In this document: one piece after another, positions 1-63,492 of the stretch
How positions within the stretch are numbered: the stretch's first letter is position 1
Layout of the letters: every line of letters starts with the position of its first letter
Origin: Lysobacteraceae bacterium
GTDB lineage: Bacteria > Pseudomonadota > Gammaproteobacteria > Xanthomonadales > Ahniellaceae
Reading direction: 5' to 3'
Length of the DNA: 63,492 bases
NCBI GenBank assembly: GCA_021299185.1
Contig: JAJTHZ010000014.1
Location: forward strand, 1 to 63,492
Made by a program: the position numbers and the translations under genes
Notes under the pieces: model-generated
Database searches by the model: none
The model's input: the letters and a program-made list of their open reading frames with translations, nothing else
What the model was told of the DNA's origin: nothing

Positions 1-2
1 CC

Positions 3-1528
3 GCCGCGCGCGGCGGCCACGCGGTCGCCGAGGCGCGCGCGGCAACGCCCGCCTCGCTGCAGCGCGAATTGCGCGGCGACGTGCAGGCGATCATCGACCT
101 CGCCACGCGGCCGGAGCCGGCGCTGCGCTACGCGAGCGCCCTGCAGATGGCCGACGACCTCGGCGCGCTGCTGGAAGGTCGGCCGGTGCACGCGCGCCGT
201 GGCGGCTGGCGCTATCGCGCGCTGCGCTTCGTCGGGCGGCACCGCTACGCGGTCGTGGCGTTCGCGCTGCTGGGCATCGCCACCGTCGCCTACGCGCTGC
301 TCTACGTGCAGCAGGCGCGCGCGATCGCGCGCCAGGCGCAGGAGAACGTCGCGGTGCGCGACACCCTGGTGTCGCTGCTGCGGCAGGCCGATCCGCTGTA
401 CTCCGCCAGCCGGACGTCGACGTCTCGCCCTGGCTGCGGCCGGCGCTCGCGCTGGCGCGACGCGAGCTGGCCAGCCAGCCCGCGCTGCTGTCCGAAGTGC
501 TCGCGCTGGGCGCGGGCGCGGATGTCCGGCGCGGCGACTACGCGGCCGCCGAAAGCCTGCTGCGCGAGGCCCTGCCGCTCGCGCCACGCGAACAGCGACT
601 TGCGCTGCTCGGGCGCCTCGGCGAGGTGCTGCACTATGGCGCGCGCTACGCCGAGGCCGACGTGGTGCTCGGCGAGGCGATGTCGGCCTGGCGCGCCGCG
701 CGCCGCGGGCTCGAGGTGCCGCGCGCCTACTTCGACCTGCTGCACAGCCGCGGCGACTTCGAGCGCGCCCGCGCCGTGCTCGACGAGATCCGCGTGCCGG
801 CCGATTCCTACGCGGCCGCCATCAAGCTCCGCGACGCCGGCATCCTCGCGCGCGATGCCGCCGAGCCCGCGGCCGCGCGCGCGGCGCTCGAGGCGTCGCT
901 GGACGTGCTCGACCGACTCGGGTCCGATGCGCTGTCGAAAGCCACGGTGCAGCTCGCGCTGGCGCGCTGGCATGCGCGCGATGGCGATCCGTCCACCGCG
1001 CGGCGCCTGATCGCACAGGCGCTGCCGGCGATCCTGCGCATCTACGCAGATGGCCAGGCCGTATCCGGCATGGCGCACCACGTGGTGGCGCTGGCCGACC
1101 TGCGCGACGGCGCGCATGCCGAGGCCGAGGGCGGGTTCACGCGCGTGCTCGAGCGGGACTATGCCGGCACGGCGCCCGGCAACGTGCTGCGCGCCTACGT
1201 GCACCTCGACCGCGCGCAGGCGCGCGCGCTGCTCGGCGCGTTCGACGCCGCGTCGGCCGACCTCGACGCCGCCGAGCGCATCCTGCGCGCCGTCTCCGAG
1301 GCACCACATCCACGACTCGCCGAAGCGCTGCTGCTGCGGGCTTGGTTGCGGCGCGCGCAAGGACAGGCCTACGAGGAACTGCTGGCGACCGCGATCGCCC
1401 AGCGCGCCGAACGCTTCGGCCCCGGACATCCGCTGGCCCGCGAGTCGCAGGCCTGGGTCGAGGCGTTCCGCGCCGATCCCGCCGGCACGCGGGGCGCCGG
1501 CCACTGGCGCCACGCACCGCTGCCTTGA
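3..1528 (+). pseudogene. Ser/Thr kinase-TPR receptor, 3' part, frameshifted
   Basis: The reading frame is open from the window edge. It encodes the end of a Hanks-type kinase domain (ADDLGALLEGRP, matching the ARDLRRWLDGRP region of the kinases at 17522, 28093 and 31691), then one membrane segment (about nt 250-310) and a helical linker. Near 404-415 the frame shifts by the equivalent of one lost base. After SLLRQADPLYSAS the protein continues in another frame as PDVDVSPWLRPALALAR and then an Ala/Leu-rich TPR-like region to the stop at 1526-1528. By analogy with intact paralogues, the kinase is cytoplasmic and the TPR region is beyond the membrane. The N-terminal kinase lobe lies outside the window. 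The shift may be a real mutation or a sequencing error. Confidence 0.8.
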
Positions 1529-1710
1529 CCGACCGCTGCCCCGCCGTGACCACCGGGGCGCAGCCCCTGCGTCCGTGCGCGCCACGGGGGTGACCGCAGC
1601 GACCGGCGCTCGCGGCGGGGTCGCGATGGCGCGGTCGCGCGCGAAGACACTGCTGCAGCGATCACGCCAGCGCCCGGAGGTTCACGGGGCTTGCCGACGC
1701 ATCGGCGTGG

Positions 1711-2532
1711 TCAGTCGCCGGAGGTCTCGCTGACGTTGTTGAAGTACCAGCGGCCGTCGATCCGCGTGCCGTCCACGGTGCCTTTCAGCGGCGATCCGTC
1801 GCGCGTGCCGGTGAACTCCAGCACCGCGCTGTCGCCATCGACCGAGCCGCCGACGACGGTCACCTCCCGCGGCGCCATCGCGGCGAGGAAGGCGATCATG
1901 CCGGCCGCATCGGGCTCGTCCATCATCGCCTGCTGCTGCGCGCGCCGATCGGGCGGCGTCATCGCCAGCAGTTGCGCCTTGTCGCCGGAGGCCATCGCCG
2001 CGAAGTGTTCGAGCAGCGCCTTGCCGATCCCGCCACCGCCCGCCGGCAGCGGCGTGCCGGCGCGCGCGAGCGTGGCCTGCACGGGCAGGTCGAAGCGCAG
2101 GTCGGCGCTGCGCTCGGCGCCGTCGAAGCGCAGGGCGCCCGCCACATGACCGGTTTCGCGGCGCGACAGGGTGAAGCCGTCGGCCATGTCGCTGCTGTAG
2201 CCGCCACCACCCCCCTGGCTGCTGCTGATCGAGTAGCCCGAGAACGCCCCCTCGGCATCGATCGACACCGTGAACGCGGCGACGCCGTCGCCGACGTGGC
2301 GCAGCACGTCGAAGTCGTCGAGCTTGCCGTCCTTGGCCAGCGCCTTGCGATCGAAAGCGCGGTTGCTGACCACGACCGCGGTGTCGTCGCCGTCCGGATA
2401 GGCGATCGCGTCGGCGATGGTGAACGTCTCGCCGTCGATGGTGAAGGTGCCGGTGGCGGGCGGGGCGGCGGTGGCCGTCGCGGTCGCGAGCGCGACCGAC
2501 AGGGCGAGGGCAGTGCGGGCATGTCGTTGCAT
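1711..2532 (-). CDS. Exported protein of unknown function
   Basis: This 273-residue protein begins MQRHARTALALSVALATATA, a clear Sec signal peptide ending near an Ala-Ala-Pro sequence. An upstream in-frame start at 2733 was rejected because it would bury the signal peptide behind 67 residues. The mature protein has a beta-rich first half, a Gly-rich patch (QGGGGGYSSDM) and a C-terminal part (from about residue 165, KALLEHFAAMASGDKAQLL to the end) that resembles small NTF2-like/DUF4878-type domains. That resemblance is only a reading of the pattern. It is convergent with the kinase remnant on its left and divergent from the oxidoreductase on its right, so it is probably transcribed alone. No catalytic motif is recognised. 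Confidence 0.75.
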   Translation of the reverse strand: MQRHARTALALSVALATATATAAPPATGTFTIDGETFTIADAIAYPDGDDTAVVVSNRAFDRKALAKDGKLDDFDVLRHVGDGVAAFTVSIDAEGAFSGYSISSSQGGGGGYSSDMADGFTLSRRETGHVAGALRFDGAERSADLRFDLPVQATLARAGTPLPAGGGGIGKALLEHFAAMASGDKAQLLAMTPPDRRAQQQAMMDEPDAAGMIAFLAAMAPREVTVVGGSVDGDSAVLEFTGTRDGSPLKGTVDGTRIDGRWYFNNVSETSGD

Positions 2533-2686
2533 GGCGGTTGCTCCACGGTGGGCGGGCCGCGCGCACGGCGACCCCTCGGGAGGAAGAACGCCGCAGCGCC
2601 GTGGAATCGAACGCGCCCGTCCGGCCACGGATGACGCACCCCGCCAGCGCTCGCTATCCTGCGCGACTCCGGCAGCGCACGACCCC

Positions 2687-4297
2687 ATGGCCCCCTCGCA
2701 CAGCGATGTCCTGATCCTCGGTGGCGGCCACAACGGCCTGGTCTGCGCGGCCTACCTCGCGGGCGCCGGCCTGAAGGTGCGGGTCCTGGAGCGGCGCGCG
2801 GTGGTCGGCGGCGCGGCGGTGACCGAGGAATTCCACCCCGGCTTCCGCAACTCGACCGCGTCCTACACGGTCAGCCTGCTCAACCCGAAGGTGATCGCCG
2901 ACCTGCGCCTCGCGCAGCACGGCCTGCGCGTGGTGGAGCGCCCGTACAGCAACTTCCTGCCGCTGCCCGACGGCCGCGCGTTCCGCCTCGGCGGACCGCA
3001 TGGTGCGGAGGAAGTCGCGCGCTTCTCGCGCCGCGATGCCGAGCGCCTGCCGCAGTACTACGCGATGCTCGATCGCGTGGTCGCCGTGCTGCGCGCGCTG
3101 CTGTCGCTCACCCCGCCCAATGTCAGCGACGGTTTCGTGCTGGCCGACTGGCTCGCGACCGCGAAGGTGGCGAAACACCTGCGCGGGCTCGACCTGCGCG
3201 GCAAGGCGGAGCTGCTCGACCTGTTCACCAAGAGCGCCGGCGAGCTGCTCGACGACTGGTTCGAGTCCGATCCGCTCAAGGCTGCGCTGGGCTGGGACTC
3301 GGTGGTCGGCAACTACGCCTCGCCCTACACGCCGGGTTCGGCCTACGTGCTGCTGCACCACGTGTTCGGCGAGGTCAACGGCAAGTCCGGCGCCTGGGGG
3401 CATGCGATCGGCGGCATGGGCGCGATCACCCAGGCGATCGCGAAGGAGTGCGCCGCGCGCGGGGTGGAGGTGCTCACCGACGCCGCGGTCGCGCAGGTCA
3501 CCGTCGCCGACGGCCGCGCTAGTGGTGCCGTGCTGGCCGACGGCCGTGCGTTCACCGCGCGCGTGGTCGCGGCCAACCTGCACCCCAAGACGCTGTTCAC
3601 CCGGCTGGTGCCCGCCACGGCGCTGGACGACGATTTCCGCGCCCGCATCGGTCGCCATCGCAACGGCAGCGCCACCTTCCGCATGAACGTGGCGCTGTCG
3701 GAACTGCCGGACTTCCGTGCCGCGCCCGGCGCCACGCAGCAGCCCCACCACCAGAGCGGCATCCTGGTCGGCCACTCGCTGCGCTACTTCGAGCGCGCCT
3801 ATTTCGACGCGCGCTCTAAGGAGCACAACGCCGGCTGGGCGCGCGAGCCGATCGTGGAGCTGGTCATCTCCAGTACGCTCGACGACACGCTGGCGTCGGC
3901 GGGGCAGCACGTGGCGAGCCTGTTCTGCCAGCACGTCGACCCGCAGGTCGACGCCGGCTGGGACGCGCACCGCGACACGGTGGCGAACCTGATGATCGAC
4001 ACCGTCGACCGCGTGGCGCCGAACTTCCGCCGCAGCGTGCTTGGGTTTCGCGCGCTGTCGCCGCTCGACCTGGAGCGCGAGTTCGGCCTGGTCGGCGGCG
4101 ACATCTTCCATGGCTCGCTCGGGCTGGACCAGATGTTCAGCGCGCGCCCGCTGCTGGGGGCGGCGAACTACCGCACGCCGGTGCGCGGGCTGTACCTGTG
4201 CGGCGCCGGTGCGCATCCCGGTGGTGGCGTGACCGGCGTGCCCGGGATGAACGCCGCGCGCGAGATCGCGCGCGACCTGGGACGGCGCGCCGGGTGA
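2687..4297 (+). CDS. PYROXD2-like FAD-dependent oxidoreductase
   Basis: A 536-residue protein of the phytoene desaturase-related (PYROXD2/CrtI-like) amine-oxidase-fold family. The dinucleotide-binding motif is at residues 8-33 (ILGGGHNGLVCAAYLAGAG, ending in LERR), and the C-terminal FAD-contact region is LYLCGAGAHPGGGVTGVPG near residues 503-521. The length fits PYROXD2-like proteins. The substrate cannot be told from sequence; bacterial members are usually annotated as NAD(P)/FAD oxidoreductases, and no carotenoid genes are nearby. The ATG at 2687 was chosen because FAD binding begins immediately after it, although the frame is open much further upstream. It is divergent from the exported protein ending at 2532. 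Confidence 0.9.
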   Translation: MAPSHSDVLILGGGHNGLVCAAYLAGAGLKVRVLERRAVVGGAAVTEEFHPGFRNSTASYTVSLLNPKVIADLRLAQHGLRVVERPYSNFLPLPDGRAFRLGGPHGAEEVARFSRRDAERLPQYYAMLDRVVAVLRALLSLTPPNVSDGFVLADWLATAKVAKHLRGLDLRGKAELLDLFTKSAGELLDDWFESDPLKAALGWDSVVGNYASPYTPGSAYVLLHHVFGEVNGKSGAWGHAIGGMGAITQAIAKECAARGVEVLTDAAVAQVTVADGRASGAVLADGRAFTARVVAANLHPKTLFTRLVPATALDDDFRARIGRHRNGSATFRMNVALSELPDFRAAPGATQQPHHQSGILVGHSLRYFERAYFDARSKEHNAGWAREPIVELVISSTLDDTLASAGQHVASLFCQHVDPQVDAGWDAHRDTVANLMIDTVDRVAPNFRRSVLGFRALSPLDLEREFGLVGGDIFHGSLGLDQMFSARPLLGAANYRTPVRGLYLCGAGAHPGGGVTGVPGMNAAREIARDLGRRAG

Positions 4298-4404
4298 CGC
4301 GTCCGCGCGGCGCCGGGTGGCGGCGGTCGTAGAATGCCCGCCACGTCAGCCGCCATGGCGGTGGATGTCCTGCCGCGGTCGAGCGGCTATGCCGGAAATC
4401 GTCC

Positions 4405-5025
4405 ATGATCGACGATGTCGACGTCTATTTCGCCCGTGGCTGCGGCCGCTGCGAGCGCTTCGCCACCGCGGATTGCGCGACACGGCGCTGGTCCGACGGG
4501 TTGCACGCGCTGCGCCAAATCTGCCGCGACGCGGGTCTCACGGAGACGGCGAAGTGGGGGCATCCCTGCTACATGCATGCCGGTCGCAGCATCGCGATCC
4601 TCGGTGCGCTGCGCGACAGCTTCCGGCTCGGCTTCTTCGACGCCGCCCTGCTGAAGGACCCCGCCGGCGTGCTGGAGCGCCAGGGCCCGAACAGCCGCCA
4701 CGCCGACACGCTGCGCTTCACCGCTGCGTCCCAGGTCGCCGAGCGCGCCGCCGTCGTGCGCGCCTACCTGCACGAGGCGATGGGTTACGCCGAGGCCGGC
4801 ATCCGGCCATCGCGGGAGCCGCAGCCGGTCGAACTGCCCGATGCGCTGGTCGAAGCGATGGGCGCCGACCCGGCGCTTGCCGAGGCGTTCCTTCGCCTCA
4901 CCCCCGGTCGGCAGCGCAGCTACGTGATCCAGCTTGCTTCCGCAAAGACCGAGGCGACGCGCGTGGCGCGCGTCCTGCGCTTCCGCGCCCGCATCCTGGC
5001 CGGCAAGGGCGCGCTCGAACGCTGA
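4405..5025 (+). CDS. YdeI/OmpD-associated family protein
   Basis: A 206-residue protein with the two-part layout of the YdeI family. An N-terminal DUF1801-like domain spans about residues 30-130 (ETAKWGHPCYMHAGRSIAIL, then RLGFFDAALLKDP). A C-terminal helical YdeI motif follows (LTPGRQRSYVIQLASAKTEA and TRVARVLRFRARILAGKG). Members are small soluble proteins; roles in envelope or antimicrobial-peptide stress have been proposed for relatives, but the biochemical activity is not established. A Cys pair (CGRC) near residues 13-16 is unusual at the N-terminus. It lies 107 bp after the oxidoreductase, same strand, with no clear promoter. Confidence 0.85.
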   Translation: MIDDVDVYFARGCGRCERFATADCATRRWSDGLHALRQICRDAGLTETAKWGHPCYMHAGRSIAILGALRDSFRLGFFDAALLKDPAGVLERQGPNSRHADTLRFTAASQVAERAAVVRAYLHEAMGYAEAGIRPSREPQPVELPDALVEAMGADPALAEAFLRLTPGRQRSYVIQLASAKTEATRVARVLRFRARILAGKGALER

Positions 5026-5258
5026 TCCGCGGCACTCGGACCTTGCGTACGCCGGGCAGGATGCCGCCGGCGGCGAGGACGACCGACCCCGGATCGCTAC
5101 GCCAGCCGTGCTGGCGCTGGTGTGGGAATCCGCAGGCCCGTGCAGCCTTTTGCGGTGAGGTGGCCGCGCAATCGTGCGCTGCATTGCGGCAAGCCTTGGC
5201 CCGCGGGCGCGGGACGCTCTAACCTTCCACGGGGATTCCCCCATCGGGAGGTCATGGC

Positions 5259-6809
5259 ATGCTGAACCTGGCGCACAACCTCGCGCGCAACGCGCAGCTC
5301 ATCCCCGACCGCACCGCGATCCGCTTCGGCGACCGGGCCTGGACCTGGGCGCAGTTCGAAGCCCTGTCCAGCCGCATCGCGCATGGGCTGGCCGCGCGCG
5401 GCGTCGGCCGCGGCGACCATGTGGCGCTGGCCTGCCCGAACCTGCCGTGGTTCCCGTTCGCCTACTACGCGATCCTCAAGCTCGGCGCGGTGGTGGTGCC
5501 GATCAACGTGCTGCTCAAGGGCCCGGAGATCGCCTACCACCTGCAGGATTCGCAGGCCAAGGCCTTCCTGTGCTTCGAGGGCACGGCGGACCTGCCGCTG
5601 GGTGAGGCCGGCTGGGCGGGCTTCCAGGAGGCGGGCACCTGCGCGCACTTCGTCGCCATCACCGTCGATCCCGCCGCGAAGAGCCCCTTCGAGGGCGCGA
5701 CGACGCTGGGCGCGCTGATGCACGGCATGCCCGAGGCCTTCGATCCGGTGCGCACGGCCGGCGACGACACCGCGGTGATCCTCTACACCTCGGGCACCAC
5801 CGGCCGGCCGAAGGGCGCGGAACTCACCCACGCCAACGTGATGCACAACGCGCAGGGCGTGCAGGCGCTGACCAAGCAGGACGCGCGCGACGTCACCCTG
5901 ATCTGCCTGCCGCTGTTCCACTCCTTCGGCCAGGTGGTGCAGATGAACACCGCCGTGCTGTGCGGCGCCGCGATGGTGCTGATGGCGCGCTTCGACCCGG
6001 ACGCCGCGCTGGGCCTGATGGAGAAGCACGCGGTCACGATGTTCTCCGGCGTGCCGACGATGTACATCGGCCTGCTCAACGTGCCGGACGCGGAGTCGCG
6101 CCATGACCTGAAGAAGATCGCGGCCACGCTGCGCATCGGCATCTCCGGCGGCGCGGCGATCCCGGTCGAGGTCATCAGGCAGTTCGAGGCGCGCTTCGAG
6201 GTGCCGATCCTCGAAGGCTATGGGCTGTCCGAGACCAGCCCGGTCGCCACCTTCAACCACCTCGAGTTCCCACGCATCCCCGGCAGCGTGGGCCAGCCGC
6301 TGCACGGCGTGGAGGTGCGCATCGTCGATCCCGAGGGCCGCACGCTGCCGTCCGACGAGGTCGGTGAAGTCGCGATCCGCGGCCACAACATCATGAAGGG
6401 CTACTGGCGCAAACCGGATGCCACCGCGCAGGCGATGCGCGACGGCTGGTTCCACTCCGGCGACCTCGGCAAGCGCGATGCCGCGGGCAACCTCTACATC
6501 GTCGATCGCCTCAAGGACATGGTGATCCGCGGCGGCTTCAACGTGTACCCGCGCGAACTGGAGGAGGTCATCATGACCCACCCGGCCATCGCGCAGGTCG
6601 CGGTGCTCGGTGTGCCCGACGCCACGCTGGGCGAGGAAGTGAAGGCCGTGGTGGTGCCCAAGGCCGGCGCGTCGATCACGCCGGAGGCGCTCATCGCCTG
6701 GTGCAAGGAACGCATGGCGGCCTACAAGTACCCGCGCATCGTCGAGGTGGTGGCGGCGATGCCGATGACGGCGACCGGGAAGATCCTCAAGCGCGCGATG
6801 CGCGGCTGA
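5259..6809 (+). CDS. Long-chain fatty-acid-CoA ligase (AMP-forming)
   Basis: A 516-residue ANL-superfamily adenylate-forming enzyme that activates a carboxylic acid with ATP and CoA. Visible motifs: the phosphate-binding A3 loop ILYTSGTTGRPKGAELTH near residue 174, GYGLSETSP near 320, the A7/A8 region GWFHSGDLG and DRLKDMVIRGGFNVYPRE near 400-435, and the catalytic-lysine region TGKILKRAMRG at the very end. Length and motifs fit medium- or long-chain acyl-CoA synthetases; exact chain length is not decided by sequence. An SD-like GGGAGG lies upstream of the ATG. The last 70 or so codons are repeated, diverged, at 8356-8582 on the far side of the retron. Confidence 0.93.
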   Translation: MLNLAHNLARNAQLIPDRTAIRFGDRAWTWAQFEALSSRIAHGLAARGVGRGDHVALACPNLPWFPFAYYAILKLGAVVVPINVLLKGPEIAYHLQDSQAKAFLCFEGTADLPLGEAGWAGFQEAGTCAHFVAITVDPAAKSPFEGATTLGALMHGMPEAFDPVRTAGDDTAVILYTSGTTGRPKGAELTHANVMHNAQGVQALTKQDARDVTLICLPLFHSFGQVVQMNTAVLCGAAMVLMARFDPDAALGLMEKHAVTMFSGVPTMYIGLLNVPDAESRHDLKKIAATLRIGISGGAAIPVEVIRQFEARFEVPILEGYGLSETSPVATFNHLEFPRIPGSVGQPLHGVEVRIVDPEGRTLPSDEVGEVAIRGHNIMKGYWRKPDATAQAMRDGWFHSGDLGKRDAAGNLYIVDRLKDMVIRGGFNVYPRELEEVIMTHPAIAQVAVLGVPDATLGEEVKAVVVPKAGASITPEALIAWCKERMAAYKYPRIVEVVAAMPMTATGKILKRAMRG

Positions 6810-7119
6810 GGGGCGACAAGAAGTTCGTCCTCTCCCGCGAGCCGCCGATCGCTCGGGATCGGTGAAGCCCGCTGGACGCGCGGCACTCCCGGCCGCTGGC
6901 AGCGCACGTCGTCGCCACGCGCAGGCGCAGGGCGAGCCGCCGAGGGCGGATGCTTCGTGAGCCCATGCGGCGTGGTCGCATGGAAACGGACCCTGAAACC
7001 TGAGGCAGCATCGTTCTGCATGCCTCGCATCGTCCTCGCAGTGCTCGGTACGATGGCCAGCGGCGCGCTCGGTTCGAGTCGCCGATCGGCCGTCCGCTTT
7101 GCGGGACAACGCCGGTCGA
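6810..7119. other. Non-coding gap between convergent ligase and retron RT
   Basis: 310 bp between the stop of the acyl-CoA ligase and the stop of the reverse transcriptase on the other strand. No convincing reading frame, RNA gene or terminator with a T-tract was seen. This is where a retron effector encoded downstream of the RT would start, and none is present. Confidence 0.6.
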
Positions 7120-8124
7120 TCAGGTCGAAGGCGTGCCCCGGCTTTCAAGCAGTCGGCGGAGTTTCGCCGCCCGCCTCGGATTGAGCGATTCCAGCCACGA
7201 CAGGCGGCCACGAACCCGGGCGATCTCCAGCGGGTCGACGTCGGTCGAACTCGCGAGCCGATGCACGGCTGCGCGCAGTCGGTCGTAGGCGTCTCGCGCG
7301 AGGTTCAGGCGCTCATTGATCACGATGCCGCATACGGTCATGCGCGAGCCATGGCGCTTGATCCGGATCTTGCGCGGATTGACCCGGAAGCCTTCGCTGC
7401 GCGCGATCCGCTGCAAGGCCTCCAGCGCGCGCTGCGGCGGCGTCTCGACGCCGGGTTGCGGTGAAAGCGCGATGTCGTCGGCGTAGCGCGAGTAGTTCAA
7501 GCCGGCATGACGGGCGTAGCCCGCGAGGCGGCGATCGAGTCTGGACGCGACCAGGTTGGCCAGCGCGGGCGAGGTCGGCGCGCCCTGAGGCAGGTGCGGC
7601 ACACGCAGGTGCGCACGATCCGGCACGGCGGCCAGGTCGACGATCGCGCTCGGTGTGCACGCGGTGCACAGGCGCGCGAGCGCGTCGGCGACATGCTTGC
7701 TCGCCCCGCTGCGGCGAAACTGCGCGGCGATGCGCGCGCGCGGAATGCTGCCGAACCAGTCGCGCAGGTCGCTGGTGACGACCCAGCGTGCGCCGACGTG
7801 CGTTCGCGCATGGTCCAGGCAGGAACGTCCGCGCACGAAGCCCGTCGCTGCCGGATGGATCGCGGCATGCGACAGCAGTTCGTCGAGGATTCGCCGCTGC
7901 ATCCGCTTGAGCCGCGCCTTCGGGATTTCCAACAGGCGCAGCCCACCGGAGCGCTTGGCGATCCAACGATGGCGGTAGTGCCGCAGTGCGGTTGCACACG
8001 CCCGCCGACCGTTGCCGTAGACGTCGCAGAACCACAGCAATTCGCCCGTGCTGAGACGCAGCCATCGGCGAAGCTGATCCAGGGAGTCGAGTGCCGGCGC
8101 GCGGGCGCTCCGGGTGGGCGGCAT
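7120..8124 (-). CDS. Retron-type reverse transcriptase
   Basis: A 334-residue RNA-directed DNA polymerase. Motifs in order: LLEIPKARLKRMQRRILDEL near residue 67, HPAATGFVRGRS and DHARTHVG (retron region X), VTSDLRDWFGSI with the first catalytic Asp, LPQGAPTSPALANL, YSRYADDIALS with the catalytic Asp pair, and VCGIVINERLNL, a variant of the retron VTG motif. It ends GRLSWLESLNP, as compact retron RTs often do. The QGAPTSPALAN motif argues against a DGR reverse transcriptase, and no maturase domain is seen. The ATG at 8124 was preferred over GTG at 8166 because GGAG sits seven bases before it. The gene follows a predicted msr-msd RNA. No effector gene or fused effector domain is visible. Confidence 0.92.
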   Translation of the reverse strand: MPPTRSARAPALDSLDQLRRWLRLSTGELLWFCDVYGNGRRACATALRHYRHRWIAKRSGGLRLLEIPKARLKRMQRRILDELLSHAAIHPAATGFVRGRSCLDHARTHVGARWVVTSDLRDWFGSIPRARIAAQFRRSGASKHVADALARLCTACTPSAIVDLAAVPDRAHLRVPHLPQGAPTSPALANLVASRLDRRLAGYARHAGLNYSRYADDIALSPQPGVETPPQRALEALQRIARSEGFRVNPRKIRIKRHGSRMTVCGIVINERLNLARDAYDRLRAAVHRLASSTDVDPLEIARVRGRLSWLESLNPRRAAKLRRLLESRGTPST

Positions 8125-8158
8125 GCAAGCGCTCCGTTGCCTGATGATCCGACGGGGT

Positions 8159-8174
8159 GGCAGCACGGCCCCGA
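8159..8174 (-). repeat. Retron a2 arm of inverted repeat
   Basis: 16-nt arm pairing with 8312-8326. It marks the predicted 3' end of msd, shortly before the Shine-Dalgarno sequence of the RT. Confidence 0.7.
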
Positions 8175-8311
8175 CGTCTTCGTCTGCGGCGACCGCTCTG
8201 CGACGTGTCGCAGGTACGTCGCTGCCATGTAGAGCCCGATGTGCGGTGTCTCACCGCGGGGAAACCCCGCGGCGGCCGGATTCGACGTTACGCATCGATC
8301 ACGGCATGAAC

Positions 8312-8326
8312 TCGGGGCCGGCTGCC
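8312..8326 (-). repeat. Retron a1 arm of inverted repeat
   Basis: 15-nt arm that pairs with 8159-8174, leaving one unpaired base in the partner. It marks the predicted 5' end of the retron RNA. Confidence 0.7.
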
Positions 8327-8355
8327 GATTCGAGTATGGGGTGACCGCAACGCCG

Positions 8356-8582
8356 AGGCAAATGCCCAGGCCGCCGTGCTCGGCGTGCCCGACGCGACGC
8401 TCGGCGAGGAGGTCAAGGCCGTGGTCGTGCCGACATCGGGCGCGAGCATCGCGCCCGAGGACCTGATCGCCTGGTGCAAGGAACGCATGGCGGCCTACAA
8501 GTACCCACGTATCGTCGAGGTGGTGGCCGCGATGCCGATGACCGCGACCGGGAAGATCCTGATGCAGGCGATGCGGGGTTGA
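8356..8582 (+). pseudogene. Truncated second copy of acyl-CoA ligase 3' end
   Basis: About 72 codons closely matching the last codons of the ligase at 5259-6809. VLGVPDATLGEEVKAVVVP, AWCKERMAAYKYPRIVEVV and AAMPMTATGKIL are shared, but KRAMRG has become MQAMRG. Nucleotide differences are scattered, many at third positions, so the copy is not recent. Similarity stops near 8356, where the retron side begins; the first 1.3 kb of this copy are absent. It has no start of its own in a sensible context and is read as a remnant of a tandem ligase gene whose 5' part was lost or replaced by the retron segment. Confidence 0.85.
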
Positions 8583-8807
8583 GCCCGGCCGGGGCCCTCC
8601 TGGCGCGTGGACCCGGGTTCGGCCCCGCCCCGAATGCGGTTAGTCGTCCATGAGGCCGCGCCAGCCGCCGCGGCTCTCGTGCGGATCATCGTCGGCAAGC
8701 ACCCGGATCACGTCGATGCCGTCTCGCGGGGCGGCGACTGACCTGCGTGAGCCCCGCTGCGCGGAAATCGCGTTTCTCCCCCTGAACCACCTGAGCGGGA
8801 GCGGATC

Positions 8808-11800
8808 ATGTTCAACTGGGTGTGCCCTCGCGGGCTTGGTGCCCTTGCGGGAATCGTTGTCGGCGTGCTGTTGGTGATCGCCACTGGCCTGCCCATGCCG
8901 GCGCGCGCCCAGTCCGAGATCGCCGCCGTGCCCGCAAGCTTCAGCAATGGCGCGCGAATCAGGGTCGCGACCGAACGGCTGGCCGTTTCCACGAACTATC
9001 GCGTGCGCCTGGAGCAGGCGCGGCCCGGCGCCGCTGAGTTCGACCTGCTGAATTTCAACTCCGGGTCGAGTACGCAGCCCTCGTTGACGGCTGCGATTCC
9101 GGACGCTCCGCTGGGCAACTACGCTCTCGTGCTCTATCGCGTGCAGTTGGGCCTCACCAAGGTCGCTGAGACGCCGGTTACGGTCGTCGCGGGACCCAGC
9201 ATCAGCCTGACATCCGACAGTGCGCGCCCGGGAAAATCGGTGCGCGTCCAGGCCGGTAATCTGGTTGCGGGCTCGCTGCGTGTGATCTATTCGGGGAGCA
9301 CCATCCTGGGTCCGATCCCGGTGGCGGCGGGAACCTGGAGCGGCAAGTTCGTGGTGCCGCGCGATCGACCCCCGAGTCTGCCGGCTGCAGTGGCGGTAGT
9401 GGTCGAAAACCTCGTGGGCCGGGTGGTGGTCGCGCGTGCCACCACGACGTTTCAGGCCCTGGCGTCCAGCGGACAGCCGCGCCTTCGCCTTTCGCTGAGC
9501 GGAACGCCTCCCACACCGGTCCGGCCAGGCCGATCCTTCACGCTGGCAGGTCGACTCCAGACCGACGAGGGGCTCGCGCCACAGGGCGCGCAGAGCGCGT
9601 ACTGGAGGGACGCGCGCGGCGTTGTCATGCCGCTGGACCAGACGATCTCCCTTGCTGCCGACGGCGCGTTCACGATGAGCGCGCGTGCGCCCAGCAATTT
9701 TCTGGACGGCTATCCGCTGTACCAGTCAGAACGGGGACGGATCACCTTCGTCAACCGGGGTCAAGACCCGCACACCGACTCGCCGTTCGACGACCTGTCG
9801 ACGAACGACAGCCCATTCGAAGTCGAATTCGTGGGTCGCAATCCGGCGTCGGCGCAGTTCACCGTCGTCGTGCAGGGCAACCAGCCGGGCAACAACGACC
9901 CGCTGCTCGGCGGCGTGTTCGTCGAGGCGCAACAGCAATGGCGATCCGATTTCGGAGGCGCGCCGGATGGCTCTGGCGTCTGGAACAACCCCAACGGCGA
10001 TGGCGGCGGCCCGGTCAACGACATGCAGGCATTGGGCACGTCGAACCCCAACCAGTTCCGGAACACGTCGAGTTTCATCAACCCCTATTCGTCGCAGACC
10101 TATGGCTGCAGCGCGACGATCTTCCGCCGCCAGACCAACGCCAGCGGCGAAGCGACATTCACCTTCCGCCCCGAAGCCATCGCCAACACCAACATCTCCA
10201 GTTTCGCCAATGATCCGTGTCGATACACGAGTCAGAACTGCCGCCCGGCGGCGCCCGGCGGCAGCGGCGCGCTGTCACCGGATCAAACCCGCTTCATCAT
10301 GCAGATTTATTCGGCCCACGTCGGATATCGAAACGACTTTGTCGAGCTGGCCTACGACGGCGCCATCGGTCGCGTGGTCGATCCCAACACCGGTCAGCCG
10401 TTCCCCAACGACCGGGTGACCGTGCGTCTCACGCCCAGCGAGCAAGCCGATTTCGACCTGCGAAACCTGCGCATCGACAACCTCGGCGCACCCTGGCGCA
10501 AGGTCGACAGCGCGCAGAGCCCTTGTCCGCCTGGCAGCGGTGGCGAGTGTTATCTGCAGCCCTTCACCTTCGGAACCATGTACACCTATCCCGACGGCAA
10601 CAAGTGGCCGGCCAGCGTGTTCAACCCCTTGAACCAGGGCCGCGTGATGCGGCTGCAGGTGGACCCGGCCGTGACCGGGCCGATGGCCGTCGGCCGCATG
10701 CGTATTCATGGCGGGCCCTGGATCAACTTCGTGCCCGGTCAGGGCACGCCAGCATGCGTGTTCGACCAAACCACGCCCATAGAGTACGTGGCCGCACTGC
10801 CCGATCTCACGCGCCTGCCGGTGGCGGGCGTCACAACCAACCACAACACCGGTGTCTCCAGCGGCGGCATCAACGGTGAAGTCGAACTTCGCTTCGGCAT
10901 GACTGCGCTGCGCACCATCCCGATCAAGATCGCGACCGAACTCCCGCCGACCGGCCTCGACGTCACCAACCCTCAGGTGACCATGCTGCGAATCAACGGA
11001 CAACGCGATTCGTTGACCGTGGAGTTCAACTATGGCGGGATCGATATTCCCGTGCCGCCTCCCGGCCACGGCATCGGGAACATGGACAATGTCTCGCAGA
11101 ATGACGGGACGTTCAGCGTGACTCGCGCACCGGACAACGCCGTCAACACTCTGCCGAGTTCGACGTCCAACAATGACGTGGCGGGTCGCGCCGGCGGGCC
11201 GCAGCCTGCTTCAGGGGTTTTCTTCGGCTTCACCAACGCCGATCACTCCACGCCAGACCCCGTCACGCTGTTCGACACCGGCGTGATTCCGCTTTTTCGT
11301 TATGTATGGGGCATCCCGCCGCTCGCCGCGGCCACCTTGGGTGCCGATTTCTGGATGCGGTCGGAGCTTGCTTTCTATGGGCAATTGATGAGTGCGGGCA
11401 TGAACGCCACCATCGATCCAACCGTCGAAGGCGGCGTCAAAATCTTCTTCGATCTCGATGTCCTGCTCGGGTTGATCAGCGCCAGCATCGCCGCCGAGAC
11501 CGAAATCGGCCTGACCATGCGGTCGATCATCAACGACGGGGGGCTCGCCCACCAAGGCGTGACGCAACAGTCCGGGGCATGCTTCAGATTCGACCTCGAC
11601 GCGGTATGGGAAGCCTGTGCCGCTGGAATCTGCGGCGGCGGCCGTGAGCCGCTGATCGAGGAGCGCGAGCCCGACAACTGCTCGACTTCCAGTCGCGACC
11701 GGTTGCCGCTGGCCTTGCGCATGCCCGAGCCAGGCGGGTTCGATCTCGCCCGTCCCTTCTACACCGCAACCGCACTCGCCAACGATGGGCGCGCCAACAG

Positions 11801-13430
11801 CGTCACCGTCGGTGTCACGGCGAGCGGCACGCTGGTGGCAACCCACCTGTCGGGTTCGTCGCCTGTGGCGACCCGCACCATCGCCGCCCAGACCGCAGGA
11901 GTGCAGCACATCGACGTTGCGTACCACGCCACCAACAGGATCGTCGCCGTCTGGTCGGAGAACACCCGTACCCCACTGCAATTGCAGGACTTGATCCGCA
12001 GTCAGCGCGAGCGCGCGTTCGACGCCATCGCACGTACTCAGCGCCTTCGATTCTCATCGTTCGATGGCCGCGTATGGTCGACGCCTGCAGACTTGACCGC
12101 TGTAGGCAACGATGGCAAGCCGCAGTTGGCTGGTTGCCTCCCGGCGCCGCGGTTGGTCGGCACTTCGGCGTGCCCGAGCGGTGGCGAAGTCACCGCAGTA
12201 TGGGAACGCGACGCCAATGCCAACCTGGACAACCCGGACATCGAAGTCTGGAGCTCGCGCTGGCAGTCGGCCCGCGGCTGGACGACGCCGTCGCGGGTCA
12301 GCGCCGCTGGGGCAAGCAGCGACATGCTGCCCTCCGTGGCCTACCGCAACGCGACGCCGATCGTGGTGTGGGCACACAATCGATCCGGGCACTTCGTCAA
12401 TCTCGGAGGACGACAAGCTGCCTATCGCTTCCTTGACGGGCGAAGCGAGCCGGTAATCGCCAGCGCTCTCGGATCCGGCGTCGGCTGGCTGTCGATCGGC
12501 GTGAGTCCTGCTGACGCGGTCGTGATCGCCTACACGCTGGCGCAGGATCCGCAGGGGTTCGTCGGCAATCGGCAGGCGCTTTTCGGCGCGCGCGCGACCA
12601 GCTGCGATGAAGCGGCAGGCACCTGCAGCTTCCTTGTCACGCAGCCGCGCGACGGCAATGGCCGCCAGTTCCGGGTCGAGCGTCCGCGGGTCGAGTTCGA
12701 CGACGAAGGGACGCCGATCATCGGCTTCCGTGCGGTGGGCTTCGGCCCCACCACGTCCGGCCAGGTCGGTTTGCCCGGTGACATGCCCGGTACCCTGCTG
12801 GGCACCGATGAGCTGGGTTCCGTGCGAGTGCACAGCTTTGCCCAGCCGATCTACACCGCACAGTTCGTGCCGCTCAGCGACAATGGTCTGCAGCACTGGA
12901 AGCCCGATTACGCATTCGACGATGTCAGCGGCAGCCTGCTCGTGGTCTCGATGCAGGCCCAGGCGCCGGTGAACGCGAGCGGGCCGATGCGCTTCGCCAA
13001 GGCCGTGATGGGGGACATCGGTGAGCGCATCGCGAAGGGGCAATCGTTGAACGACGGCGCCGTGCTGCGAATCGTGCCGAGCGGGCCCGATTTCAGCTTG
13101 CGTGACCCGCAGCCGTCGCGCAGCGTGGTGGCCGCAGGACAGTCGCTCAACCTTCGCCTCGGGCTCGTCAATCAGGGCCAAGCCTATGATCCGGCCACGC
13201 ACGGCGGTCTGAGGGTGGTGGTGAGCTGGAACGGTCCGGCAGGGGTCGGCGACGTGGCGGGCCAGTTCGAGCTGACCGACTCCCAACCCGCAAACGGCGG
13301 CCGCAACCTCACCATTCCCCTGACGGTGCCGGCCGGGCTGCGCAACGATCAGCGGCAGACACTGTTCGTCGACATCGTGGCTGGCGACGAGGCGAACACG
13401 TGGGTGGCACCGCCGATCGCGTGCTGGTGA
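8808..13430 (+). CDS. Giant exported multidomain protein, frameshifted near its end
   Basis: A 1540-residue frame starting with a signal peptide (residues 1-35, ending MPARAQS), with an SD-like GGGAG before the ATG. The order appears to be repeated Ig-like beta domains (about 40-340), a long Asn/Gly/Pro-rich region, an Ala/Leu-rich module around residues 835-900 containing FFDLDVLLGLISASIAAETE, a propeller-like region with recurring AVWSEN / VVWAHN phrases (about 990-1350), and a CARDB-like domain just before the stop. It closely parallels 21686-27452. The frame ends early; the expected C-terminus continues in another frame at 13400-13768, implying one lost base near 13395-13405. Function unknown; probably secreted or surface-exposed. 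Confidence 0.8.
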   Translation: MFNWVCPRGLGALAGIVVGVLLVIATGLPMPARAQSEIAAVPASFSNGARIRVATERLAVSTNYRVRLEQARPGAAEFDLLNFNSGSSTQPSLTAAIPDAPLGNYALVLYRVQLGLTKVAETPVTVVAGPSISLTSDSARPGKSVRVQAGNLVAGSLRVIYSGSTILGPIPVAAGTWSGKFVVPRDRPPSLPAAVAVVVENLVGRVVVARATTTFQALASSGQPRLRLSLSGTPPTPVRPGRSFTLAGRLQTDEGLAPQGAQSAYWRDARGVVMPLDQTISLAADGAFTMSARAPSNFLDGYPLYQSERGRITFVNRGQDPHTDSPFDDLSTNDSPFEVEFVGRNPASAQFTVVVQGNQPGNNDPLLGGVFVEAQQQWRSDFGGAPDGSGVWNNPNGDGGGPVNDMQALGTSNPNQFRNTSSFINPYSSQTYGCSATIFRRQTNASGEATFTFRPEAIANTNISSFANDPCRYTSQNCRPAAPGGSGALSPDQTRFIMQIYSAHVGYRNDFVELAYDGAIGRVVDPNTGQPFPNDRVTVRLTPSEQADFDLRNLRIDNLGAPWRKVDSAQSPCPPGSGGECYLQPFTFGTMYTYPDGNKWPASVFNPLNQGRVMRLQVDPAVTGPMAVGRMRIHGGPWINFVPGQGTPACVFDQTTPIEYVAALPDLTRLPVAGVTTNHNTGVSSGGINGEVELRFGMTALRTIPIKIATELPPTGLDVTNPQVTMLRINGQRDSLTVEFNYGGIDIPVPPPGHGIGNMDNVSQNDGTFSVTRAPDNAVNTLPSSTSNNDVAGRAGGPQPASGVFFGFTNADHSTPDPVTLFDTGVIPLFRYVWGIPPLAAATLGADFWMRSELAFYGQLMSAGMNATIDPTVEGGVKIFFDLDVLLGLISASIAAETEIGLTMRSIINDGGLAHQGVTQQSGACFRFDLDAVWEACAAGICGGGREPLIEEREPDNCSTSSRDRLPLALRMPEPGGFDLARPFYTATALANDGRANSVTVGVTASGTLVATHLSGSSPVATRTIAAQTAGVQHIDVAYHATNRIVAVWSENTRTPLQLQDLIRSQRERAFDAIARTQRLRFSSFDGRVWSTPADLTAVGNDGKPQLAGCLPAPRLVGTSACPSGGEVTAVWERDANANLDNPDIEVWSSRWQSARGWTTPSRVSAAGASSDMLPSVAYRNATPIVVWAHNRSGHFVNLGGRQAAYRFLDGRSEPVIASALGSGVGWLSIGVSPADAVVIAYTLAQDPQGFVGNRQALFGARATSCDEAAGTCSFLVTQPRDGNGRQFRVERPRVEFDDEGTPIIGFRAVGFGPTTSGQVGLPGDMPGTLLGTDELGSVRVHSFAQPIYTAQFVPLSDNGLQHWKPDYAFDDVSGSLLVVSMQAQAPVNASGPMRFAKAVMGDIGERIAKGQSLNDGAVLRIVPSGPDFSLRDPQPSRSVVAAGQSLNLRLGLVNQGQAYDPATHGGLRVVVSWNGPAGVGDVAGQFELTDSQPANGGRNLTIPLTVPAGLRNDQRQTLFVDIVAGDEANTWVAPPIACW

Positions 13431-13768
13431 CCTTGAACGAAATGCCGGTGCCGCAATCCGTGCGCGTGCACACCCGCCGCGATTCTCCCTTGGTCGACAT
13501 CACATGGTCTGATCCCAACGATGCGCGGATCGCCGGGTGGCGCGTGTGGAAGCGCAGCGCGACGGGCGAGTGGCAGCATCTCGGCAGCACGCGGGTGGCG
13601 GGCTACATGGACCTTCTCGGCACCATCGGCGGTGCCGTGCAGTACCGCGTCGCGGCCTACTCCGGCAACGGCGTCGAGTCGGTTCCCAGCGCGGTGGCCG
13701 ACGGCTTCATTTCCGTTTCGCGGGGTGATGCTCTTTTCCGTGACAGTTTCGAAGTGCCAGCGCCGTGA
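13400..13768 (+). CDS. C-terminal piece of the giant exported protein (FN3-like, FE tail)
   Basis: This frame overlaps the end of the 1540-residue frame and supplies the segment expected from its paralogue: an FN3-like domain (VDITWSDPNDARIAGWRVWK) followed by DALFRDSFEVPAP. In the paralogue at 24651-27452 the equivalent text is VQLNWDAPDDPRVIGWRVYR and DDALFRNGFETPTP in one continuous frame. It is therefore very unlikely to be a separate gene. Joined to 8808-13430 with one added base, it gives a protein of about 1653 residues. Confidence 0.75.
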   Translation: MGGTADRVLVTLNEMPVPQSVRVHTRRDSPLVDITWSDPNDARIAGWRVWKRSATGEWQHLGSTRVAGYMDLLGTIGGAVQYRVAAYSGNGVESVPSAVADGFISVSRGDALFRDSFEVPAP

Positions 13769-14020
13769 CTAAAAGTCGCCAACCGCCAGTGCTGCGCCGA
13801 CGTCGACGTGCGGCGCGCATCGCCGGGATCGACCTGCGTCGGCCGCGTGGTCGGGACTGCGCCGCGGCGCGCGTGAATTGCCAGCCGCAAGCGTGGGGTC
13901 CCATCGCGCCGGTGTTCGCGCAAGGCCTCACGCGTGCAGGCGGCCACGGGTGCGACTTCGTGAATTGCGTCGTGCGATTCGCTGTGTCAACGTCCGCCCC
14001 GGGTCATGCCGGGGCGGGCG

Positions 14021-14602
14021 ATGGGCGAGGTCACGCTGTTGATCGGACGCGCGCGGGACGGCGACCGGGAGGCCGCCGACGCGCTGTTCCGGGCGGTCTA
14101 CGACGACCTGCGGCGCATCGCCGGACGGCAGGCCGCGGGCGCCGGGGCCGGCGCGCACGGCGCGACCTCGCTGGTGCACGAAGCCTACTTCCCGCTGGCG
14201 AAGCCCGAGGCGCTGGCCTTGAACGACCGCCGGCACTTCTTCGCGGTGGCGGCGCGCGCGATGCGGCAGATCGCGGTCGACCACGCGCGCGAGCGATTGG
14301 CGGTCAAGCGCGGCGCGGGTGCACCGATGACCACGCTCGGGGCGGTCGACGCGCAGGCCGCCGACGACGCCCGGCTCGAGCGACTGCTCGACCTCGACGA
14401 GGCGATGAAGGCGCTCGAGGCCAGCGACGAGCGGCTCGCGCGGCTGGTCGAGCTGCGCCATTTCTCCGGCCTGCAACTGGACGAAGCCGGCGAGGTGCTG
14501 GGTCTGTCCGAGGCCACGCTCAAGCGCGACTACGCGAAGGCACGCGCCTTCCTGCATGCCTGGCTCGGCGATGGCGAGCCACGATCGGACGGCTCGGGCT
14601 GA
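14021..14602 (+). CDS. ECF-family sigma factor (TIGR02999-like)
   Basis: A 193-residue sigma-70 family factor. Region 2 is near residues 45-95 (SLVHEAYFPLAKPEAL and FFAVAARAMRQIAVDHARER), and region 4 with its helix-turn-helix is near 145-180 (LQLDEAGEVLGLSEATLKRD). The ATG at 14021 was chosen over 14006 because it matches the paralogue starting at 27528 (MVEVTQLIGRAREGD against MGEVTLLIGRARDGD). There is no anti-sigma gene. It is followed by an exported PD40 protein and then a Ser/Thr kinase. For related groups, control by a partner kinase is established (for example EcfK-PknS of Xanthomonas); its use here is inferred. Confidence 0.92.
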   Translation: MGEVTLLIGRARDGDREAADALFRAVYDDLRRIAGRQAAGAGAGAHGATSLVHEAYFPLAKPEALALNDRRHFFAVAARAMRQIAVDHARERLAVKRGAGAPMTTLGAVDAQAADDARLERLLDLDEAMKALEASDERLARLVELRHFSGLQLDEAGEVLGLSEATLKRDYAKARAFLHAWLGDGEPRSDGSG

Positions 14603-14724
14603 GCGAACGGGCTCGCGAGGCGCCGGGAGGCGCCTTCGCCCTGCGGTGAGCTCCGGCGGCCGGATCCGCCGTTACCTCGCCTGTAGCCCCGATTCCGCGG
14701 GGCCGACCCGCGAGGATCTTCGAC

Positions 14725-17253
14725 ATGCCGATAGAGCGCTCAGGGCACGTCCGACGCGGATTCGCCGTGGCGGCGACGCTGGCCGCGTCGTGCCTGTTCG
14801 ATGCGGCCCCTGCACAGGCCCAAGGCGACTGCAGCACGGGCTTCGAATGCGGACGCGTGGCCTGGGGCGAATACGTGCGCGACGGCGCGCAGTCGTACCG
14901 GCTGTGGCTGCAGGACTTCGACGGTGCGCGGCGCACCCTGCTGGCGGATTTCGGACCGTCCAGCGGCAACTTCGCCCGGGGCTTGCGCTTTGATGCCGCC
15001 TCGCGCCACCTTTATTTCATTGCCTCGGGGACGAGCAACTTCGACACCAATGTGTTCAGGATCCGGGTCGATGGCACGGGACTGGACAATCTGACCGAGG
15101 ATGGCTGCTTCACGGACGAGTTCGCGCTCTCGCCCGACGGCGCGCGAATCGCCTACCAGCGCAACTGCGGCCCGACCGATCTCGACGACAAGATCTGGCT
15201 GATGGACAACGACGGCGGCAACCAGCGCCTGCTGACGACAGCGCCACCGGTCAGCAACGATCCCACCGCCAACCAGCAGGAAAAGCCGGCGTTCAGCCCT
15301 GATGGCCAATTCGTGGTGTTCACCTCGCTGGCCGGCACGAGCGGGTCGCGGCAGGTGTATCGGTCCACGCTGGACGGCAACACGGTCGTCGCACTCACCG
15401 ATCCCGACATCGACAGCCGCTTCAACGACGAGCCCGTCTACCTGCCCGATGGCCGCATCGTGTATGCCTCCGGTCGTGCCGCGACGCAGGGGCCGCGGTT
15501 CAACGACCTGTATCGCATGGATGGCAATGGCGGCGGCGGGCTGCGCCTGACCGACATCGTCGGTGGCAAGTCCGACCTGGTGGTCAGCCCCGACGGCAGC
15601 CGGGTGCTGTTCATCAACCGGCCCGATCCGGTGGGCTTCACCGTGCCGCCGGTGCTTTACCTCGCGCGCACCGACGGCAGTGGCGTGGTCGCGCTCTACG
15701 ACGACCCGGCGGCCGAGCGCGTGTTCGTCAACAATGCGCGGTTCAGTCCCGACGGCAGTCGCGTCGCGTTCCAGTTGTGTTTCTCCAGCGGCGGCGACTG
15801 CACCAATGCCACGCGGGTGGTGGATCTCGACGGCGGCAACGCCGTGACCTACGGCAGCGCCACGGACAACGTCCCCTTCGGGGCCTTCGGCCGACCCGAC
15901 GTCGACGGCGACGGCGTGATCGACGGCGCCGATTCGTGCCCCGCGGTGCCCAACGGCTATCGCATCGCGGTGGAACTGGCGCCGCTCGACGTGTGGACGA
16001 TGAACTACGACGGTTCGCAGCAGGTCCGCCTCACCACCAGCTCCGCGGCCGACGTGCAACCGCGCTTCGACGCCACCGGCCGGCACATCATCTTCTCCTC
16101 GAGTCGCGCCGCCAACGACTTCGAGATTTACCGGATGAACGCCGACGGCAGCGGCGTAGTCCGCCTCACCAGCGTCGCCGGCGCCGACGAAGAGCCCGCG
16201 TTCAGCCCCGACGGCACCCGGTTCGCGTTCCTGGGGACACGCCCGTCGATGAACGGGTTCCGTCGCAATGTCTGGGTCATGGATGCCGACGGCAGCAATC
16301 CGCTCAGGCTCACGACCAGCCAGGGCTTCAACGGACAGGCCAACAACCCGGTGTTCAACGGCGACGGCACGCGCATCGCCTTCGACACGGTCCGCGATCT
16401 GCTCACCGGCAACAACCGCGACATCTATACGATCCGCGCCGACGGCAGCGACGAGGTTCGTCTCACCAGCACAGCCGGGATCGACATGGAACCCGCCTAC
16501 AGCCCCGACGGCAGGCGGATCGTGTTCATCTCGTACCGCGACGGCGCGGCGAACAACGGCGAGATCTACATCATGCGCGCCGACGGCACCGATCCGCAGC
16601 GCATCACACGCACGACCTTCCGCGAATCCAGGCCCACTTTCTCGCCCGATGGCGCGCAGATCGTGTTCATGGCCGACTACGACGGCAGCCTCCAGCTGCA
16701 CGCCATGAACCGCGACGGCACGGGCGTGCGCCAGATCACCCGCGGCACGAACTACGACCGCCCGACGCTGGCGCCGCAGGCCGATGCCGATGGCGACGGC
16801 ACCGGCGATGCCTGCGATCCGGCCTTCGATGCAGCGACCGCGGTCGGTGCACCAGTGGTGGTGCAGGCACCGGCCGGCAGTGTCGAGTTCGGCACGGTGA
16901 CCGGCGCGGGCGTGACGACCTTCACCGCGATCCAGCCGGATCCGAACGGCATGCCGGCGGGCTACACGCTGTGCGCGACCTGTCTCGCCTACGACATCAC
17001 GACCACCGCCGTCGTGGTGCCACCGATCACCGTGTGCATCGCGGTGCCCGCGGGCGTGCCGGCCGCCACCTTCCAGCAGCTTCGCCTGCTGCATGGCGCG
17101 AACGGGCAGTGGGTCGACCGAACGACACTGCGCATCGATCAGCCAGGCAGCCCGCGCAGGGTATGCGGTACGGTGGACTCGTTGTCGCCGTTTGCGCTGG
17201 CGTCGTTCGGCGGCGCGCCGATTGACGCGATCTTCGGCAGCGGCTTCGAGTAG
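14725..17253 (+). CDS. Exported PD40/TolB-like beta-propeller protein
   Basis: An 842-residue protein with a signal peptide (residues 1-33, ending APAQAQ). Between about residues 130 and 650 there are many PD40-type blades built on the phrase (F/L)SPDG followed by a beta strand and a D-x-DG turn, as in the TolB C-terminal propeller. Two thrombospondin-type-3-like calcium loops are visible, DVDGDGVIDGADSC near 392 and DADGDGTGDACDP near 688. A beta-sandwich follows, and the protein ends IDAIFGSGFE. That tail is shared with the two giant exported proteins. It sits between a sigma factor and a kinase on the same strand, so it may be a target or partner of the signalling pair; this is inference. 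Confidence 0.88.
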   Translation: MPIERSGHVRRGFAVAATLAASCLFDAAPAQAQGDCSTGFECGRVAWGEYVRDGAQSYRLWLQDFDGARRTLLADFGPSSGNFARGLRFDAASRHLYFIASGTSNFDTNVFRIRVDGTGLDNLTEDGCFTDEFALSPDGARIAYQRNCGPTDLDDKIWLMDNDGGNQRLLTTAPPVSNDPTANQQEKPAFSPDGQFVVFTSLAGTSGSRQVYRSTLDGNTVVALTDPDIDSRFNDEPVYLPDGRIVYASGRAATQGPRFNDLYRMDGNGGGGLRLTDIVGGKSDLVVSPDGSRVLFINRPDPVGFTVPPVLYLARTDGSGVVALYDDPAAERVFVNNARFSPDGSRVAFQLCFSSGGDCTNATRVVDLDGGNAVTYGSATDNVPFGAFGRPDVDGDGVIDGADSCPAVPNGYRIAVELAPLDVWTMNYDGSQQVRLTTSSAADVQPRFDATGRHIIFSSSRAANDFEIYRMNADGSGVVRLTSVAGADEEPAFSPDGTRFAFLGTRPSMNGFRRNVWVMDADGSNPLRLTTSQGFNGQANNPVFNGDGTRIAFDTVRDLLTGNNRDIYTIRADGSDEVRLTSTAGIDMEPAYSPDGRRIVFISYRDGAANNGEIYIMRADGTDPQRITRTTFRESRPTFSPDGAQIVFMADYDGSLQLHAMNRDGTGVRQITRGTNYDRPTLAPQADADGDGTGDACDPAFDAATAVGAPVVVQAPAGSVEFGTVTGAGVTTFTAIQPDPNGMPAGYTLCATCLAYDITTTAVVVPPITVCIAVPAGVPAATFQQLRLLHGANGQWVDRTTLRIDQPGSPRRVCGTVDSLSPFALASFGGAPIDAIFGSGFE

Positions 17254-17521
17254 GCGGGATGATTGCCTCTGCAGCCGCCAATTCGGCGCCGGCAAGTCGC
17301 GAGCTCGCCGCCCGCCGCCTTGTGCCCCGGCGGGCGTCGTGTCAGCGTGCACGCACGCGCACCGGACCGGCCAGGATGATGGCTTTGATGCTCGATCCCC
17401 CGTGCAACACGGTGTCGCCCGCCGACTGCGGAGTCGCGGGCCATGCGCGCGCCAAAGGCCCTTTTGCACGAATCGCAGCCCCGACGACGCACGCCGCCTG
17501 CTCGCCGCCTACGATGACTGC

Positions 17522-20122
17522 ATGGCGGTCGATGGCGCGGCGCGCGAGGCGCGGATCGCGCGCCACGAGCGCGAGGATCCCGGCATCGCGACGCGGCTGC
17601 GGTCGATGCTCGCGGTCGATGCCGGCCCGGCCGTCACCGATGCCTTCGGCATCGAGTCGGTGGTCGGCGAACTGGTGGCCGCGGCGACCGGTGCCGCGGC
17701 GGAAGGATCGCGCCAGGCGGGTCCCTTCACCCTGCTGCGCCTGCTCGGCCGCGGCGGCATGGGCGAGGTGTGGCTGGCCGAGCGCGACCACGATGGCTTC
17801 CGCCAGCAGGTGGCGCTCAAGCGCCTGCGCAGCGGGCGCGACAGCGAGGACCTGCGCCGCCGCTTCGTGCAGGAGCGGCGCATCCTGGCGGAGCTCTCGC
17901 ACCCCGGCATCGCGCGCTTCATCGACGGCGGCATCGACGATGCGGGTGCGCCCTGGTACGCGATGGAGTACGTGCAGGGCGTGCCGATCACCGAGCACGC
18001 CGCCGCGCGTGGCCTCGACGCGCGCGCGCGCGTGGCGCTGCTGGCCGAGGTCGCCGAGGCCGTGGCCTACGCGCAGAACCACCTGGTCGTGCACCGCGAC
18101 CTCAAGCCCTCGAACATCCTGATCGACGCCGAGGGGCGGCCGCGGCTGCTTGACTTCGGGATCGCCAAGCTGCTCGATGCCGCGGCGGCGGGCGAGGGCG
18201 AGACCGCCGCCGGGCTGCGTGCGATGACGCCGGACTATGCGGCGCCGGAACAGATCCTCGGTGCGCCGGTCAGCGCGGCGACCGATGTCTACGCGCTGGG
18301 CGTGGTGCTGTACCAACTGCTGACCGGCGACCTGCCGCACACCCGCGGCGCGGCCAGCCTGGAGTCGCTGGTCGACGCGGTGCGCACCGAGGTGCCCGAG
18401 CGGCCGAGCGCGCGTCTGCGCCGCGTCGGCGCGGGCGGCAGTGGCACCGGCGGCGCCGCGTCGCGGACCCTGCGCACGCTGCGCGGCGACCTCGATACCA
18501 TCGCGCTGATGGCCCTGCGGCGCGAACCGGAGCGCCGCTATGCGTCGGCCGCCGACTTCGCGCGCGACCTGCGTCGCTGGCTCGACGGCCGGCCGATCGC
18601 GGCACAGGCCGACACCACCGGCTACCGCATGCGCAAGTTCGTGGCGCGCCACCGGCTGGCGGTGGGCAGCGCGAGCGCCGTGCTGCTGGCCCTGATCGCC
18701 GGCTTCGGCACCGCGTTGTGGCAGGCGAGCGTGGCGCGCAGCGAGGCGGCGCGCGCGCAGCAGCAGGCGGAAGTGGCGCGCAAGGCGCAAGCCGATGCGG
18801 AAGCGATCAATCAGTTCTTCGGCCGCATGCTGGTCGATGCGCGTGCGCAGGACCAGGGTGCTGGCGCGGCCCTGACCGTGAAGGACTGGGTGCTGGCCGC
18901 GGTGCCCAGGCTCGACGAGGCCCTCAAGGACGCGCCCGCCGCCCGCGCGACGCTGCGCCGGGAACTGGGCGCAGCGCTGCACCAGCTCGGCGCGAGTGCG
19001 CGCGCACGCGAGGTCCTGGAGACCGCGGTCGCCGAGAACGCGGCGGCTTATGGTGATTCGCTGCAGACGGCGGTCGCGACGACGCTGCTCGGCAGCGCCT
19101 TGTATGCCGTCGGCGAGCCGGCGGAGTCGCGGCGGCGCGCCGAGGCGGCGATCGTCATGCTCGACGGCCTGCCGAGCACGAACGACGTCCGCCTGGACCG
19201 CATCCAGGCGCGCACCACCCTGTTGCGGATCCACAGCCTCGGTGGCGACCATGCCATGGCGCTCACGCTGGCCGAGCGCAACCTCGAAGAGCGCGCGGCG
19301 CTGTTCGGCGCCGACGACCCCCAACTCGCGGTCGATTACAACAACCTCGCCAGCTCCTACAACCGGCTCGGCCGCCTGGCCGAGGCCGAGACGGCGCAGC
19401 GCAAGTCGTTGGCGCTGTTGGAGCGCAACCCCGAGCGTCCGGTCGCGCGGATCGCCTTCGTGCACACGAACCTGTGCATGCTCGCCGTGCAGCGCGCGCG
19501 CTACGCGGACGCCGAGGCGTCGTGCCAGGCGGCCCGAGCGCGATACACCGAGTCGCTCGGTCCCGATTCCATCGAGATCGCTTCGGTCGATTCGAGCCGC
19601 GCGCACGTTGCCTTCGCCGCCGGCGACTCCGACGCCGCGCGCGCCTTGCTCGACGACGCGGAGCCGCGCCTGGTCGCTGCGCAGCGCAAGGTCGACGTGC
19701 TGCTGGTGGCGACGGTGCGGATGCGCCTGGCCGTGCGCGATGCCGACTGGAAGCGGGTCGAAGCGGAAGGCGAGCGCTTGCGCAGCATGCTGCCGCCACC
19801 CACGGCGGACGCGGTCGCCGATGAACGACTGCTCGCGGACGCCTTCACGTCGCTGGCGCGCGGCATGCGCTCCGGCCACGACGGGGCGGTGACCGAAGCG
19901 CGCCGGATCGCCGCGTCGATGCTCGAGCGTCCGCAGGTCGTCGCCTACTATCGCGCAACCGCCGCGCTTGCGGGATCGCTCGCTGCTGCCGCGGAAGGCG
20001 ACAGGTCCGCCGCGCAGGGCTTTCGCGAGGCCGCCGTCGCGGCGCTGGCGGAGAACATGCCGCGCGAGGAAGCCGTCGCGCTGTGGGCGCGCTGGTTGCC
20101 CGTGGAGCAAGCGCCACGCTGA
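17522..20122 (+). CDS. Membrane Ser/Thr kinase with TPR sensor region
   Basis: At least 866 residues. A Hanks-type kinase domain shows GRGGMGEVWLAE near residue 77, the ATP-binding Lys in QQVALKRL, HRDLKPSNIL near 190, LLDFGIAKLL near 210 and APEQ after it. One membrane helix is near residues 381-400 (SAVLLALIAGFGTALW), then a TPR region to the C-terminus (YNNLASSYNRLGRLAEAETA). The true start is unclear. Paralogues have about 20 more residues, and similarity (SPDDARRLLAAYDDC) continues upstream of this ATG, yet no start codon is in frame there. An ATG at 17443 in the next frame reads MRAPKALLHESQP and would join with one base removed near 17480. Confidence 0.88.
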   Translation: MAVDGAAREARIARHEREDPGIATRLRSMLAVDAGPAVTDAFGIESVVGELVAAATGAAAEGSRQAGPFTLLRLLGRGGMGEVWLAERDHDGFRQQVALKRLRSGRDSEDLRRRFVQERRILAELSHPGIARFIDGGIDDAGAPWYAMEYVQGVPITEHAAARGLDARARVALLAEVAEAVAYAQNHLVVHRDLKPSNILIDAEGRPRLLDFGIAKLLDAAAAGEGETAAGLRAMTPDYAAPEQILGAPVSAATDVYALGVVLYQLLTGDLPHTRGAASLESLVDAVRTEVPERPSARLRRVGAGGSGTGGAASRTLRTLRGDLDTIALMALRREPERRYASAADFARDLRRWLDGRPIAAQADTTGYRMRKFVARHRLAVGSASAVLLALIAGFGTALWQASVARSEAARAQQQAEVARKAQADAEAINQFFGRMLVDARAQDQGAGAALTVKDWVLAAVPRLDEALKDAPAARATLRRELGAALHQLGASARAREVLETAVAENAAAYGDSLQTAVATTLLGSALYAVGEPAESRRRAEAAIVMLDGLPSTNDVRLDRIQARTTLLRIHSLGGDHAMALTLAERNLEERAALFGADDPQLAVDYNNLASSYNRLGRLAEAETAQRKSLALLERNPERPVARIAFVHTNLCMLAVQRARYADAEASCQAARARYTESLGPDSIEIASVDSSRAHVAFAAGDSDAARALLDDAEPRLVAAQRKVDVLLVATVRMRLAVRDADWKRVEAEGERLRSMLPPPTADAVADERLLADAFTSLARGMRSGHDGAVTEARRIAASMLERPQVVAYYRATAALAGSLAAAAEGDRSAAQGFREAAVAALAENMPREEAVALWARWLPVEQAPR

Positions 20123-20328
20123 GCACGGCGGCCTGTTGCCGCGCGCTGCGCCCAGGGCCCGCGACGCGGTCGCGTGCGATCGGCTCGTGGCGGCGCGGCG
20201 CGTGGCCGCCGCGTTGCAGGCGCATTCGGGGCGTCGCGACGAGGTCGAGCGGGGCAGCCCCGCCATGGGCTTTCCGCGCGCGATTCTCCGTGGTCATGGA
20301 TGAAGCATCCCTTGCCAGGCCCCGCCCG

Positions 20329-21021
20329 ATGAACGCCAGCGCGCCCGATACCGCCGCCGCGTCGCCATCCGCCCACGCCGATCGCGGGCAGTACCTCGCG
20401 CGCCTGCTGCCGGAGATCGTGGCCTGCGCCACCGCGCTGGCGCTCGCGCTCGGACTGCTGCCCGAAGGGCTGGCCGGATCGGTACGGCGGATGCTCGACG
20501 GGATCGTGGCCTTCGAAGCGGTGACGCTGATGTTCCTGTGCATCCTGGTCGATGTCGCGACCCGCCTGCGCCGCGCGCCGCCGTGGTGGCTCGGGCTGCT
20601 GGGCTGCGGCGCGCTGCTGGTGCTGTACCCCGAGGTGCCGGGCCTGTTGATCGGCGCCCTTCACGAAGGCCTGTGGGTGGCGTTGCCGTTCGCATGGTCG
20701 ATGATCGAACGCCTGCGCGAATTGTGGACCCTGCCCGGCAGCCCGCGGATCGAAAAACTGCGCCGTCGTGCGCTGACCTTCGGGCGATTGTTCAGCGGCC
20801 TCGTGGTCGCCGGCACCTTCGTGCTGGCGTGGCTGCTGGAATCCATCGTCAGCGACGCCGGCGGCCGCGTGCAGGGTCTTGCGCCGTGGTTCGTCGCGGC
20901 GTACTTCGCGCTCGCGGCCTGCGATGCCTGGCGCGTGCATCGCCCCGCCTTCGCGATCCGCCCGCGCAACCTGTGGCCATGGTTCGACGGCGGGCAGACC
21001 GAGCGCATGGACCCGATCTAG
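20329..21021 (+). CDS. Small multi-pass membrane protein, unknown
   Basis: About 230 residues (241 if ATG 20296 is used; neither start has a strong SD). Four to five hydrophobic segments are visible: EIVACATALALALGLLPEGL, FEAVTLMFLCILVDVA, WLGLLGCGALLVLYPEVPGL, FSGLVVAGTFVLAWLLESIV and FVAAYFALAACDAW. The layout recalls small ion-transport or voltage-sensor-like proteins, but no diagnostic motif such as an S4 arginine ladder or selectivity filter is seen, so function is left open. It is on the same strand as the kinase, 206 bp away, and convergent with the gene at 21088-21516. Confidence 0.75.
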   Translation: MNASAPDTAAASPSAHADRGQYLARLLPEIVACATALALALGLLPEGLAGSVRRMLDGIVAFEAVTLMFLCILVDVATRLRRAPPWWLGLLGCGALLVLYPEVPGLLIGALHEGLWVALPFAWSMIERLRELWTLPGSPRIEKLRRRALTFGRLFSGLVVAGTFVLAWLLESIVSDAGGRVQGLAPWFVAAYFALAACDAWRVHRPAFAIRPRNLWPWFDGGQTERMDPI

Positions 21022-21087
21022 CGCCACGCCCCGCGCGATCCCACGGGGGCCTCCGGAGGTCGTCCAGCGACCCCGTGGTGCACGCGT

Positions 21088-21516
21088 TCAGACGTCGATC
21101 GCCGCCAGCGTCGCGCCGACCAGCACCTTGCCCTCGTGCGTGCCGCGAACCGCGACGCAAAGAGTCCACGGGCCTGCAGCGAGCTTCTTGCCGTCACGCT
21201 CGACGCTGAACTGGTGCACGCCGGCGTTGCGGTTGACGCCGGACGAGATCGTGAGCGCACGGTCGTGGGCCCAACCGGTCGGCGACTGCACCGCGGCGAC
21301 CGCGAAGTTCGGTGCGTCGAGGCCATCCACCACCAGCCCGCTGGCGCGGTCGATGGCGAGCACGCTCACCGTCACGCCGAAGCCGTAGTCGCGCAGCACC
21401 ACGTCGAGGGCCAGCGCGCGCAGCGACACCGAGGGCGTCGCGCCGCCGCCGGCCACGGGGCCCGGGCGGCGGGTGGTCGGGGACTTGCGGGAGGTCGGGG
21501 TCTTGCGGGTCGCCAT
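21088..21516 (-). CDS. Unknown 142-residue protein with basic N-terminus
   Basis: The first 25 residues are rich in Lys, Arg, Thr and Pro (MATRKTPTSRKSPTTRRPGP) and look disordered. A compact beta-rich domain follows (SLRALALDVVLRDYGFGVTV, then WTLCVAVRGTHEG). No signal peptide or family is recognised. The gene at 40904-41452 has a similar basic N-terminal tail before a beta-rich domain, but the domains are not obviously alike. It is divergent from the giant exported protein starting at 21686, leaving 169 bp for two promoters. Confidence 0.65.
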   Translation of the reverse strand: MATRKTPTSRKSPTTRRPGPVAGGGATPSVSLRALALDVVLRDYGFGVTVSVLAIDRASGLVVDGLDAPNFAVAAVQSPTGWAHDRALTISSGVNRNAGVHQFSVERDGKKLAAGPWTLCVAVRGTHEGKVLVGATLAAIDV

Positions 21517-21685
21517 GGCGGGGCCTTTCTCGTCCGGTGGGGATCAATCCATCCACGGAAAAAGCGCGGCCGGGGGACCACCCGCCCGCCTCGCCCGACC
21601 GGGTCCCCGGTCGATGGTCCCGTTCGGCGCCGGAATCCGTGGTTCCGGAGACGAGGCGCCACGTCGGCCGCCCGGGGAATCGGAT

Positions 21686-24649
21686 ATGGGCATTCGCGCG
21701 GTATTCGGATGGATGGTCCTGGTTGCCCTCGCCGCGGTGTCGAGACCGCTGGTCGCACAGGACCTCGACCAGGGCCTGGTCGCCTACTACGCGTTCGAGG
21801 AAAACGCCGAAGACAGCGGGCCCAGTGGCCATGACGGCACGGTGGTTGGCGCGCCGAACTACGTCGCGGGGGTGCGCGGCCGCGCGATGACCTTCGACGG
21901 CGTGGACGACGCGGTGACGTTCCCGGGCATCCCCAACGCCGCCTTCGCCGGCAACTTCAGCATCTCGTGGTTCATGCGGGTGCCCGCGCACGCGAAGTAT
22001 GCCGTGCTGAGCAAGCGCGGGAGCTGCAACCTCACCAACGCTTTCGATATCCGCACCACGGACGAGACGCCCAGCCGCACGCGGTTCAGTGCGGTCTACG
22101 GCGCCGGCTTCACGGATGCGTTCGGCCGTGCGCTGACGCCCGGCCAGTGGACGCATGTCGCCGTGGTGCGCGATGGCGGCACGGTCCGCGTGTACACCGA
22201 CGGCGTGGCCGGCACGGCGAACACCACCGCCTCGATGAACCTGTCCGCCGTGACGGCGCCGTTCGGCATCAGCATCACGCCCTGCATCACGTTCGGCGAC
22301 GGCACGGTGCGCTTCGCAGGGCAGATCGACGAGCTGCGGCTCTACGACCGCGCGCTGTCGGCGGGCGACGTCGACACGCTCTCCGGGCTGCCGAGCCTCA
22401 GCGTTTCCCCGGCCACGGCCAGCGTCGGTGGGCAGGTCTCCTACACCGCGAGCGACCTCGTCCTCGGTCGCACCTACACCCTGCGCATGGGCTCGCGGAC
22501 CCCCGACACGGTGCTCGACACCTTCACCGCCGGCGCGGGCGTCGTGCGGCGCACGTTCCAGATGCCCGACCTGCCTGCCGGCGACTACCGGCTGGCCCTG
22601 CAGTACAGCCTGTTTCTGCAGACCCGCACCCATGCCACCGCCGCGGCGACCATCGCGCCGCGCCTGACGGTGTCGGTGTCCACCGCGAACCCGCAGGCGG
22701 GCAAGTCGATGGTGGTGAACGTCGGCAACCTGGCTCCCGGTTCGCTGCAGCTGCGCTATGCCGGCCGCGTGGTCGCCGGTCCGGTGAACGTCGCCGGCGC
22801 CAGCCAGGCGCTGCGCTTCGTCGCGCCCGCCGACATCCCGGCCAGCCTGCCCGCCAACGTCACCCTGGTCGCGGAGCTGCTTTCCGGCCGGCTGGTGGCG
22901 CGCAACGGCAGCACCACGGTCAACGTGGCCGCGCCGTTCACCGGCGTGTTCGCGCTGCCCACCGGCATCGCCAGCAACAACCCGACGCCGCGACCCCGCG
23001 ACCGCGTGCAGGTGAGCGGCCAGCTCAACCTCGCCGACGGCACGACGCCGAACGACGTCGACGTCAGCGTGTTCTGGGTCGGCAACGACGGCCGCATCAC
23101 GCCGCTGCCCACGACCGCCCTGCAGGTGAATGCCGACGGCACGTTCAACCTCAGTACGCGGCCGGTGTCGCTGGCCGGCATGACAGCCGTCAATACCGCC
23201 GGGCCCGGCCGCCTGCGCGTGGTGACGCGCCGGATCAACGCGCTGGGGCGCCCGGAGTACAGCACCGTCGACGGCCCGACGCTGTCGACCGTGTACGACA
23301 CCGACCCGCAGCGCGACATTACGCTTCTGGTGCGCGCGCGCGGCGCGAACAACCAGCTGACGCCGATCGAAGGCGCCTACATCGTGGTCGAGCCCACGGC
23401 ACCGCTGCAGGGCTTCCAGTTGCCGCCGCCGCCACCGTCCGGGGGCGGGACTTCGCAGTACCAGACCACGGGTGCCGCGGTGTCGCAGCTGTCCAACGCA
23501 AGTTTCGCCAGCCCCAGTACGGTGGTCGGGGGGCTCGGTGCGGTGAACCAGGCCAGCAACGTGCTCGGCGGGGTCAGCCTGCCGCCGCCGCCCTGCGGGC
23601 TGGATCTCTACCGGCGCTACACCGACGCCCAGGGCCGCGCGAGTTTCAATGTCGAAGGCGAGACCCAGGGCGCGCCGGGATCGTTCTTCGCCCTCTCGAC
23701 CCTCGGCTTCGTCGCGTCCGACTGCAATGGCGCCGCCGGCTGCGGCAGCGCCCTGCCGACGCCGGCATCGGTGTTCGACATCACGGTGTTCACCCTGCAC
23801 AAGGGCGCGGGCTTCCTCAATGCGGAAGGCAGCGAGTCGCCCACGCGACTGCGCGTGACCTACTTCCGCGACACCGGCCTCTTCCGCTTCACCGACCTGC
23901 GCACCGGCGAGGTGACCGAGCAGACCGGTTCGGCCAACTACACCGTGATCGCGCCCGTGCAGTCGCTGGGTTCGATGGTGACGATCGAGCATCCGTTCAT
24001 GTACCGCGCGGCGCCAGCCGGCGGCGTGATCAGCCGCGAGATCGGGCCTGATGGCCGTTCCGCGCACTTCTCCGGCTGGGCGCATTTCTCGACCGGCTTC
24101 GATTCCGGCGGCGGCTTGGGCGGCGGAAACGGCAATCCCAACTACACGTTCACCAACCTGCCGCCGCGCAACATCATCGCTTTTCGCCATCGCGCGGACG
24201 CCGGTGGCCCGCTGACGCAGGCGCGCCTGGTGCTCGAGGCTGCATATCCGGGACAGCCCGAACTGGTGCTCGGTGACTTCGCGCCGGTCGCGAACCCGCT
24301 CGCCTGCAACATCCAGGACGACGGCAGCACCGCTGGCCGACTGCTGTACCAGCTCGAACTCGATCCTGCGCTGTGGCGGTTTCCGGGAACACGGCAGTTG
24401 ATTCCCTACGCCGATCTTCCGGTGACGCTGCGTGGCCGGATCGAGTACCGCAACCAGCAGGGCGTGACGGGCACGCGGCCGGTGAGCTTCACGTGGCGTC
24501 CGTTCGAGGAGGCGCTGTGCCAGTTCGACGACTCGCAGTCGCCGCCGGTTCGGCTGCCGTGTCCGGACGTGCTCGTCGACGACACGATTCTCGGCAGCGA
24601 GCTGTCCGAGGCGCAACCCGTGGTGCACAGCAACCGCGAGGACCGGCAA
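21686..24649 (+). CDS. Giant exported LamG protein, N-terminal part (frameshift follows)
   Basis: About 988 codons before a one-base insertion near 24648-24650. The ATG at 21686 is preceded by GGGGAA and starts a signal peptide (MGIRAVFGWMVLVALAAVSR to LVAQ). A LamG/concanavalin-like domain spans about residues 26-235 (GLVAYYAFEENAEDSG, TFDGVDDAVTFPG, QIDELRLYDRALSAGDVDTL). Ig-like domains follow, similar in order and phrasing to 8808-13430, then a Pro/Gly-rich segment (QLPPPPPSGGG) and a carboxypeptidase-regulatory-like region. LamG domains bind sugars or proteins in other systems; the ligand here is unknown. If the frame is read on without correction, it runs to 26494 through an unrelated Arg-rich sequence. 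Confidence 0.8.
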
Positions 24650-24650
24650 A

Positions 24651-27452
24651 CGTTTCCCGTCCAACATCGACGGCAACCAGTTCCGTGGCGATCCGGTCAA
24701 GCGCAACAACTCGCGCGTGATCGAGCGCCGCGACGGCCAGAGCGGTGGCTCGCGCAGCACGCTCGACGGGCAGGTGGACCGGCAGTTGAACAAGGGCGCT
24801 TCGGATCGCAGCAAGGAGGTTCAGCCCAATGGTGCGGCGCTCGTGAGCTTCGGTTCGCAGCAGTACGAGACTGTGCTGGACAAGGAGATTCCGCTGCTGC
24901 AGGTGACCTTCGGCATCCCCGGGCTCGCCGGCGCCGATGCATACGCCTCGCTGCGCCTGCTCGCGCAGTACCTGTACTTCGGCCAGGCCGGGTTGGTCGA
25001 CGGCGATCCCTACCTGAAGCTCGCCACCGACGCGGCATTCGGGGTCGGCATCGCCGCGGGTGTCGACCTCGACGTGCTGTTCGGCCTGCTGTTCGATGCC
25101 GGGTTCGGTCTCGCCGGCCTGGCGACCTCGAGCATGCAGGCCCTCGTGGAGACCCGGCGCCCGACGCGGGTCGACTCGTGCCTCAACTTCACGCTCGACT
25201 TCTTCGTCTACTTCGACCCCTGCCCGATCTGCCCCACGCCGGCGATCGAGGAGACCTACAACATCTTCCGCGAGGACATCTTCGACTGTCCGGACATCGT
25301 TGGTCGCTCGCCGCTGCTGAATGCATTGGCGCAGTCCGCCGCGCAGAGGGGGGCCGAGCCGGTGTTCGACCTGGCCATGCAGCGCAGCCTGCGCCGGCAC
25401 CCGGCAGTGTCGTTCGATACCGTGGGCAACGGCTCCATGCTGGTGCTCGACGACTCCCGGCGCCTGGTCGCGCGTGCGCTCGTCGACGGCGCGCCCGGGG
25501 CGCCCACCGTTCTCAGCAGCGCGCCGGTGATCCGCAACGCGCGGATCGTCCACTACGCGCCGAACCGCGCGATCGCGGTCTGGGCCGAGAACGCGCTCAC
25601 CGCGCCGCAGATCCAGGCCCTCAACCCGCTGGGCTTCGCCAGCGCAGGCTTTCGCGAAGTGGTCAGTCGCCAGCGGCTTGCGTGGGCGCAGTTCAACGGC
25701 ACGGCGTGGAGCCCGAAGCAGTTCCTGACCTCCGGTGCCGCCGGCGAAGGCTTCGTCGACCTCGCCGCCTGCCGCGCCGGGGTAGCAGGCTGTCCGCAGG
25801 CAGGCGAGGTGTTCCTCGTCTTCCAGCGCAACACCAGCGCCGACCACACGGCACCGGCGCATCGCGTATTCTCGGCACGCTGGCAGCCAATCACCGGATG
25901 GTCGACGCCGGCCGCCGTCTCGACCACCGGCGGCGTGCAGGACATGGCCCCGGTGGCGACCTACGTCGGCAGCGCGCCGCTGGCCGCCTGGGTGCGCAGC
26001 ACGGGCACCGATCCGATCCTCGCCCCGCGCCGACTGGTCACGCGCTTCGTCGGCACCGGTCCGGTGCAGGTCCACGACCTGCTGCCGCCGGGTGCCAACG
26101 CCCTCACGCTGTCAGGTCGCGCTTCGGTCGCCAGTGCCGGCGAACGGGACGCGTTTCTCGCCTTCTTTGCGCCAGACCCGACGACCGGGCCGATCGGCAT
26201 CGGCCAGGCGCTGCACGTGGGCTCGGCCAACTGCGACACGGGTGCCGGTACCTGCACCTGGCAGGTGCGACGCGCGCGCGTCCAGGGAGAGCCCGAGAGT
26301 GCGGTATACGCCGACCGTCCGACCCTGCGCAATCGGGGTCGGATCGGCGTCGCGCGCGTGTTCGGCCTCAAGCCGAAGGAGCCCGACACGGTCGACAAGG
26401 CCGCGGCTGCGCCCGCGCCCAAGGCGGGTGGCATCGGGTATGTCGGCCCATCCACGATGCTGGTGACGGCCGGGCTGCTCAATGGCGCCGGTGACCAGAT
26501 GCGCTTCTCGATCGACTACGCGACCGGCGAGGTCACGCCGATCGCGCTGACCGTGGACGGCCTCGGCTACTACGGCCTGGTGGCGGCGTTCGATGCGGTC
26601 AACGAGCGCGTCATCTCGATCGGTTCGCCCAACCCGGCGGCGATGGCGCCGCCGCTGATGGCCCGGCTGCTGAAGTCGGTCGACGCCCTGGACCACCGCG
26701 GCGCCGCCAAGTCCATCGCGGTGGTCGACGGCGTCGAACTCTCGATGCTGCCGGAGCTGCCCGACCTGGCGATCATCGGGATCGGGATCGCGGCGAGCCA
26801 GGTGGCGCCGGGCCAGCCGTTGACCGCCAACGTGACGATCAGCAACCTCGCCGCCGCCTACGACACCGCCACCGACGGCATCGCGAGGCTCGAACTGCGC
26901 TGGAACGCGCCGACCGGAACCGGCCAGCCGCTGGCCCAGGTCGAACTCGCCAGCCTCGCGGCCGGTGCGTCGCGCACCGTGCCAGTGGCGTTCACCACGC
27001 CCGCCGCCGCATTCTCCGACGAGTCGCACGTCCTGTACGCGCGGATCGTGCCTGCGGCCTCGCTGGCCGAGGTCGACGGCGGGAACAACGAAGCGCGCTT
27101 CGAATTCGCCGGGTTGCCGATTCCGGAGGCACTGCGCTTCGTGACCGCACCCGGCGTCGCCGCGGTGCAGTTGAACTGGGATGCGCCCGATGACCCGCGC
27201 GTGATCGGCTGGCGCGTCTACCGCCGCAGCGCGGCTGGCGACTGGGAGCCGCTGGGCGCAACGCTCGAAAAGGGGTTCCTCGACCTGTCGGCGCAGTTCG
27301 GCGTGCCGCGGACCTATGCGGTGGCCAGCTACTCAGCGCGCGGCGTCGAGTCGAGCCTGAGCGAATCGCTGTCGGCGGCGCCCGAGGCTGCGAGTCCCGC
27401 GCCAGGTGACGACGCCTTGTTCCGCAACGGCTTCGAAACCCCCACGCCATGA
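24651..27452 (+). CDS. Giant exported LamG protein, C-terminal part (CARDB, FN3, FE tail)
   Basis: About 933 residues continuing the preceding frame after the shift (RFPSNIDGNQFRGDPVKRNN). Visible parts: an Ala/Leu-rich module with AAGVDLDVLFGLLFDAGFGL and a Cys cluster (FDPCPICP), a propeller-like region with AVWAENA and LAAWVRSTG phrases, a CARDB-like domain (TANVTISNLAAAYDTATDG), an FN3-like domain, and the final DDALFRNGFETPTP. Joined to the N-terminal part, the protein would have about 1921 residues. It is immediately upstream of a second sigma factor/kinase pair (75 bp gap). Confidence 0.82.
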   Translation, partial: RFPSNIDGNQFRGDPVKRNNSRVIERRDGQSGGSRSTLDGQVDRQLNKGASDRSKEVQPNGAALVSFGSQQYETVLDKEIPLLQVTFGIPGLAGADAYASLRLLAQYLYFGQAGLVDGDPYLKLATDAAFGVGIAAGVDLDVLFGLLFDAGFGLAGLATSSMQALVETRRPTRVDSCLNFTLDFFVYFDPCPICPTPAIEETYNIFREDIFDCPDIVGRSPLLNALAQSAAQRGAEPVFDLAMQRSLRRHPAVSFDTVGNGSMLVLDDSRRLVARALVDGAPGAPTVLSSAPVIRNARIVHYAPNRAIAVWAENALTAPQIQALNPLGFASAGFREVVSRQRLAWAQFNGTAWSPKQFLTSGAAGEGFVDLAACRAGVAGCPQAGEVFLVFQRNTSADHTAPAHRVFSARWQPITGWSTPAAVSTTGGVQDMAPVATYVGSAPLAAWVRSTGTDPILAPRRLVTRFVGTGPVQVHDLLPPGANALTLSGRASVASAGERDAFLAFFAPDPTTGPIGIGQALHVGSANCDTGAGTCTWQVRRARVQGEPESAVYADRPTLRNRGRIGVARVFGLKPKEPDTVDKAAAAPAPKAGGIGYVGPSTMLVTAGLLNGAGDQMRFSIDYATGEVTPIALTVDGLGYYGLVAAFDAVNERVISIGSPNPAAMAPPLMARLLKSVDALDHRGAAKSIAVVDGVELSMLPELPDLAIIGIGIAASQVAPGQPLTANVTISNLAAAYDTATDGIARLELRWNAPTGTGQPLAQVELASLAAGASRTVPVAFTTPAAAFSDESHVLYARIVPAASLAEVDGGNNEARFEFAGLPIPEALRFVTAPGVAAVQLNWDAPDDPRVIGWRVYRRSAAGDWEPLGATLEKGFLDLSAQFGVPRTYAVASYSARGVESSLSESLSAAPEAASPAPGDDALFRNGFETPTP

Positions 27453-27527
27453 CCCGACGCGCCGCCGATTGCCGTCGTCCCCCCGCTGTGGCAGGTTCCG
27501 CCTGCCGGCGGCGGGGGAGCGGGGCGG

Positions 27528-28092
27528 ATGGTCGAGGTCACGCAGTTGATCGGACGCGCGCGCGAGGGCGACCGCGACGCCTCGCACGCGCTGTTCCGCG
27601 CGGTCTACGAGGACCTGCACCGGTTGGCCGCGCGCCAGGTCGGGCGCGGCGAGGGCGGCGGGCTCGGCAGCACCTCGCTGGTGCACGAGGCCTACCTGCG
27701 GCTCGCGAAGCCCGAGGCGCTGGGCATGGGCGACCGCTCGCACTTCTTCGCGGTCGCCGCGCGCGCGATGCGGCAGATCGCGGTGGACCATGCGCGCGAG
27801 CGGCTGGCGGCCAAGCGCGGGGGCGGGTTGCCGGACACCACGCTGGGTGCGGCCGACCGCGTGCCGGCGGACGACGACGGCCGCCACGACCAGATGGTGG
27901 CGCTCAACGAGGCGCTCGACGCCCTGGAGGCCGCCGATGCGCGCCTCGCCCGGCTGGTCGAACTGCGCTTCTTCGCCGGCATGTCGCTGGAGGAAGCCGG
28001 CGAACTGCTCGGCCTGTCACCAACCACGCTCAAGCGCGACTTCCGCAAGGCGCGCGCCTTCCTGCATGCGCGACTCGGGCCGGGACCGCTGG

Positions 28093-28109
<17 letters not shown>
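27528..28109 (+). CDS. ECF-family sigma factor, paralogue of 14021
   Basis: 193 residues, colinear with the factor at 14021-14602 along its whole length. Region 2 is SLVHEAYLRLAKPEAL and FFAVAARAMRQIAVDHARER; the region 4 HTH is MSLEEAGELLGLSPTTLKRD. A strong GGAG lies upstream of the ATG. Its 3' end overlaps the start of the kinase at 28093 by 17 bp, a tight translational coupling and the best evidence in the window that sigma factor and kinase form one unit. No anti-sigma protein is encoded. Activation by the coupled kinase is inferred from related families. Confidence 0.93.
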
Positions 28110-29448
<1,339 letters not shown>

Positions 29449-29487
29449 ATCGGCGAGAAGACCGAAGGCGAGGGTGCCGCAACCACC

Positions 29488-30867
29488 GTGCTTCAGCTCA
29501 TCGAACGCAGCGGCCAGGCGCTGCTCGAAGACACTGGCATCGATGTCGAGGCGCGACTCGAGCTGCTCACCGCGCTGGGTGAGCTGCAGCGCATCAACGG
29601 CCTCAATGCGCAGGCCGAGCCATTGCAAGTGAAGGCGATCGAAATCGCACGCGAGCACTACGGCCCGGCCAGTGAGAGGTACGTCTATGCGCTGGTCGAG
29701 CGCGGCACCAACCTGCCGCAGATCGGACGCCGCGACGAATCGAATGCCGTGCTCGACGAGGCGATCGCGATCATGGAGTCGGCCGGCCTGCGCGACACGG
29801 AGAGCTACCCCTTCGCGCTGTGGATGCGCGGATTGAACGCGTACCGCATGGAACGGCTCGACGAGGCGCTCGGTCTGTTCGAGCGCGCCGAGACCGTGTG
29901 CCGCGAGCTTCGGCCGACTGACCCCACCCATGGGCTCGCGCTGCAGTGGCAGGCCAACGTGCACCAGTTGTGCGACCGGTTTGATGCAGCGGAAGTCGCG
30001 CTGCACCGCGCGCTCGCAGTGGCGGGCGGGAGCCGCCGCGCGGAGAACTCCGAGGGCCTGGCGCGGCTCTACCTTGGCGATGCACTGTCGCGCAAAGGCG
30101 ACTTTGTGGCCGCGCTGGCCAAATACGATCGCGCATCGGCGCTGCTCGCGGAGGTCGATGCCGGCGGCCGCGACCCGGATCGGGCGGTACTGCTGGCCAA
30201 TCGGGCACGCGCGAAGGCCGAGCTTGGCCTTTCCGAGGCCGCACGGGCCGACGTGGACGCCGCGCTCGAGATCGCGCGGCACCATCCCGCCGCGGAGCCC
30301 GGGCGGGGGCTCGATGATCGGGCCCGAATCGCCCTGCTCATGGGCTACCTCGCCGAAGGCAACGCCGCGGCCGCACAGCGGCTCGCGCGCGAACAGGCGG
30401 CACGCTGGCCGCAGGATGCCACCGGCGGAACCTTCGCCAACATCCAGTTGCTGCTCGCGGAGGCGGAACTGCTGGCGGGCGACGCGTCGGCCGCGCGCCC
30501 GGCCGTGGAGCGCGCGCTCGCGATCCACGACGCAGCCGGCCCGGACACCCTGCTCGCGCGGCACGCGCGCCTGGTGCTGGCCGAGGTGCTGGAACGGCTC
30601 GGCGATGCCGCGGCGCAGCAGCAGTTCGAGCGCGTGTTGCAGCCCGCGCTGGTCGATGCCCTGCATCCGCCGGCGGCTGGACGCAACCTGCAGCGCGCAC
30701 GGGCGCTGGCCGGGCTGGCGCGGCTCGCCGCCGCCATCGACTCGCAGGTGTCGGTGGGATATGCCCGCCAGGCGCTCGAACTGATACGGGAACCCCGGAC
30801 CCTGCGCGAGCGGCGGCTGATGGTGCAACTGCGGTCGCTCGCACCAGCGTTTTCAGCCAGCTCCTGA
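29488..30867 (+). CDS. TPR region severed from kinase 28093
   Basis: 459 residues counted from a GTG at 29488; the same frame is open from 29449, directly after the amber stop. Helical TPR-like repeats run through the segment (LELLTALGELQRINGLNAQA, ALVERGTNLPQIGRRDE, LAELGLSEAARADVD-like units). In the intact paralogue at 31691 this region follows the membrane helix in one protein. No signal peptide is present, so if translated separately from 29488 it would stay in the cytoplasm rather than reach the periplasm. It is most simply the second half of the kinase gene. Confidence 0.7.
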   Translation: MLQLIERSGQALLEDTGIDVEARLELLTALGELQRINGLNAQAEPLQVKAIEIAREHYGPASERYVYALVERGTNLPQIGRRDESNAVLDEAIAIMESAGLRDTESYPFALWMRGLNAYRMERLDEALGLFERAETVCRELRPTDPTHGLALQWQANVHQLCDRFDAAEVALHRALAVAGGSRRAENSEGLARLYLGDALSRKGDFVAALAKYDRASALLAEVDAGGRDPDRAVLLANRARAKAELGLSEAARADVDAALEIARHHPAAEPGRGLDDRARIALLMGYLAEGNAAAAQRLAREQAARWPQDATGGTFANIQLLLAEAELLAGDASAARPAVERALAIHDAAGPDTLLARHARLVLAEVLERLGDAAAQQQFERVLQPALVDALHPPAAGRNLQRARALAGLARLAAAIDSQVSVGYARQALELIREPRTLRERRLMVQLRSLAPAFSASS

Positions 30868-31038
30868 CCAGCCGAGTGGCCCGTTCAGCGCCCGGGCCGG
30901 GACGTCCGTCATCCGCGATCCCGATGGCCCGAACCGCCCATGGGATGAATGAGCCTTCGCACTCCGTACAGAGCGACCCAGGCGGGGCGCGACCGGCGCA
31001 TTCCTTCGGGTTCCTTCCTGTGCTTCGGCGGTGAGTCC

Positions 31039-31068
31039 TTGACGGTACGCCGTCGCCTCGCCTAGCGT
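31039..31068 (+). promoter_or_regulatory. Candidate sigma-70 promoter
   Basis: TTGACG at 31039-31044 and TAGCGT at 31063-31068, 18 bp apart, about 40 bp before the start codon of the small peptide gene. The -35 element is good; the -10 is weak. Confidence 0.35.
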
Positions 31069-31107
31069 GGGAGAGCGCCATCGTGGCGCGATCAAGGAGA
31101 TCGGAAA

Positions 31108-31206
31108 ATGGACGTCAAGCGAGTGATTTTCGCAGTGTCGCTGCTCGTGGTCACGGGTCTCGCCAGTGCGCGCGGCGTTGAAGCGGCAGGTGTCGCCGGG
31201 CAGTAG
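31108..31206 (+). CDS. Small exported peptide, possibly cut by in-frame amber
   Basis: 32 codons beginning MDVKRVIFAVSLLVVTGLAS, a textbook signal peptide, with a strong AAGGAG seven bases before the ATG and a candidate promoter upstream. After the TAG at 31204-31206 the same frame stays open for 61 more codons to 31392 (GGSPFAEWLHEYARTMELKS and onwards). The gene may encode a tiny exported peptide, or a protein of about 94 residues broken by one stop. Third-position GC after the stop is lower than in neighbouring genes, so the extension is uncertain. No homologue is recognised. Confidence 0.45.
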   Translation: MDVKRVIFAVSLLVVTGLASARGVEAAGVAGQ

Positions 31207-31690
31207 GGAGGAAGCCCGTTTGCGGAGTGGCTGCACGAATACGCGCGAACAATGGAGTTGAAGTCGTTGGCAACGTACCTCACGAGAGGTACGCGGTCGA
31301 ACGCGGGCCTCAGTGCCGACGGACCGGATCCTGCGTCGGAGGACGTTGAGCCGCTGAGGCAGGAACCGGATCGAACGTTCCTGATGTGGTGATGGGTCTG
31401 CTGCGAATGGTCGAGGCGTTGCGCGGCGTGGAGGCATGCGCCCGGATACCGCACCGCGCCCGCGCACCCGCCCCGACCTGAGGCTCGCGGGGGCTGGGGA
31501 GTGATGAACGCTTCCTTCCCAGCCCTCCGCTTCGAGCGACCCGTCATCCGCTCCTGGAGCCAGCGAAGACCCAGGGTTCAGCGATGTCTCCCAGAGGGAC
31601 GAAGATCGCCGAAGGTCCTGAGCTTCTCGAAATGCGACATCCGCAGGACGCGAACCTTGCGGCACACCCACCTCGGCTTGGAACCGATCC

Positions 31691-34309
31691 ATGACGCCGA
31701 TGCCTGAGCGCCTGCTGGCGCTGTTCGACGAACTGGTGGATCTGTCGCCGGTGGCGTGCGCGGCGCGCCTGTCGGCGCTGCGCGGCGAGGACGCCGTGCT
31801 GGCCGACGAACTCTCGCGCATGCTGGCCGCCGACGGCGCCAGCGGCGTGCTCGACCGCGGGATGGCGGCGATGGCGGCCACGGTGGCGGGCGAGCTCGAT
31901 CGCGGCGTGCGCGCGGCGGGCGCGGCGCCGGGCCGTCGCGTCGGGCCGTTCTCGCTGGAGCGCCTGCTCGGTCGTGGCGGCATGGGCGAAGTCTGGCTCG
32001 CCGCGCGCGAGGAATCGGGGTTCCGGCAGGAGGTGGCGCTCAAGCTGCTCAAGCGCGGCATGGACAGCGAGGACCTGCTGCGCCGGTTCGTGCAGGAGCG
32101 GCGCATCCTCGCCGGGCTCTCGCACCCCGGCATCGCGCGTTTCATCGACGGCGGCGTCGGCGACGACGGCGCGCCGTGGTACGCGATGGAGTACGTCGAA
32201 GGCGTGCCGCTGACCGAACATGCGCGGCAGCGCGCCCTCGACGTGCGCGCACGGGTCGAGCTGGTCGCGTCGGTGGCGGAAGCGGTGGCCTACGCGCAGA
32301 ACCGGCTGGTGGTGCACCGCGACCTGAAGCCGTCGAACATCCTGGTCGATCCGCAAGGCCGGGTGCGGCTGCTGGACTTCGGCATCGCCAAGCTGCTTGA
32401 CGAAGCGCCGGATGCGGGCGCGACGGCGACCGGCGTGCGCGCGATGAGCCCCGCCTATGCGGCGCCCGAGCAGATCCTCGACGGCGATGTGAGCGCGGCG
32501 ACCGACGTCTACGCGCTGGGCTTGGTGCTTTACGAGCTGCTTACGGGCACGCTGCCGCATGAGCGCGAGGGCGCGACGCTGGAGTCGCTGGCCGAGCGGG
32601 TGCGCGGCGAGGCGCCGGATCGCCCGAGTCTTCGGATGCGACGCACCGAAGCGACGTCGACTGCGCCGGACGGCGACGCGGCCACCATGCAGCGCTTCGC
32701 GCGGGCGGTGGCGGGCGAGTTGGACACGATCGTGCTGGCGGCGCTTCGCCGCGAACCGGAGCGGCGCTATGCCAGCGCCGCCGCTTTCGCCGACGATCTC
32801 CGGCGCTGGCTGGACGGCAGGCCGGTGGCGGCGCAGGCCGACACCGCGTCGTATCGCGTACGCAAGTTCGTCGCCCGCCACCGGCTGGCGGTGGGCAGCG
32901 CGAGCGCGGTGCTGCTGGCGCTGGTCGCCGGCTTCGGCACGGCGTTGTGGCAGGCGCAGGTGGCGCTCGCCCAGGCGCAACGGGCGGAAGCCGAGGCGCG
33001 GCGCGCACAGGCGATCAAGCGCTACTTCGTCGGCCTGTTCACCGCAGCCGATCCGGTCTCGTCGGAGGGCGGCGCGCAATTGACGGTGCGGGATTGGCTG
33101 GCCGAGGCCGGCAGGCACATCGACGAGTCGCTGGTGGACGCGCCGGATGCGCGCGCCGAGATCCGCGCCACGATCGGCTCGGCGCTGGTGGAGTTCGGGG
33201 CGCTGAAGGAGGCCCGTGCGGTCCTGGAGCCGGCCATCGACTGGTTCCGCGCCCATGAGCCACCGCCTCGGCACGACCTGGTCAGCGCCCTGATGGAATT
33301 GTCACAGGTCGCCCGGCGCGAAGAGCGCTTCGACGAGGCCGGCGCCGCCCTGGAATCGGCACTGCGCGAACTGGAGTCTGAGCCGGACGAAAGGCGGCGA
33401 CGCGAAGAGCGCCAGCACGTCAACACGTACCTGCTCACGCTGGCCAACGCGCGCGGCGACTACGCGGCGGCGGAGCGCATCGGGCGCGCGCAGATCGAGG
33501 ATCGCACCGCGCTGTGGGGCGCCGACGATCCGCGGCTCGCGGTGGACTGGAACAACCTCGGCCAGACGCTCAGCGCGCGGGCGCGCCACGTCGGCGCGCT
33601 CGAGGCGTTCGAGCGTTCGCTCGCCCTGCTGCGTGCCGATCCGAAGGCGCCCGAGTCGCGCCAGGCCTATGTGCTCGGCGGCATGGCGCGCAGCGCCTTG
33701 GGCAGCGGCCGGCTCGAACAGGCGCAGGCGCTGGCGCGCCAGGGCCTGGAGATCGCCCGGCGAACGCTCGGCGAGCGCCAGGTCGTGGCCTTGCGCAACC
33801 AGGGCATCCTTGCAGACGTCGCCCTTGCACGGGGCGATGCCGCTGCCGCAGTCGCGCTGGCCGATCCGCTGCGCGCGCTGCCGCCGCCCGCGGACGGCGA
33901 GGTGACGCGCGCGGCCGGGCTGCAGGCGGGCGAGGCGCTGCTGGCCTTGGGGCGGGTCGACGAAGCGTTGCCGCGACTGCGCGCGGCGGCAGCCGCTTTC
34001 GAGGCGGCCATGATCGGCAACAGTCCGACCACCGCATTGCGCGCCCAGGTGATGTTCACGCTGGCGCTCGCGCGCGCGGGCGCGGCCGAAGAGGCCGCAG
34101 CGCGCGCCGAACGGCTGCTGCCGGCCGTCGAGGCGATCGATCCCGGGGATTGGCGGGGCGGATTGCTGCGCATGGCCCTCGCGGAGGCTTTGGCGCCGCG
34201 CGACGCGACCCGGGCGGCGACCCTGGATGCGCAGGGCCGGTCCCTGTGGCGCGCGGCCTGGGCGGGCGGCGACGGCCAGGTGCCCGAGGTCCTCTATCCG
34301 ATGCCCTGA
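31691..34309 (+). CDS. Membrane Ser/Thr kinase with TPR sensor region (intact)
   Basis: 872 residues and the only complete member of this kinase type in the window. Leader MTPMPERLLALFDELVDLSP; GRGGMGEVWLAARE near 94; QEVALKLLKRG; HRDLKPSNILVD near 210; LLDFGIAKLL near 229; YAAPEQILDG. The membrane helix is at about 400-420. The C-terminal half carries TPR repeats (WNNLGQTLSARARHVGALEA and similar). Start codons at 31691 and 31700 are both possible. Related receptors sense an unknown signal through the TPR region and phosphorylate partners in the cytoplasm. It has no sigma factor immediately upstream; the nearest is at 27528. Confidence 0.93.
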   Translation: MTPMPERLLALFDELVDLSPVACAARLSALRGEDAVLADELSRMLAADGASGVLDRGMAAMAATVAGELDRGVRAAGAAPGRRVGPFSLERLLGRGGMGEVWLAAREESGFRQEVALKLLKRGMDSEDLLRRFVQERRILAGLSHPGIARFIDGGVGDDGAPWYAMEYVEGVPLTEHARQRALDVRARVELVASVAEAVAYAQNRLVVHRDLKPSNILVDPQGRVRLLDFGIAKLLDEAPDAGATATGVRAMSPAYAAPEQILDGDVSAATDVYALGLVLYELLTGTLPHEREGATLESLAERVRGEAPDRPSLRMRRTEATSTAPDGDAATMQRFARAVAGELDTIVLAALRREPERRYASAAAFADDLRRWLDGRPVAAQADTASYRVRKFVARHRLAVGSASAVLLALVAGFGTALWQAQVALAQAQRAEAEARRAQAIKRYFVGLFTAADPVSSEGGAQLTVRDWLAEAGRHIDESLVDAPDARAEIRATIGSALVEFGALKEARAVLEPAIDWFRAHEPPPRHDLVSALMELSQVARREERFDEAGAALESALRELESEPDERRRREERQHVNTYLLTLANARGDYAAAERIGRAQIEDRTALWGADDPRLAVDWNNLGQTLSARARHVGALEAFERSLALLRADPKAPESRQAYVLGGMARSALGSGRLEQAQALARQGLEIARRTLGERQVVALRNQGILADVALARGDAAAAVALADPLRALPPPADGEVTRAAGLQAGEALLALGRVDEALPRLRAAAAAFEAAMIGNSPTTALRAQVMFTLALARAGAAEEAAARAERLLPAVEAIDPGDWRGGLLRMALAEALAPRDATRAATLDAQGRSLWRAAWAGGDGQVPEVLYPMP

Positions 34310-34474
34310 GCACCGGTGTGCGGTGCCGGTCGCGAGCGCGCCGTGTCCCGCCGTGCGCATCGCACGGCCGGCCGCGTCGTTCGTGACCACCTGCACTGTC
34401 CCTCCACCCCTGCGCGCGGAAACTCGCAGGGTTGGGCCGCGCCCGCGGCCGTCTCCAGCGAGAGTCCGATCCCG

Positions 34475-36505
34475 ATGCGCCTGCGTCCCCTTGCCCTGTT
34501 GATCGCCGTCGCCCTCGCCGCGCCGGTCGCCGCCGCCCCGAAGACCAACGAGCGCGGGCTCGAACTCGCCAATTTCGACAAGGCCACGCCGGCCTGCACC
34601 GACTTCTACGCCTACGCGAACGGCAGGTGGCTGCGGAACAATCCCGTGCCGGCGGCGTATTCGAGCTGGGGCACCTTCACCGAGCTCGAGAAGCGCAATT
34701 CCGATCGCCTGAAGGCGATCGCGATCGAGGCGGCGGCCCGGGTCGACGCTCCGGCCGGTAGCCCCGAAGCGCTGGTCGGCGCGTTCTACGCCGCCGCGAT
34801 CGACGAGGCGACGATCGAAAAGCGCGGGCTCGCGCAGATCGAGGCCGACCTCGCCGCGATCGAGGCCATCGAGACGACCAAGGACGTGGTCGCGCACGTG
34901 GTCGCGATGCACCGCGCGGCGGATCCGGTGCTGTTCAGCCTCGGCGTGCGGCAGGACCTCAAGGACAACACGCGTGTCATCGCCTACGCCACCCAGGGCG
35001 GGCTGGGCCTGCCCAACCGCGACTTCTACCTGCGCGACGACGAGGCTTCGAAGCAGCAGCTCGCGCAGTACCGCGAGCACGTGGCGAAGATGCTGGTGCT
35101 GTCGGGGGTCGCGGCGAAGCAGGCTGCGGCCGATGCCGAGGCCATCCTCGCGCTGGAGGCGCGCCTGGCGAAGGTGTTCCTGCCGCGCGAGGAGATGCGC
35201 GATCCGAACAAGAGCTACAACGTGGTGCCGGTCGCGCAGGCCGACGCGGCCACCCCGAACTTCTCCTGGAGCGACTACTTCGCCGCGCTGGGCGTCGAGG
35301 GCATGGAGGACTTCTCGTTATCGCACCCGGCGTTCTTCGCCGAGATGGACGAAGCGCTCGCCGACACCCCGGTCGCGACCTGGCAGGCCTACCTGCGCTG
35401 GAACCTGCTGCGCGACGCCGCGCCCTACCTCGGCAAGGCCTTCGTGCAGGAGAACTTCCGCTTCTACGGCCAGGTGCTGCGCGGCCAGAAGGAGCTCAAG
35501 CCGCGCGCCGAGCGCGCCATCGACCAGATGAACGGCGTCCTCGGCGAGCCGCTGGGCCGGCTGTTCGTCGCGCGCCATTTCCCGCCGGAGGCCAAGGCGC
35601 GGATGATGGTCATGATCGAGGACCTCAAGGTCGCGCTGCGCGCGCGGCTGGAGAAGCTCGACTGGATGGGCGACGACACGCGCCGGCAGGCGCTGGAGAA
35701 GTGGGCCAGCTTCACGCCCAAGATCGGCTACCCCGACCGGTGGCGCGACTTCTCGGGCGTCGAGCTCGCGCGCGACGACTTCGCCGGCAACGTGCGTCGG
35801 CTGGCGGCGTTCGAGCAGGCCTACGACCTGGCCAAGATCGGCCAGCCCATCGACCGCAGCGAGTGGGGCATGCCGCCGCAGCAGGTCAACGCATACTACA
35901 ACCCGGTGTGGAACGAGATCGTGTTCCCGGCCGGCATCCTGCAGCCGCCGTTCTTCGACATGGCCGCCGACGACGCGCTCAACTACGGCGCGATCGGCGG
36001 CGTGATTGGCCATGAACTGATGCACGGCTTCGACGACGCCGGCAGTCGGTTCGATTCGCAGGGCCGGTTGCGCATGTGGTGGACTGCCGACGACCGCAAG
36101 GCCTTCGACGGCCGCGCGCAGCGGCTGGTCGACCAGGCCGGCGAGTTCGTTGCGATCGGCGACATGCGGCTCAACGGCCGCGTCTCGCTGGGCGAGAACA
36201 TCGCCGACCTCGGGGGCCTCAAGGTCGCTTACGACGCGCTGCAGGCGCGCCTGGCCAAGGACCCGCAGGAGGAAATCGACGGCTTCACGGCCGAGCAGCG
36301 CTTCTACCTCGGCTGGGCGCAGGTGTGGCGGCGCAACTGGACCGATGCGGCGCTCAAGCTGCAGGTCAACACCGGCCCGCACGCGCCCGGCAAGTTCCGG
36401 GTCAACGGCCCGCTGTCCAACCTGCCGACCTTCAAGGCCGCCTTCGGCTGCAAGGACGGCGACCCGATGGTGCGCCCGCAGGCGACGCGGGTGGCGATCT
36501 GGTGA
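34475..36505 (+). CDS. M13 family zinc metallopeptidase (PepO/neprilysin-like)
   Basis: 676 residues with a signal peptide (MRLRPLALLIAVALAAPVAA). The M13 N-terminal domain begins FDKATPACTDFYAYANGRWL. The catalytic zinc motif HELMH lies in GGVIGHELMHGFDDAGSRFD near residue 513, and the third ligand region is GENIADLGGLKVAYDAL near 574. All expected active-site residues are present, and length fits the family (about 670-700). It should act outside the cytoplasmic membrane on peptides. The ATG at 34475 is chosen because it starts the signal peptide. It lies between two kinase/sigma groups on the same strand, but nothing shows it is part of them. Confidence 0.95.
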   Translation: MRLRPLALLIAVALAAPVAAAPKTNERGLELANFDKATPACTDFYAYANGRWLRNNPVPAAYSSWGTFTELEKRNSDRLKAIAIEAAARVDAPAGSPEALVGAFYAAAIDEATIEKRGLAQIEADLAAIEAIETTKDVVAHVVAMHRAADPVLFSLGVRQDLKDNTRVIAYATQGGLGLPNRDFYLRDDEASKQQLAQYREHVAKMLVLSGVAAKQAAADAEAILALEARLAKVFLPREEMRDPNKSYNVVPVAQADAATPNFSWSDYFAALGVEGMEDFSLSHPAFFAEMDEALADTPVATWQAYLRWNLLRDAAPYLGKAFVQENFRFYGQVLRGQKELKPRAERAIDQMNGVLGEPLGRLFVARHFPPEAKARMMVMIEDLKVALRARLEKLDWMGDDTRRQALEKWASFTPKIGYPDRWRDFSGVELARDDFAGNVRRLAAFEQAYDLAKIGQPIDRSEWGMPPQQVNAYYNPVWNEIVFPAGILQPPFFDMAADDALNYGAIGGVIGHELMHGFDDAGSRFDSQGRLRMWWTADDRKAFDGRAQRLVDQAGEFVAIGDMRLNGRVSLGENIADLGGLKVAYDALQARLAKDPQEEIDGFTAEQRFYLGWAQVWRRNWTDAALKLQVNTGPHAPGKFRVNGPLSNLPTFKAAFGCKDGDPMVRPQATRVAIW

Positions 36506-36607
36506 GCGGCGCGCGGCGCGCCACCGCGCCGCGATACCATCGCGCCGGCCGCGTCGCGCGGCCCGGCGCGCCGACCGGCGCACCGTCCGGCGCCCGCGGG
36601 GGCCACG

Positions 36608-37312
36608 ATGGCGTTGTTCGGCACCACGCACTGGAGCGTTCTGGTCGATACCCGCAGCGAGGGTGATCGCGCGCGCGCCGCGCTGGAGACCCTGTGCCGC
36701 GCCTACCGCCGCCCGGTGCTGGTCTACCTGCGCCGCAACGGGCACGCGCCCGACGCCGCCGAGGACCTGGTGCAGGCCTTCTTCGCGCACCTGATCGAAC
36801 AGCGCGCGTTCGCCAACGCCGATCGCGAGCGCGGGCGCTTCCGCAACTTCCTGCTCGGCGCGCTCAAGCATTTCCTCGCCCACGAAGCGGCGGCCGCCAA
36901 CGCGCAGAAGCGCGGCGGCGGCCAAAAGCACGCCTCGCTGGACGACGAGGATGCCGATCTCGAGCGCTTCCTCGCCGCCGAGGACTCGCCGGAGCGCAGT
37001 TTCGACCGTGCCTGGGCGCTGACCGTGCTCGACCGCGCGCTGCGCCGGCTCACCGACGAGGCCACGCAGAGCGGCAAGCGGGTGATGTTCGACGCCCTGC
37101 GCGAGTACGTGGTGGAAAGCGCCGAGCGTTCCGACTACGCCCAGGCCGCCGAGCGACTCGGCATGCGCCCGAACACGGTCGCCGTGGTGGTGCACCGCCT
37201 GCGCGCCCGCCTGCGCGAGCTGGTGGAGGCCGAACTGCGCGAGACGGTGGCCGATCCCGTCGCGCTGGCCGAGGAGATGGGCGCCCTGCGCGGCGCGCTG
37301 GGCGGGCGCTGA
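36608..37312 (+). CDS. Sigma-70 family (ECF) sigma factor
   Basis: 234 residues, of a different branch from the two factors at 14021 and 27528. Region 2 is LCRAYRRPVLVYLRRNG and EDLVQAFFAHLIEQR near residues 28-65, followed by RGRFRNFLLGALKHFLAHEA. The region 4 HTH is YAQAAERLGMRPNTVAVVVH near 176-195. It starts MALFGTTHWSVLV, a beginning typical of sigma factors found beside Ser/Thr kinases. No anti-sigma gene follows; instead a small hypothetical gene and a kinase with a TolB-N-like domain are downstream on the same strand. Confidence 0.9.
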   Translation: MALFGTTHWSVLVDTRSEGDRARAALETLCRAYRRPVLVYLRRNGHAPDAAEDLVQAFFAHLIEQRAFANADRERGRFRNFLLGALKHFLAHEAAAANAQKRGGGQKHASLDDEDADLERFLAAEDSPERSFDRAWALTVLDRALRRLTDEATQSGKRVMFDALREYVVESAERSDYAQAAERLGMRPNTVAVVVHRLRARLRELVEAELRETVADPVALAEEMGALRGALGGR

Positions 37313-37517
37313 ACCACGCCGTCCCCGGGCGCCTGCGGCGCCCTGTCATCGTGGCCGCCGTTTGCGGAAGCCCCTGTTGCCGCAGCGCGGAACCGGGCGA
37401 TCCCGGCCCCGCGCGCGGTACCGGGCCCCGCGCGCAGGCGGCCGTCCCATCGGGTCCCGGTCCGGCTGCGCATCACCCGATGCGCCCGGGGGCGGCCGTC
37501 CGCATGGGGGCAGGGCG

Positions 37518-38042
37518 ATGTTCCATCCGACCATCCTTTCGCACGCCACCGACCTGGCCGGCCTGTTCGAGCCCCCGGCCGGCACCGCCGCCGCGGCGGC
37601 AGCAGGCGATCCGGAGATCGCCCGCGTCGCTTGCGAGGTGCTGGCCGAGGCGCGCGACGCACGGACGCGCTGGGCGCGGCAATCGGACGTGCTGTCGATG
37701 ATGGCGGACGAGGACTGGTGCCTGTGCGACCTGCACCGCCGGCGCGCGCGCATCCTGCTCGACCACTGGCGCGCGACCGGCATGCCGCGCGACGGTGATG
37801 CACTGCTGGTCGATCGCTGCTGGGCCGCACTGCAGGTCGAACTCGACGACTGGCGCGACTTCCGCGCGTATCGCGCCGAACGGGCGGCCGCCCGTGGGGT
37901 CGACGACGCCGACTGCCATCCGTCGCGGCGGCAGTGGCTGGCGGCACGGGCGCGGGCGTGGACGCGCTGGCGGCGCGCGCAGGCGGCCCGCCGCGAAACG
38001 ACCACGCCGCGGGCGGCGCCGCTGCGGTTCCGCGTCGGATGA
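37518..38042 (+). CDS. Unknown 174-residue protein between sigma factor and kinase
   Basis: Begins MFHPTILSHATDLAGLFEPP. Rich in Arg, Ala and Trp; largely helical by appearance (ACEVLAEARDARTRWARQSD, LLDHWRATGMPRDGD, WLAARARAWTRWRRAQ). There is no signal peptide or membrane segment. It has a GGGCAGGGCG sequence before the ATG. Its place between a sigma factor and the kinase at 38193 suggests a role in the same unit, but nothing in the sequence shows what that is. Confidence 0.6.
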   Translation: MFHPTILSHATDLAGLFEPPAGTAAAAAAGDPEIARVACEVLAEARDARTRWARQSDVLSMMADEDWCLCDLHRRRARILLDHWRATGMPRDGDALLVDRCWAALQVELDDWRDFRAYRAERAAARGVDDADCHPSRRQWLAARARAWTRWRRAQAARRETTTPRAAPLRFRVG

Positions 38043-38192
38043 CGCCGCCACCGCACGCCGCGATCGCCTGCGTGCGCCGCCGCACGGTCGGCGCCCGGCC
38101 TCGCGCCGCCATGGCGCACGGCTGCGGCCGGGCGGCGTCCAGGCCCCCGGCGTGCTGGTCATGCCGACCCATGCGCGCGGTAAAGTCCGGGC

Positions 38193-40847
38193 ATGCCGCC
38201 CCGCGATCGCCAATCACCGCCCCGGATCCCCGGCTACCGCCTCGAGCGGGCGCTGGGCGAGGGCGGCATGGCGACCGCGTGGCTGGCGTCGCAGTTGTCG
38301 CTGGGCCGCGAGGTCGCGCTGAAGGTGCTCGATCCGGCGCTGGCCGCCGACCAGGCCTTCGTCGAGCGCTTCCTGCGCGAGGCGCGGGTGCTGGCGGCGC
38401 TGCGCCACCGCCACATCGTGGCCATCCACGACGTGGGCCTGGCCGAGGGCGTGCCCTACCTCGCCATGGAGTACGTGCCGGGCGGCTCGATCGTGCCGCT
38501 GTGCGGGCAGTGCGACGCGGCCACCGCGCTGCGCTGCGTGCGCGAGATCGCCGAGGCGCTGGGCCACGCCCATGCGCGTGGCATCGTGCATCGCGACGTC
38601 AAGCCGGAGAACATCCTGCGCGGCGAGGACGGCGGCTTCGTGCTCGGTGACTTCGGCATCGCGCGGGTGTCGGACGCGGGCGCGCTCGCCGCGCCCACCG
38701 GGCCCGGTCTCGCCTTCGGCACGCCGGCCTACATGGCCCCCGAGCGCTGGCGCGATGGCGCGGTCGACGGCCGCAGCGACTTCTACGCCCTGGGCTGCGT
38801 GCTGCACGCCCTGCTCACGGCGCGGCCCCCTTATGCCGCCAGCGAGCTCCTCGCGCTGGGCCACAAGCACCTCAACGAGCCGATCCCGCTGCTGCCCGCG
38901 CCATTCGAAGCCCTGCAGGGCCTGCTCGCCCGCCTGCTGGCCAAGGACCCCGCCGACCGGCATCCGGACGCGGCGGCGCTGGTGGCGCACGTGCAGGTGC
39001 TGGAGCGGGAGATCGGGGGCGGGGAGCGGACATCGAGCGGGGAGACGCGGCTGCTGGCGGAGTGGCCGTTCTCGGCTGCGGCGACGCCTGTTTCGACCGA
39101 GGTCCGGGCACCGAAGCCATCGGCGGAGCCTGTACATCGCATCTCGCCATCTTGGGCGTTCGTCCTGCTCCTTGCCTTCATCGGATTGGCCGCGCTCGGA
39201 CTGTTCGCCAGCGGACGCCTCCCGCCTGGCAGCGGTGATGCCCCGCCGCCGCCGAGCGCGCCGGTGATCGCCGTCTTGCCGCTGCACGCCGACGGCCAGG
39301 ATCCCGAACTCACCCGACTCGCTTCGGTGGTGGCGGAAGACCTCACGGTGCAACTGGCCCGGCTCGAAGGCCTGCAGGTGGTCGCCCGGACGTCGGTGCT
39401 CGCCGTTACGCAGTCGCCGCAGGACGCGCAGACGGTCGCGCAACGCCTGGGCGCCGGACTGCTGGTGGAGGGGTCGGTGCGTCGCAATGCGGGCGGCGAG
39501 ATCGGCATCCACCTGCAGTTGGTCGATGGCAGGACCGGCAGCCAGCGCGGTGGAACGCAAGCCAGCGCGCCTCTGGACCGCCTCTCCTCGGCGGAAGGCG
39601 AACTGCTCGACTGGTTGGCTGCCGAGCTGTTGCCCGGCCGTGAGGCGCCCCGGCTCGAGTTGCGCGCTTCTTCATCGCGCGATGCGAACGCCGCCTACCA
39701 GCGCGGCCGCACCCTGCAGGCCGAAGCCGCGGGGATTTCGGATCTGCAGGCCGCGCGTGCGGCGTTCGAGCAGGCACTGACCATCGACCCGTCGTTCGCG
39801 CCAGCGTACGCCGCGGCCTGTCGTGCCGGCTTGGATGCTTTCAAGATCACACGGGATCCCTCGGAGTTCCAGCTGGCGAAGCAGGCCTGTGATCAAGCTG
39901 TCGCCATCGACGCCGACAGTCCGGACGTGCAGGTCTTGCTCGGACGCTTCCATAGTGTGCAGGGCGAGCACGCGATCGCGATCAGTTACTTCGAACGGGT
40001 GCTGGACGATCCCGCGCTGCGTGGCGACGCGCTGCTGGGAATGGCGCGTTCACAGGCCGCACTGGGTCGCAACGCGGAGGCGGAGCGAAGTTACCGGCGG
40101 GCACAGTCGCTCTTGCCCGGACAGTGGGTGCAGTACGCCGAACTGGGGAATTTCTACATCGCGACCTCGCGCTACGCGGATGCCGCCGACGCTTTCCAGG
40201 CGGCGCTGGCGCTCGGCGGCGACACTGATGCACGCGTCCACAATGGGTTGGGCAGCGCTCTGTTAGGCGCCGACCGGCTCAAGGAGGCTGAGGCCGCATA
40301 CTCGCGGGCGCTCGAGCTCCGCGTCACCCATTCCGCGATCAGCAACCTCGGCTCGGTGCGCTTCTTCCTCGGCAACTACCAAGGGGCCGCTGAACTCTTT
40401 CGGCAGGCGCTGGCCATGCAGCCCAACGACTATCGCATGTACGGCAACCTCGCCGACGCGTTGTCCGCCGCCGGCGGCGAACCGGCGGAAGTGCGGGCGC
40501 TGTACGAGCGGGCAGCCAACGGCGCCAAGGGCTATCTGGACGTACAGGGCGACTCGATTGAGGCCGCCGCCTCGCTGGCCTGGTTCTGGGTCAATACCGG
40601 TCGCACCGAGGGCGCGCGCGCCCTGCTGCTCGGGGCAGCCGAGCGTGAAGTGTCCGACGGCGCCGTGCCATACCGGCTTGCGGGTGCATGGCTGCGCCTC
40701 GGCGATATCGAGCGCGCGCGCGCGCAGCTTGATCGCGCGATCGCATTGGACTATTCGGCACGTATGATTGCCGGCACGCCTTGGCTGAGGCCGCTGCTCG
40801 CCACCGAGGGTGCAGTGCGGGGCGATCCGGCGGAGACGCCTCGGTAA
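38193..40847 (+). CDS. Ser/Thr kinase with TolB-N-like and TPR domains
   Basis: 884 residues. The kinase domain occupies residues 10-280: GEGGMATAWLASQ, REVALKVLD, HRDVKPENIL near 133, LGDFGIARVS near 152, YMAPERWRDG. One membrane helix is near 319-340 (WAFVLLLAFIGLAALGLFA). It is followed by a TolB-N/FlgO-like fold (VIAVLPLHADGQDPELTRLA to LLVEGSVRRNAGGEIGIHLQ) and TPR repeats (LAQAAFEQALTIDPSFAPAY-like units) to the end. The kinase, membrane helix, TolB-N-like domain and TPR order is seen in other proteobacterial and acidobacterial receptors, where the outer part is assumed to sense ligands. It is the likely partner of the sigma factor at 36608. Confidence 0.92.
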   Translation: MPPRDRQSPPRIPGYRLERALGEGGMATAWLASQLSLGREVALKVLDPALAADQAFVERFLREARVLAALRHRHIVAIHDVGLAEGVPYLAMEYVPGGSIVPLCGQCDAATALRCVREIAEALGHAHARGIVHRDVKPENILRGEDGGFVLGDFGIARVSDAGALAAPTGPGLAFGTPAYMAPERWRDGAVDGRSDFYALGCVLHALLTARPPYAASELLALGHKHLNEPIPLLPAPFEALQGLLARLLAKDPADRHPDAAALVAHVQVLEREIGGGERTSSGETRLLAEWPFSAAATPVSTEVRAPKPSAEPVHRISPSWAFVLLLAFIGLAALGLFASGRLPPGSGDAPPPPSAPVIAVLPLHADGQDPELTRLASVVAEDLTVQLARLEGLQVVARTSVLAVTQSPQDAQTVAQRLGAGLLVEGSVRRNAGGEIGIHLQLVDGRTGSQRGGTQASAPLDRLSSAEGELLDWLAAELLPGREAPRLELRASSSRDANAAYQRGRTLQAEAAGISDLQAARAAFEQALTIDPSFAPAYAAACRAGLDAFKITRDPSEFQLAKQACDQAVAIDADSPDVQVLLGRFHSVQGEHAIAISYFERVLDDPALRGDALLGMARSQAALGRNAEAERSYRRAQSLLPGQWVQYAELGNFYIATSRYADAADAFQAALALGGDTDARVHNGLGSALLGADRLKEAEAAYSRALELRVTHSAISNLGSVRFFLGNYQGAAELFRQALAMQPNDYRMYGNLADALSAAGGEPAEVRALYERAANGAKGYLDVQGDSIEAAASLAWFWVNTGRTEGARALLLGAAEREVSDGAVPYRLAGAWLRLGDIERARAQLDRAIALDYSARMIAGTPWLRPLLATEGAVRGDPAETPR

Positions 40848-40903
40848 GGAAAGGGTTCCAACCACGGCGTCCGGACGGGATGCCCCACATCGGAGGAAGC
40901 GAG

Positions 40904-41452
40904 ATGGCCACGACCAAACGACGGAAGGCAGTGCCTGCGCCGAAAGCCCCGGCGACTGCGAAGCGCACGAAAAAAACTGCGCCGGCCCGCAAGCCGGCAC
41001 GGTCCGGCGATGGCAGGCCGCTGTTTCGAGACACGCGGGAACTCGCGCGACTGCTGTCGCGTCGCCTCGCGTTCAAGGTCGGCGAGGTGGAGATCGCGGG
41101 CACTCGCTATGCCGCCTTCAGCGTCGGGCCGCAGAAACTCAGCCGCGTGCTCGGCAAGGTCAAGGCCGACAAGGCGCCGCTCTACTTCGTGGGCGGTGGC
41201 GAAATCGCCTGGCGCAGCCGCTCGCAGTTCCGGGTGAAGTTCCGCGAGCCGCCATTGGCGGGGGGCACGCAAGTGGATTTCAGCAGTACCCAGGACCCTG
41301 CCGGCGGATTCCACCGGCTCTTGGTAGAGGTCGGCGGCTTCAGCAAGCCCAAGAGCCTGGTCTACGATGTGTTCTTCGATGGCTCGGATCGTCCGCACGA
41401 TCCGGAGATCATCATCGATCCCTACTTCCTCTACCTGACGCACGCGCAGTAG
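40904..41452 (+). CDS. Unknown 182-residue protein with Lys/Ala-rich N-terminus
   Basis: The ATG at 40904 follows a strong GGAGG. The first 35 residues are basic and low-complexity (MATTKRRKAVPAPKAPATAK), followed by a compact domain of about 145 residues with alternating strands (FKVGEVEIAGTRYAAFSVGP, APLYFVGGGEIAWRSRSQFR, SLVYDVFFDGSDRPHDPEII). It ends in YFLYLTHAQ. No family recognised. It is 56 bp after the kinase, same strand, and could be cotranscribed. Confidence 0.7.
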   Translation: MATTKRRKAVPAPKAPATAKRTKKTAPARKPARSGDGRPLFRDTRELARLLSRRLAFKVGEVEIAGTRYAAFSVGPQKLSRVLGKVKADKAPLYFVGGGEIAWRSRSQFRVKFREPPLAGGTQVDFSSTQDPAGGFHRLLVEVGGFSKPKSLVYDVFFDGSDRPHDPEIIIDPYFLYLTHAQ

Positions 41453-41522
41453 GAGCCGAAGGATCGCGCGCCCGCCTAGTGCGCAATCTGCCGCTTGCGT
41501 TCGTATCGCCTGGAGCGATTGC

Positions 41523-42713
41523 TTGGACATCACACCCGACACGGTTCGCGACCTCGACCCCAAGACCGCCGCCAGGCGGCTCGAGGACGCGACCGACACC
41601 CAGATCGCCGATCTCCTGACCAAGCTGCACACCGGGCATGCGGTCGAGGTGCTGGAGGAGTTCGAGCCGGCGCGGCGCGAGCGCATCGCGGCGGCCACGC
41701 CCTTCGGCCAGGGGCAGCTCTGGCTGAAGGGACACACCTACGACGAGGGCACGGTCGGGCGACTGATCGAGCGCCCGCCGGCGGTGTTCCGGCCCGATGC
41801 GACCATCGGCCGCGTGACCGACGAGCTGCGCGAGATCGTCAAGAAGCGGATGGTGACCTACATCTTCGTCACCGAAGCCGACGGCACTCTGGTCGGCGTG
41901 GTCGCGTTCCGCGAACTGCTGTTCGCGGGACGCGAGCAGGCGCTGTCGGAGGTGATGCTGCGCGAGCCGTTCTTCCTGCGCCCGGAAAAGCCGCTGGTGG
42001 AGGCCATGCAGGAGGTCGTGACCCGGCACTACCCGGTGTATCCGGTGTGCGACGAGGGCAAGCGGCTGCTCGGCATGGTGCGCGGCCAGGTGCTGTTCGA
42101 GCAGCAGGCGTTCGAGATCTCCGCCCAGGCCGGTTCGATGGTCGGCGTGGAGAAGGAAGAACGGCTCGCCACCCCGTGGCAGCGCAGCTGGCTGATGCGC
42201 CATCCCTGGCTGCAGTTGAACCTGCTCACCGCCTTCGTCGCCGCCGCGGTGGTCGGGTTCTTCGAGGCCACGCTGGAGCAGATCGTGGTGCTGGCGGTGT
42301 TCCTGTCGGTGCTCTCGGGGCAGTCGGGCAACACCGGCTGCCAGGCGCTGGCGGTGACCCTGCGCGGCATGACGCTGGGCGAACTCAAGGCCGGCAAGAC
42401 CTGGGCGGTGGTGTCGAAGGAGGCCTGGCTCGGCTTCCTCAACGGGATCACCGTGGGCGCGGTGGCCGGCGCCGGCATGTGGTTCTACGCCGGCCAGCAG
42501 GGCCGCACGGACGCGATCGTGCTGGGGCTGATCGTGATGGCGGCGATGACGATCTCGTGCGTGGTCAGCGGCATCAGCGGCGCGCTGATCCCGCTGGGCC
42601 TCAAGCGCCTCGGCGCCGACCCCGCGACCGCATCGAGCATCTTCCTCACCACCGCCACCGACGTGGTGAGCATGGGCGCTTTCCTGGGCCTCGCCACCAT
42701 CCTGCTGACCTGA
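41523..42713 (+). CDS. mgtE: MgtE-type magnesium transporter
   Basis: 396 residues from a TTG start with GGAG eight bases upstream. Order: a short MgtE N-domain (LTKLHTGHAVEVLEEFEPAR), two CBS motifs (about 95-200, TYIFVTEADGTLVGVVAFRE and YPVYPVCDEGKRLLGMVRGQ), then the five-helix membrane domain (LQLNLLTAFVAAAVVGFFEA; GQSGNTGCQALAVTLRGM; SCVVSGISGALIPLGLKRLG). The conserved pore-region signatures are present. It is shorter than the usual 450 residues because the N-domain is reduced, so regulation by cytoplasmic magnesium may differ. It transports Mg2+ or a related divalent cation across the inner membrane. Confidence 0.9.
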   Translation: MDITPDTVRDLDPKTAARRLEDATDTQIADLLTKLHTGHAVEVLEEFEPARRERIAAATPFGQGQLWLKGHTYDEGTVGRLIERPPAVFRPDATIGRVTDELREIVKKRMVTYIFVTEADGTLVGVVAFRELLFAGREQALSEVMLREPFFLRPEKPLVEAMQEVVTRHYPVYPVCDEGKRLLGMVRGQVLFEQQAFEISAQAGSMVGVEKEERLATPWQRSWLMRHPWLQLNLLTAFVAAAVVGFFEATLEQIVVLAVFLSVLSGQSGNTGCQALAVTLRGMTLGELKAGKTWAVVSKEAWLGFLNGITVGAVAGAGMWFYAGQQGRTDAIVLGLIVMAAMTISCVVSGISGALIPLGLKRLGADPATASSIFLTTATDVVSMGAFLGLATILLT

Positions 42714-42734
42714 GCGCGCGCCAGTGGCGCGCGC
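42714..42734. terminator. Hairpin between convergent genes
   Basis: GCGCGCGCC, a three-base loop, then GGCGCGCGC: a perfect 9-bp stem directly after the transporter stop and just before the end of the convergent DUF4124 gene. There is no T-tract on either side, so termination efficiency is uncertain. Confidence 0.45.
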
Positions 42735-42741
42735 GGCGCGG

Positions 42742-43374
42742 TCACATCCGCGCCTTCTGCGCCTCGATGAGCTTGCGGTAGCGGTCGAGCTTGGCCTCGA
42801 AGTCGGCCGTCGCCGTCACCCGCTCGGCTTCCTTGCGGGTGATGGTGGCGTTCTGTTCCTCGATCTGCCGGCGCACGGTGGCGATGCTGGTCGCGATGTT
42901 CTCCGGCACCGGCTTCTTGGCGCGCTCCGACTCGGCGGCGATGGCGAGCAGGTCGGCCAGCGAACCCTGCTGGTAGGCCAGCTGCAGCTTCGCGGTTTCC
43001 ACCGCGGTGTCGATCATCTGCATCTGCTGGTCGTGCACGCGCTTGAGGTCGTCCTCGCTGGAGTAGGCCGTCAGCAGGATGCGATCGGACTCCGCCTGTT
43101 CGGCGGCGATGCGGTCGGCCTCGGCCTTCTCCTCGGCGGCCTTCTTCTCCGCGGCGAGTTCCTCCGCCGACTTCACGCGCGGGATCTCCTTCACCGCCAG
43201 GCCCTGCTGGTTCAACTGCGCGCCGCCGCCGGCGCAGCGCGTGCGGTCGAAGGCCTGCGAGTAGTAGATCTCGCCCTTCTCGTTCTTGCACTTGTAGATC
43301 TTCTGCGCCTGCGCCTGCGCGGGCGCGGCCAGGGCCAGCGCGGCGAGGGCCAGCAGGGAGGCGACGCGATTCAT
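42742..43374 (-). CDS. Exported DUF4124 protein with coiled coil
   Basis: 210 residues. A signal peptide (MNRVASLLALAALALAAPAQ) is followed by a DUF4124 domain (KIYKCKNEKGEIYYSQAFDR) with its Lys/Gly/Tyr pattern, then a long charged helix from about residue 70 (AEELAAEKKAAEEKAEADRI) and a second coiled coil near the end (IATVRRQIEEQNATITRKEA). DUF4124 proteins are periplasmic and common in Xanthomonadales; their function is unknown. The ATG at 43374 is chosen for the signal peptide. Confidence 0.88.
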   Translation of the reverse strand: MNRVASLLALAALALAAPAQAQAQKIYKCKNEKGEIYYSQAFDRTRCAGGGAQLNQQGLAVKEIPRVKSAEELAAEKKAAEEKAEADRIAAEQAESDRILLTAYSSEDDLKRVHDQQMQMIDTAVETAKLQLAYQQGSLADLLAIAAESERAKKPVPENIATSIATVRRQIEEQNATITRKEAERVTATADFEAKLDRYRKLIEAQKARM

Positions 43375-43393
43375 GGGGTCTCCGCGGGGCGGC

Positions 43394-44044
43394 TCAGGTG
43401 CCGCTGGTCCCGTAGCGCGCACGATACCCGAGCAGGGCGTCCCGGTGCTGAACGAGCGCCGGCCGCTCGGCGGTGAACTGCAGCAGTTCGTCCAGCCCGG
43501 CGATCGCCACCACCGGCAGGCCATAGGACTGGCGCACCTCGTCGGCGGCCGACAGCGCGCCGGTGCCGCGTTCCTGGCGGTCGAGCGCGATCAGCACGCC
43601 GGCGGGTTCGGCCCCATGGGCACGGATCAGGGCCACCGATTCGCGCACCGAGGTGCCGGCCGTGATGACGTCGTCGACGATCAGCACACGGCCGGCCAGC
43701 GGCGCGCCGATCAGCACCCCGGCCTCGCCGTGGTCCTTGGCCTCCTTGCGGTTGAAGGCGACGGGGACGTCGCGGCCGTGGGCTTCCGACAGCGCGATGG
43801 CGGTGGCCGCCGCCAGCGCGATGCCCTTGTAGGCGGGGCCGAACAGCATGTCGAAGCCGATCCCCGAGGCCACCGCGCTGGCCGCGTACGCCTGGCCGAG
43901 CTCGCGCAGCGCGCGCCCCGAGTTGAACAGCCCGGCGTTGAAGAAATACGGGCTCACGCGACCGGACTTGAGCGTGAATTCACCGAAGCGCAGCACGTCG
44001 CAGCGCAGGGCGAGGTCGAGGAAGGTGCGTTGGTGGTCGAGCAT
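43394..44044 (-). CDS. pyrE: Orotate phosphoribosyltransferase
   Basis: 216 residues. It makes orotidine 5'-phosphate from orotate and PRPP in pyrimidine synthesis. Visible: [20 protein letters not shown] near the N-terminus, [15 protein letters not shown], the flexible catalytic loop [11 protein letters not shown], and the PRPP-binding signature [18 protein letters not shown] near residues 118-135. The ATG at 44044 ([13 protein letters not shown]) gives the usual PyrE length; upstream codons in the same frame are low-complexity repeat sequence and were excluded. It is divergent from xthA across an inverted-repeat region, and is followed 19 bp later by the DUF4124 gene. Confidence 0.95.
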
Positions 44045-44079
44045 CGGGACGTGTCGGGGTTCGAGAGGGGGAAGGGCAT

Positions 44080-44259
44080 AGGGTATAGGGCCCAGGGCCC
44101 AGGGCTCAGGGCCCAGTAGGCGGGGTGCAGGGCGCCGGGGATCCGTTGCCGCGCCACGCCATGGGCCACGCATGAGCTGTCCCCCGTGGGCAGCATGCGG
44201 CAGCGCGCTCGTGTCCCTTCGGCTGGGCCCTGGGCCCTGTACCCTGGGCCCTATACCCT
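44080..44259. repeat. Large inverted repeat between pyrE and xthA
   Basis: The 37-nt arms 44080-44116 and 44223-44259 are reverse complements at 33 of 37 positions. Each is built from repeated AGGGCCC-type words and includes AGGGTATAGGGCCC. The 106-bp spacer has no gene. The pair lies in the shared upstream region of two divergent genes and could form a cruciform in DNA or a long stem in RNA. Confidence 0.85.
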
Positions 44260-44321
44260 CGCCCCCCATCGATGCAGTTCGCTACGCTCGCTGGCACCGC
44301 ACGCAAGACCACTGACTCCGC

Positions 44322-45089
44322 ATGCGCATCATCACCGCCAACCTCAACGGCATCCGCTCCGCCACCGAAAAAGGCTTCTTCGACTGGTTCGCAAGGCAGA
44401 AGGCGGACGTGCTGTGCCTGCAGGAGACCAAGGCGCAGCGCCACCAGTTGGTCGACAAGGCGTTCTTCCCCAAGGGCTGGCATGCGCACTTCCACGACGC
44501 CGAGGCCAAGGGCTACAGCGGCGTCGCGGTCTACAGCAAGCGCGAGCCGGACGCGGTGGTCGACAAGCTCGGCTGGGCGCCGTTCGACGCCGAGGGGCGC
44601 TACCTCGAGGCGCGCTTCGGCGATCTGTCCGTGGTCTCGCTCTACCTGCCCTCGGGTTCGTCCAGCGAGGAACGCCAAGCCTTCAAGTACCAGGTCATGG
44701 ACTGGCTGCTGCCGAAGATGCGCGAATGGCGCGCTTCCGGGCGCCGCTGGGTGCTGTGCGGTGACTGGAACATCGCGCACACGCCGCTGGACCTGAAGAA
44801 CTGGCGCTCCAACCAGAAGAACTCCGGCTTCCTGCCCGACGAGCGCGCCTGGCTGGACCGCGTGTTCGGCGAGACCGGCTGGGTGGATGCGCACCGCGCG
44901 CTCAAGCCGGGCGTGGCCGAATACACCTGGTGGTCGAACCGCGCCAACGCCTGGGCCAACGACGTCGGCTGGCGGATCGACTACCACGTGGTCACGCCCG
45001 ATCTTGCGCCGGCGCTGCGCGGTGCCAAGGTCTACCGCGAGAAGAAGTTCTCCGACCACGCCCCGCTGACCATCGACTACGACCTCTGA
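44322..45089 (+). CDS. xthA: Exodeoxyribonuclease III
   Basis: 255 residues of the ExoIII/APE endonuclease-exonuclease-phosphatase fold, acting in base-excision repair at abasic sites and as a 3' exonuclease. Metal and active-site motifs: ITANLNGIRSA (Asn), LCLQETKAQ (Glu), GDWNIAH near 147 (Asp and Asn), WRIDYHVVTP near 215-224, and KFSDHAPLTIDYDL with the catalytic His near the end. Length and motif order fit. It is convergent, at 28 bp, with the NmrA-like gene. Confidence 0.95.
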   Translation: MRIITANLNGIRSATEKGFFDWFARQKADVLCLQETKAQRHQLVDKAFFPKGWHAHFHDAEAKGYSGVAVYSKREPDAVVDKLGWAPFDAEGRYLEARFGDLSVVSLYLPSGSSSEERQAFKYQVMDWLLPKMREWRASGRRWVLCGDWNIAHTPLDLKNWRSNQKNSGFLPDERAWLDRVFGETGWVDAHRALKPGVAEYTWWSNRANAWANDVGWRIDYHVVTPDLAPALRGAKVYREKKFSDHAPLTIDYDL

Positions 45090-45117
45090 GCGCGCGCCGC
45101 GGCCGCCGGGTCGGCGC

Positions 45118-45954
45118 TCAGCGCCGCCACGCGGCGGCGTGCTCGCGCGCGTAGTCCTCGAAGCGCCGCGGCGGCCGGCCGGTGATCCGCGCCACCGCGT
45201 CGGTGGTGCGCTCGGCGTAGCCGGCCTTGAAGAAGCCGAGGATCAGCAGCAGGAATTCCGCGTAGTCGGGTGCGAGTCCGGCGCCGACGAGGATGCCGCG
45301 CATGCGCTCGGGCGCGATGTCCTCGTAGCGGATCGTGCGGCCGGCTGCCCGCGAGAGGATCGCCGCCGCCTGGTCGTGGTCGAGCGCTTCGGCGCCGGTG
45401 AGATCGAAGGCCTGGCCCTCGTGCCCGTCGCGCAGCAGCAGCGTGGCGGCGACGTCGGCGATGTCGCGCATATCGATGAAGCTGCCGCGCCCGCGCGCGG
45501 TCGGCAGCAGGATCGCGTCCTCGCCGAGGATCCCGCCGAGCCAGTAGGTGTGGAAGTTCTGCATGAACCAGTTCGGGCGCACCACGTTCCAGGCCAGCCC
45601 GGATCCCTCGAGCAGCAGTTCCGCCTTGCGCAGCGGGGCTTGCGGGTCGGCATCGGCGCCCATCGCCGACATCAGCACCGCCTTGCGCACGCCGGCGCGC
45701 CGCGCGGCGGCGATCACCGGCGCCAGCAGGCGGTCTGCTTCGACCTGACCGGGCGGGCTCATCAGGAACACACCGTCCACGCCGGCCAGCGCCGCATCCA
45801 GGCCTTCGCCGCGCACGAGGTCCAAGGCGACCCGGCCGCTGGCCGGGTCGGCCTGCCGGCTGCCACGACGCACGGCGTGTCCGGCCTCGGCCAGTCGCTG
45901 GGCCACGCCCGCGCCGACCATGCCGGTGCCGCCGACCACCAGGAAATGCTTCAT
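45118..45954 (-). CDS. NmrA-like NAD(P)-binding oxidoreductase
   Basis: 278 residues. It starts KHFLVVGGTGMVGAGVAQRL, a Rossmann-fold GxxGxxG dinucleotide site, followed by VFLMSPPGQ and NWFMQNFHTYWLGG, phrases common in NmrA/TMR (quinone-reductase-like) atypical SDR proteins. The C-terminal part (DYAEFLLLILGFFKAGYAER, TGRPPRRFEDYAREHAAAW) matches the end of that group. It probably binds NADPH; the substrate is unknown. It is divergent from the AraC-type regulator at 46069, which may control it. Confidence 0.88.
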   Translation of the reverse strand: MKHFLVVGGTGMVGAGVAQRLAEAGHAVRRGSRQADPASGRVALDLVRGEGLDAALAGVDGVFLMSPPGQVEADRLLAPVIAAARRAGVRKAVLMSAMGADADPQAPLRKAELLLEGSGLAWNVVRPNWFMQNFHTYWLGGILGEDAILLPTARGRGSFIDMRDIADVAATLLLRDGHEGQAFDLTGAEALDHDQAAAILSRAAGRTIRYEDIAPERMRGILVGAGLAPDYAEFLLLILGFFKAGYAERTTDAVARITGRPPRRFEDYAREHAAAWRR

Positions 45955-46068
45955 CGCAACGCTCCACGCAGGAAGGGAGCACCAGCCTGACGGATTCGGT
46001 CGGGACGATTAATGCCGATCCATCCATCATGCATGCTCAAGCGTCCATAATCTGCTAGGTTGCTGGCG

Positions 46069-46995
46069 ATGGATGCCCTGTCCGACGTGCTGCGTGATGC
46101 CGGCCTGCGCCGGCGGCTGCTCGACCAGCGCGCATTCCATGCGCGCGGCGCGCTGCGCTTTCCCTGCGAGCGCAGCATGGGCTTCCACGTGGTGATGCGC
46201 GGCCGCGCCTGGGTCCATGGACCGGACCTGGCCGAACCGCTGGCGCTGGGCGCCGGCGACATCGCGCTGATGGCGCGCGGCTGCACGCATGTGCTTGCGA
46301 CCACCGCACAGCAGCCTGCGGGCGAGATCGCCGTCGCGACGATCGCCAACGGAGTGCCGATCGCGGTGCCGGACACGGCGACCGTGGTGGTCAGCGGCGC
46401 CTACCAGTTCTGGAACGCCCCGGTGCATCCGCTGTTCGCCAGCCTCCCGGCCTGGACCCGCGTGCAGGCCGGACACGATCCCGCCGATGCGCCGCTCGCC
46501 GCCCTGCTGCCCCTGCTCGCCGCCGAGGCCGGTCGCGAGGGGCCGGGCGCGGAAGCGATCCTGCATGGCCTGCTCGATGCCGCCTTCGTGTACCTGCTGC
46601 GTGCGGCCCTGCGCGGCACGCCGGTGCTCGGCTGGGGCCGCGGCATCGACGATCCGCGCGTACGCCGCGCGATCGGCCTGCTGCACGCCGAGCCCGGCAG
46701 GGACTGGACGCTGGCCGCGCTCGCGCGCGACGCCGGCCTGTCGCGCAGCGCGCTGGCGCTACGCTTCCGCGCCGCCACCGGGGAGACGCCCCTGAACTAC
46801 CTGCGCGGCCTGCGCATGCAGCGCGCGATGCGCCTGCTGGGCGAGAGCGCGCGCCCGCTGGAGTCGGTGGCCGCCGAGGTCGGCTACCAGGATGCGTTCG
46901 GCTTCTCGCGCGTGTTCAAGCGCGTGGTCGGCCTGTCGCCCAGCGCGTTCCGTCGCCGCGATGCCGCCGAGCGCGCCTCGCCGATGCGCCTGTGA
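46069..46995 (+). CDS. AraC-family transcriptional regulator
   Basis: 308 residues. An N-terminal cupin-like ligand domain (FHVVMRGRAWVHGPDLAEPL, GAGDIALMARGCTHVLA) and a C-terminal double helix-turn-helix from about residue 205 (WTLAALARDAGLSRSALALR; LESVAAEVGYQDAFGFSRVF; PSAFRRRD). The layout is that of AraC regulators beside oxidoreductase genes. The 114 bp between this gene and the divergent reductase holds ATGCATGC and CATAAT elements that could be parts of an operator and promoter. The ATG at 46069 was chosen over the TTG at 46060. Its stop abuts the stop of the convergent AmpG gene. Confidence 0.92.
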   Translation: MDALSDVLRDAGLRRRLLDQRAFHARGALRFPCERSMGFHVVMRGRAWVHGPDLAEPLALGAGDIALMARGCTHVLATTAQQPAGEIAVATIANGVPIAVPDTATVVVSGAYQFWNAPVHPLFASLPAWTRVQAGHDPADAPLAALLPLLAAEAGREGPGAEAILHGLLDAAFVYLLRAALRGTPVLGWGRGIDDPRVRRAIGLLHAEPGRDWTLAALARDAGLSRSALALRFRAATGETPLNYLRGLRMQRAMRLLGESARPLESVAAEVGYQDAFGFSRVFKRVVGLSPSAFRRRDAAERASPMRL

Positions 46996-48309
46996 TCACG
47001 GGGCGCGGGTCACCGCGGTCTCCGCCGAGGTCTCCGCCAGCCCCGCGCGCATCAGCAGCACGAACAGCACGATGCCGGGCAGGGCGGCGATCGTGGTCAG
47101 CAGGTAGAAGTTCACGTAACCCAGCACCTCGATCAGCGCGCCGGCCGAGGTGCCGGTGATGAGGCGGCCCACGATCGAAGCCGCGGCCGACAGCAGGGCG
47201 AACTGGGTGGCGGTGAACGACAGGTTGCACAGCGCCGACAGGTAGGCCACCACGACCACGCCACCGATGCCGCTGGCCACGTTCTCGAAGCCGATCGCGG
47301 CGGCCAGGCCGAGGTTGCTGTGGCCGTGCGCGGCCAGCAGGGCGAACGACGCGTTGCTGGCCGCCATCAGCACCAGGCTCACCAGCAGTGAGCGCTTTAG
47401 TCCCATGCCGGCGTACATCGCCCCGCCGATGAAGATGCCGACCAGGTAGGCGAAGAAGCCCACCCCGACATCCCAGGTCGCGATCTCCTGGTTGGTGTAG
47501 CCGAGGTCGTCGAGCAGCAGGCGCAAGGTCAACTGGCCCAGGGTGTCGCCGATCTTGTGCAGCAGCACGAACAGCAGCACCAGCCATGCGCCGCGGCGCA
47601 GGAAGAACTCCTTCAGCGGCGCGACGATCGCGTCCACGAAGCCCGGCAGGCGCGCATCGTGCGGCGCCTCGCGGTGGCGGGCGGGTTCGCCCAGCCACAG
47701 CGAGGCGGCCACCGCCGGCAGCACGAACAGCGCGCAGACGAGGTAGGCGACGGTCCAGTCGAACGACGCCGCGACCAGCAGCGCCAGCGCGCCCGCCGCT
47801 ACCGAGCCGATGCGCCAGCCGTACTGCGACATGCCGCTGCCGGTGCCCAACTGGTGCGGCTCCAGCGTCTCGATGCGGTAGGCGTCGATCACGATGTCGA
47901 AGGTCGCGCCCGCCACGCCGACCAGCACGGCGGCGATCGCGACCGTGCCCAGGCTCGCCTGCGGATCGGCCAGCGCGAGGAAGGCCACCGCGAGCGCCAC
48001 CATGGAAGCGGCCAGCCACAGCCACGAGCGGCGCTGGCCGTAGCGGCCGATCCACGGCAGGCGGTAGCGGTCCACCGCCGGCGCCCACAGGACCTTGAAG
48101 TTGTAGACCAGGAAGGCGAGCGAGAACGCGGTGACCGCGCGCTTGTCGATGCCGTCCTGCGCCAGCCGCGTGGTGAGGGTGGCGCCGATCATCGCGTAGG
48201 GGAAACCCGACGACATGCCGAGCAGCAGCGCGCCCAGCGGCGCGCGCTCGACATAGGGACGAAAGGCGGCGGGCAGGCGCGCGCGCCAGCCGGAGGCGGA
48301 CTCGGTCAT
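46996..48309 (-). CDS. ampG: AmpG-type muropeptide permease (MFS)
   Basis: 437 residues with about 12 membrane segments. Family features: APLGALLLGMSSGFPYAMIG at the start, a first loop with FKVLWAPAVDRYRLPWIG near 95-115 (MFS A-motif equivalent of AmpG), TFDIVIDAYRIETLEPHQLG, and LHKIGDTLGQLTLRLLLDDL in the second half. AmpG imports anhydro-muropeptides for cell-wall recycling, and in many bacteria affects AmpC induction. No ampR/ampC genes are near. The ATG at 48309 fits the usual N-terminus. Confidence 0.9.
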   Translation of the reverse strand: MTESASGWRARLPAAFRPYVERAPLGALLLGMSSGFPYAMIGATLTTRLAQDGIDKRAVTAFSLAFLVYNFKVLWAPAVDRYRLPWIGRYGQRRSWLWLAASMVALAVAFLALADPQASLGTVAIAAVLVGVAGATFDIVIDAYRIETLEPHQLGTGSGMSQYGWRIGSVAAGALALLVAASFDWTVAYLVCALFVLPAVAASLWLGEPARHREAPHDARLPGFVDAIVAPLKEFFLRRGAWLVLLFVLLHKIGDTLGQLTLRLLLDDLGYTNQEIATWDVGVGFFAYLVGIFIGGAMYAGMGLKRSLLVSLVLMAASNASFALLAAHGHSNLGLAAAIGFENVASGIGGVVVVAYLSALCNLSFTATQFALLSAAASIVGRLITGTSAGALIEVLGYVNFYLLTTIAALPGIVLFVLLMRAGLAETSAETAVTRAP

Positions 48310-48433
48310 GCGCGCATCCTACAGGCGCCCGCAGGCCGATTCGGGGCCGTGCGGTTGCAGCGTGACGGGGGTCGCTGGCGTCGCGGTGCGGCGCTGCTAG
48401 CATTCGACCCGGTGCTTCCCCGGACCGTGCGCC

Positions 48434-48724
48434 GTGCCTGATTTCCTGCTTCGCGGCATCGACAACGCCCTCGCCGAGCGGATCAAGAACATCGCCCGCG
48501 AGCGGAACTGGTCGATCAACGACGTGATCCTCTCGCTGGTCCGGCGCGGCCTGGGCGAGGGCGAGGAGTTCCCGGTCTAACCGACCGCGCGCGACATCGC
48601 GCACCTCGGCGGCACCTGGAAGCCGGACGAAAGCGACGCCTTCCGCAAGGCGCTGGAAGCGTTCGAACGCCTGCCCGAGAGCGACACCCCGTTCGGCAGC
48701 GGCCGGCGTCCCGGCAAGCCCTGA
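48434..48724 (+). pseudogene. Ribbon-helix-helix-like small protein with internal stop
   Basis: From a GTG at 48434 the frame reads VPDFLLRGIDNALAERIKNI and ARERNWSINDVILSLVRRGL, which has the strand-helix-helix layout of Arc/FitA-type DNA-binding antitoxins. It meets TAA at 48578-48580. The same frame then continues with a protein-like sequence (DIAHLGGTWKPDESDAFRKA, LEAFERLPES) to a TGA at 48722-48724. The simplest reading is one protein of about 96 residues split by a single stop codon. The first 48 residues alone still hold the whole RHH fold and might bind DNA. No toxin gene is adjacent. Confidence 0.6.
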
Positions 48725-49087
48725 GCGGCGCGCGTCGGGCAGCCCCCGACCGCCGTTCATGTGCGGGTTCAGGCGATTCCGGGTACAGTGCCCGGGCTCG
48801 CTGCGGTTCCGTGCAGGATTTCCCATCGGAAGCCGAGCGCCATTCGACCCCGTGTCGCGCGGCGCGCAGCCCCAGGCCCCAGGCGGTCGCGATCCCGATG
48901 GATGCGCGTCCCGCCGGCCCCGCCGCCCGGCGGTCCCAACGAGCCGGAACCTAGGCCGCCAGCCGGCGGCATCCGACCATCGATTCGCCTGCAGCGCGGT
49001 TTCCCCGCAGTTTCGCGGGGGCGGGAACGCTCCGGGAGAAAGCCACGCGTGGGGTCATGCCCGCGCCGTGGTCACAGGAGCTTTGCC
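48725..49087 (+). promoter_or_regulatory. Long leader region of rhlE
   Basis: 363 bp without a convincing gene. It contains a small hairpin, CCCCGC then AGTTTC then GCGGGG, at 49003-49020, followed by the Shine-Dalgarno AGGAG at 49076-49080. DEAD-box helicase genes often have long, structured 5' leaders; whether this one is transcribed with rhlE is not shown by sequence. Confidence 0.4.
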
Positions 49088-50509
49088 ATGACCTTCGAAA
49101 CCCTCGGGCTTTCGCCCGCCCTGCTGCGCGCCCTTTCGCAAGAGGGCTACACCGAACCCACCCCCGTCCAGCGCGAGGCGATCCCGCTGGTGCTGGCGGG
49201 CCACGACCTGCTCGCCGGCGCGCAGACCGGCACCGGCAAGACGGCGGCGTTCTCGCTGCCGCTGCTGCATCGCCTGTACCCGGACGGCAAGCGCCCGCCG
49301 GACGCCAAGCGCTTCCGCGCGCTGGTGCTGACCCCGACCCGCGAACTCGCAGCCCAGGTGCACGACAGCATCCGCGCCTACGGCCGCTTCTGCGGCGTCA
49401 GCAGCACGGTGGTGTTCGGTGGCGTCGGCATGGGCCCGCAGATCGATGCCCTGCGGCGCGGCGTCGACATCCTGGTCGCCACCCCGGGCCGCCTGATCGA
49501 CCACCTCGAGCGGCGCGGCGTCGACCTCGGCCACGTCGAGGCGCTGGTGCTGGACGAAGCCGACCGCATGCTCGACATGGGCTTCCTGCCGCAGTTGAAG
49601 CGCATCCTCGCCGTGCTGCCCAAGCAGCGCCGGCAGACCCTGCTGTTCTCGGCCACCTTCTCCGATCCGATCAAGGACCTCGCGCGGCAGTTCATGCGCG
49701 AGCCGGTGGAGGTGCAGGTCGCGCGCCGCAACAGCGCGGCGACCGCGATCGAGCACCGCGTCCACCCGGTCGATTCGGCGCGCAAGAAGGACCTGCTGCT
49801 GCACCTGCTGGCCGCCGACAGCCGCCGCCAGACCCTGGTCTTCTCGCGCACCAAGCACGGCGCGGACAAGCTGGTGAAGCACCTCGTGCAGTTCGGCGTG
49901 CGTGCCGCGGCGATCCACGGCAACAAGAGCCAGGGCGCGCGCACGCGCGCGCTGGGCGACTTCAAGACCGGCGCGATCACCGTGCTGGTGGCCACCGACA
50001 TCGCCGCGCGCGGGATCGACATCGACCAGCTGCCGCTGGTGATCAACCACGACCTGCCGATGGTCGCGGAAGACTACGTGCATCGCATCGGCCGCACCGG
50101 CCGCAACGGTTCCGATGGCCAGGCGGTATCGCTGGTCAGCCACGACGAGACGGGCCTGCTGCGCGACATCCAGCGCCTGCTGGGGCGCGAGATCCCGCTC
50201 GAGCCGGTGGCGGGCTACGAACCGTCGAGCCCGCTCCAGTTGAGCTGCGCGGCGGGCAACGCACGGCCGGTGCAGAAGCCGCAGCAGCGCGGCCAGCGCC
50301 CGGCCGGTCGCGGCGGCCAGCCCGCGGGTCGGCCCGCGCACGCCAAGCCCGGCCACGGCTCGGGCAAGCCGTCGCATGGCAAGGGCAAGCCGGGCGCCTC
50401 GCGCGGCGCGCACGGCGGCGGACGCCCGCGGTTGACCGACGATGGTCGGCCGGGTCGGCGGGACGCCGGCGCCGCGTCCGCGCCGAAGCCGATGACCTGG
50501 GGTCGCTGA
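49088..50509 (+). CDS. rhlE: DEAD-box RNA helicase RhlE
   Basis: 473 residues. Helicase motifs in order: Q motif (FETLGLSPALLRALSQEGY, PTPVQREAIP), motif I AQTGTGKT near 47, Ia TPTRELA, Ib TPGRLIDHL, motif II DEAD near 158, motif III SATFS near 192, motif IV LVFSRT, motif V ATDIAARGIDI and motif VI HRIGRTGRNG near 338. After about residue 380 there is a Gly/Lys/Arg/Pro-rich disordered tail, as in RhlE proteins. It unwinds RNA in ribosome assembly and RNA decay. AGGAG lies 7 bp before the ATG. Confidence 0.95.
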   Translation: MTFETLGLSPALLRALSQEGYTEPTPVQREAIPLVLAGHDLLAGAQTGTGKTAAFSLPLLHRLYPDGKRPPDAKRFRALVLTPTRELAAQVHDSIRAYGRFCGVSSTVVFGGVGMGPQIDALRRGVDILVATPGRLIDHLERRGVDLGHVEALVLDEADRMLDMGFLPQLKRILAVLPKQRRQTLLFSATFSDPIKDLARQFMREPVEVQVARRNSAATAIEHRVHPVDSARKKDLLLHLLAADSRRQTLVFSRTKHGADKLVKHLVQFGVRAAAIHGNKSQGARTRALGDFKTGAITVLVATDIAARGIDIDQLPLVINHDLPMVAEDYVHRIGRTGRNGSDGQAVSLVSHDETGLLRDIQRLLGREIPLEPVAGYEPSSPLQLSCAAGNARPVQKPQQRGQRPAGRGGQPAGRPAHAKPGHGSGKPSHGKGKPGASRGAHGGGRPRLTDDGRPGRRDAGAASAPKPMTWGR

Positions 50510-50583
50510 GCAGGCGCCCCGGGGACCATTGCTGCCGGCGCCAGTCGCAAGCAGATCGCCCCGCCGGCGACGGTCGCAAGCCG

Positions 50584-50794
50584 ATCGCCGGCAGAGCCGG
50601 CTCCCACAAGGTGACCGCTGTCGCGGCGCCCGCCTGGGAGCCGCTTCAGCGGCGACATCCTCAGTCGCGCAACCCGCCTGTGGGAGCCGCTTCAGCGGCG
50701 ACCGCCTCAGTCGTGCAACCCGCCTGTGGGAGCCGCCTCAGCGGCGACGTCCTCGGTCGCCACGCCTGCGCAAGGACGTCCCTTCAGCGGCGAC
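50584..50794. repeat. REP-type repeats after rhlE
   Basis: Three direct copies of TGGGAGCCGCTTCAGCGGCG (50635, 50681 and 50727; exact 46-bp period, third with one change), an inverted copy near 50584-50610, and a truncated copy at 50781-50794. Each copy is itself partly palindromic. The last, truncated copy overlaps the end of thiE and supplies its stop codon. Confidence 0.85.
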
Positions 50795-51449
50795 CGCCCG
50801 GCGCGGACATCGCCGGCGGCGCATCGAACAGCGCAGCGATGCGACGCGCCTCCGCCTGCGGATCCTCGGCTGTGGCCAGCGCACCGACCACCGCCAGCAG
50901 GTCGGCACCGGCGTCCACCAGCGGTGCGGCGTTGTCCGCCGTGATGCCGCCGATCGCGACCCGGGGGCGGCCGAGGGCCGCGGCGTCGCGCAGCAGCGCA
51001 GGGGTCGCGCGGCGCGTGGTGGCCTTGGTCGCGGTGGGGAAGAACGCCCCGAAGGCGAGATAGTCCGCGCCCGCCGCGGCCAGCGCGCGGGCACGGGCGA
51101 GGTCGTCGTAGCAGGACACGCCCACGATCGCGGCGGCACCGAGCACGGCGCGCGCCTCGGCGGGCGTCGCGTCGTGCTCGCCGAGGTGCACGCCGGCGGC
51201 GCCCACCGCGGCGGCCAGCGCCACGTCGTCATTCACCAGCAGCGGTACGCCGCGCGCCGCGCACAGTGCCTGCAGCGCCGCCGCCTGCTCGCGCCGGCGG
51301 CCGGGCGCGGCGGACTTGTCGCGGTACTGCACCAGCACCGCGCCACCGGCCAGCACCGCCGCGGCGCGTCGCAAAAGGGCCGCCGTATCGGCCGTTTCCG
51401 GCGTGATCCAGTACAGGCCGCGCTGCCAGCGCACGGGGTCGTCGCTCAT
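50784..51449 (-). CDS. thiE: Thiamine-phosphate synthase
   Basis: 221 residues, TIM-barrel enzyme joining the thiazole and pyrimidine halves of thiamine. Signatures: GLYWITPE at the start, [10 protein letters not shown] near 40, [37 protein letters not shown] near 140 and [20 protein letters not shown] near 170-190. All expected phosphate- and pyrimidine-binding positions are seen. It is divergent from rubredoxin (62 bp apart). The C-terminal RR and stop are read from a truncated REP element. Confidence 0.94.
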
Positions 51450-51511
51450 CGTTTGGCCGTCGGGTCCGGGCCTGCCAGAATACGGCGGTTGCCCCTGTCC
51501 CGAGCATTCCC

Positions 51512-51712
51512 ATGAGCACTGCGAACGCGGGCCCCGACGGGCGCCCCTGGCGGACCTTCATGTGCGTGGTCTGCGGCTTCATCTACAAGGAAGCCGAAGG
51601 CTGGCCCAACGACGGCGTCGCCGCCGGCACGCGCTGGGAGGACATCCCCGACACCTGGACCTGCCCCGACTGCGGCGTGTCGAAATCCGACTTCGAGATG
51701 GTCGAGGTCTGA
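51512..51712 (+). CDS. Rubredoxin
   Basis: 66 residues with the two iron-binding pairs CVVCGF (near 18-21) and CPDCGV (near 51-54) and the conserved WxxIPDTWxCPDCG region ([14 protein letters not shown]). A single-iron electron carrier in the cytoplasm. It has a 15-residue N-terminal extension before the core. The neighbour across the divergent promoter is thiE; downstream is the tandem REP array. Confidence 0.96.
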
Positions 51713-51750
51713 GCGGCGCCCGGCGCGGCCTCCGTCGCCGCGGGTGCCGA

Positions 51751-52300
51751 TGTAGGAGCGCGCTTGCGCGCGATCGCACCATCGAATCGCGCGGCGGGCT
51801 TGGAGGGGGTGGTCGCCCGCAAGCGGGCTGCTACGCGCGCGCGGCCTTTCGTCGCCGCGGTTGGATGTAGGAGCGCGCTTGCGCGCGATCGCAGCATCGC
51901 GACGTGGGGCGGGCGTGGAGGGGGCGGTCGCCCGCAAGCGGGCTCCTACGCGCGCGGCCCCTCGTCGCCGCGGTTGGATGTAGGAGCGCGCTTGCGCGCG
52001 ATCGCAGCATCGCGACGTGGGGCGGGCGTGGAGGGGATAGTCGCCCGCAAGCGGGCTCCTACGCGCGCGCGGCCTTTCGTCGCCGCGGTTGGATGTAGGA
52101 GCGCGCTTGCGCGCGATCGCAGCATCGCGACGTGCGGCGGGCGTGGAGGGGATGGTCGCCCGCAAGCGGGCTCCTACGCGCGCGCGGCCCCTCGTCGCCG
52201 CGGTTGGATGTAGGAGCGCGCTCGCGCGAGACCGCAGCATCGAACCACGCGGCAGGCGTGGCGGTCACGGCCGCCCGCACGCATTCATCCCGCGCCGCGG
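51751..52300. repeat. Tandem array of REP pairs, 115-bp period
   Basis: Five units begin with TGTAGGAGCGCGCTTGCGCG or close variants at 51751, 51866, 51979, 52094 and 52209, spaced 115, 113, 115 and 115 bp. Within units 1-4 a second, inverted REP (CGCCCGCAAGCGGGCTCCTA) lies about 70 bp on. The fifth unit is diverged and lacks the second element. This fills the whole gap between rubredoxin and the convergent SirB1-type gene, which otherwise holds no gene. Confidence 0.92.
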
Positions 52301-52303
52301 TGG

Positions 52304-53155
52304 CTAGTTGACGCGCCCCTTCTCGCGCGCCGACTGCAGCATGACCTCGCGCACCTTGCGCGCGTCGTCGGGCGGCGGGACCTGGGCGAGGTAGGCCGAC
52401 AGGTCCTCGCGCGCGGCCGCCACGTGGCCCACGCGCAGGTAGAGCAGGCCGCGGTCGCGGCGCTCCTCGGGTTGCGCGGGGTCGAGCGTCAGCAGGCGGT
52501 CGGCGCAGCGCAGGGCGCGCGCCCAGTCCTCCTTCTCCGCATACAGCGCCTTCAGATTGCGCAGCATGCGGGTCAGGATCGCGCGCTTGCTGGCCGGCGC
52601 GAGCAGCATCGAGAGCTGGTCGTCGTGGATGTCCTGGTCGCCCACGTGCGGCTTGGCGCGCGTCTTGAGCTCCTGCGCGTCGATCGAGCGCCCGCGGCTG
52701 AACGGATCGAGCACCAGCAGCCCGCCGTCGACCGGCAGCGAGACCAGAAAGTGGCCGGGGAAGGACACGCCCTGCAGCGGCAGGCCGGCGCGCTGCGCGA
52801 TGTCCATCTGCACCACGCCGAGGCTGATCGGAATGCCGAGCCGGCGGTCCAGCACCTCGTTGAGGTAGGAGTTGCGCGGGTCGTAGTAGTCCTGCTGGTT
52901 GCCGCTCATGCCGAGTTCGTCGAACACCAGCGCGTTGAGCGCGCGCAGTCCCTGCATCGGGTCGCCGTCGCCGGCGCCGCGCAGGCGCTCGCTCCACGCG
53001 GCGATGCGCTGCTCGTAGGCGTCGATGTCGAGGTCGGGGTACTCGTCGCGCGCGATGGTGAGCGCGGCCCACACGAGGGGGATGTCGTCATCCTGCGCGG
53101 TGCGCAGGAATTCCCAGGCGCGCTCGGGCGCCGGCCGGGGCAGGTGGCTGTCCAC
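52304..53155 (-). CDS. SirB1-type transglutaminase-like protein with TPR
   Basis: 283 residues from a GTG at 53155 (VDSHLPRPAPERAWEFLRTA); the frame is open further upstream, but those codons are Arg-rich and unlike the family. The SirB1/transglutaminase-like core 2 domain includes LNALVFDELGMSGNQQDYYD, NSYLNEVLDRRLGIPISLGV and FPGHFLVSLP. A TPR-like C-terminal part follows (EDWARALRCADRLLTLDPAQ, GHVAAAREDLSAYLA). The catalytic Cys of true transglutaminases is not apparent, as in most SirB1 proteins. Function unknown; it is widespread and usually single-copy. Confidence 0.85.
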   Translation of the reverse strand: MDSHLPRPAPERAWEFLRTAQDDDIPLVWAALTIARDEYPDLDIDAYEQRIAAWSERLRGAGDGDPMQGLRALNALVFDELGMSGNQQDYYDPRNSYLNEVLDRRLGIPISLGVVQMDIAQRAGLPLQGVSFPGHFLVSLPVDGGLLVLDPFSRGRSIDAQELKTRAKPHVGDQDIHDDQLSMLLAPASKRAILTRMLRNLKALYAEKEDWARALRCADRLLTLDPAQPEERRDRGLLYLRVGHVAAAREDLSAYLAQVPPPDDARKVREVMLQSAREKGRVN

Positions 53156-53324
53156 GACCCCTTCATAGGGCGGAATCGGCCCCGAATCAAGCAACGTCGC
53201 GTGACGACGGCGCTGCCCGCGCAGCCGCCCGCGCCGCCCGCGATCCGCCCCCTGTGCGTCATCACGCGGTCGCCACCGGCTGGTCCACTGGAAGCCATGG
53301 GGCATCCCGCCCCGGACGAGGACG

Positions 53325-53516
53325 ATGATGGCGATGCAGGTGTTCGTGCCGATGCCCGACGAGGGTTTCGACGCGCAGGCCCTGGCGGGCGTGCGGCTGG
53401 TGCCGTACCGCGCCGGGATGGCCCTGTGGGCGAGCGTGGCGGCCGCCGCGCGGGCGGCCGCGCCGCCGCCTACGGCGCCAGCGCCGCCGGCAGTTCCAGC
53501 GGATCGCCTTCCCTGA
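53325..53516 (+). CDS. Possible small protein, 63 residues
   Basis: Reads MMAMQVFVPMPDEGFDAQAL and continues into an Ala/Pro-rich tail that overlaps the convergent DUF192 gene by 47 bp. The first 30 residues look protein-like (VRLVPYRAGMALW); the tail looks like a chance reading of GC-rich DNA. GAGG lies before the ATG. No family recognised. Confidence 0.35.
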   Translation: MMAMQVFVPMPDEGFDAQALAGVRLVPYRAGMALWASVAAAARAAAPPPTAPAPPAVPADRLP

Positions 53517-53928
53517 GGTCGAGCGCGCGGCCGACGCCGGCGCCCAGTTCCAGCACGTAGCGCGCCGGGCGCTTGCTGTCGTAGGTCGGGCAGGTCGCCG
53601 CGCGGCAGGGCGGGGCGCCGTAGTGGCCGTTGATGAAGCGGCCCTGGCCGTCGAAATACAGGATATCCAGCGCGATCTCGCAGTTGCGCATCCAGAACGA
53701 CTGCGGCTGCACCTGCGCGTACACGAACAGCATGCCGTGGTCGCGCGCGAGTTCGCGGCGGAACATCAGGCCGCGCGCCTGCTCCTCCAGGGTGTCGGCG
53801 ATCTCGACCTTGAAGCGCTCGCCCTTGAGCCCGACATCGGGCAGCGCCGCCTCGCCGGCGCAGCCGGCCAGCGGCAGCGCGACCAGCGCGCCCAGCAGCA
53901 GCGCGATGAGCCGGCGCGCGGCGTTCAT
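53470..53928 (-). CDS. DUF192 lipoprotein
   Basis: 152 residues. A lipoprotein signal with lipobox LAGC at about residues 20-23 (VALPLAGCAGEA) is followed by a DUF192 domain: ADTLEEQARGLMFRRELARD, GMLFVYAQVQPQSFWMRNCE and ALDILYFDGQGRFIN. These carry the usual Glu-Arg-Gly-Leu-Met and Phe-Trp-Met-Arg-Asn signatures. Members are exported and of unknown function. The start overlaps the stop of the PilZ gene by 4 bp (ATGA), so the two are translationally coupled. Confidence 0.92.
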   Translation of the reverse strand: MNAARRLIALLLGALVALPLAGCAGEAALPDVGLKGERFKVEIADTLEEQARGLMFRRELARDHGMLFVYAQVQPQSFWMRNCEIALDILYFDGQGRFINGHYGAPPCRAATCPTYDSKRPARYVLELGAGVGRALDLREGDPLELPAALAP

Positions 53929-54281
53929 CGCGCCCCCGACTGGCGCTGGAGGCGCTCGAACTGCTCGATGATCCCGGCCAGCACGCCGAAGTCGGAGGGC
54001 GGCATGTCGACGAACTCGAGGCCCAGCCAGCCGGGTTCGGCGTGCACCAGCTTGACCTCGGCCTTGAACGGGTTGCCCTGGCCGATGGTCAGGGTGATCG
54101 GGAAGCGCCCCTCGCGGGCGCCATCGAACCGCTCCGGTCGGGTCAGCTTCAGGCCGTTCAGCGACAGGTCCAGCACCAGGGCGCGGAAGTCCTTGCGCCC
54201 GGCGCGCAGGGTGGCGCTGCCGGCCGTGCGGAAGCGCGGTTCGAGGCGGCGGTCGTCGTGCAGATCGGCCATGGTCGACAT
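53925..54281 (-). CDS. PilZ domain protein (c-di-GMP binding)
   Basis: 118 residues. The PilZ signature is present: RRLEPRFRT (RxxxR) near residues 11-19 and [10 protein letters not shown] (D/NxSxxG) near 38-47. These residues contact cyclic di-GMP in characterised PilZ domains. A short helical C-terminus follows ([17 protein letters not shown]). It probably acts as a receptor or adaptor in motility or surface regulation; the partner is not identifiable here. It is upstream of, and coupled to, the DUF192 gene. Confidence 0.93.
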
Positions 54282-54475
54282 CTCCGCGGAAGGTCAACAA
54301 CTGTAACACGCGTCGGCTGGTTGGTACCGCCGGTCGGCGGGCCGGCATCCTTGTCGGTCGCAGGCGAAGGCGGCGTCATGGCGCCCGGCCGACGCGCGGA
54401 CTTGCCAGCCCGCGCGCGGGCAGATATTCTCTCGCGCCTTTTCCGCCCCATTTCCCTTCCGGGGAGCCCAAGATC

Positions 54476-54910
54476 ATGAAAACGGTCAGCGCCAAGAACG
54501 AGACCGTCCAGCGCGACTGGTATCTGGTGGACGCGTCCAACAAGACGCTCGGCCGCCTTGCCACCGAACTGGCCCGCCGCCTGCGCGGCAAGCACAAGCC
54601 CATCTACACGCCGCACGTCGACACCGGCGACTACCTCGTGGTGGTCAACGCCGAGAAGATCGCGGTCACGGGCAACAAGCTGCAGGACAAGCTGTACCAC
54701 CGCACCACGGGGTACATCGGCAACCTGAAGACCACCAACCTGCGCGACCTGCTGGCCTCGCATCCCGAGCGCGCGATCGAGATCGCGGTCAAGGGCATGC
54801 TGCCGAAGAACCCGCTCGGCCGCGCGATGTTCAAGAAGCTCAAGGTCTACAAGGGCTCCGAGCACCCGCACGCGGCGCAGCAGCCGCAGGCGCTCGAGAT
54901 CAAGGCCTGA
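54476..54910 (+). CDS. rplM: 50S ribosomal protein L13
   Basis: 144 residues, full length. Typical signatures: [52 protein letters not shown] and [27 protein letters not shown]-type sequence lies about 10 bp before the ATG. It forms the usual rplM-rpsI pair with the next gene, 14 bp downstream. Confidence 0.98.
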
Positions 54911-54924
54911 CCCAGGAAACCGAC

Positions 54925-55320
54925 ATGGCGACCACGCAGAACAACTACGGCACCGGCCGTCGCAAGTCCTCCGCCGCGCGCGTCTTCCTGCGCCCGGGCA
55001 AGGGCCAGATCGTCGTCAACGGCCGCTCGCTCGACACCTTCTTCGGCCGCGAGACCTCGCGCATGATCGTCCGCCAGCCGCTGGAACTGACCAAGACCAG
55101 CGACAAGTTCGACGTCCTGGTGACGGTGGAAGGCGGCGGCATGACCGGCCAGGCCGGCGCGATCCGCCTCGGCATCGCGCGCGCGCTGGTCGACTACGAC
55201 GACACCCTGAAGTCGCCGCTGCGCAAGGCCGGCTTCATGACCCGCGACGCCCGCGAGGTCGAGCGCAAGAAGGTCGGCCTGCACAAGGCCCGCCGCGCGA
55301 CGCAGTACTCGAAGCGCTAA
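54925..55320 (+). CDS. rpsI: 30S ribosomal protein S9
   Basis: 131 residues, full length. It begins with the family motif [20 protein letters not shown] and ends with the basic tail RRATQYSKR that reaches the decoding centre. GGAAACC precedes the ATG. It is cotranscribed with rplM. Confidence 0.98.
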
Positions 55321-55389
55321 AGCAAACTGGGTTTCCTGCGCCGGCGCCGCCGGCGCCCGCGGTCAGAGCGCGGACCCACGACTTTCCCC

Positions 55390-55463
55390 TGGGGGATCGT
55401 CTAATGGTAGGACTGCAGACTCTGACTCTGCCTATCTAGGTTCGAATCCTAGTCCCCCAGCCA
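55390..55463 (+). tRNA. tRNA-Gln (anticodon CTG)
   Basis: 74 nt with encoded CCA. The acceptor stem TGGGGGA pairs with TCCCCCA; the D-loop contains AATGGTAGGA; the anticodon stem GCAGA/TCTGC encloses loop CTCTGAC, giving anticodon CTG. The T-arm contains GGTTCGAATCC. The discriminator base is G, as in tRNA-Gln. Confidence 0.95.
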
Positions 55464-55471
55464 GTACCCGG

Positions 55472-55500
55472 AGGCCCGCGAAAGCGGGCCTTCGTTTTTT
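55472..55500 (+). terminator. Rho-independent terminator after tRNA-Gln
   Basis: AGGCCCGC, loop GAAA, GCGGGCCT, then TCG and six T residues. A strong intrinsic terminator. Confidence 0.93.
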
Positions 55501-55654
55501 GTTGCGGTCAGTGGCCACTCGCGGCGCTGCTATGGCATCGCCCCGTTGATAGCCTCATTCGGCTAGTCTGACGCCAGTCCGAAGTCGCCCCGTGTGAGAC
55601 CACAGGCGCCTAGCTTCGGCGCAGTTTGGAGCAGCCAATCGATAGGCTAGCGAC

Positions 55655-56854
55655 ATGAACGCGCCCGCAGTCAATCCGATCGTCTTGCGATGGGCCCGCG
55701 ACACCGCAGGCCTGTCGCTGGACGATGCCGCGAGGGCGCTGGGCATAAAGTCAGCGGACCGTCTACTAAGTTACGAGGTCGGTGATGCGGCGCCGTCCAG
55801 GTCTCTACTGCTTCGAATGTCGAAGCAGTACCGTCGATCACTCCTCACGCTCTATCTTGAAGCGCCACCGCGCGAGGCTGGTCACGGTCGCGACTTTAGA
55901 ACATTGCCTGCGGACCGGGATGAGGTTGCCGATGCACGCTTAGGAGCGCTCTTGCGCGATGTCGCGGGCCGGCAAGAGCTCGTTCGGGCAACGCTCGTTG
56001 AGGAGGAAGAAAGGGAACCGCTTCGCTTCGTTCGATCAGGGAAGATTGACGACGGCGTGGAGCGATTGGCAAAGAACATCTCGCAAGAGATCGGCTTTCG
56101 TCTTGACGAATACCGTGCCGCAAGATCAACGATCGAAGCGTTCGGATACTTGCGGGCGCTGAGCGAGCGCTCTGGTGTCTTTGTCCTACTTCTCGGCAAC
56201 CTGGGAAATCACCACTCCTCCATTCCAGTCGAAACGTTTCGCGGGTTCGCAATCGCTGATCCAGTCGCCCCTTTTGTCGTGATCAACGATCAGGACTCGA
56301 AGACGGCATGGTCGTTCACGTTGCTGCATGAGCTTGCGCACCTCTGGCTCGGCGAGACCGGCGTTAGCGGCTCGAGCGCTGATCACGTCACTGAGCGATT
56401 CTGCAACGATGTTGCGAGCGCACTGCTGCTTCCGGCAGCCGAGCTTAGCGAGCTTTTGAATGCAGAGGCCCTCGATGCGAACGATCTGGTTGAGCTGCTA
56501 CGCGCGTTCGCATCGAAAAGGTACGTAAGTACGCAATTGGTTGCCTATCGGCTGTACCTTGCAGGGCGATTATCCCGCGCAAAGTGGATGGCCGTAGACC
56601 AGCAGATTCAGGCGATGTGGAGGACTGAGCGCGCAAAGGAAAAGGCAGCTCGGGCTGATGATGCGGGACCGAGCTTCTACGTTGTTAGGGCCCATCGACT
56701 TGGTAGCGCCTTGCTGTCGTTCGTTGACGCTGGACTTAAGTCCGGTTCGTTGACGGTTGCGAAGGCAGCGAAGCTCTTGGGCGTCAAGCCCCGTAGTGTT
56801 TCGCCGCTACTTGGAAGTGCTGCTGGCCTCACGAAAGAGCGAGGCAGAAAGTGA
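55655..56854 (+). CDS. HTH plus ImmA/IrrE-type metallopeptidase
   Basis: 399 residues. An N-terminal XRE-like helix-turn-helix (RWARDTAGLSLDDAARALGI, YEVGDAAPSRSLLLRMS) is followed by a COG2856-type peptidase domain with zinc motif HELAH near residue 229 (FTLLHELAHLWLG) and downstream NDVASALLLPAAEL, which carries the family's third zinc-ligand region. It probably controls a partner by proteolysis and represses its own operon. TAGCC and GGCTA, six bases apart at 55550-55565, could be an operator. The stop overlaps the start of the PIN gene by 4 bp. Codon use and GC are clearly lower than in flanking genes, a sign of acquisition. Confidence 0.92.
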   Translation: MNAPAVNPIVLRWARDTAGLSLDDAARALGIKSADRLLSYEVGDAAPSRSLLLRMSKQYRRSLLTLYLEAPPREAGHGRDFRTLPADRDEVADARLGALLRDVAGRQELVRATLVEEEEREPLRFVRSGKIDDGVERLAKNISQEIGFRLDEYRAARSTIEAFGYLRALSERSGVFVLLLGNLGNHHSSIPVETFRGFAIADPVAPFVVINDQDSKTAWSFTLLHELAHLWLGETGVSGSSADHVTERFCNDVASALLLPAAELSELLNAEALDANDLVELLRAFASKRYVSTQLVAYRLYLAGRLSRAKWMAVDQQIQAMWRTERAKEKAARADDAGPSFYVVRAHRLGSALLSFVDAGLKSGSLTVAKAAKLLGVKPRSVSPLLGSAAGLTKERGRK

Positions 56855-57366
56855 TTTACCTCCTCGACGCCAGCGTGTTGATCACGGCCAACAACCTCTA
56901 CTACCCGATTGATCGGGTGCCGGAGTATTGGGGCTGGCTTGAGTATCTGGGCGAATCAGGAAAGGTAAAGATTCCGCAGGAGATTTTTGAGGAGATAAGG
57001 GATGGGCCCGATGACGCCGAGAAAGATCTTCTCTACGGTTGGTTGCAGGATGAGAGTGTGCGAAACGCCTTGTTGCTTGCAGAGGACGTGGACGTCCATG
57101 CGGTTCGTCACGTTGTAGAGCGCGGTTATGCAAGCGACTTGACTGACACCGAGGTAGAGATGATTGGGAGGGATCCCTTTCTCATTGCATATGCCATCGT
57201 CGATGTTCCGGGGCGATGGGTGGTTACGTGCGAGGTTTCCAAGCGGAAGCTCCAGCGACAGAATCGGAGGGTCCCCGATGTTTGCGATGATCTTGGCGTC
57301 AAGTGGTGTGACCCGTTCAGGATGAATCGAGACCTCGGATTCAAGACTAGCTGGAAGCAGAAATGA
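56851..57366 (+). CDS. DUF4411 PIN-domain protein (putative toxin)
   Basis: 171 residues from a GTG overlapping the previous stop (GTGA). It starts MIYLLDASVLITANNLYYPI, with the first acidic residue of a PIN nuclease, followed by a Trp/Tyr-rich segment, TDTEVEMIGRDPFLIAYAIV with the second acidic cluster, and WVVTCEVSKRKLQRQNRRVP. This matches the DUF4411 family. It is typically found directly after HTH-ImmA/IrrE genes, as here, and is thought to be the toxin or RNase partner. Low GC, like its neighbour. Confidence 0.9.
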   Translation: MIYLLDASVLITANNLYYPIDRVPEYWGWLEYLGESGKVKIPQEIFEEIRDGPDDAEKDLLYGWLQDESVRNALLLAEDVDVHAVRHVVERGYASDLTDTEVEMIGRDPFLIAYAIVDVPGRWVVTCEVSKRKLQRQNRRVPDVCDDLGVKWCDPFRMNRDLGFKTSWKQK

Positions 57367-57456
57367 GCGGAGTCACCTGGGCTCGCAATGTGGCATGCGA
57401 GCTGTCGAGATCAAGATGAATCACGTTGGATCGGCTGCGAGTGGGCAAGCTAGGCG

Positions 57457-60400
57457 ATGCATCGTGCAAGCAAAGACGCGGTGGCTCGCACGGAGCCCGC
57501 GCCGCACGTGACCGCACCACCCACCGGCATCGTCGTCTACCGCGCCAGCCGCCTCGAGGCGCTGCTGGAGCCGTTCGCGACGTTGCGCGCGAGCGAACTC
57601 GCGCTCGATCCGCTGCGCCCCACGCGGGTGATCGCGGCGCATCCGGGCATCCAGCGCTGGCTGGTCGGCGCGCTGGCGCGGCGCGCGGGCACCGGCGGCG
57701 TGGTGGCGAACCTCGACCTGCGGCTGCCGAGCCTGTGGATCGACGACCTCGCGCGGCGCGTGCTGGGCGAAGGCGCGCTGGCGCTCGCGCCATACCGCCG
57801 CGAGGCGCTGCGCTGGCGCATCCTCGATGCATTCGCGGACGCGGACCTGCCGGCGCTGGCGCCCTGGCTCGCCGCGGCGAAGGAGCCGCGCCAGCGGCTG
57901 GCGCTCGCCGATCGCCTGGCCGGCCTGTATGCGCAGTACCTCGTGTACCGGCCCGACTGGCTGCTGGCCTGGCAGGGCGGTCGGTTCGAGGTGCCCGATG
58001 CGCGCGAGCCGACGCCGCTCGCGCCGCTGTGGCGCCACCTGCGCGACGGGATCGGTGCACCGCACCGCGCGGAGCGCATGCTGCGCCTGCTCGAGACCCT
58101 GCGTGACGATCCCGCGCGCGCCGGCGAGCCCGGCGTGCTGCACGTGTTCGGCGTCAGCCACCTGCCGAAGCCGGTGCTCGATGCCCTGCGCCTGGTCGCG
58201 CGCGGCACGCTGGTGGCGATCCACATGCCCGATCCCTGCGTGCAGCACTGGGCGGGGCTGCGCAACGAGCGCGAGGTGATCGCGCGCTTCGGCGGGCTCG
58301 GCCTGTCGGAGGCCGCGGAGCGCGCGTACGGCGACCTCGGCCATCCGCTGCTCGCCGCCTTCGGCCGCATGGGTCAGCACTTCGGGCTGGTGCTCAACGA
58401 GGGCGAGGAGGGCGTGGCGTCCGACACCCGCCACTGGGCCGACCTCGCGCCGCGCGCCGCGGATGCGCGCACGCTGCTCGGCCGCGTGCAGGACAGCATC
58501 CGCCAGTTGCGGCCGTCGTGGGTGGAGGCGCCCGAAGGCGGTGCCGATCCGCTGCCGCTGCGCCACGATCCCTCGCTGCGCGTGCACGCCTGCCACACGC
58601 GGCTGCGCGAACTGGAGGCGTTGCGCGAGGCGCTGCTCGACGCGCTCGCCGCGGATCCCTCGCTGGAGCCGCGCGACATCGTGGTGATGGCGCCCGCCAT
58701 CGACGACTACCTGCCGCTGGTGCCGGCGGTGTTCGGGCCCGCGAACACGGCGCGCGGCATGCTGCCCTGGCATGCGGCGGACGTCGGCCTGTCGCGCACG
58801 CACCCGGTTTTCGAGGCGGCGCTGGCGCTGATGGAGTTGCCCGACTCGCGGGTGACCGCGCCGGATGTCGCCGGCCTGCTCGGGCTCGAACCGGTCGCGC
58901 GCGCGCTCGACCTCGACGCCGACGCGCGCGAGGCGCTGCTGCGCTGGCTCGGCCGCGCGCGCGTGGCCTGGGGCCTCGACGGCGCGGCGCGCGCTGCCTT
59001 CGGCGTGCCGCCGATCGCGCAGCACACCTTCGCCTGGGGCCTGTCGCGCATGCTCGCGGGCTTCGTGTACGGCGACGACCGCGCCGGCTGCGAACTGCCG
59101 CCGCCCGGCCTGCTGCCGGTCGACGGCATCGACGCCGCGGGCGCGCCGGCGCTGGGCGCGCTGGATCGTCTGCTGTTGGCGGTCGACGCACTGCGCCGCG
59201 AGGCGGGCGAGTCGCGCCCGGCGAGCGCCTGGTTCGCGCGCCTGCAGGCGCTGTTCGACGCCTTCATCGCGGCCGACCCCGACGACCGCGCCGCCGACGA
59301 AGCGAACGCGCTGCTGCACCGCCACCTGCAGGCGCTGCGCCGCGAGGTCGCCGACGCCGGCTGCGATCCACCGATCGACTTCGCCGGCGCGCGCGAGGCG
59401 CTGCGCGCGCGGCTCGATGCGGACGCCGGCCGTGCGCCCTTCCTGCCCGGCGGCATCGCGTTCTGCGGCATGGTGCCGCAGCGCGCCGTGCCGTACCGCG
59501 TGATCGCGGTGCTCGGGCTCGACGACGGCGCGTTCCCGCGCGCGCGCGGCGACGGCGGGCTCGATCCGATGGCGCGCCATCCGCGGCTCGGCGATCGCGA
59601 CCCGCGCAGCGACGACCGCTACCTGTTCCTCGAAACCCTGATGGCCGCGCGCGAACGGCTGCACCTGAGCTTCGTCGGCGAGGGCGCGCACGACGGCAAG
59701 CCGCGCGCTCCGGCCGCGCCGCTGGCCGAACTGCTGGCCTTCCTCGACGCGCGGCACGGCATCGCCGCCACCGACACGGAAACGGATCGCCCGTGGCGCG
59801 TGCAGCATCCGCTGCAGCCCTTCGATCGCCGCTACTTCGAGCACGACGATCCGCGGCTGGTCTCGCGCGACCGCGTGCTGGCCGCCGCGCTGGACGCGCC
59901 GTCGCGTCCGGAAGCGCCGCTGGTGCCGGATGCAGCGACCGTCGCGGACGCCGAGCCGGCAACCGTGGTGCCGCTGCGCGCGCTGCGCGATTACTTCCGC
60001 GATCCGGCGCGGCACCTGCTGGTCGACGCGCTCGGGCTGCGGCTCGATGCCCTCGACGATGACGCGCTGTCCGATTCGGAGCCGCTCGATGCCGAGGTTT
60101 CGCACCTCGAGCGGGTCGACCAGCGCCTCGTCGGCGAAGCCCTGTCGACGGGCGACGCGCTGCCCGCGGCGCCGCCGGCGTGGCTGGCCGAAGGCGGCAT
60201 CCTGCCGCCGGGTCGCAGCGGCGAGCGCGCCTGGTCGGATCTGCGCGAATCGGCGGGCCTGCTGTTGGCGCGGGCGCGGCAGGCGCTGGGCGTGCTGCGT
60301 GCGCCCGTGGCGACGCTGTCGATCGACCTCGCGCTCGGCGACACGCGGGTGGCCGGCGACCTCGGCGCCTTGCGCCGCGGTGTCGATGGCGACTGGTGCC

Positions 60401-60903
60401 TGGTCGACCTGACGCGCTCGAACGCGCGCAACGTCGACCTGCGCGCGCGCGCGCCCCTGTTCGTGGCCTTCGCCGCCCTCGCGCTGGCGCGGCCGGGGGA
60501 TGCGGTCCGCGTGCTGCGCATCGGCACCGGCAAGGACGAGCTGGTGCTCGACCTGCGCTGCGCCGCGGGCGATGCGCGTGCGCGCGAGGAACTCGGGCGG
60601 CGCCTGGCCGCGCTGGCCGCGACCTGGCGTGCCGCGCACGCGCAGGCGAGTCTGTACCTGCCCTCCCTCGCGGAGGCCGCCCTCGACGCCACCGACGACG
60701 CCGACGCGGCGCGCGCGGTGGCGCAGGCCTGGTCCGGCGGCTGGAACGGCGACGGCGAAGCCGAGCGCGCGCCGGGCTATGGACGCCTGTTCGGGCGCGG
60801 CCGCGGCTTCGACGCGCCGACGCCCGCCGATGTCGCGCGCCTGCGCGCGCTCGGCGCCCACGTGCGCACGCTGGTCGACTGGCCCGGAGCCTCGCCGGCG
60901 TGA
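57457..60903 (+). CDS. recC: Exodeoxyribonuclease V subunit gamma
   Basis: 1148 residues. RecC has an inactivated helicase-like fold and recognises Chi in the RecBCD complex for double-strand-break repair. Family phrases: VVYRASRLEALLEPFATLRA at the start, RPTRVIAAHPGIQRWLVGAL, LPSLWIDDLARRVLG, FGVSHLPKPVLDALRLV, MPWHAADVGLSRTHPVFEAA-like text (LPWHAADVGLSRTHPVF), and VIAVLGLDDGAFPRAR near residue 685. Start is uncertain: the ATG at 57457 has a weak SD, and GTG codons at 57481 and 57508 are alternatives. The stop overlaps recB. Confidence 0.93.
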   Translation: MHRASKDAVARTEPAPHVTAPPTGIVVYRASRLEALLEPFATLRASELALDPLRPTRVIAAHPGIQRWLVGALARRAGTGGVVANLDLRLPSLWIDDLARRVLGEGALALAPYRREALRWRILDAFADADLPALAPWLAAAKEPRQRLALADRLAGLYAQYLVYRPDWLLAWQGGRFEVPDAREPTPLAPLWRHLRDGIGAPHRAERMLRLLETLRDDPARAGEPGVLHVFGVSHLPKPVLDALRLVARGTLVAIHMPDPCVQHWAGLRNEREVIARFGGLGLSEAAERAYGDLGHPLLAAFGRMGQHFGLVLNEGEEGVASDTRHWADLAPRAADARTLLGRVQDSIRQLRPSWVEAPEGGADPLPLRHDPSLRVHACHTRLRELEALREALLDALAADPSLEPRDIVVMAPAIDDYLPLVPAVFGPANTARGMLPWHAADVGLSRTHPVFEAALALMELPDSRVTAPDVAGLLGLEPVARALDLDADAREALLRWLGRARVAWGLDGAARAAFGVPPIAQHTFAWGLSRMLAGFVYGDDRAGCELPPPGLLPVDGIDAAGAPALGALDRLLLAVDALRREAGESRPASAWFARLQALFDAFIAADPDDRAADEANALLHRHLQALRREVADAGCDPPIDFAGAREALRARLDADAGRAPFLPGGIAFCGMVPQRAVPYRVIAVLGLDDGAFPRARGDGGLDPMARHPRLGDRDPRSDDRYLFLETLMAARERLHLSFVGEGAHDGKPRAPAAPLAELLAFLDARHGIAATDTETDRPWRVQHPLQPFDRRYFEHDDPRLVSRDRVLAAALDAPSRPEAPLVPDAATVADAEPATVVPLRALRDYFRDPARHLLVDALGLRLDALDDDALSDSEPLDAEVSHLERVDQRLVGEALSTGDALPAAPPAWLAEGGILPPGRSGERAWSDLRESAGLLLARARQALGVLRAPVATLSIDLALGDTRVAGDLGALRRGVDGDWCLVDLTRSNARNVDLRARAPLFVAFAALALARPGDAVRVLRIGTGKDELVLDLRCAAGDARAREELGRRLAALAATWRAAHAQASLYLPSLAEAALDATDDADAARAVAQAWSGGWNGDGEAERAPGYGRLFGRGRGFDAPTPADVARLRALGAHVRTLVDWPGASPA

Positions 60904-63492
60904 GCGCGATCGAACACGCCGACTGGCGCGGCCTGCCCCTGTCCGGGCGCAGCCTGGTCGAAGCCAGTGCCGGCACCGGCAAGACGTGGACGATCGCGGT
61001 GCTCTACCTGCGCCTGCTGCTCGAGCGCGGCTTCGGCGCCCGCGCGATCGTGGTCACCACCTTCACCGAGGCGGCGGCGCAGGAACTGAAGGATCGCCTG
61101 CGCGCGCGCCTCGAATGGGCGGCGGCCGAAGCGCTGGACTGGCGCGAGGGTGGGCACCGCCGGCCGCGGCCCGCGGACGAAACCCCGGAACGGCGCTGGC
61201 TGCGCGACCTGCTGGCCGCCGAAGCGCCGGGCGACGACGGACGACCCGCCGGCCTGCTGCTGCATCGCCTGCGGCTGGCCCGTGCCGAACTCGACCTCGC
61301 GCCGATCGGCACCATCCATGCGCTGTGTCGCCGCGTGTTGGCCGACCATCCGCTGGAGGCCGGCAGCGCGCCCATCGCGTCCACCCTGGTCGACGGCGAC
61401 GCCTTGCGCGAGGAACTGGTCGATGATCTCTGGCGGCGCTGGACCCAGGGCGACGCGGTGCCGCCACCCGGCGCGGCGATCTGGATCGCCGACGGGCGCG
61501 CGGCGCTGGCCGGCGCGCTGAAGGCGCTGGCGCTGCCGCAACTGGCGTTGTGCGATCCGCCGTCGCCTGATGCGCTGCGCGCGCTGCTGGACCGGCGCTG
61601 GGCGGGTCCGCTGCGCGAACTGGCGGCACGCGGCGAGCTGTTCGCGCGCGTCAACAGCGCCCTGATCGGCGAATTGTCCGCGCTCGCCGATTTCCTCGAT
61701 CGTGGCGACCTCGAAGCCCCGCTCGGCAAGCTCGAAAAACTGCAGGCCGGGGCGCCCGAGAACCAGTTCAAGAAAGGGCGGCGCGACGACGCGCTGCAGT
61801 CGCCGGCGTTGCGCTGGGCGATCGACGCCGCGGCCGCGCTGGCGGACAAGGACCGCGACCTGCGCCACCACGCGCTGGCGCTCGCGCACCGCGAACTGGC
61901 CGACCTGCGCGAGTCGGCGCTGCGCGCGCGCGACGCGATGACCTTCGACGACCTGATCGAACGCGTGTGCCGCGCGATGGCAGCGCCGGGCAGCGCGCTC
62001 GCTGCTCGGCTCGGCGCCGGCTGGCGGGCCGCCCTGGTCGACGAATGCCAGGACACGGACCCGCGGCAGGCGGCGATCTTCGACGCGTGGTTCGATTCAC
62101 CCGCCGATGCCAGCGACCGCGCGCTGGTGCTGATCGGCGATCCCAAACAGGCGATCTACCGCTTCCGCGGCGGCGACCTGCACGCCTACCTCGCCGCGGC
62201 GCGCGGTGCGGCGCACCACCTGCGCCTGTCGCGCAACCATCGCTCGTCGGCGGCGTACGTCGCCGCGTTGAACGGCTTCTACGCCGCCGCGGGCGACGGC
62301 CTGCTGCATCCCGACATCCGCTATGTCGCGGTCGAGGCCGCGGGACGGGCGGACACCACGCCGTACACCATCGACGGCGTGGCCTGCGCGCGGCCGCTGG
62401 TGCTGCACGACCGCGACCCGGAACTGCCGCTGCCCGGCACGCAGGACGAGCGCGTGCGGCTCGCGCTGGTGGCGGCAGCCGACCTGGTCGCGGACCTGGT
62501 CGGCAGCGGACGGCACCGGATCGGCAACGAGCCGCTGGCGGCGGGCGAGGTGGCGGTGCTGCTGCCGACCAATCGCCATGTCGACGCGCTGCGGCGCCTG
62601 CTGAGCCGGCGCGGCGTGCCGTGCGTGGGGCTCGCCCGCGAGAGCGTGTGGCGCAGTGAGTGGGCGTGGTCGCTGCAGGTCGTGCTGCATGCGGTGTTGC
62701 ATCCGGAGGACGGCGCCGCCGTGCGCGCCGCGCTCGCGACGCGGCTGTTCGGTCTCGACTGGGTTGCGCTGCGCGACCTCGCCGGCGACGAAGAGCGCTG
62801 GCGGGACGCAGTGGAGCGCTTCCACGCCCTGCAGGCCACCTGGCGTTCGGCCGGCGTGCTGGCGGTGGTGCGGCGGCTGCTCGAGGACGCCGCGCCGCGC
62901 CTGCTCGCGCAGGTCGATGGCGAGCGCGCGCTGACCGACCTGCGCCACCTCGGCGAGTTGCTGGCCGCCGAATCGGCGCGGCGCCACGGCATGGCCGCGC
63001 TGTGGGGCTGGCTCGCCGCGCAGCGCCGGGCCGGTGGCGATGACGACGAAGACGCCGCCGAGGCGCAGCGCCTGCGGATCGAGTCCGACGCGGCGCGCGT
63101 GCAGTTGATGACCCTGCATGCGAGCAAGGGCCTCGAGTACGACGTCGTCGTACTGCCGCTGATGTGGCTGCCGGGCCGCGAAGACGGCATCCCGCGCGTG
63201 CACGATCCCGCGACCGGGCGCACCGTCGCGGTGCTCGGCGGACCCGGGCACGCGGCGGCGCGCGAGGCGCACGCCGTCGAGGACCAGCGTGAGCGCGCAC
63301 GCCTGCTCTACGTGGCGCTCACCCGCGCGCGCCACGCCTGCCATGTGTTCGCCCTGCCGCGCGGGCGTCCGCAGGGGCGCAGCAAGGCGCCGTTGGGCGA
63401 TCCGCAGCGTTCGCCGCTCGACCGCCTGCTGGAGGCCATCGAGCACGGCGCGCAGGGCTGCCCGGCCGGCGTCGAATGGCGCGCCGACTGGC
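60900..63492 (+). CDS. recB: Exodeoxyribonuclease V subunit beta, 3' end outside window
   Basis: 864 complete codons to the window edge, from a GTG at 60900 that overlaps the recC stop (GTGA). UvrD-type helicase motifs: Walker A EASAGTGKTWTIAVLY near residue 22, TTFTEAAAQELKDRL (Ia), TIHALCRRVL, LVDECQDTDPRQ with the DExx-box near 380, IGDPKQAIYRFRGGD near 412, and MTLHASKGLEYDVVVLP near 738. It ends in LLYVALTRARHACHVF (motif VI). The C-terminal nuclease domain and recD would lie beyond the edge. Confidence 0.95.
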   Translation, partial: MSAIEHADWRGLPLSGRSLVEASAGTGKTWTIAVLYLRLLLERGFGARAIVVTTFTEAAAQELKDRLRARLEWAAAEALDWREGGHRRPRPADETPERRWLRDLLAAEAPGDDGRPAGLLLHRLRLARAELDLAPIGTIHALCRRVLADHPLEAGSAPIASTLVDGDALREELVDDLWRRWTQGDAVPPPGAAIWIADGRAALAGALKALALPQLALCDPPSPDALRALLDRRWAGPLRELAARGELFARVNSALIGELSALADFLDRGDLEAPLGKLEKLQAGAPENQFKKGRRDDALQSPALRWAIDAAAALADKDRDLRHHALALAHRELADLRESALRARDAMTFDDLIERVCRAMAAPGSALAARLGAGWRAALVDECQDTDPRQAAIFDAWFDSPADASDRALVLIGDPKQAIYRFRGGDLHAYLAAARGAAHHLRLSRNHRSSAAYVAALNGFYAAAGDGLLHPDIRYVAVEAAGRADTTPYTIDGVACARPLVLHDRDPELPLPGTQDERVRLALVAAADLVADLVGSGRHRIGNEPLAAGEVAVLLPTNRHVDALRRLLSRRGVPCVGLARESVWRSEWAWSLQVVLHAVLHPEDGAAVRAALATRLFGLDWVALRDLAGDEERWRDAVERFHALQATWRSAGVLAVVRRLLEDAAPRLLAQVDGERALTDLRHLGELLAAESARRHGMAALWGWLAAQRRAGGDDDEDAAEAQRLRIESDAARVQLMTLHASKGLEYDVVVLPLMWLPGREDGIPRVHDPATGRTVAVLGGPGHAAAREAHAVEDQRERARLLYVALTRARHACHVFALPRGRPQGRSKAPLGDPQRSPLDRLLEAIEHGAQGCPAGVEWRADW

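Follow-up and report, generated by a model that had tools for sequence, protein, structure and literature searches.

Within a 63,492-nucleotide stretch of DNA from a Lysobacteraceae bacterium (the window), three open reading frames end in nearly the same few residues. The locus thus raises the question of whether this tail is a sorting or secretion tag, as the initial annotation proposed, and what might read it.

The tail in the window and in its own genome

Translation and a six-frame scan of all open stretches of at least 60 codons confirmed the three near-identical tails (Table 1). The pattern [FLIV]F..[GSAD][FLIW][EDQ] has only three matches in the window, every one of them terminal. One tail is exactly C-terminal, as first described; the other two, which had been given four or five trailing residues, have four in both cases. 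The carriers had been taken for three proteins of different architecture, all with signal peptides. The first and the third are in fact paralogues, with 39% identity over the last 112 residues and 28% over 785, and the 5' part of the second copy contains a Laminin_G_3 domain (Pfam, 2.7e-18; queried stretch 21473-24715). Both paralogous genes change frame in the assembly, so that their tag-ending reading frames have no signal peptide of their own; by eye, the signal peptides stand at the starts of the two 5' reading frames and of the beta-propeller gene.

Table 1. Tag copies and carrier genes in the window.
Feature	Position	Strand	Basis
First tagged paralogue, 5' part	8808..13430	+	signal peptide ~8808-8909 by eye; paralogy with second copy
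First tagged paralogue, 3' part, other frame, tag at end	13400..13768	+	ORF; paralogy
Tag DALFRDSFE	13727..13753	+	translation; then VPAP, stop 13766-13768; genome pattern match C195:13736-13753
Tagged exported PD40/TolB-like beta-propeller protein	14725..17253	+	ORF; Pfam PD40 6.9e-48
Signal peptide of beta-propeller protein	~14725-14820	+	MPIERSGHVRRGFAVAATLAASCLFDAAPAQA; read by eye from translation
Tag DAIFGSGFE, exact C-terminus	17224..17250	+	translation, genome pattern match; stop 17251-17253
Second tagged paralogue, 5' part	21686..24715	+	signal peptide ~21686-21757 by eye; Laminin_G_3 domain
Second tagged paralogue, 3' part, other frame, tag at end	24717..27452	+	ORF; CARDB match
Tag DALFRNGFE	27411..27437	+	translation, genome pattern match; then TPTP, stop 27450-27452

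The tails are real and far above chance. Across the window's own genome, TTYNNNNNNRGNTTYGAR gave 58+66 matches against 2+4 for the reversed pattern, that is, 124 against 6 for F-x-x-[GSR]-F-E, and 70 of the 85 distinct matches read lie within 12 residues of the stop. The consensus is D-[AP]-[LIV]-F-x-[DN]-[GS]-F-E-P(0-1)-x(0-7)-end, with variable third codon positions, and about a hundred mostly unrelated exported proteins of this genome are tagged, usually at the very end. In 46 C-terminal tails from this genome the motif is followed by 0-7 residues, often Pro, Ala or Ser. Inspection of these tails by eye found no transmembrane stretch or basic cluster behind the motif, which bears out the initial view that the tail is unlike PEP-CTERM and GlyGly-CTERM signals. 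Copies also stand directly behind the signal peptide in three proteins of this genome (L011, L054, L062) and in one each from families f8 (L101) and f9 (L096), which indicates a portable linear motif and not a C-terminal membrane-anchor signal. In a few proteins the tag lies between domains.

Two observations would have counted against a tag of this kind, namely equal frequency in cytoplasmic proteins and a single homologous C-terminal domain shared by all carriers, and neither was borne out. A signal peptide was called by rule in 77 of 100 C-terminally tagged proteins and in 99 of 321 untagged ones (odds ratio 7.5, p 3e-16). The rule is crude and home-made, leaves out proteins without a 5' end or of at most 90 residues, and replaced a laxer version that 81 of 188 controls had passed; among the 23 tagged proteins failing it, many have a signal peptide by eye or a doubtful start. 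As to a shared domain, the 46 carriers match 63 Pfam families, none of them in more than four carriers, and only F, F and E are invariant columns in their alignment, so a common domain was rejected as the source of the tail. One aligned protein (L050), which has TonB-receptor domains, probably matches by chance at an internal site; in the remaining 45 the tag is terminal. Carrier types include subtilases, beta-propellers and beta-helices, and the choice-of-anchor Q model of NCBIfam matches 6 of the 46 at a lenient threshold (E up to 5). No model of the tail itself stands among the 25 most-matched of the 63 Pfam or of the 106 NCBIfam families, where it would be expected, since it should match many carriers. 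Depletion of lipoproteins among the carriers could not be assessed with only five lipoproteins, and the predicted structure of one tagged subtilase was uninformative (pLDDT 31.6). Recurrent neighbours of the tag were considered as partners and rejected, being cytoplasmic (Ser/Thr kinases and ECF sigma factors). Literature searches found no published description of the tag; two were swamped by unrelated words, and this is weak evidence of absence.

Distribution of the tag and of a second type II secretion system

Among the genomes sampled, high counts occur in the order Lysobacterales alone. Many of its genomes have 25 to 113 strict matches, against at most 10 per genome in 385 genomes outside the order, where the strict pattern is often slightly commoner than the reversed control (up to 10 against 1). 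Inside the order the tag is patchy: genomes of each of the eleven families f1-f11 carry it, but most of f2 and f11 lack it. We call a genome tagged when it has at least ten strict matches, a threshold set after the counts were known; G099 (9), G132 (8) and G138 (8) fall just below it.

This distribution largely follows one particular type II secretion system, T2SS-A. A-type GspD is found in 62 of 67 tagged genomes and in 23 of the 182 others (249 genomes; odds ratio 86, p 6e-33, without correction for kinship). The type II system as a whole was rejected as a discriminator because the Xps-type system occurs in tagged and untagged genomes alike. In a GspD tree of a chosen subset, the 19 rows of clade A come from 19 of the 20 tagged genomes, with no contribution from the 19 untagged ones, and Xps-type GspD (B) occurs in 20 of the 20 and 18 of the 19, respectively. 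Within f2, A is present in exactly the two tagged genomes, G081 and G620. Within f11 it is present in all ten tagged genomes, and three untagged ones have an A-like GspD: that of G658 groups with the Xcs type, that of G613 lies outside clade A (the A-type threshold of 620 bits admits both), and that of G640 nests inside A, in a single relocated cluster.

Fifteen of the 23 A-bearing genomes outside the tagged set belong to one genus, g13 of family f9, in which A is present in all 15 genomes and at least ten canonical tags in none. The one g13 genome sampled has a variant tag, F-x-D-R-F-[EDQ], which emerged only by reading an unselected 400-kb sample. Its 282 proteins include ten terminal tags (nine DR, one DG), with no further match to [LIVMFAQG]F.[DN][GR]F[EDQ] in the sample; by the same rule, 8 of the 10 tagged proteins have a signal peptide against 69 of the 272 others (p 6e-4). 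A loose variant, F..GFE, was tried in genus g13, in G072 and in the f7 genome G026 and discarded, as the places read were noise.

The agreement is not complete. Two f7 genomes exceed the threshold, G087 with 11 strict matches (control 2) and G057 with 15 (control 0), and no A-type GspC, GspD or GspG was found in either; six of eight places read in G087 are convincing C-terminal tags, and the matches of G057 were not read. G040 and G108 (90% and 94% complete) are tagged without an A-type GspC or GspD. In G072 the A cluster is present and syntenic, and the places read include no genuine canonical tag. Furthermore, T2SS genes alone were profiled; a gene of any other kind that was lost where the tag was, at a few points of the tree, would fit just as well. 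By our estimate, the concordant changes could reflect no more than three or four events (f2, f11, f7). Co-occurrence of the tag and T2SS-A is not mechanism.

T2SS-A is a complete type II secretion system, with GspC, GspD, GspE and the pseudopilins GspG-K. It is laid out as a gspC-D-E(-F) cluster, often adjoining rhlB, trxA and rho, and a second cluster, gspG-N, often adjoining rsmE and bioA. GspD scores above its curated cut-off, the T2SSC domain is found in 19 of 19 GspC-A, and canonical GspG is above cut-off in all ten tagged genomes searched, with a gspG-K(-N) cluster present; for GspE, GspF and GspH-N the assignment rests on order, mutual similarity and appearance and not on profiles. A PDZ domain is present in all 19 GspC-A and in none of six GspC-B, and the GspC-A model matches the PDZ domains of EpsC and PulC. 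A comparison of the GspC PDZ domain with the tag's change from G to R showed no clear co-variation, on too few sequences.

What may read the tag

As the tag is found almost only where T2SS-A is present, across relatives, it may be an address label read by that system. We therefore favour a lineage-specific targeting signal for T2SS-A, with a probability of roughly 0.55. Carriers would enter the periplasm by their signal peptides, which agrees with the Sec/Tat signal peptide required of T2SS substrates, and fold there; the tag, usually at the C-terminus, sometimes at the N-terminus and now and then between domains, should stay reachable and would recruit the folded protein to T2SS-A for release or display outside. 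Of the system's periplasmic recognition parts, GspC with its PDZ domain, GspD with its N-domains, or both, would most likely do the reading, with no binding data for either; flanked by two aromatic residues, the [DN]G turn would fit a small beta-hairpin inserted in the PDZ groove. The tag with its position, its diverse carriers, their signal peptides and its distribution, the co-occurrence with T2SS-A and the PDZ domain of GspC-A are observed; recognition of the tag by T2SS-A, the role of the PDZ domain in it and secretion of the carriers are all inferred. Inter-domain tags are harder to explain under this reading. As far as the accessible parts of the sources go, there is precedent in one Vibrio substrate with PDZ-dependent, graftable secretion information (PMC12369372) and in a nine-residue PelI loop that is a secretion signal and interacts with GspC and GspD (PMC7949064); the same partial view of the T2SS literature, in which secretion information is regarded as structural, counts against a linear tag.

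In its fullest form this proposal stands at even odds: a linear, position-independent T2SS signal. In much of the Lysobacterales, one dedicated T2SS would recognise as many as about a hundred folded exoproteins, for the most part unrelated to each other, by a terminal tag of nine residues (F-x-[DN]-G-F-E; in one genus, F-x-D-R-F-E), most likely via the GspC PDZ domain, while the cell's second T2SS, in whose GspC no PDZ domain was seen, would not read it. The original suggestion of a sorting or secretion tag is thus supported, only indirectly since localisation was not tested, and needs amending on three points: copies are not confined to the C-terminus, the window's three carriers include two paralogues, and a second T2SS is the best clue to its reader.

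It remains possible, if rather unlikely, that the tag serves anchoring or processing. The protein would be exported by T2SS-A or otherwise, and a surface factor lost from the same clades would then bind the tag, cleave it or modify it covalently, as in T9SS, GlyGly-CTERM and sortase systems. The carriers resemble those of other anchoring systems (the subtilases, beta-propellers and beta-helices, and the lenient choice-of-anchor Q matches), [DN]-G is a reactive, turn-forming dipeptide, and co-loss with T2SS-A would be expected if T2SS-A delivers the carriers. We set aside a signal for C-terminal cleavage or anchoring as the leading interpretation, since the motif is not followed by a transmembrane stretch and N-terminal copies exist; the tails read by eye have no basic cluster either, N-terminal copies on mature proteins are unfit for C-terminal cleavage, and no candidate enzyme is known, within a profile limited to T2SS genes.

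We consider it improbable that periplasmic chaperones or proteases of the DegP/DegS/Prc kind use the tag as a handle, its link to T2SS-A being only indirect. PDZ domains let such proteases recognise short hydrophobic peptides at C-termini, and G087 and G057 have tag matches without T2SS-A. Nevertheless, 0 to 7 residues follow the motif, N-terminal copies exist, and other PDZ proteins, probably DegP-like judging from their length, occur in untagged genomes too (weak PDZ-only matches include G012, G022, G091, G021, G038 and G105).

Still harder to credit is that the tag merely remains from domain duplication or shuffling, as a terminal strand that has no role of its own. Some carriers are indeed paralogous, such as two of the three in the window, but no column outside the motif is invariant, third codon positions vary, the tag is in all of f1-f11 yet missing from most of f2 and f11, and the sampled g13 genome shows a coherent shift to FxDRF[EDQ]. 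Chance or composition (GC-rich repeats) could at most account for the loose-pattern noise in g13, G026, G072 and G640 and for the slight excess over the reversed control outside the order; for the window's own genome it is already refuted by that control, by position, reading frame and the link to signal peptides, and the counts inside and outside the order leave it virtually no room.

Comparison with known sorting and secretion signals

How a T2SS chooses its substrates among folded periplasmic proteins is an old open question. A clade whose proteins share a tag, with presence and absence of tag and machine largely coinciding, opens it to testing by a nine-residue graft. If targeting to T2SS-A holds true, a T2SS recognition site would be identified, whole secretomes would become readable from sequence, and a compact export tag would be at hand. 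Even with another reader, it would be a sorting-type signal on ten to a hundred proteins per tagged genome for which no family model was found.

GlyGly-CTERM, PEP-CTERM and MYXO-CTERM signals consist of a motif, a transmembrane helix and a basic cluster, at the C-terminus only. Like these, with their rhombosortase, exosortase and myxosortase, the tag marks dozens of exported proteins per genome, unrelated in other respects, with a single short terminal signature, and it is lineage-restricted, with many proteins to one presumed reader; unlike them it has no helix or basic cluster and stands at either end of the mature protein. For MYXO-CTERM, the available part of the source speaks of a 'tripartite architecture' (PMC11980579). 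The C-terminal domains of the T9SS of Bacteroidota are similar in being C-terminal signals that direct signal-peptide proteins to a dedicated machine for passage through the outer membrane. They are folded and span about 70-100 residues, whereas the present tag has 7-9 residues and occurs in Pseudomonadota; no T9SS sorting-domain model is among the 25 most-matched of the 106 NCBIfam families, and the carriers share no domain.

Closest to the proposed reading are the VesB Ig-fold with the EpsC PDZ domain and loop 3 of PelI/Pel3 with GspC and GspD, which have in common periplasmic recognition via GspC and GspD. In the excerpts of these reports at our disposal, PelI loop 3 has nine residues (PMC7949064) and the VesB domain is transferable to a passenger (PMC12369372). 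Both signals appear there as structural, without a motif common to the substrates, whereas the present tag is one linear motif across many unrelated proteins. These recent papers state, in the portions available, that no common or universal linear T2SS secretion signal is known (PMC12369372, PMC7949064); a tag that serves as a T2SS signal would therefore be unusual, and directly testable.

Placement and carriers of the tag

The initial annotation had proposed, from sequence alone, a sorting or secretion tag on three exported proteins, and translation of the window confirms all three tails at the positions it named. Their carriers are not of three different architectures, as had been held: the first and third are paralogous genes, so that the window alone gives two independent kinds of carrier rather than three. 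Signal peptides had been ascribed to all of them, which needs qualification for the paralogues, where the signal peptide is in a 5' ORF and the tag in a separate 3' ORF. The frame changes of these long genes, at 13400-13430 and about 24486-24717, are either artefacts of the assembly or genuine breaks. ECF sigma factors (PF07638) and Ser/Thr kinases (Pkinase) are interleaved with the tagged exported genes in the window, where two of the three Pkinase proteins have TPR repeats. Stretches fetched around tags in the same genome contain 12 kinases (window included) and 7 sigma factors of these families, and some members also lie near tags in two other genera. These regulators may control the tagged genes.

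Tagged genes of the window and the sigma factor and kinase genes interleaved with them
Feature	Position	Remark
First tagged paralogous gene	8808-13768	Frame change within gene in assembly
PD40 beta-propeller protein (second tail)	14725-17253	Unrelated to paralogues
Second tagged paralogous gene (third tail)	21686-27452	Frame change within gene in assembly
ECF sigma factor / Pkinase genes	14021-14602, 17522-20122, 27528-28109, 28066-29448, 31691-34309	

Across the whole genome, the strict DNA pattern DAxF..GFE was observed at seven places, all ending 0-4 residues before a stop, and F-x-x-[GSR]-F-E at 58+66 places, compared with 2+4 for the reversed pattern. We read 85 distinct places out of these 124 matches. 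An in-frame stop follows within 12 residues at 70 of them; two places are 19 and 37 residues from the stop, three lie immediately behind a signal peptide, six are internal to proteins and four are off the core motif. The tail is thus mostly C-terminal, as first described, and not exclusively so. The motif is found at the mature N-terminus, a few residues past the likely cleavage site, in three proteins of this genome (L054, L062 and L011, the last resembling DUF1800 by eye) and in one each from families f8 (L101) and f9 (L096) of the order Lysobacterales. In five others (L041, L087, L109, L013 and L025) it stands between domains or ahead of an extra C-terminal stretch, and a tandem pair, RLFADGFESGATPRVFGDGFESCSG, was seen 77 and 90 residues ahead of the end of protein L026 (contig C58, around 4510-4566). 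One internal match, FGGGFE in L050, which has TonB-receptor domains, is probably due to chance.

The 46 C-terminal copies give the consensus D-[AP]-[LIV]-F-[AGR]-[DN]-[GS]-F-E-P, with 0 to 7 residues behind E. When 46 carriers are aligned (L050 and 45 proteins with terminal tags), only F, F and E are invariant. The third codon positions of the tag vary, showing that selection acts at the protein level. The carriers match 63 Pfam families, the commonest of which, PD40, occurs in only 4; the 25 most-matched families include peptidases S8, M12 and M14, endonuclease I, beta-propellers, beta-helices and Ig-like domains. Among the 25 most-matched Pfam families and the 25 most-matched of 106 NCBIfam families, none matches the tail itself. 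The expected enrichment of signal peptides was borne out by a crude rule, passed by 77/100 C-tagged proteins and by 99/321 untagged ones encoded in the same stretches of three genomes (p 3e-16); both the rule and the sampling of stretches near tags raise the latter figure.

Co-occurrence with a second type II secretion system

That the order is Lysobacterales (= Xanthomonadales) is inferred from named relatives of ribosomal protein L13 encoded in the window. The strict pattern F-x-[DN]-G-F-E has at most 10 matches in each of the 385 genomes outside the order among 397 Pseudomonadota genomes searched, often slightly above its reversed control, and 25, 41 and 82 matches in three of the twelve sampled within it. 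A comparison of 49 named genomes gave 0 to 4 matches each for Xanthomonas, Stenotrophomonas, Lysobacter, Luteimonas, Pseudoxanthomonas, Thermomonas, Arenimonas, Rhodanobacter, Dyella, Luteibacter, Frateuria and Fulvimonas, and 63 and 100 for the Lysobacterales MAGs Bin_30_4_2 and IP29b_bin.149. The distribution within the order is patchy, with at least 10 matches (tagged genomes) in families f1, f3, f4, f5, f6 and f10, nearly all of f8, part of f9, a few f7 genomes, two of f2 and ten of f11.

When 20 tagged and 19 untagged genomes were searched for GspD, nearly every tagged one had two full-length secretins. In a maximum-likelihood tree, clade A (support 95/98), representing a second type II secretion system (T2SS-A), includes 19/20 tagged and 0/19 untagged genomes, and the Xps-like clade B 20/20 and 18/19; the Xcs-type GspD of two f2 genomes falls outside clade A. 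Profiling of 249 genomes placed A-type GspD in 62/67 tagged versus 23/182 other genomes (odds ratio 86, p 6e-33, uncorrected for kinship). Four of the 85 calls rest on GspD fragments, supported by the GspC profile in G118, G128 and G138 and more weakly in G104.

Five tagged genomes lack A-type GspD. G113 does have GspC-A, situated 427 bases from the start of a contig; GspC-A and GspD-A are both absent from G040 (90% complete) and G108 (94%). Both proteins are also missing from the f7 genomes G057 and G087, whose GspG is of Xps type only. In G087 a stop follows within 6 residues at every one of the eight places read, and six of these are convincing as tags (0/6 in G026). G087 is a real exception; the claim for G057 rests on unread matches. 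Conversely, 15 of the 23 genomes with A-type GspD and fewer than 10 strict matches belong to genus g13 of f9. G058, G099, G129 and G138 have A-type GspD and 4 to 9 matches, G613 and G658, called A-type by the profile, are placed outside clade A by the tree, and G072 has a syntenic A cluster and two strict matches, neither a genuine tag. In untagged G640, the T2SS forms a single, relocated cluster with a diverged GspC (L355, C1:1325000-1344500), and its f11 A-type GspD groups with two f2 A-type sequences; this cluster looks like a horizontal acquisition.

T2SS-A genes are split over two clusters. gspC-gspD-gspE, with gspF in some genomes, adjoins rhlB (12/19 loci), trxA (11/19) and rho (9/19), with ftsE-ftsX behind it in 6/19; gspG-H-I-J-K(-L-M-N) adjoins rsmE (9/13) and bioA (8/13). 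The names of these neighbours and of unsearched gsp genes are presumed from the look of the sequences. Neither cluster lies in the window; its genome has them on contigs C15 and C66. Contig C17 carries a second canonical GspG (L344, 174.9 bits) with more pseudopilin-like genes alongside, and a weak GspD match (134.6 bits), possibly a third T2SS.

A variant tag in genus g13

Were T2SS-A the reader of the tag, one would expect genus g13, which has the system and lacks the canonical tag, to use another. We sampled one of its fifteen genomes, G036 (L361-L380), without selection for the tag (twenty evenly spaced 20-kb stretches, 282 proteins called). Ten proteins are tagged within 14 residues of the end, nine with F-x-D-R-F-E/D/Q and one with F-x-D-G-F-Q, for example DGIFADRFE, GLLFRDRFEASALRP and DPLFEDRFEQ; no further match to the motif occurs elsewhere in the 282. 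Arginine replaces glycine, and the remainder is much alike. The rule, or inspection by eye, finds a signal peptide in all but one of the ten; the rule alone passes 8/10 tagged and 69/272 other proteins of this 400-kb sample (p 6e-4). We recognised the variant in retrospect.

Inferred recognition of the tag and comparison with known systems

The analysis demonstrates the tag itself, its carriers, its position and its co-occurrence with T2SS-A. We infer, as the best explanation, that T2SS-A recognizes the tag and secretes its carriers: the tag would be a targeting signal, with GspC-A, GspD-A or both as its periplasmic readers. The chief competing explanation is a factor for anchoring or processing that disappeared from those same clades; T2SS genes were the only genes profiled, and co-losses of tag and machine may be few, both of which limit the T2SS-A reading. 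The f7 genomes, which keep about ten tags without T2SS-A, also count against it; their tags are possibly relics of a recent loss.

A PDZ domain is present in 19/19 GspC-A and 0/6 GspC-B proteins, the latter assigned mainly by position ahead of gspD. AlphaFold predicts GspC-A with a mean pLDDT of 76 (mostly >90 across its HR and PDZ parts), and the predicted fold matches a GspC HR structure as well as the EpsC and PulC PDZ domains. Similarly, Xanthomonas XpsC is reported to have one predicted helix in place of the OutC/EpsC PDZ fold (PMC11981180). Since PDZ-bearing systems (EpsC, PulC) exist outside the order, where the tag is uncommon, it is no general T2SS signal. It is undescribed in the open-licence literature searched, part of the searching being too noisy to count. 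The N-terminal and between-domain copies indicate that neither a free C-terminus nor a trailing membrane helix is needed, a placement that suits an exposed recognition motif and sets the tag apart from PEP-CTERM-like signals.
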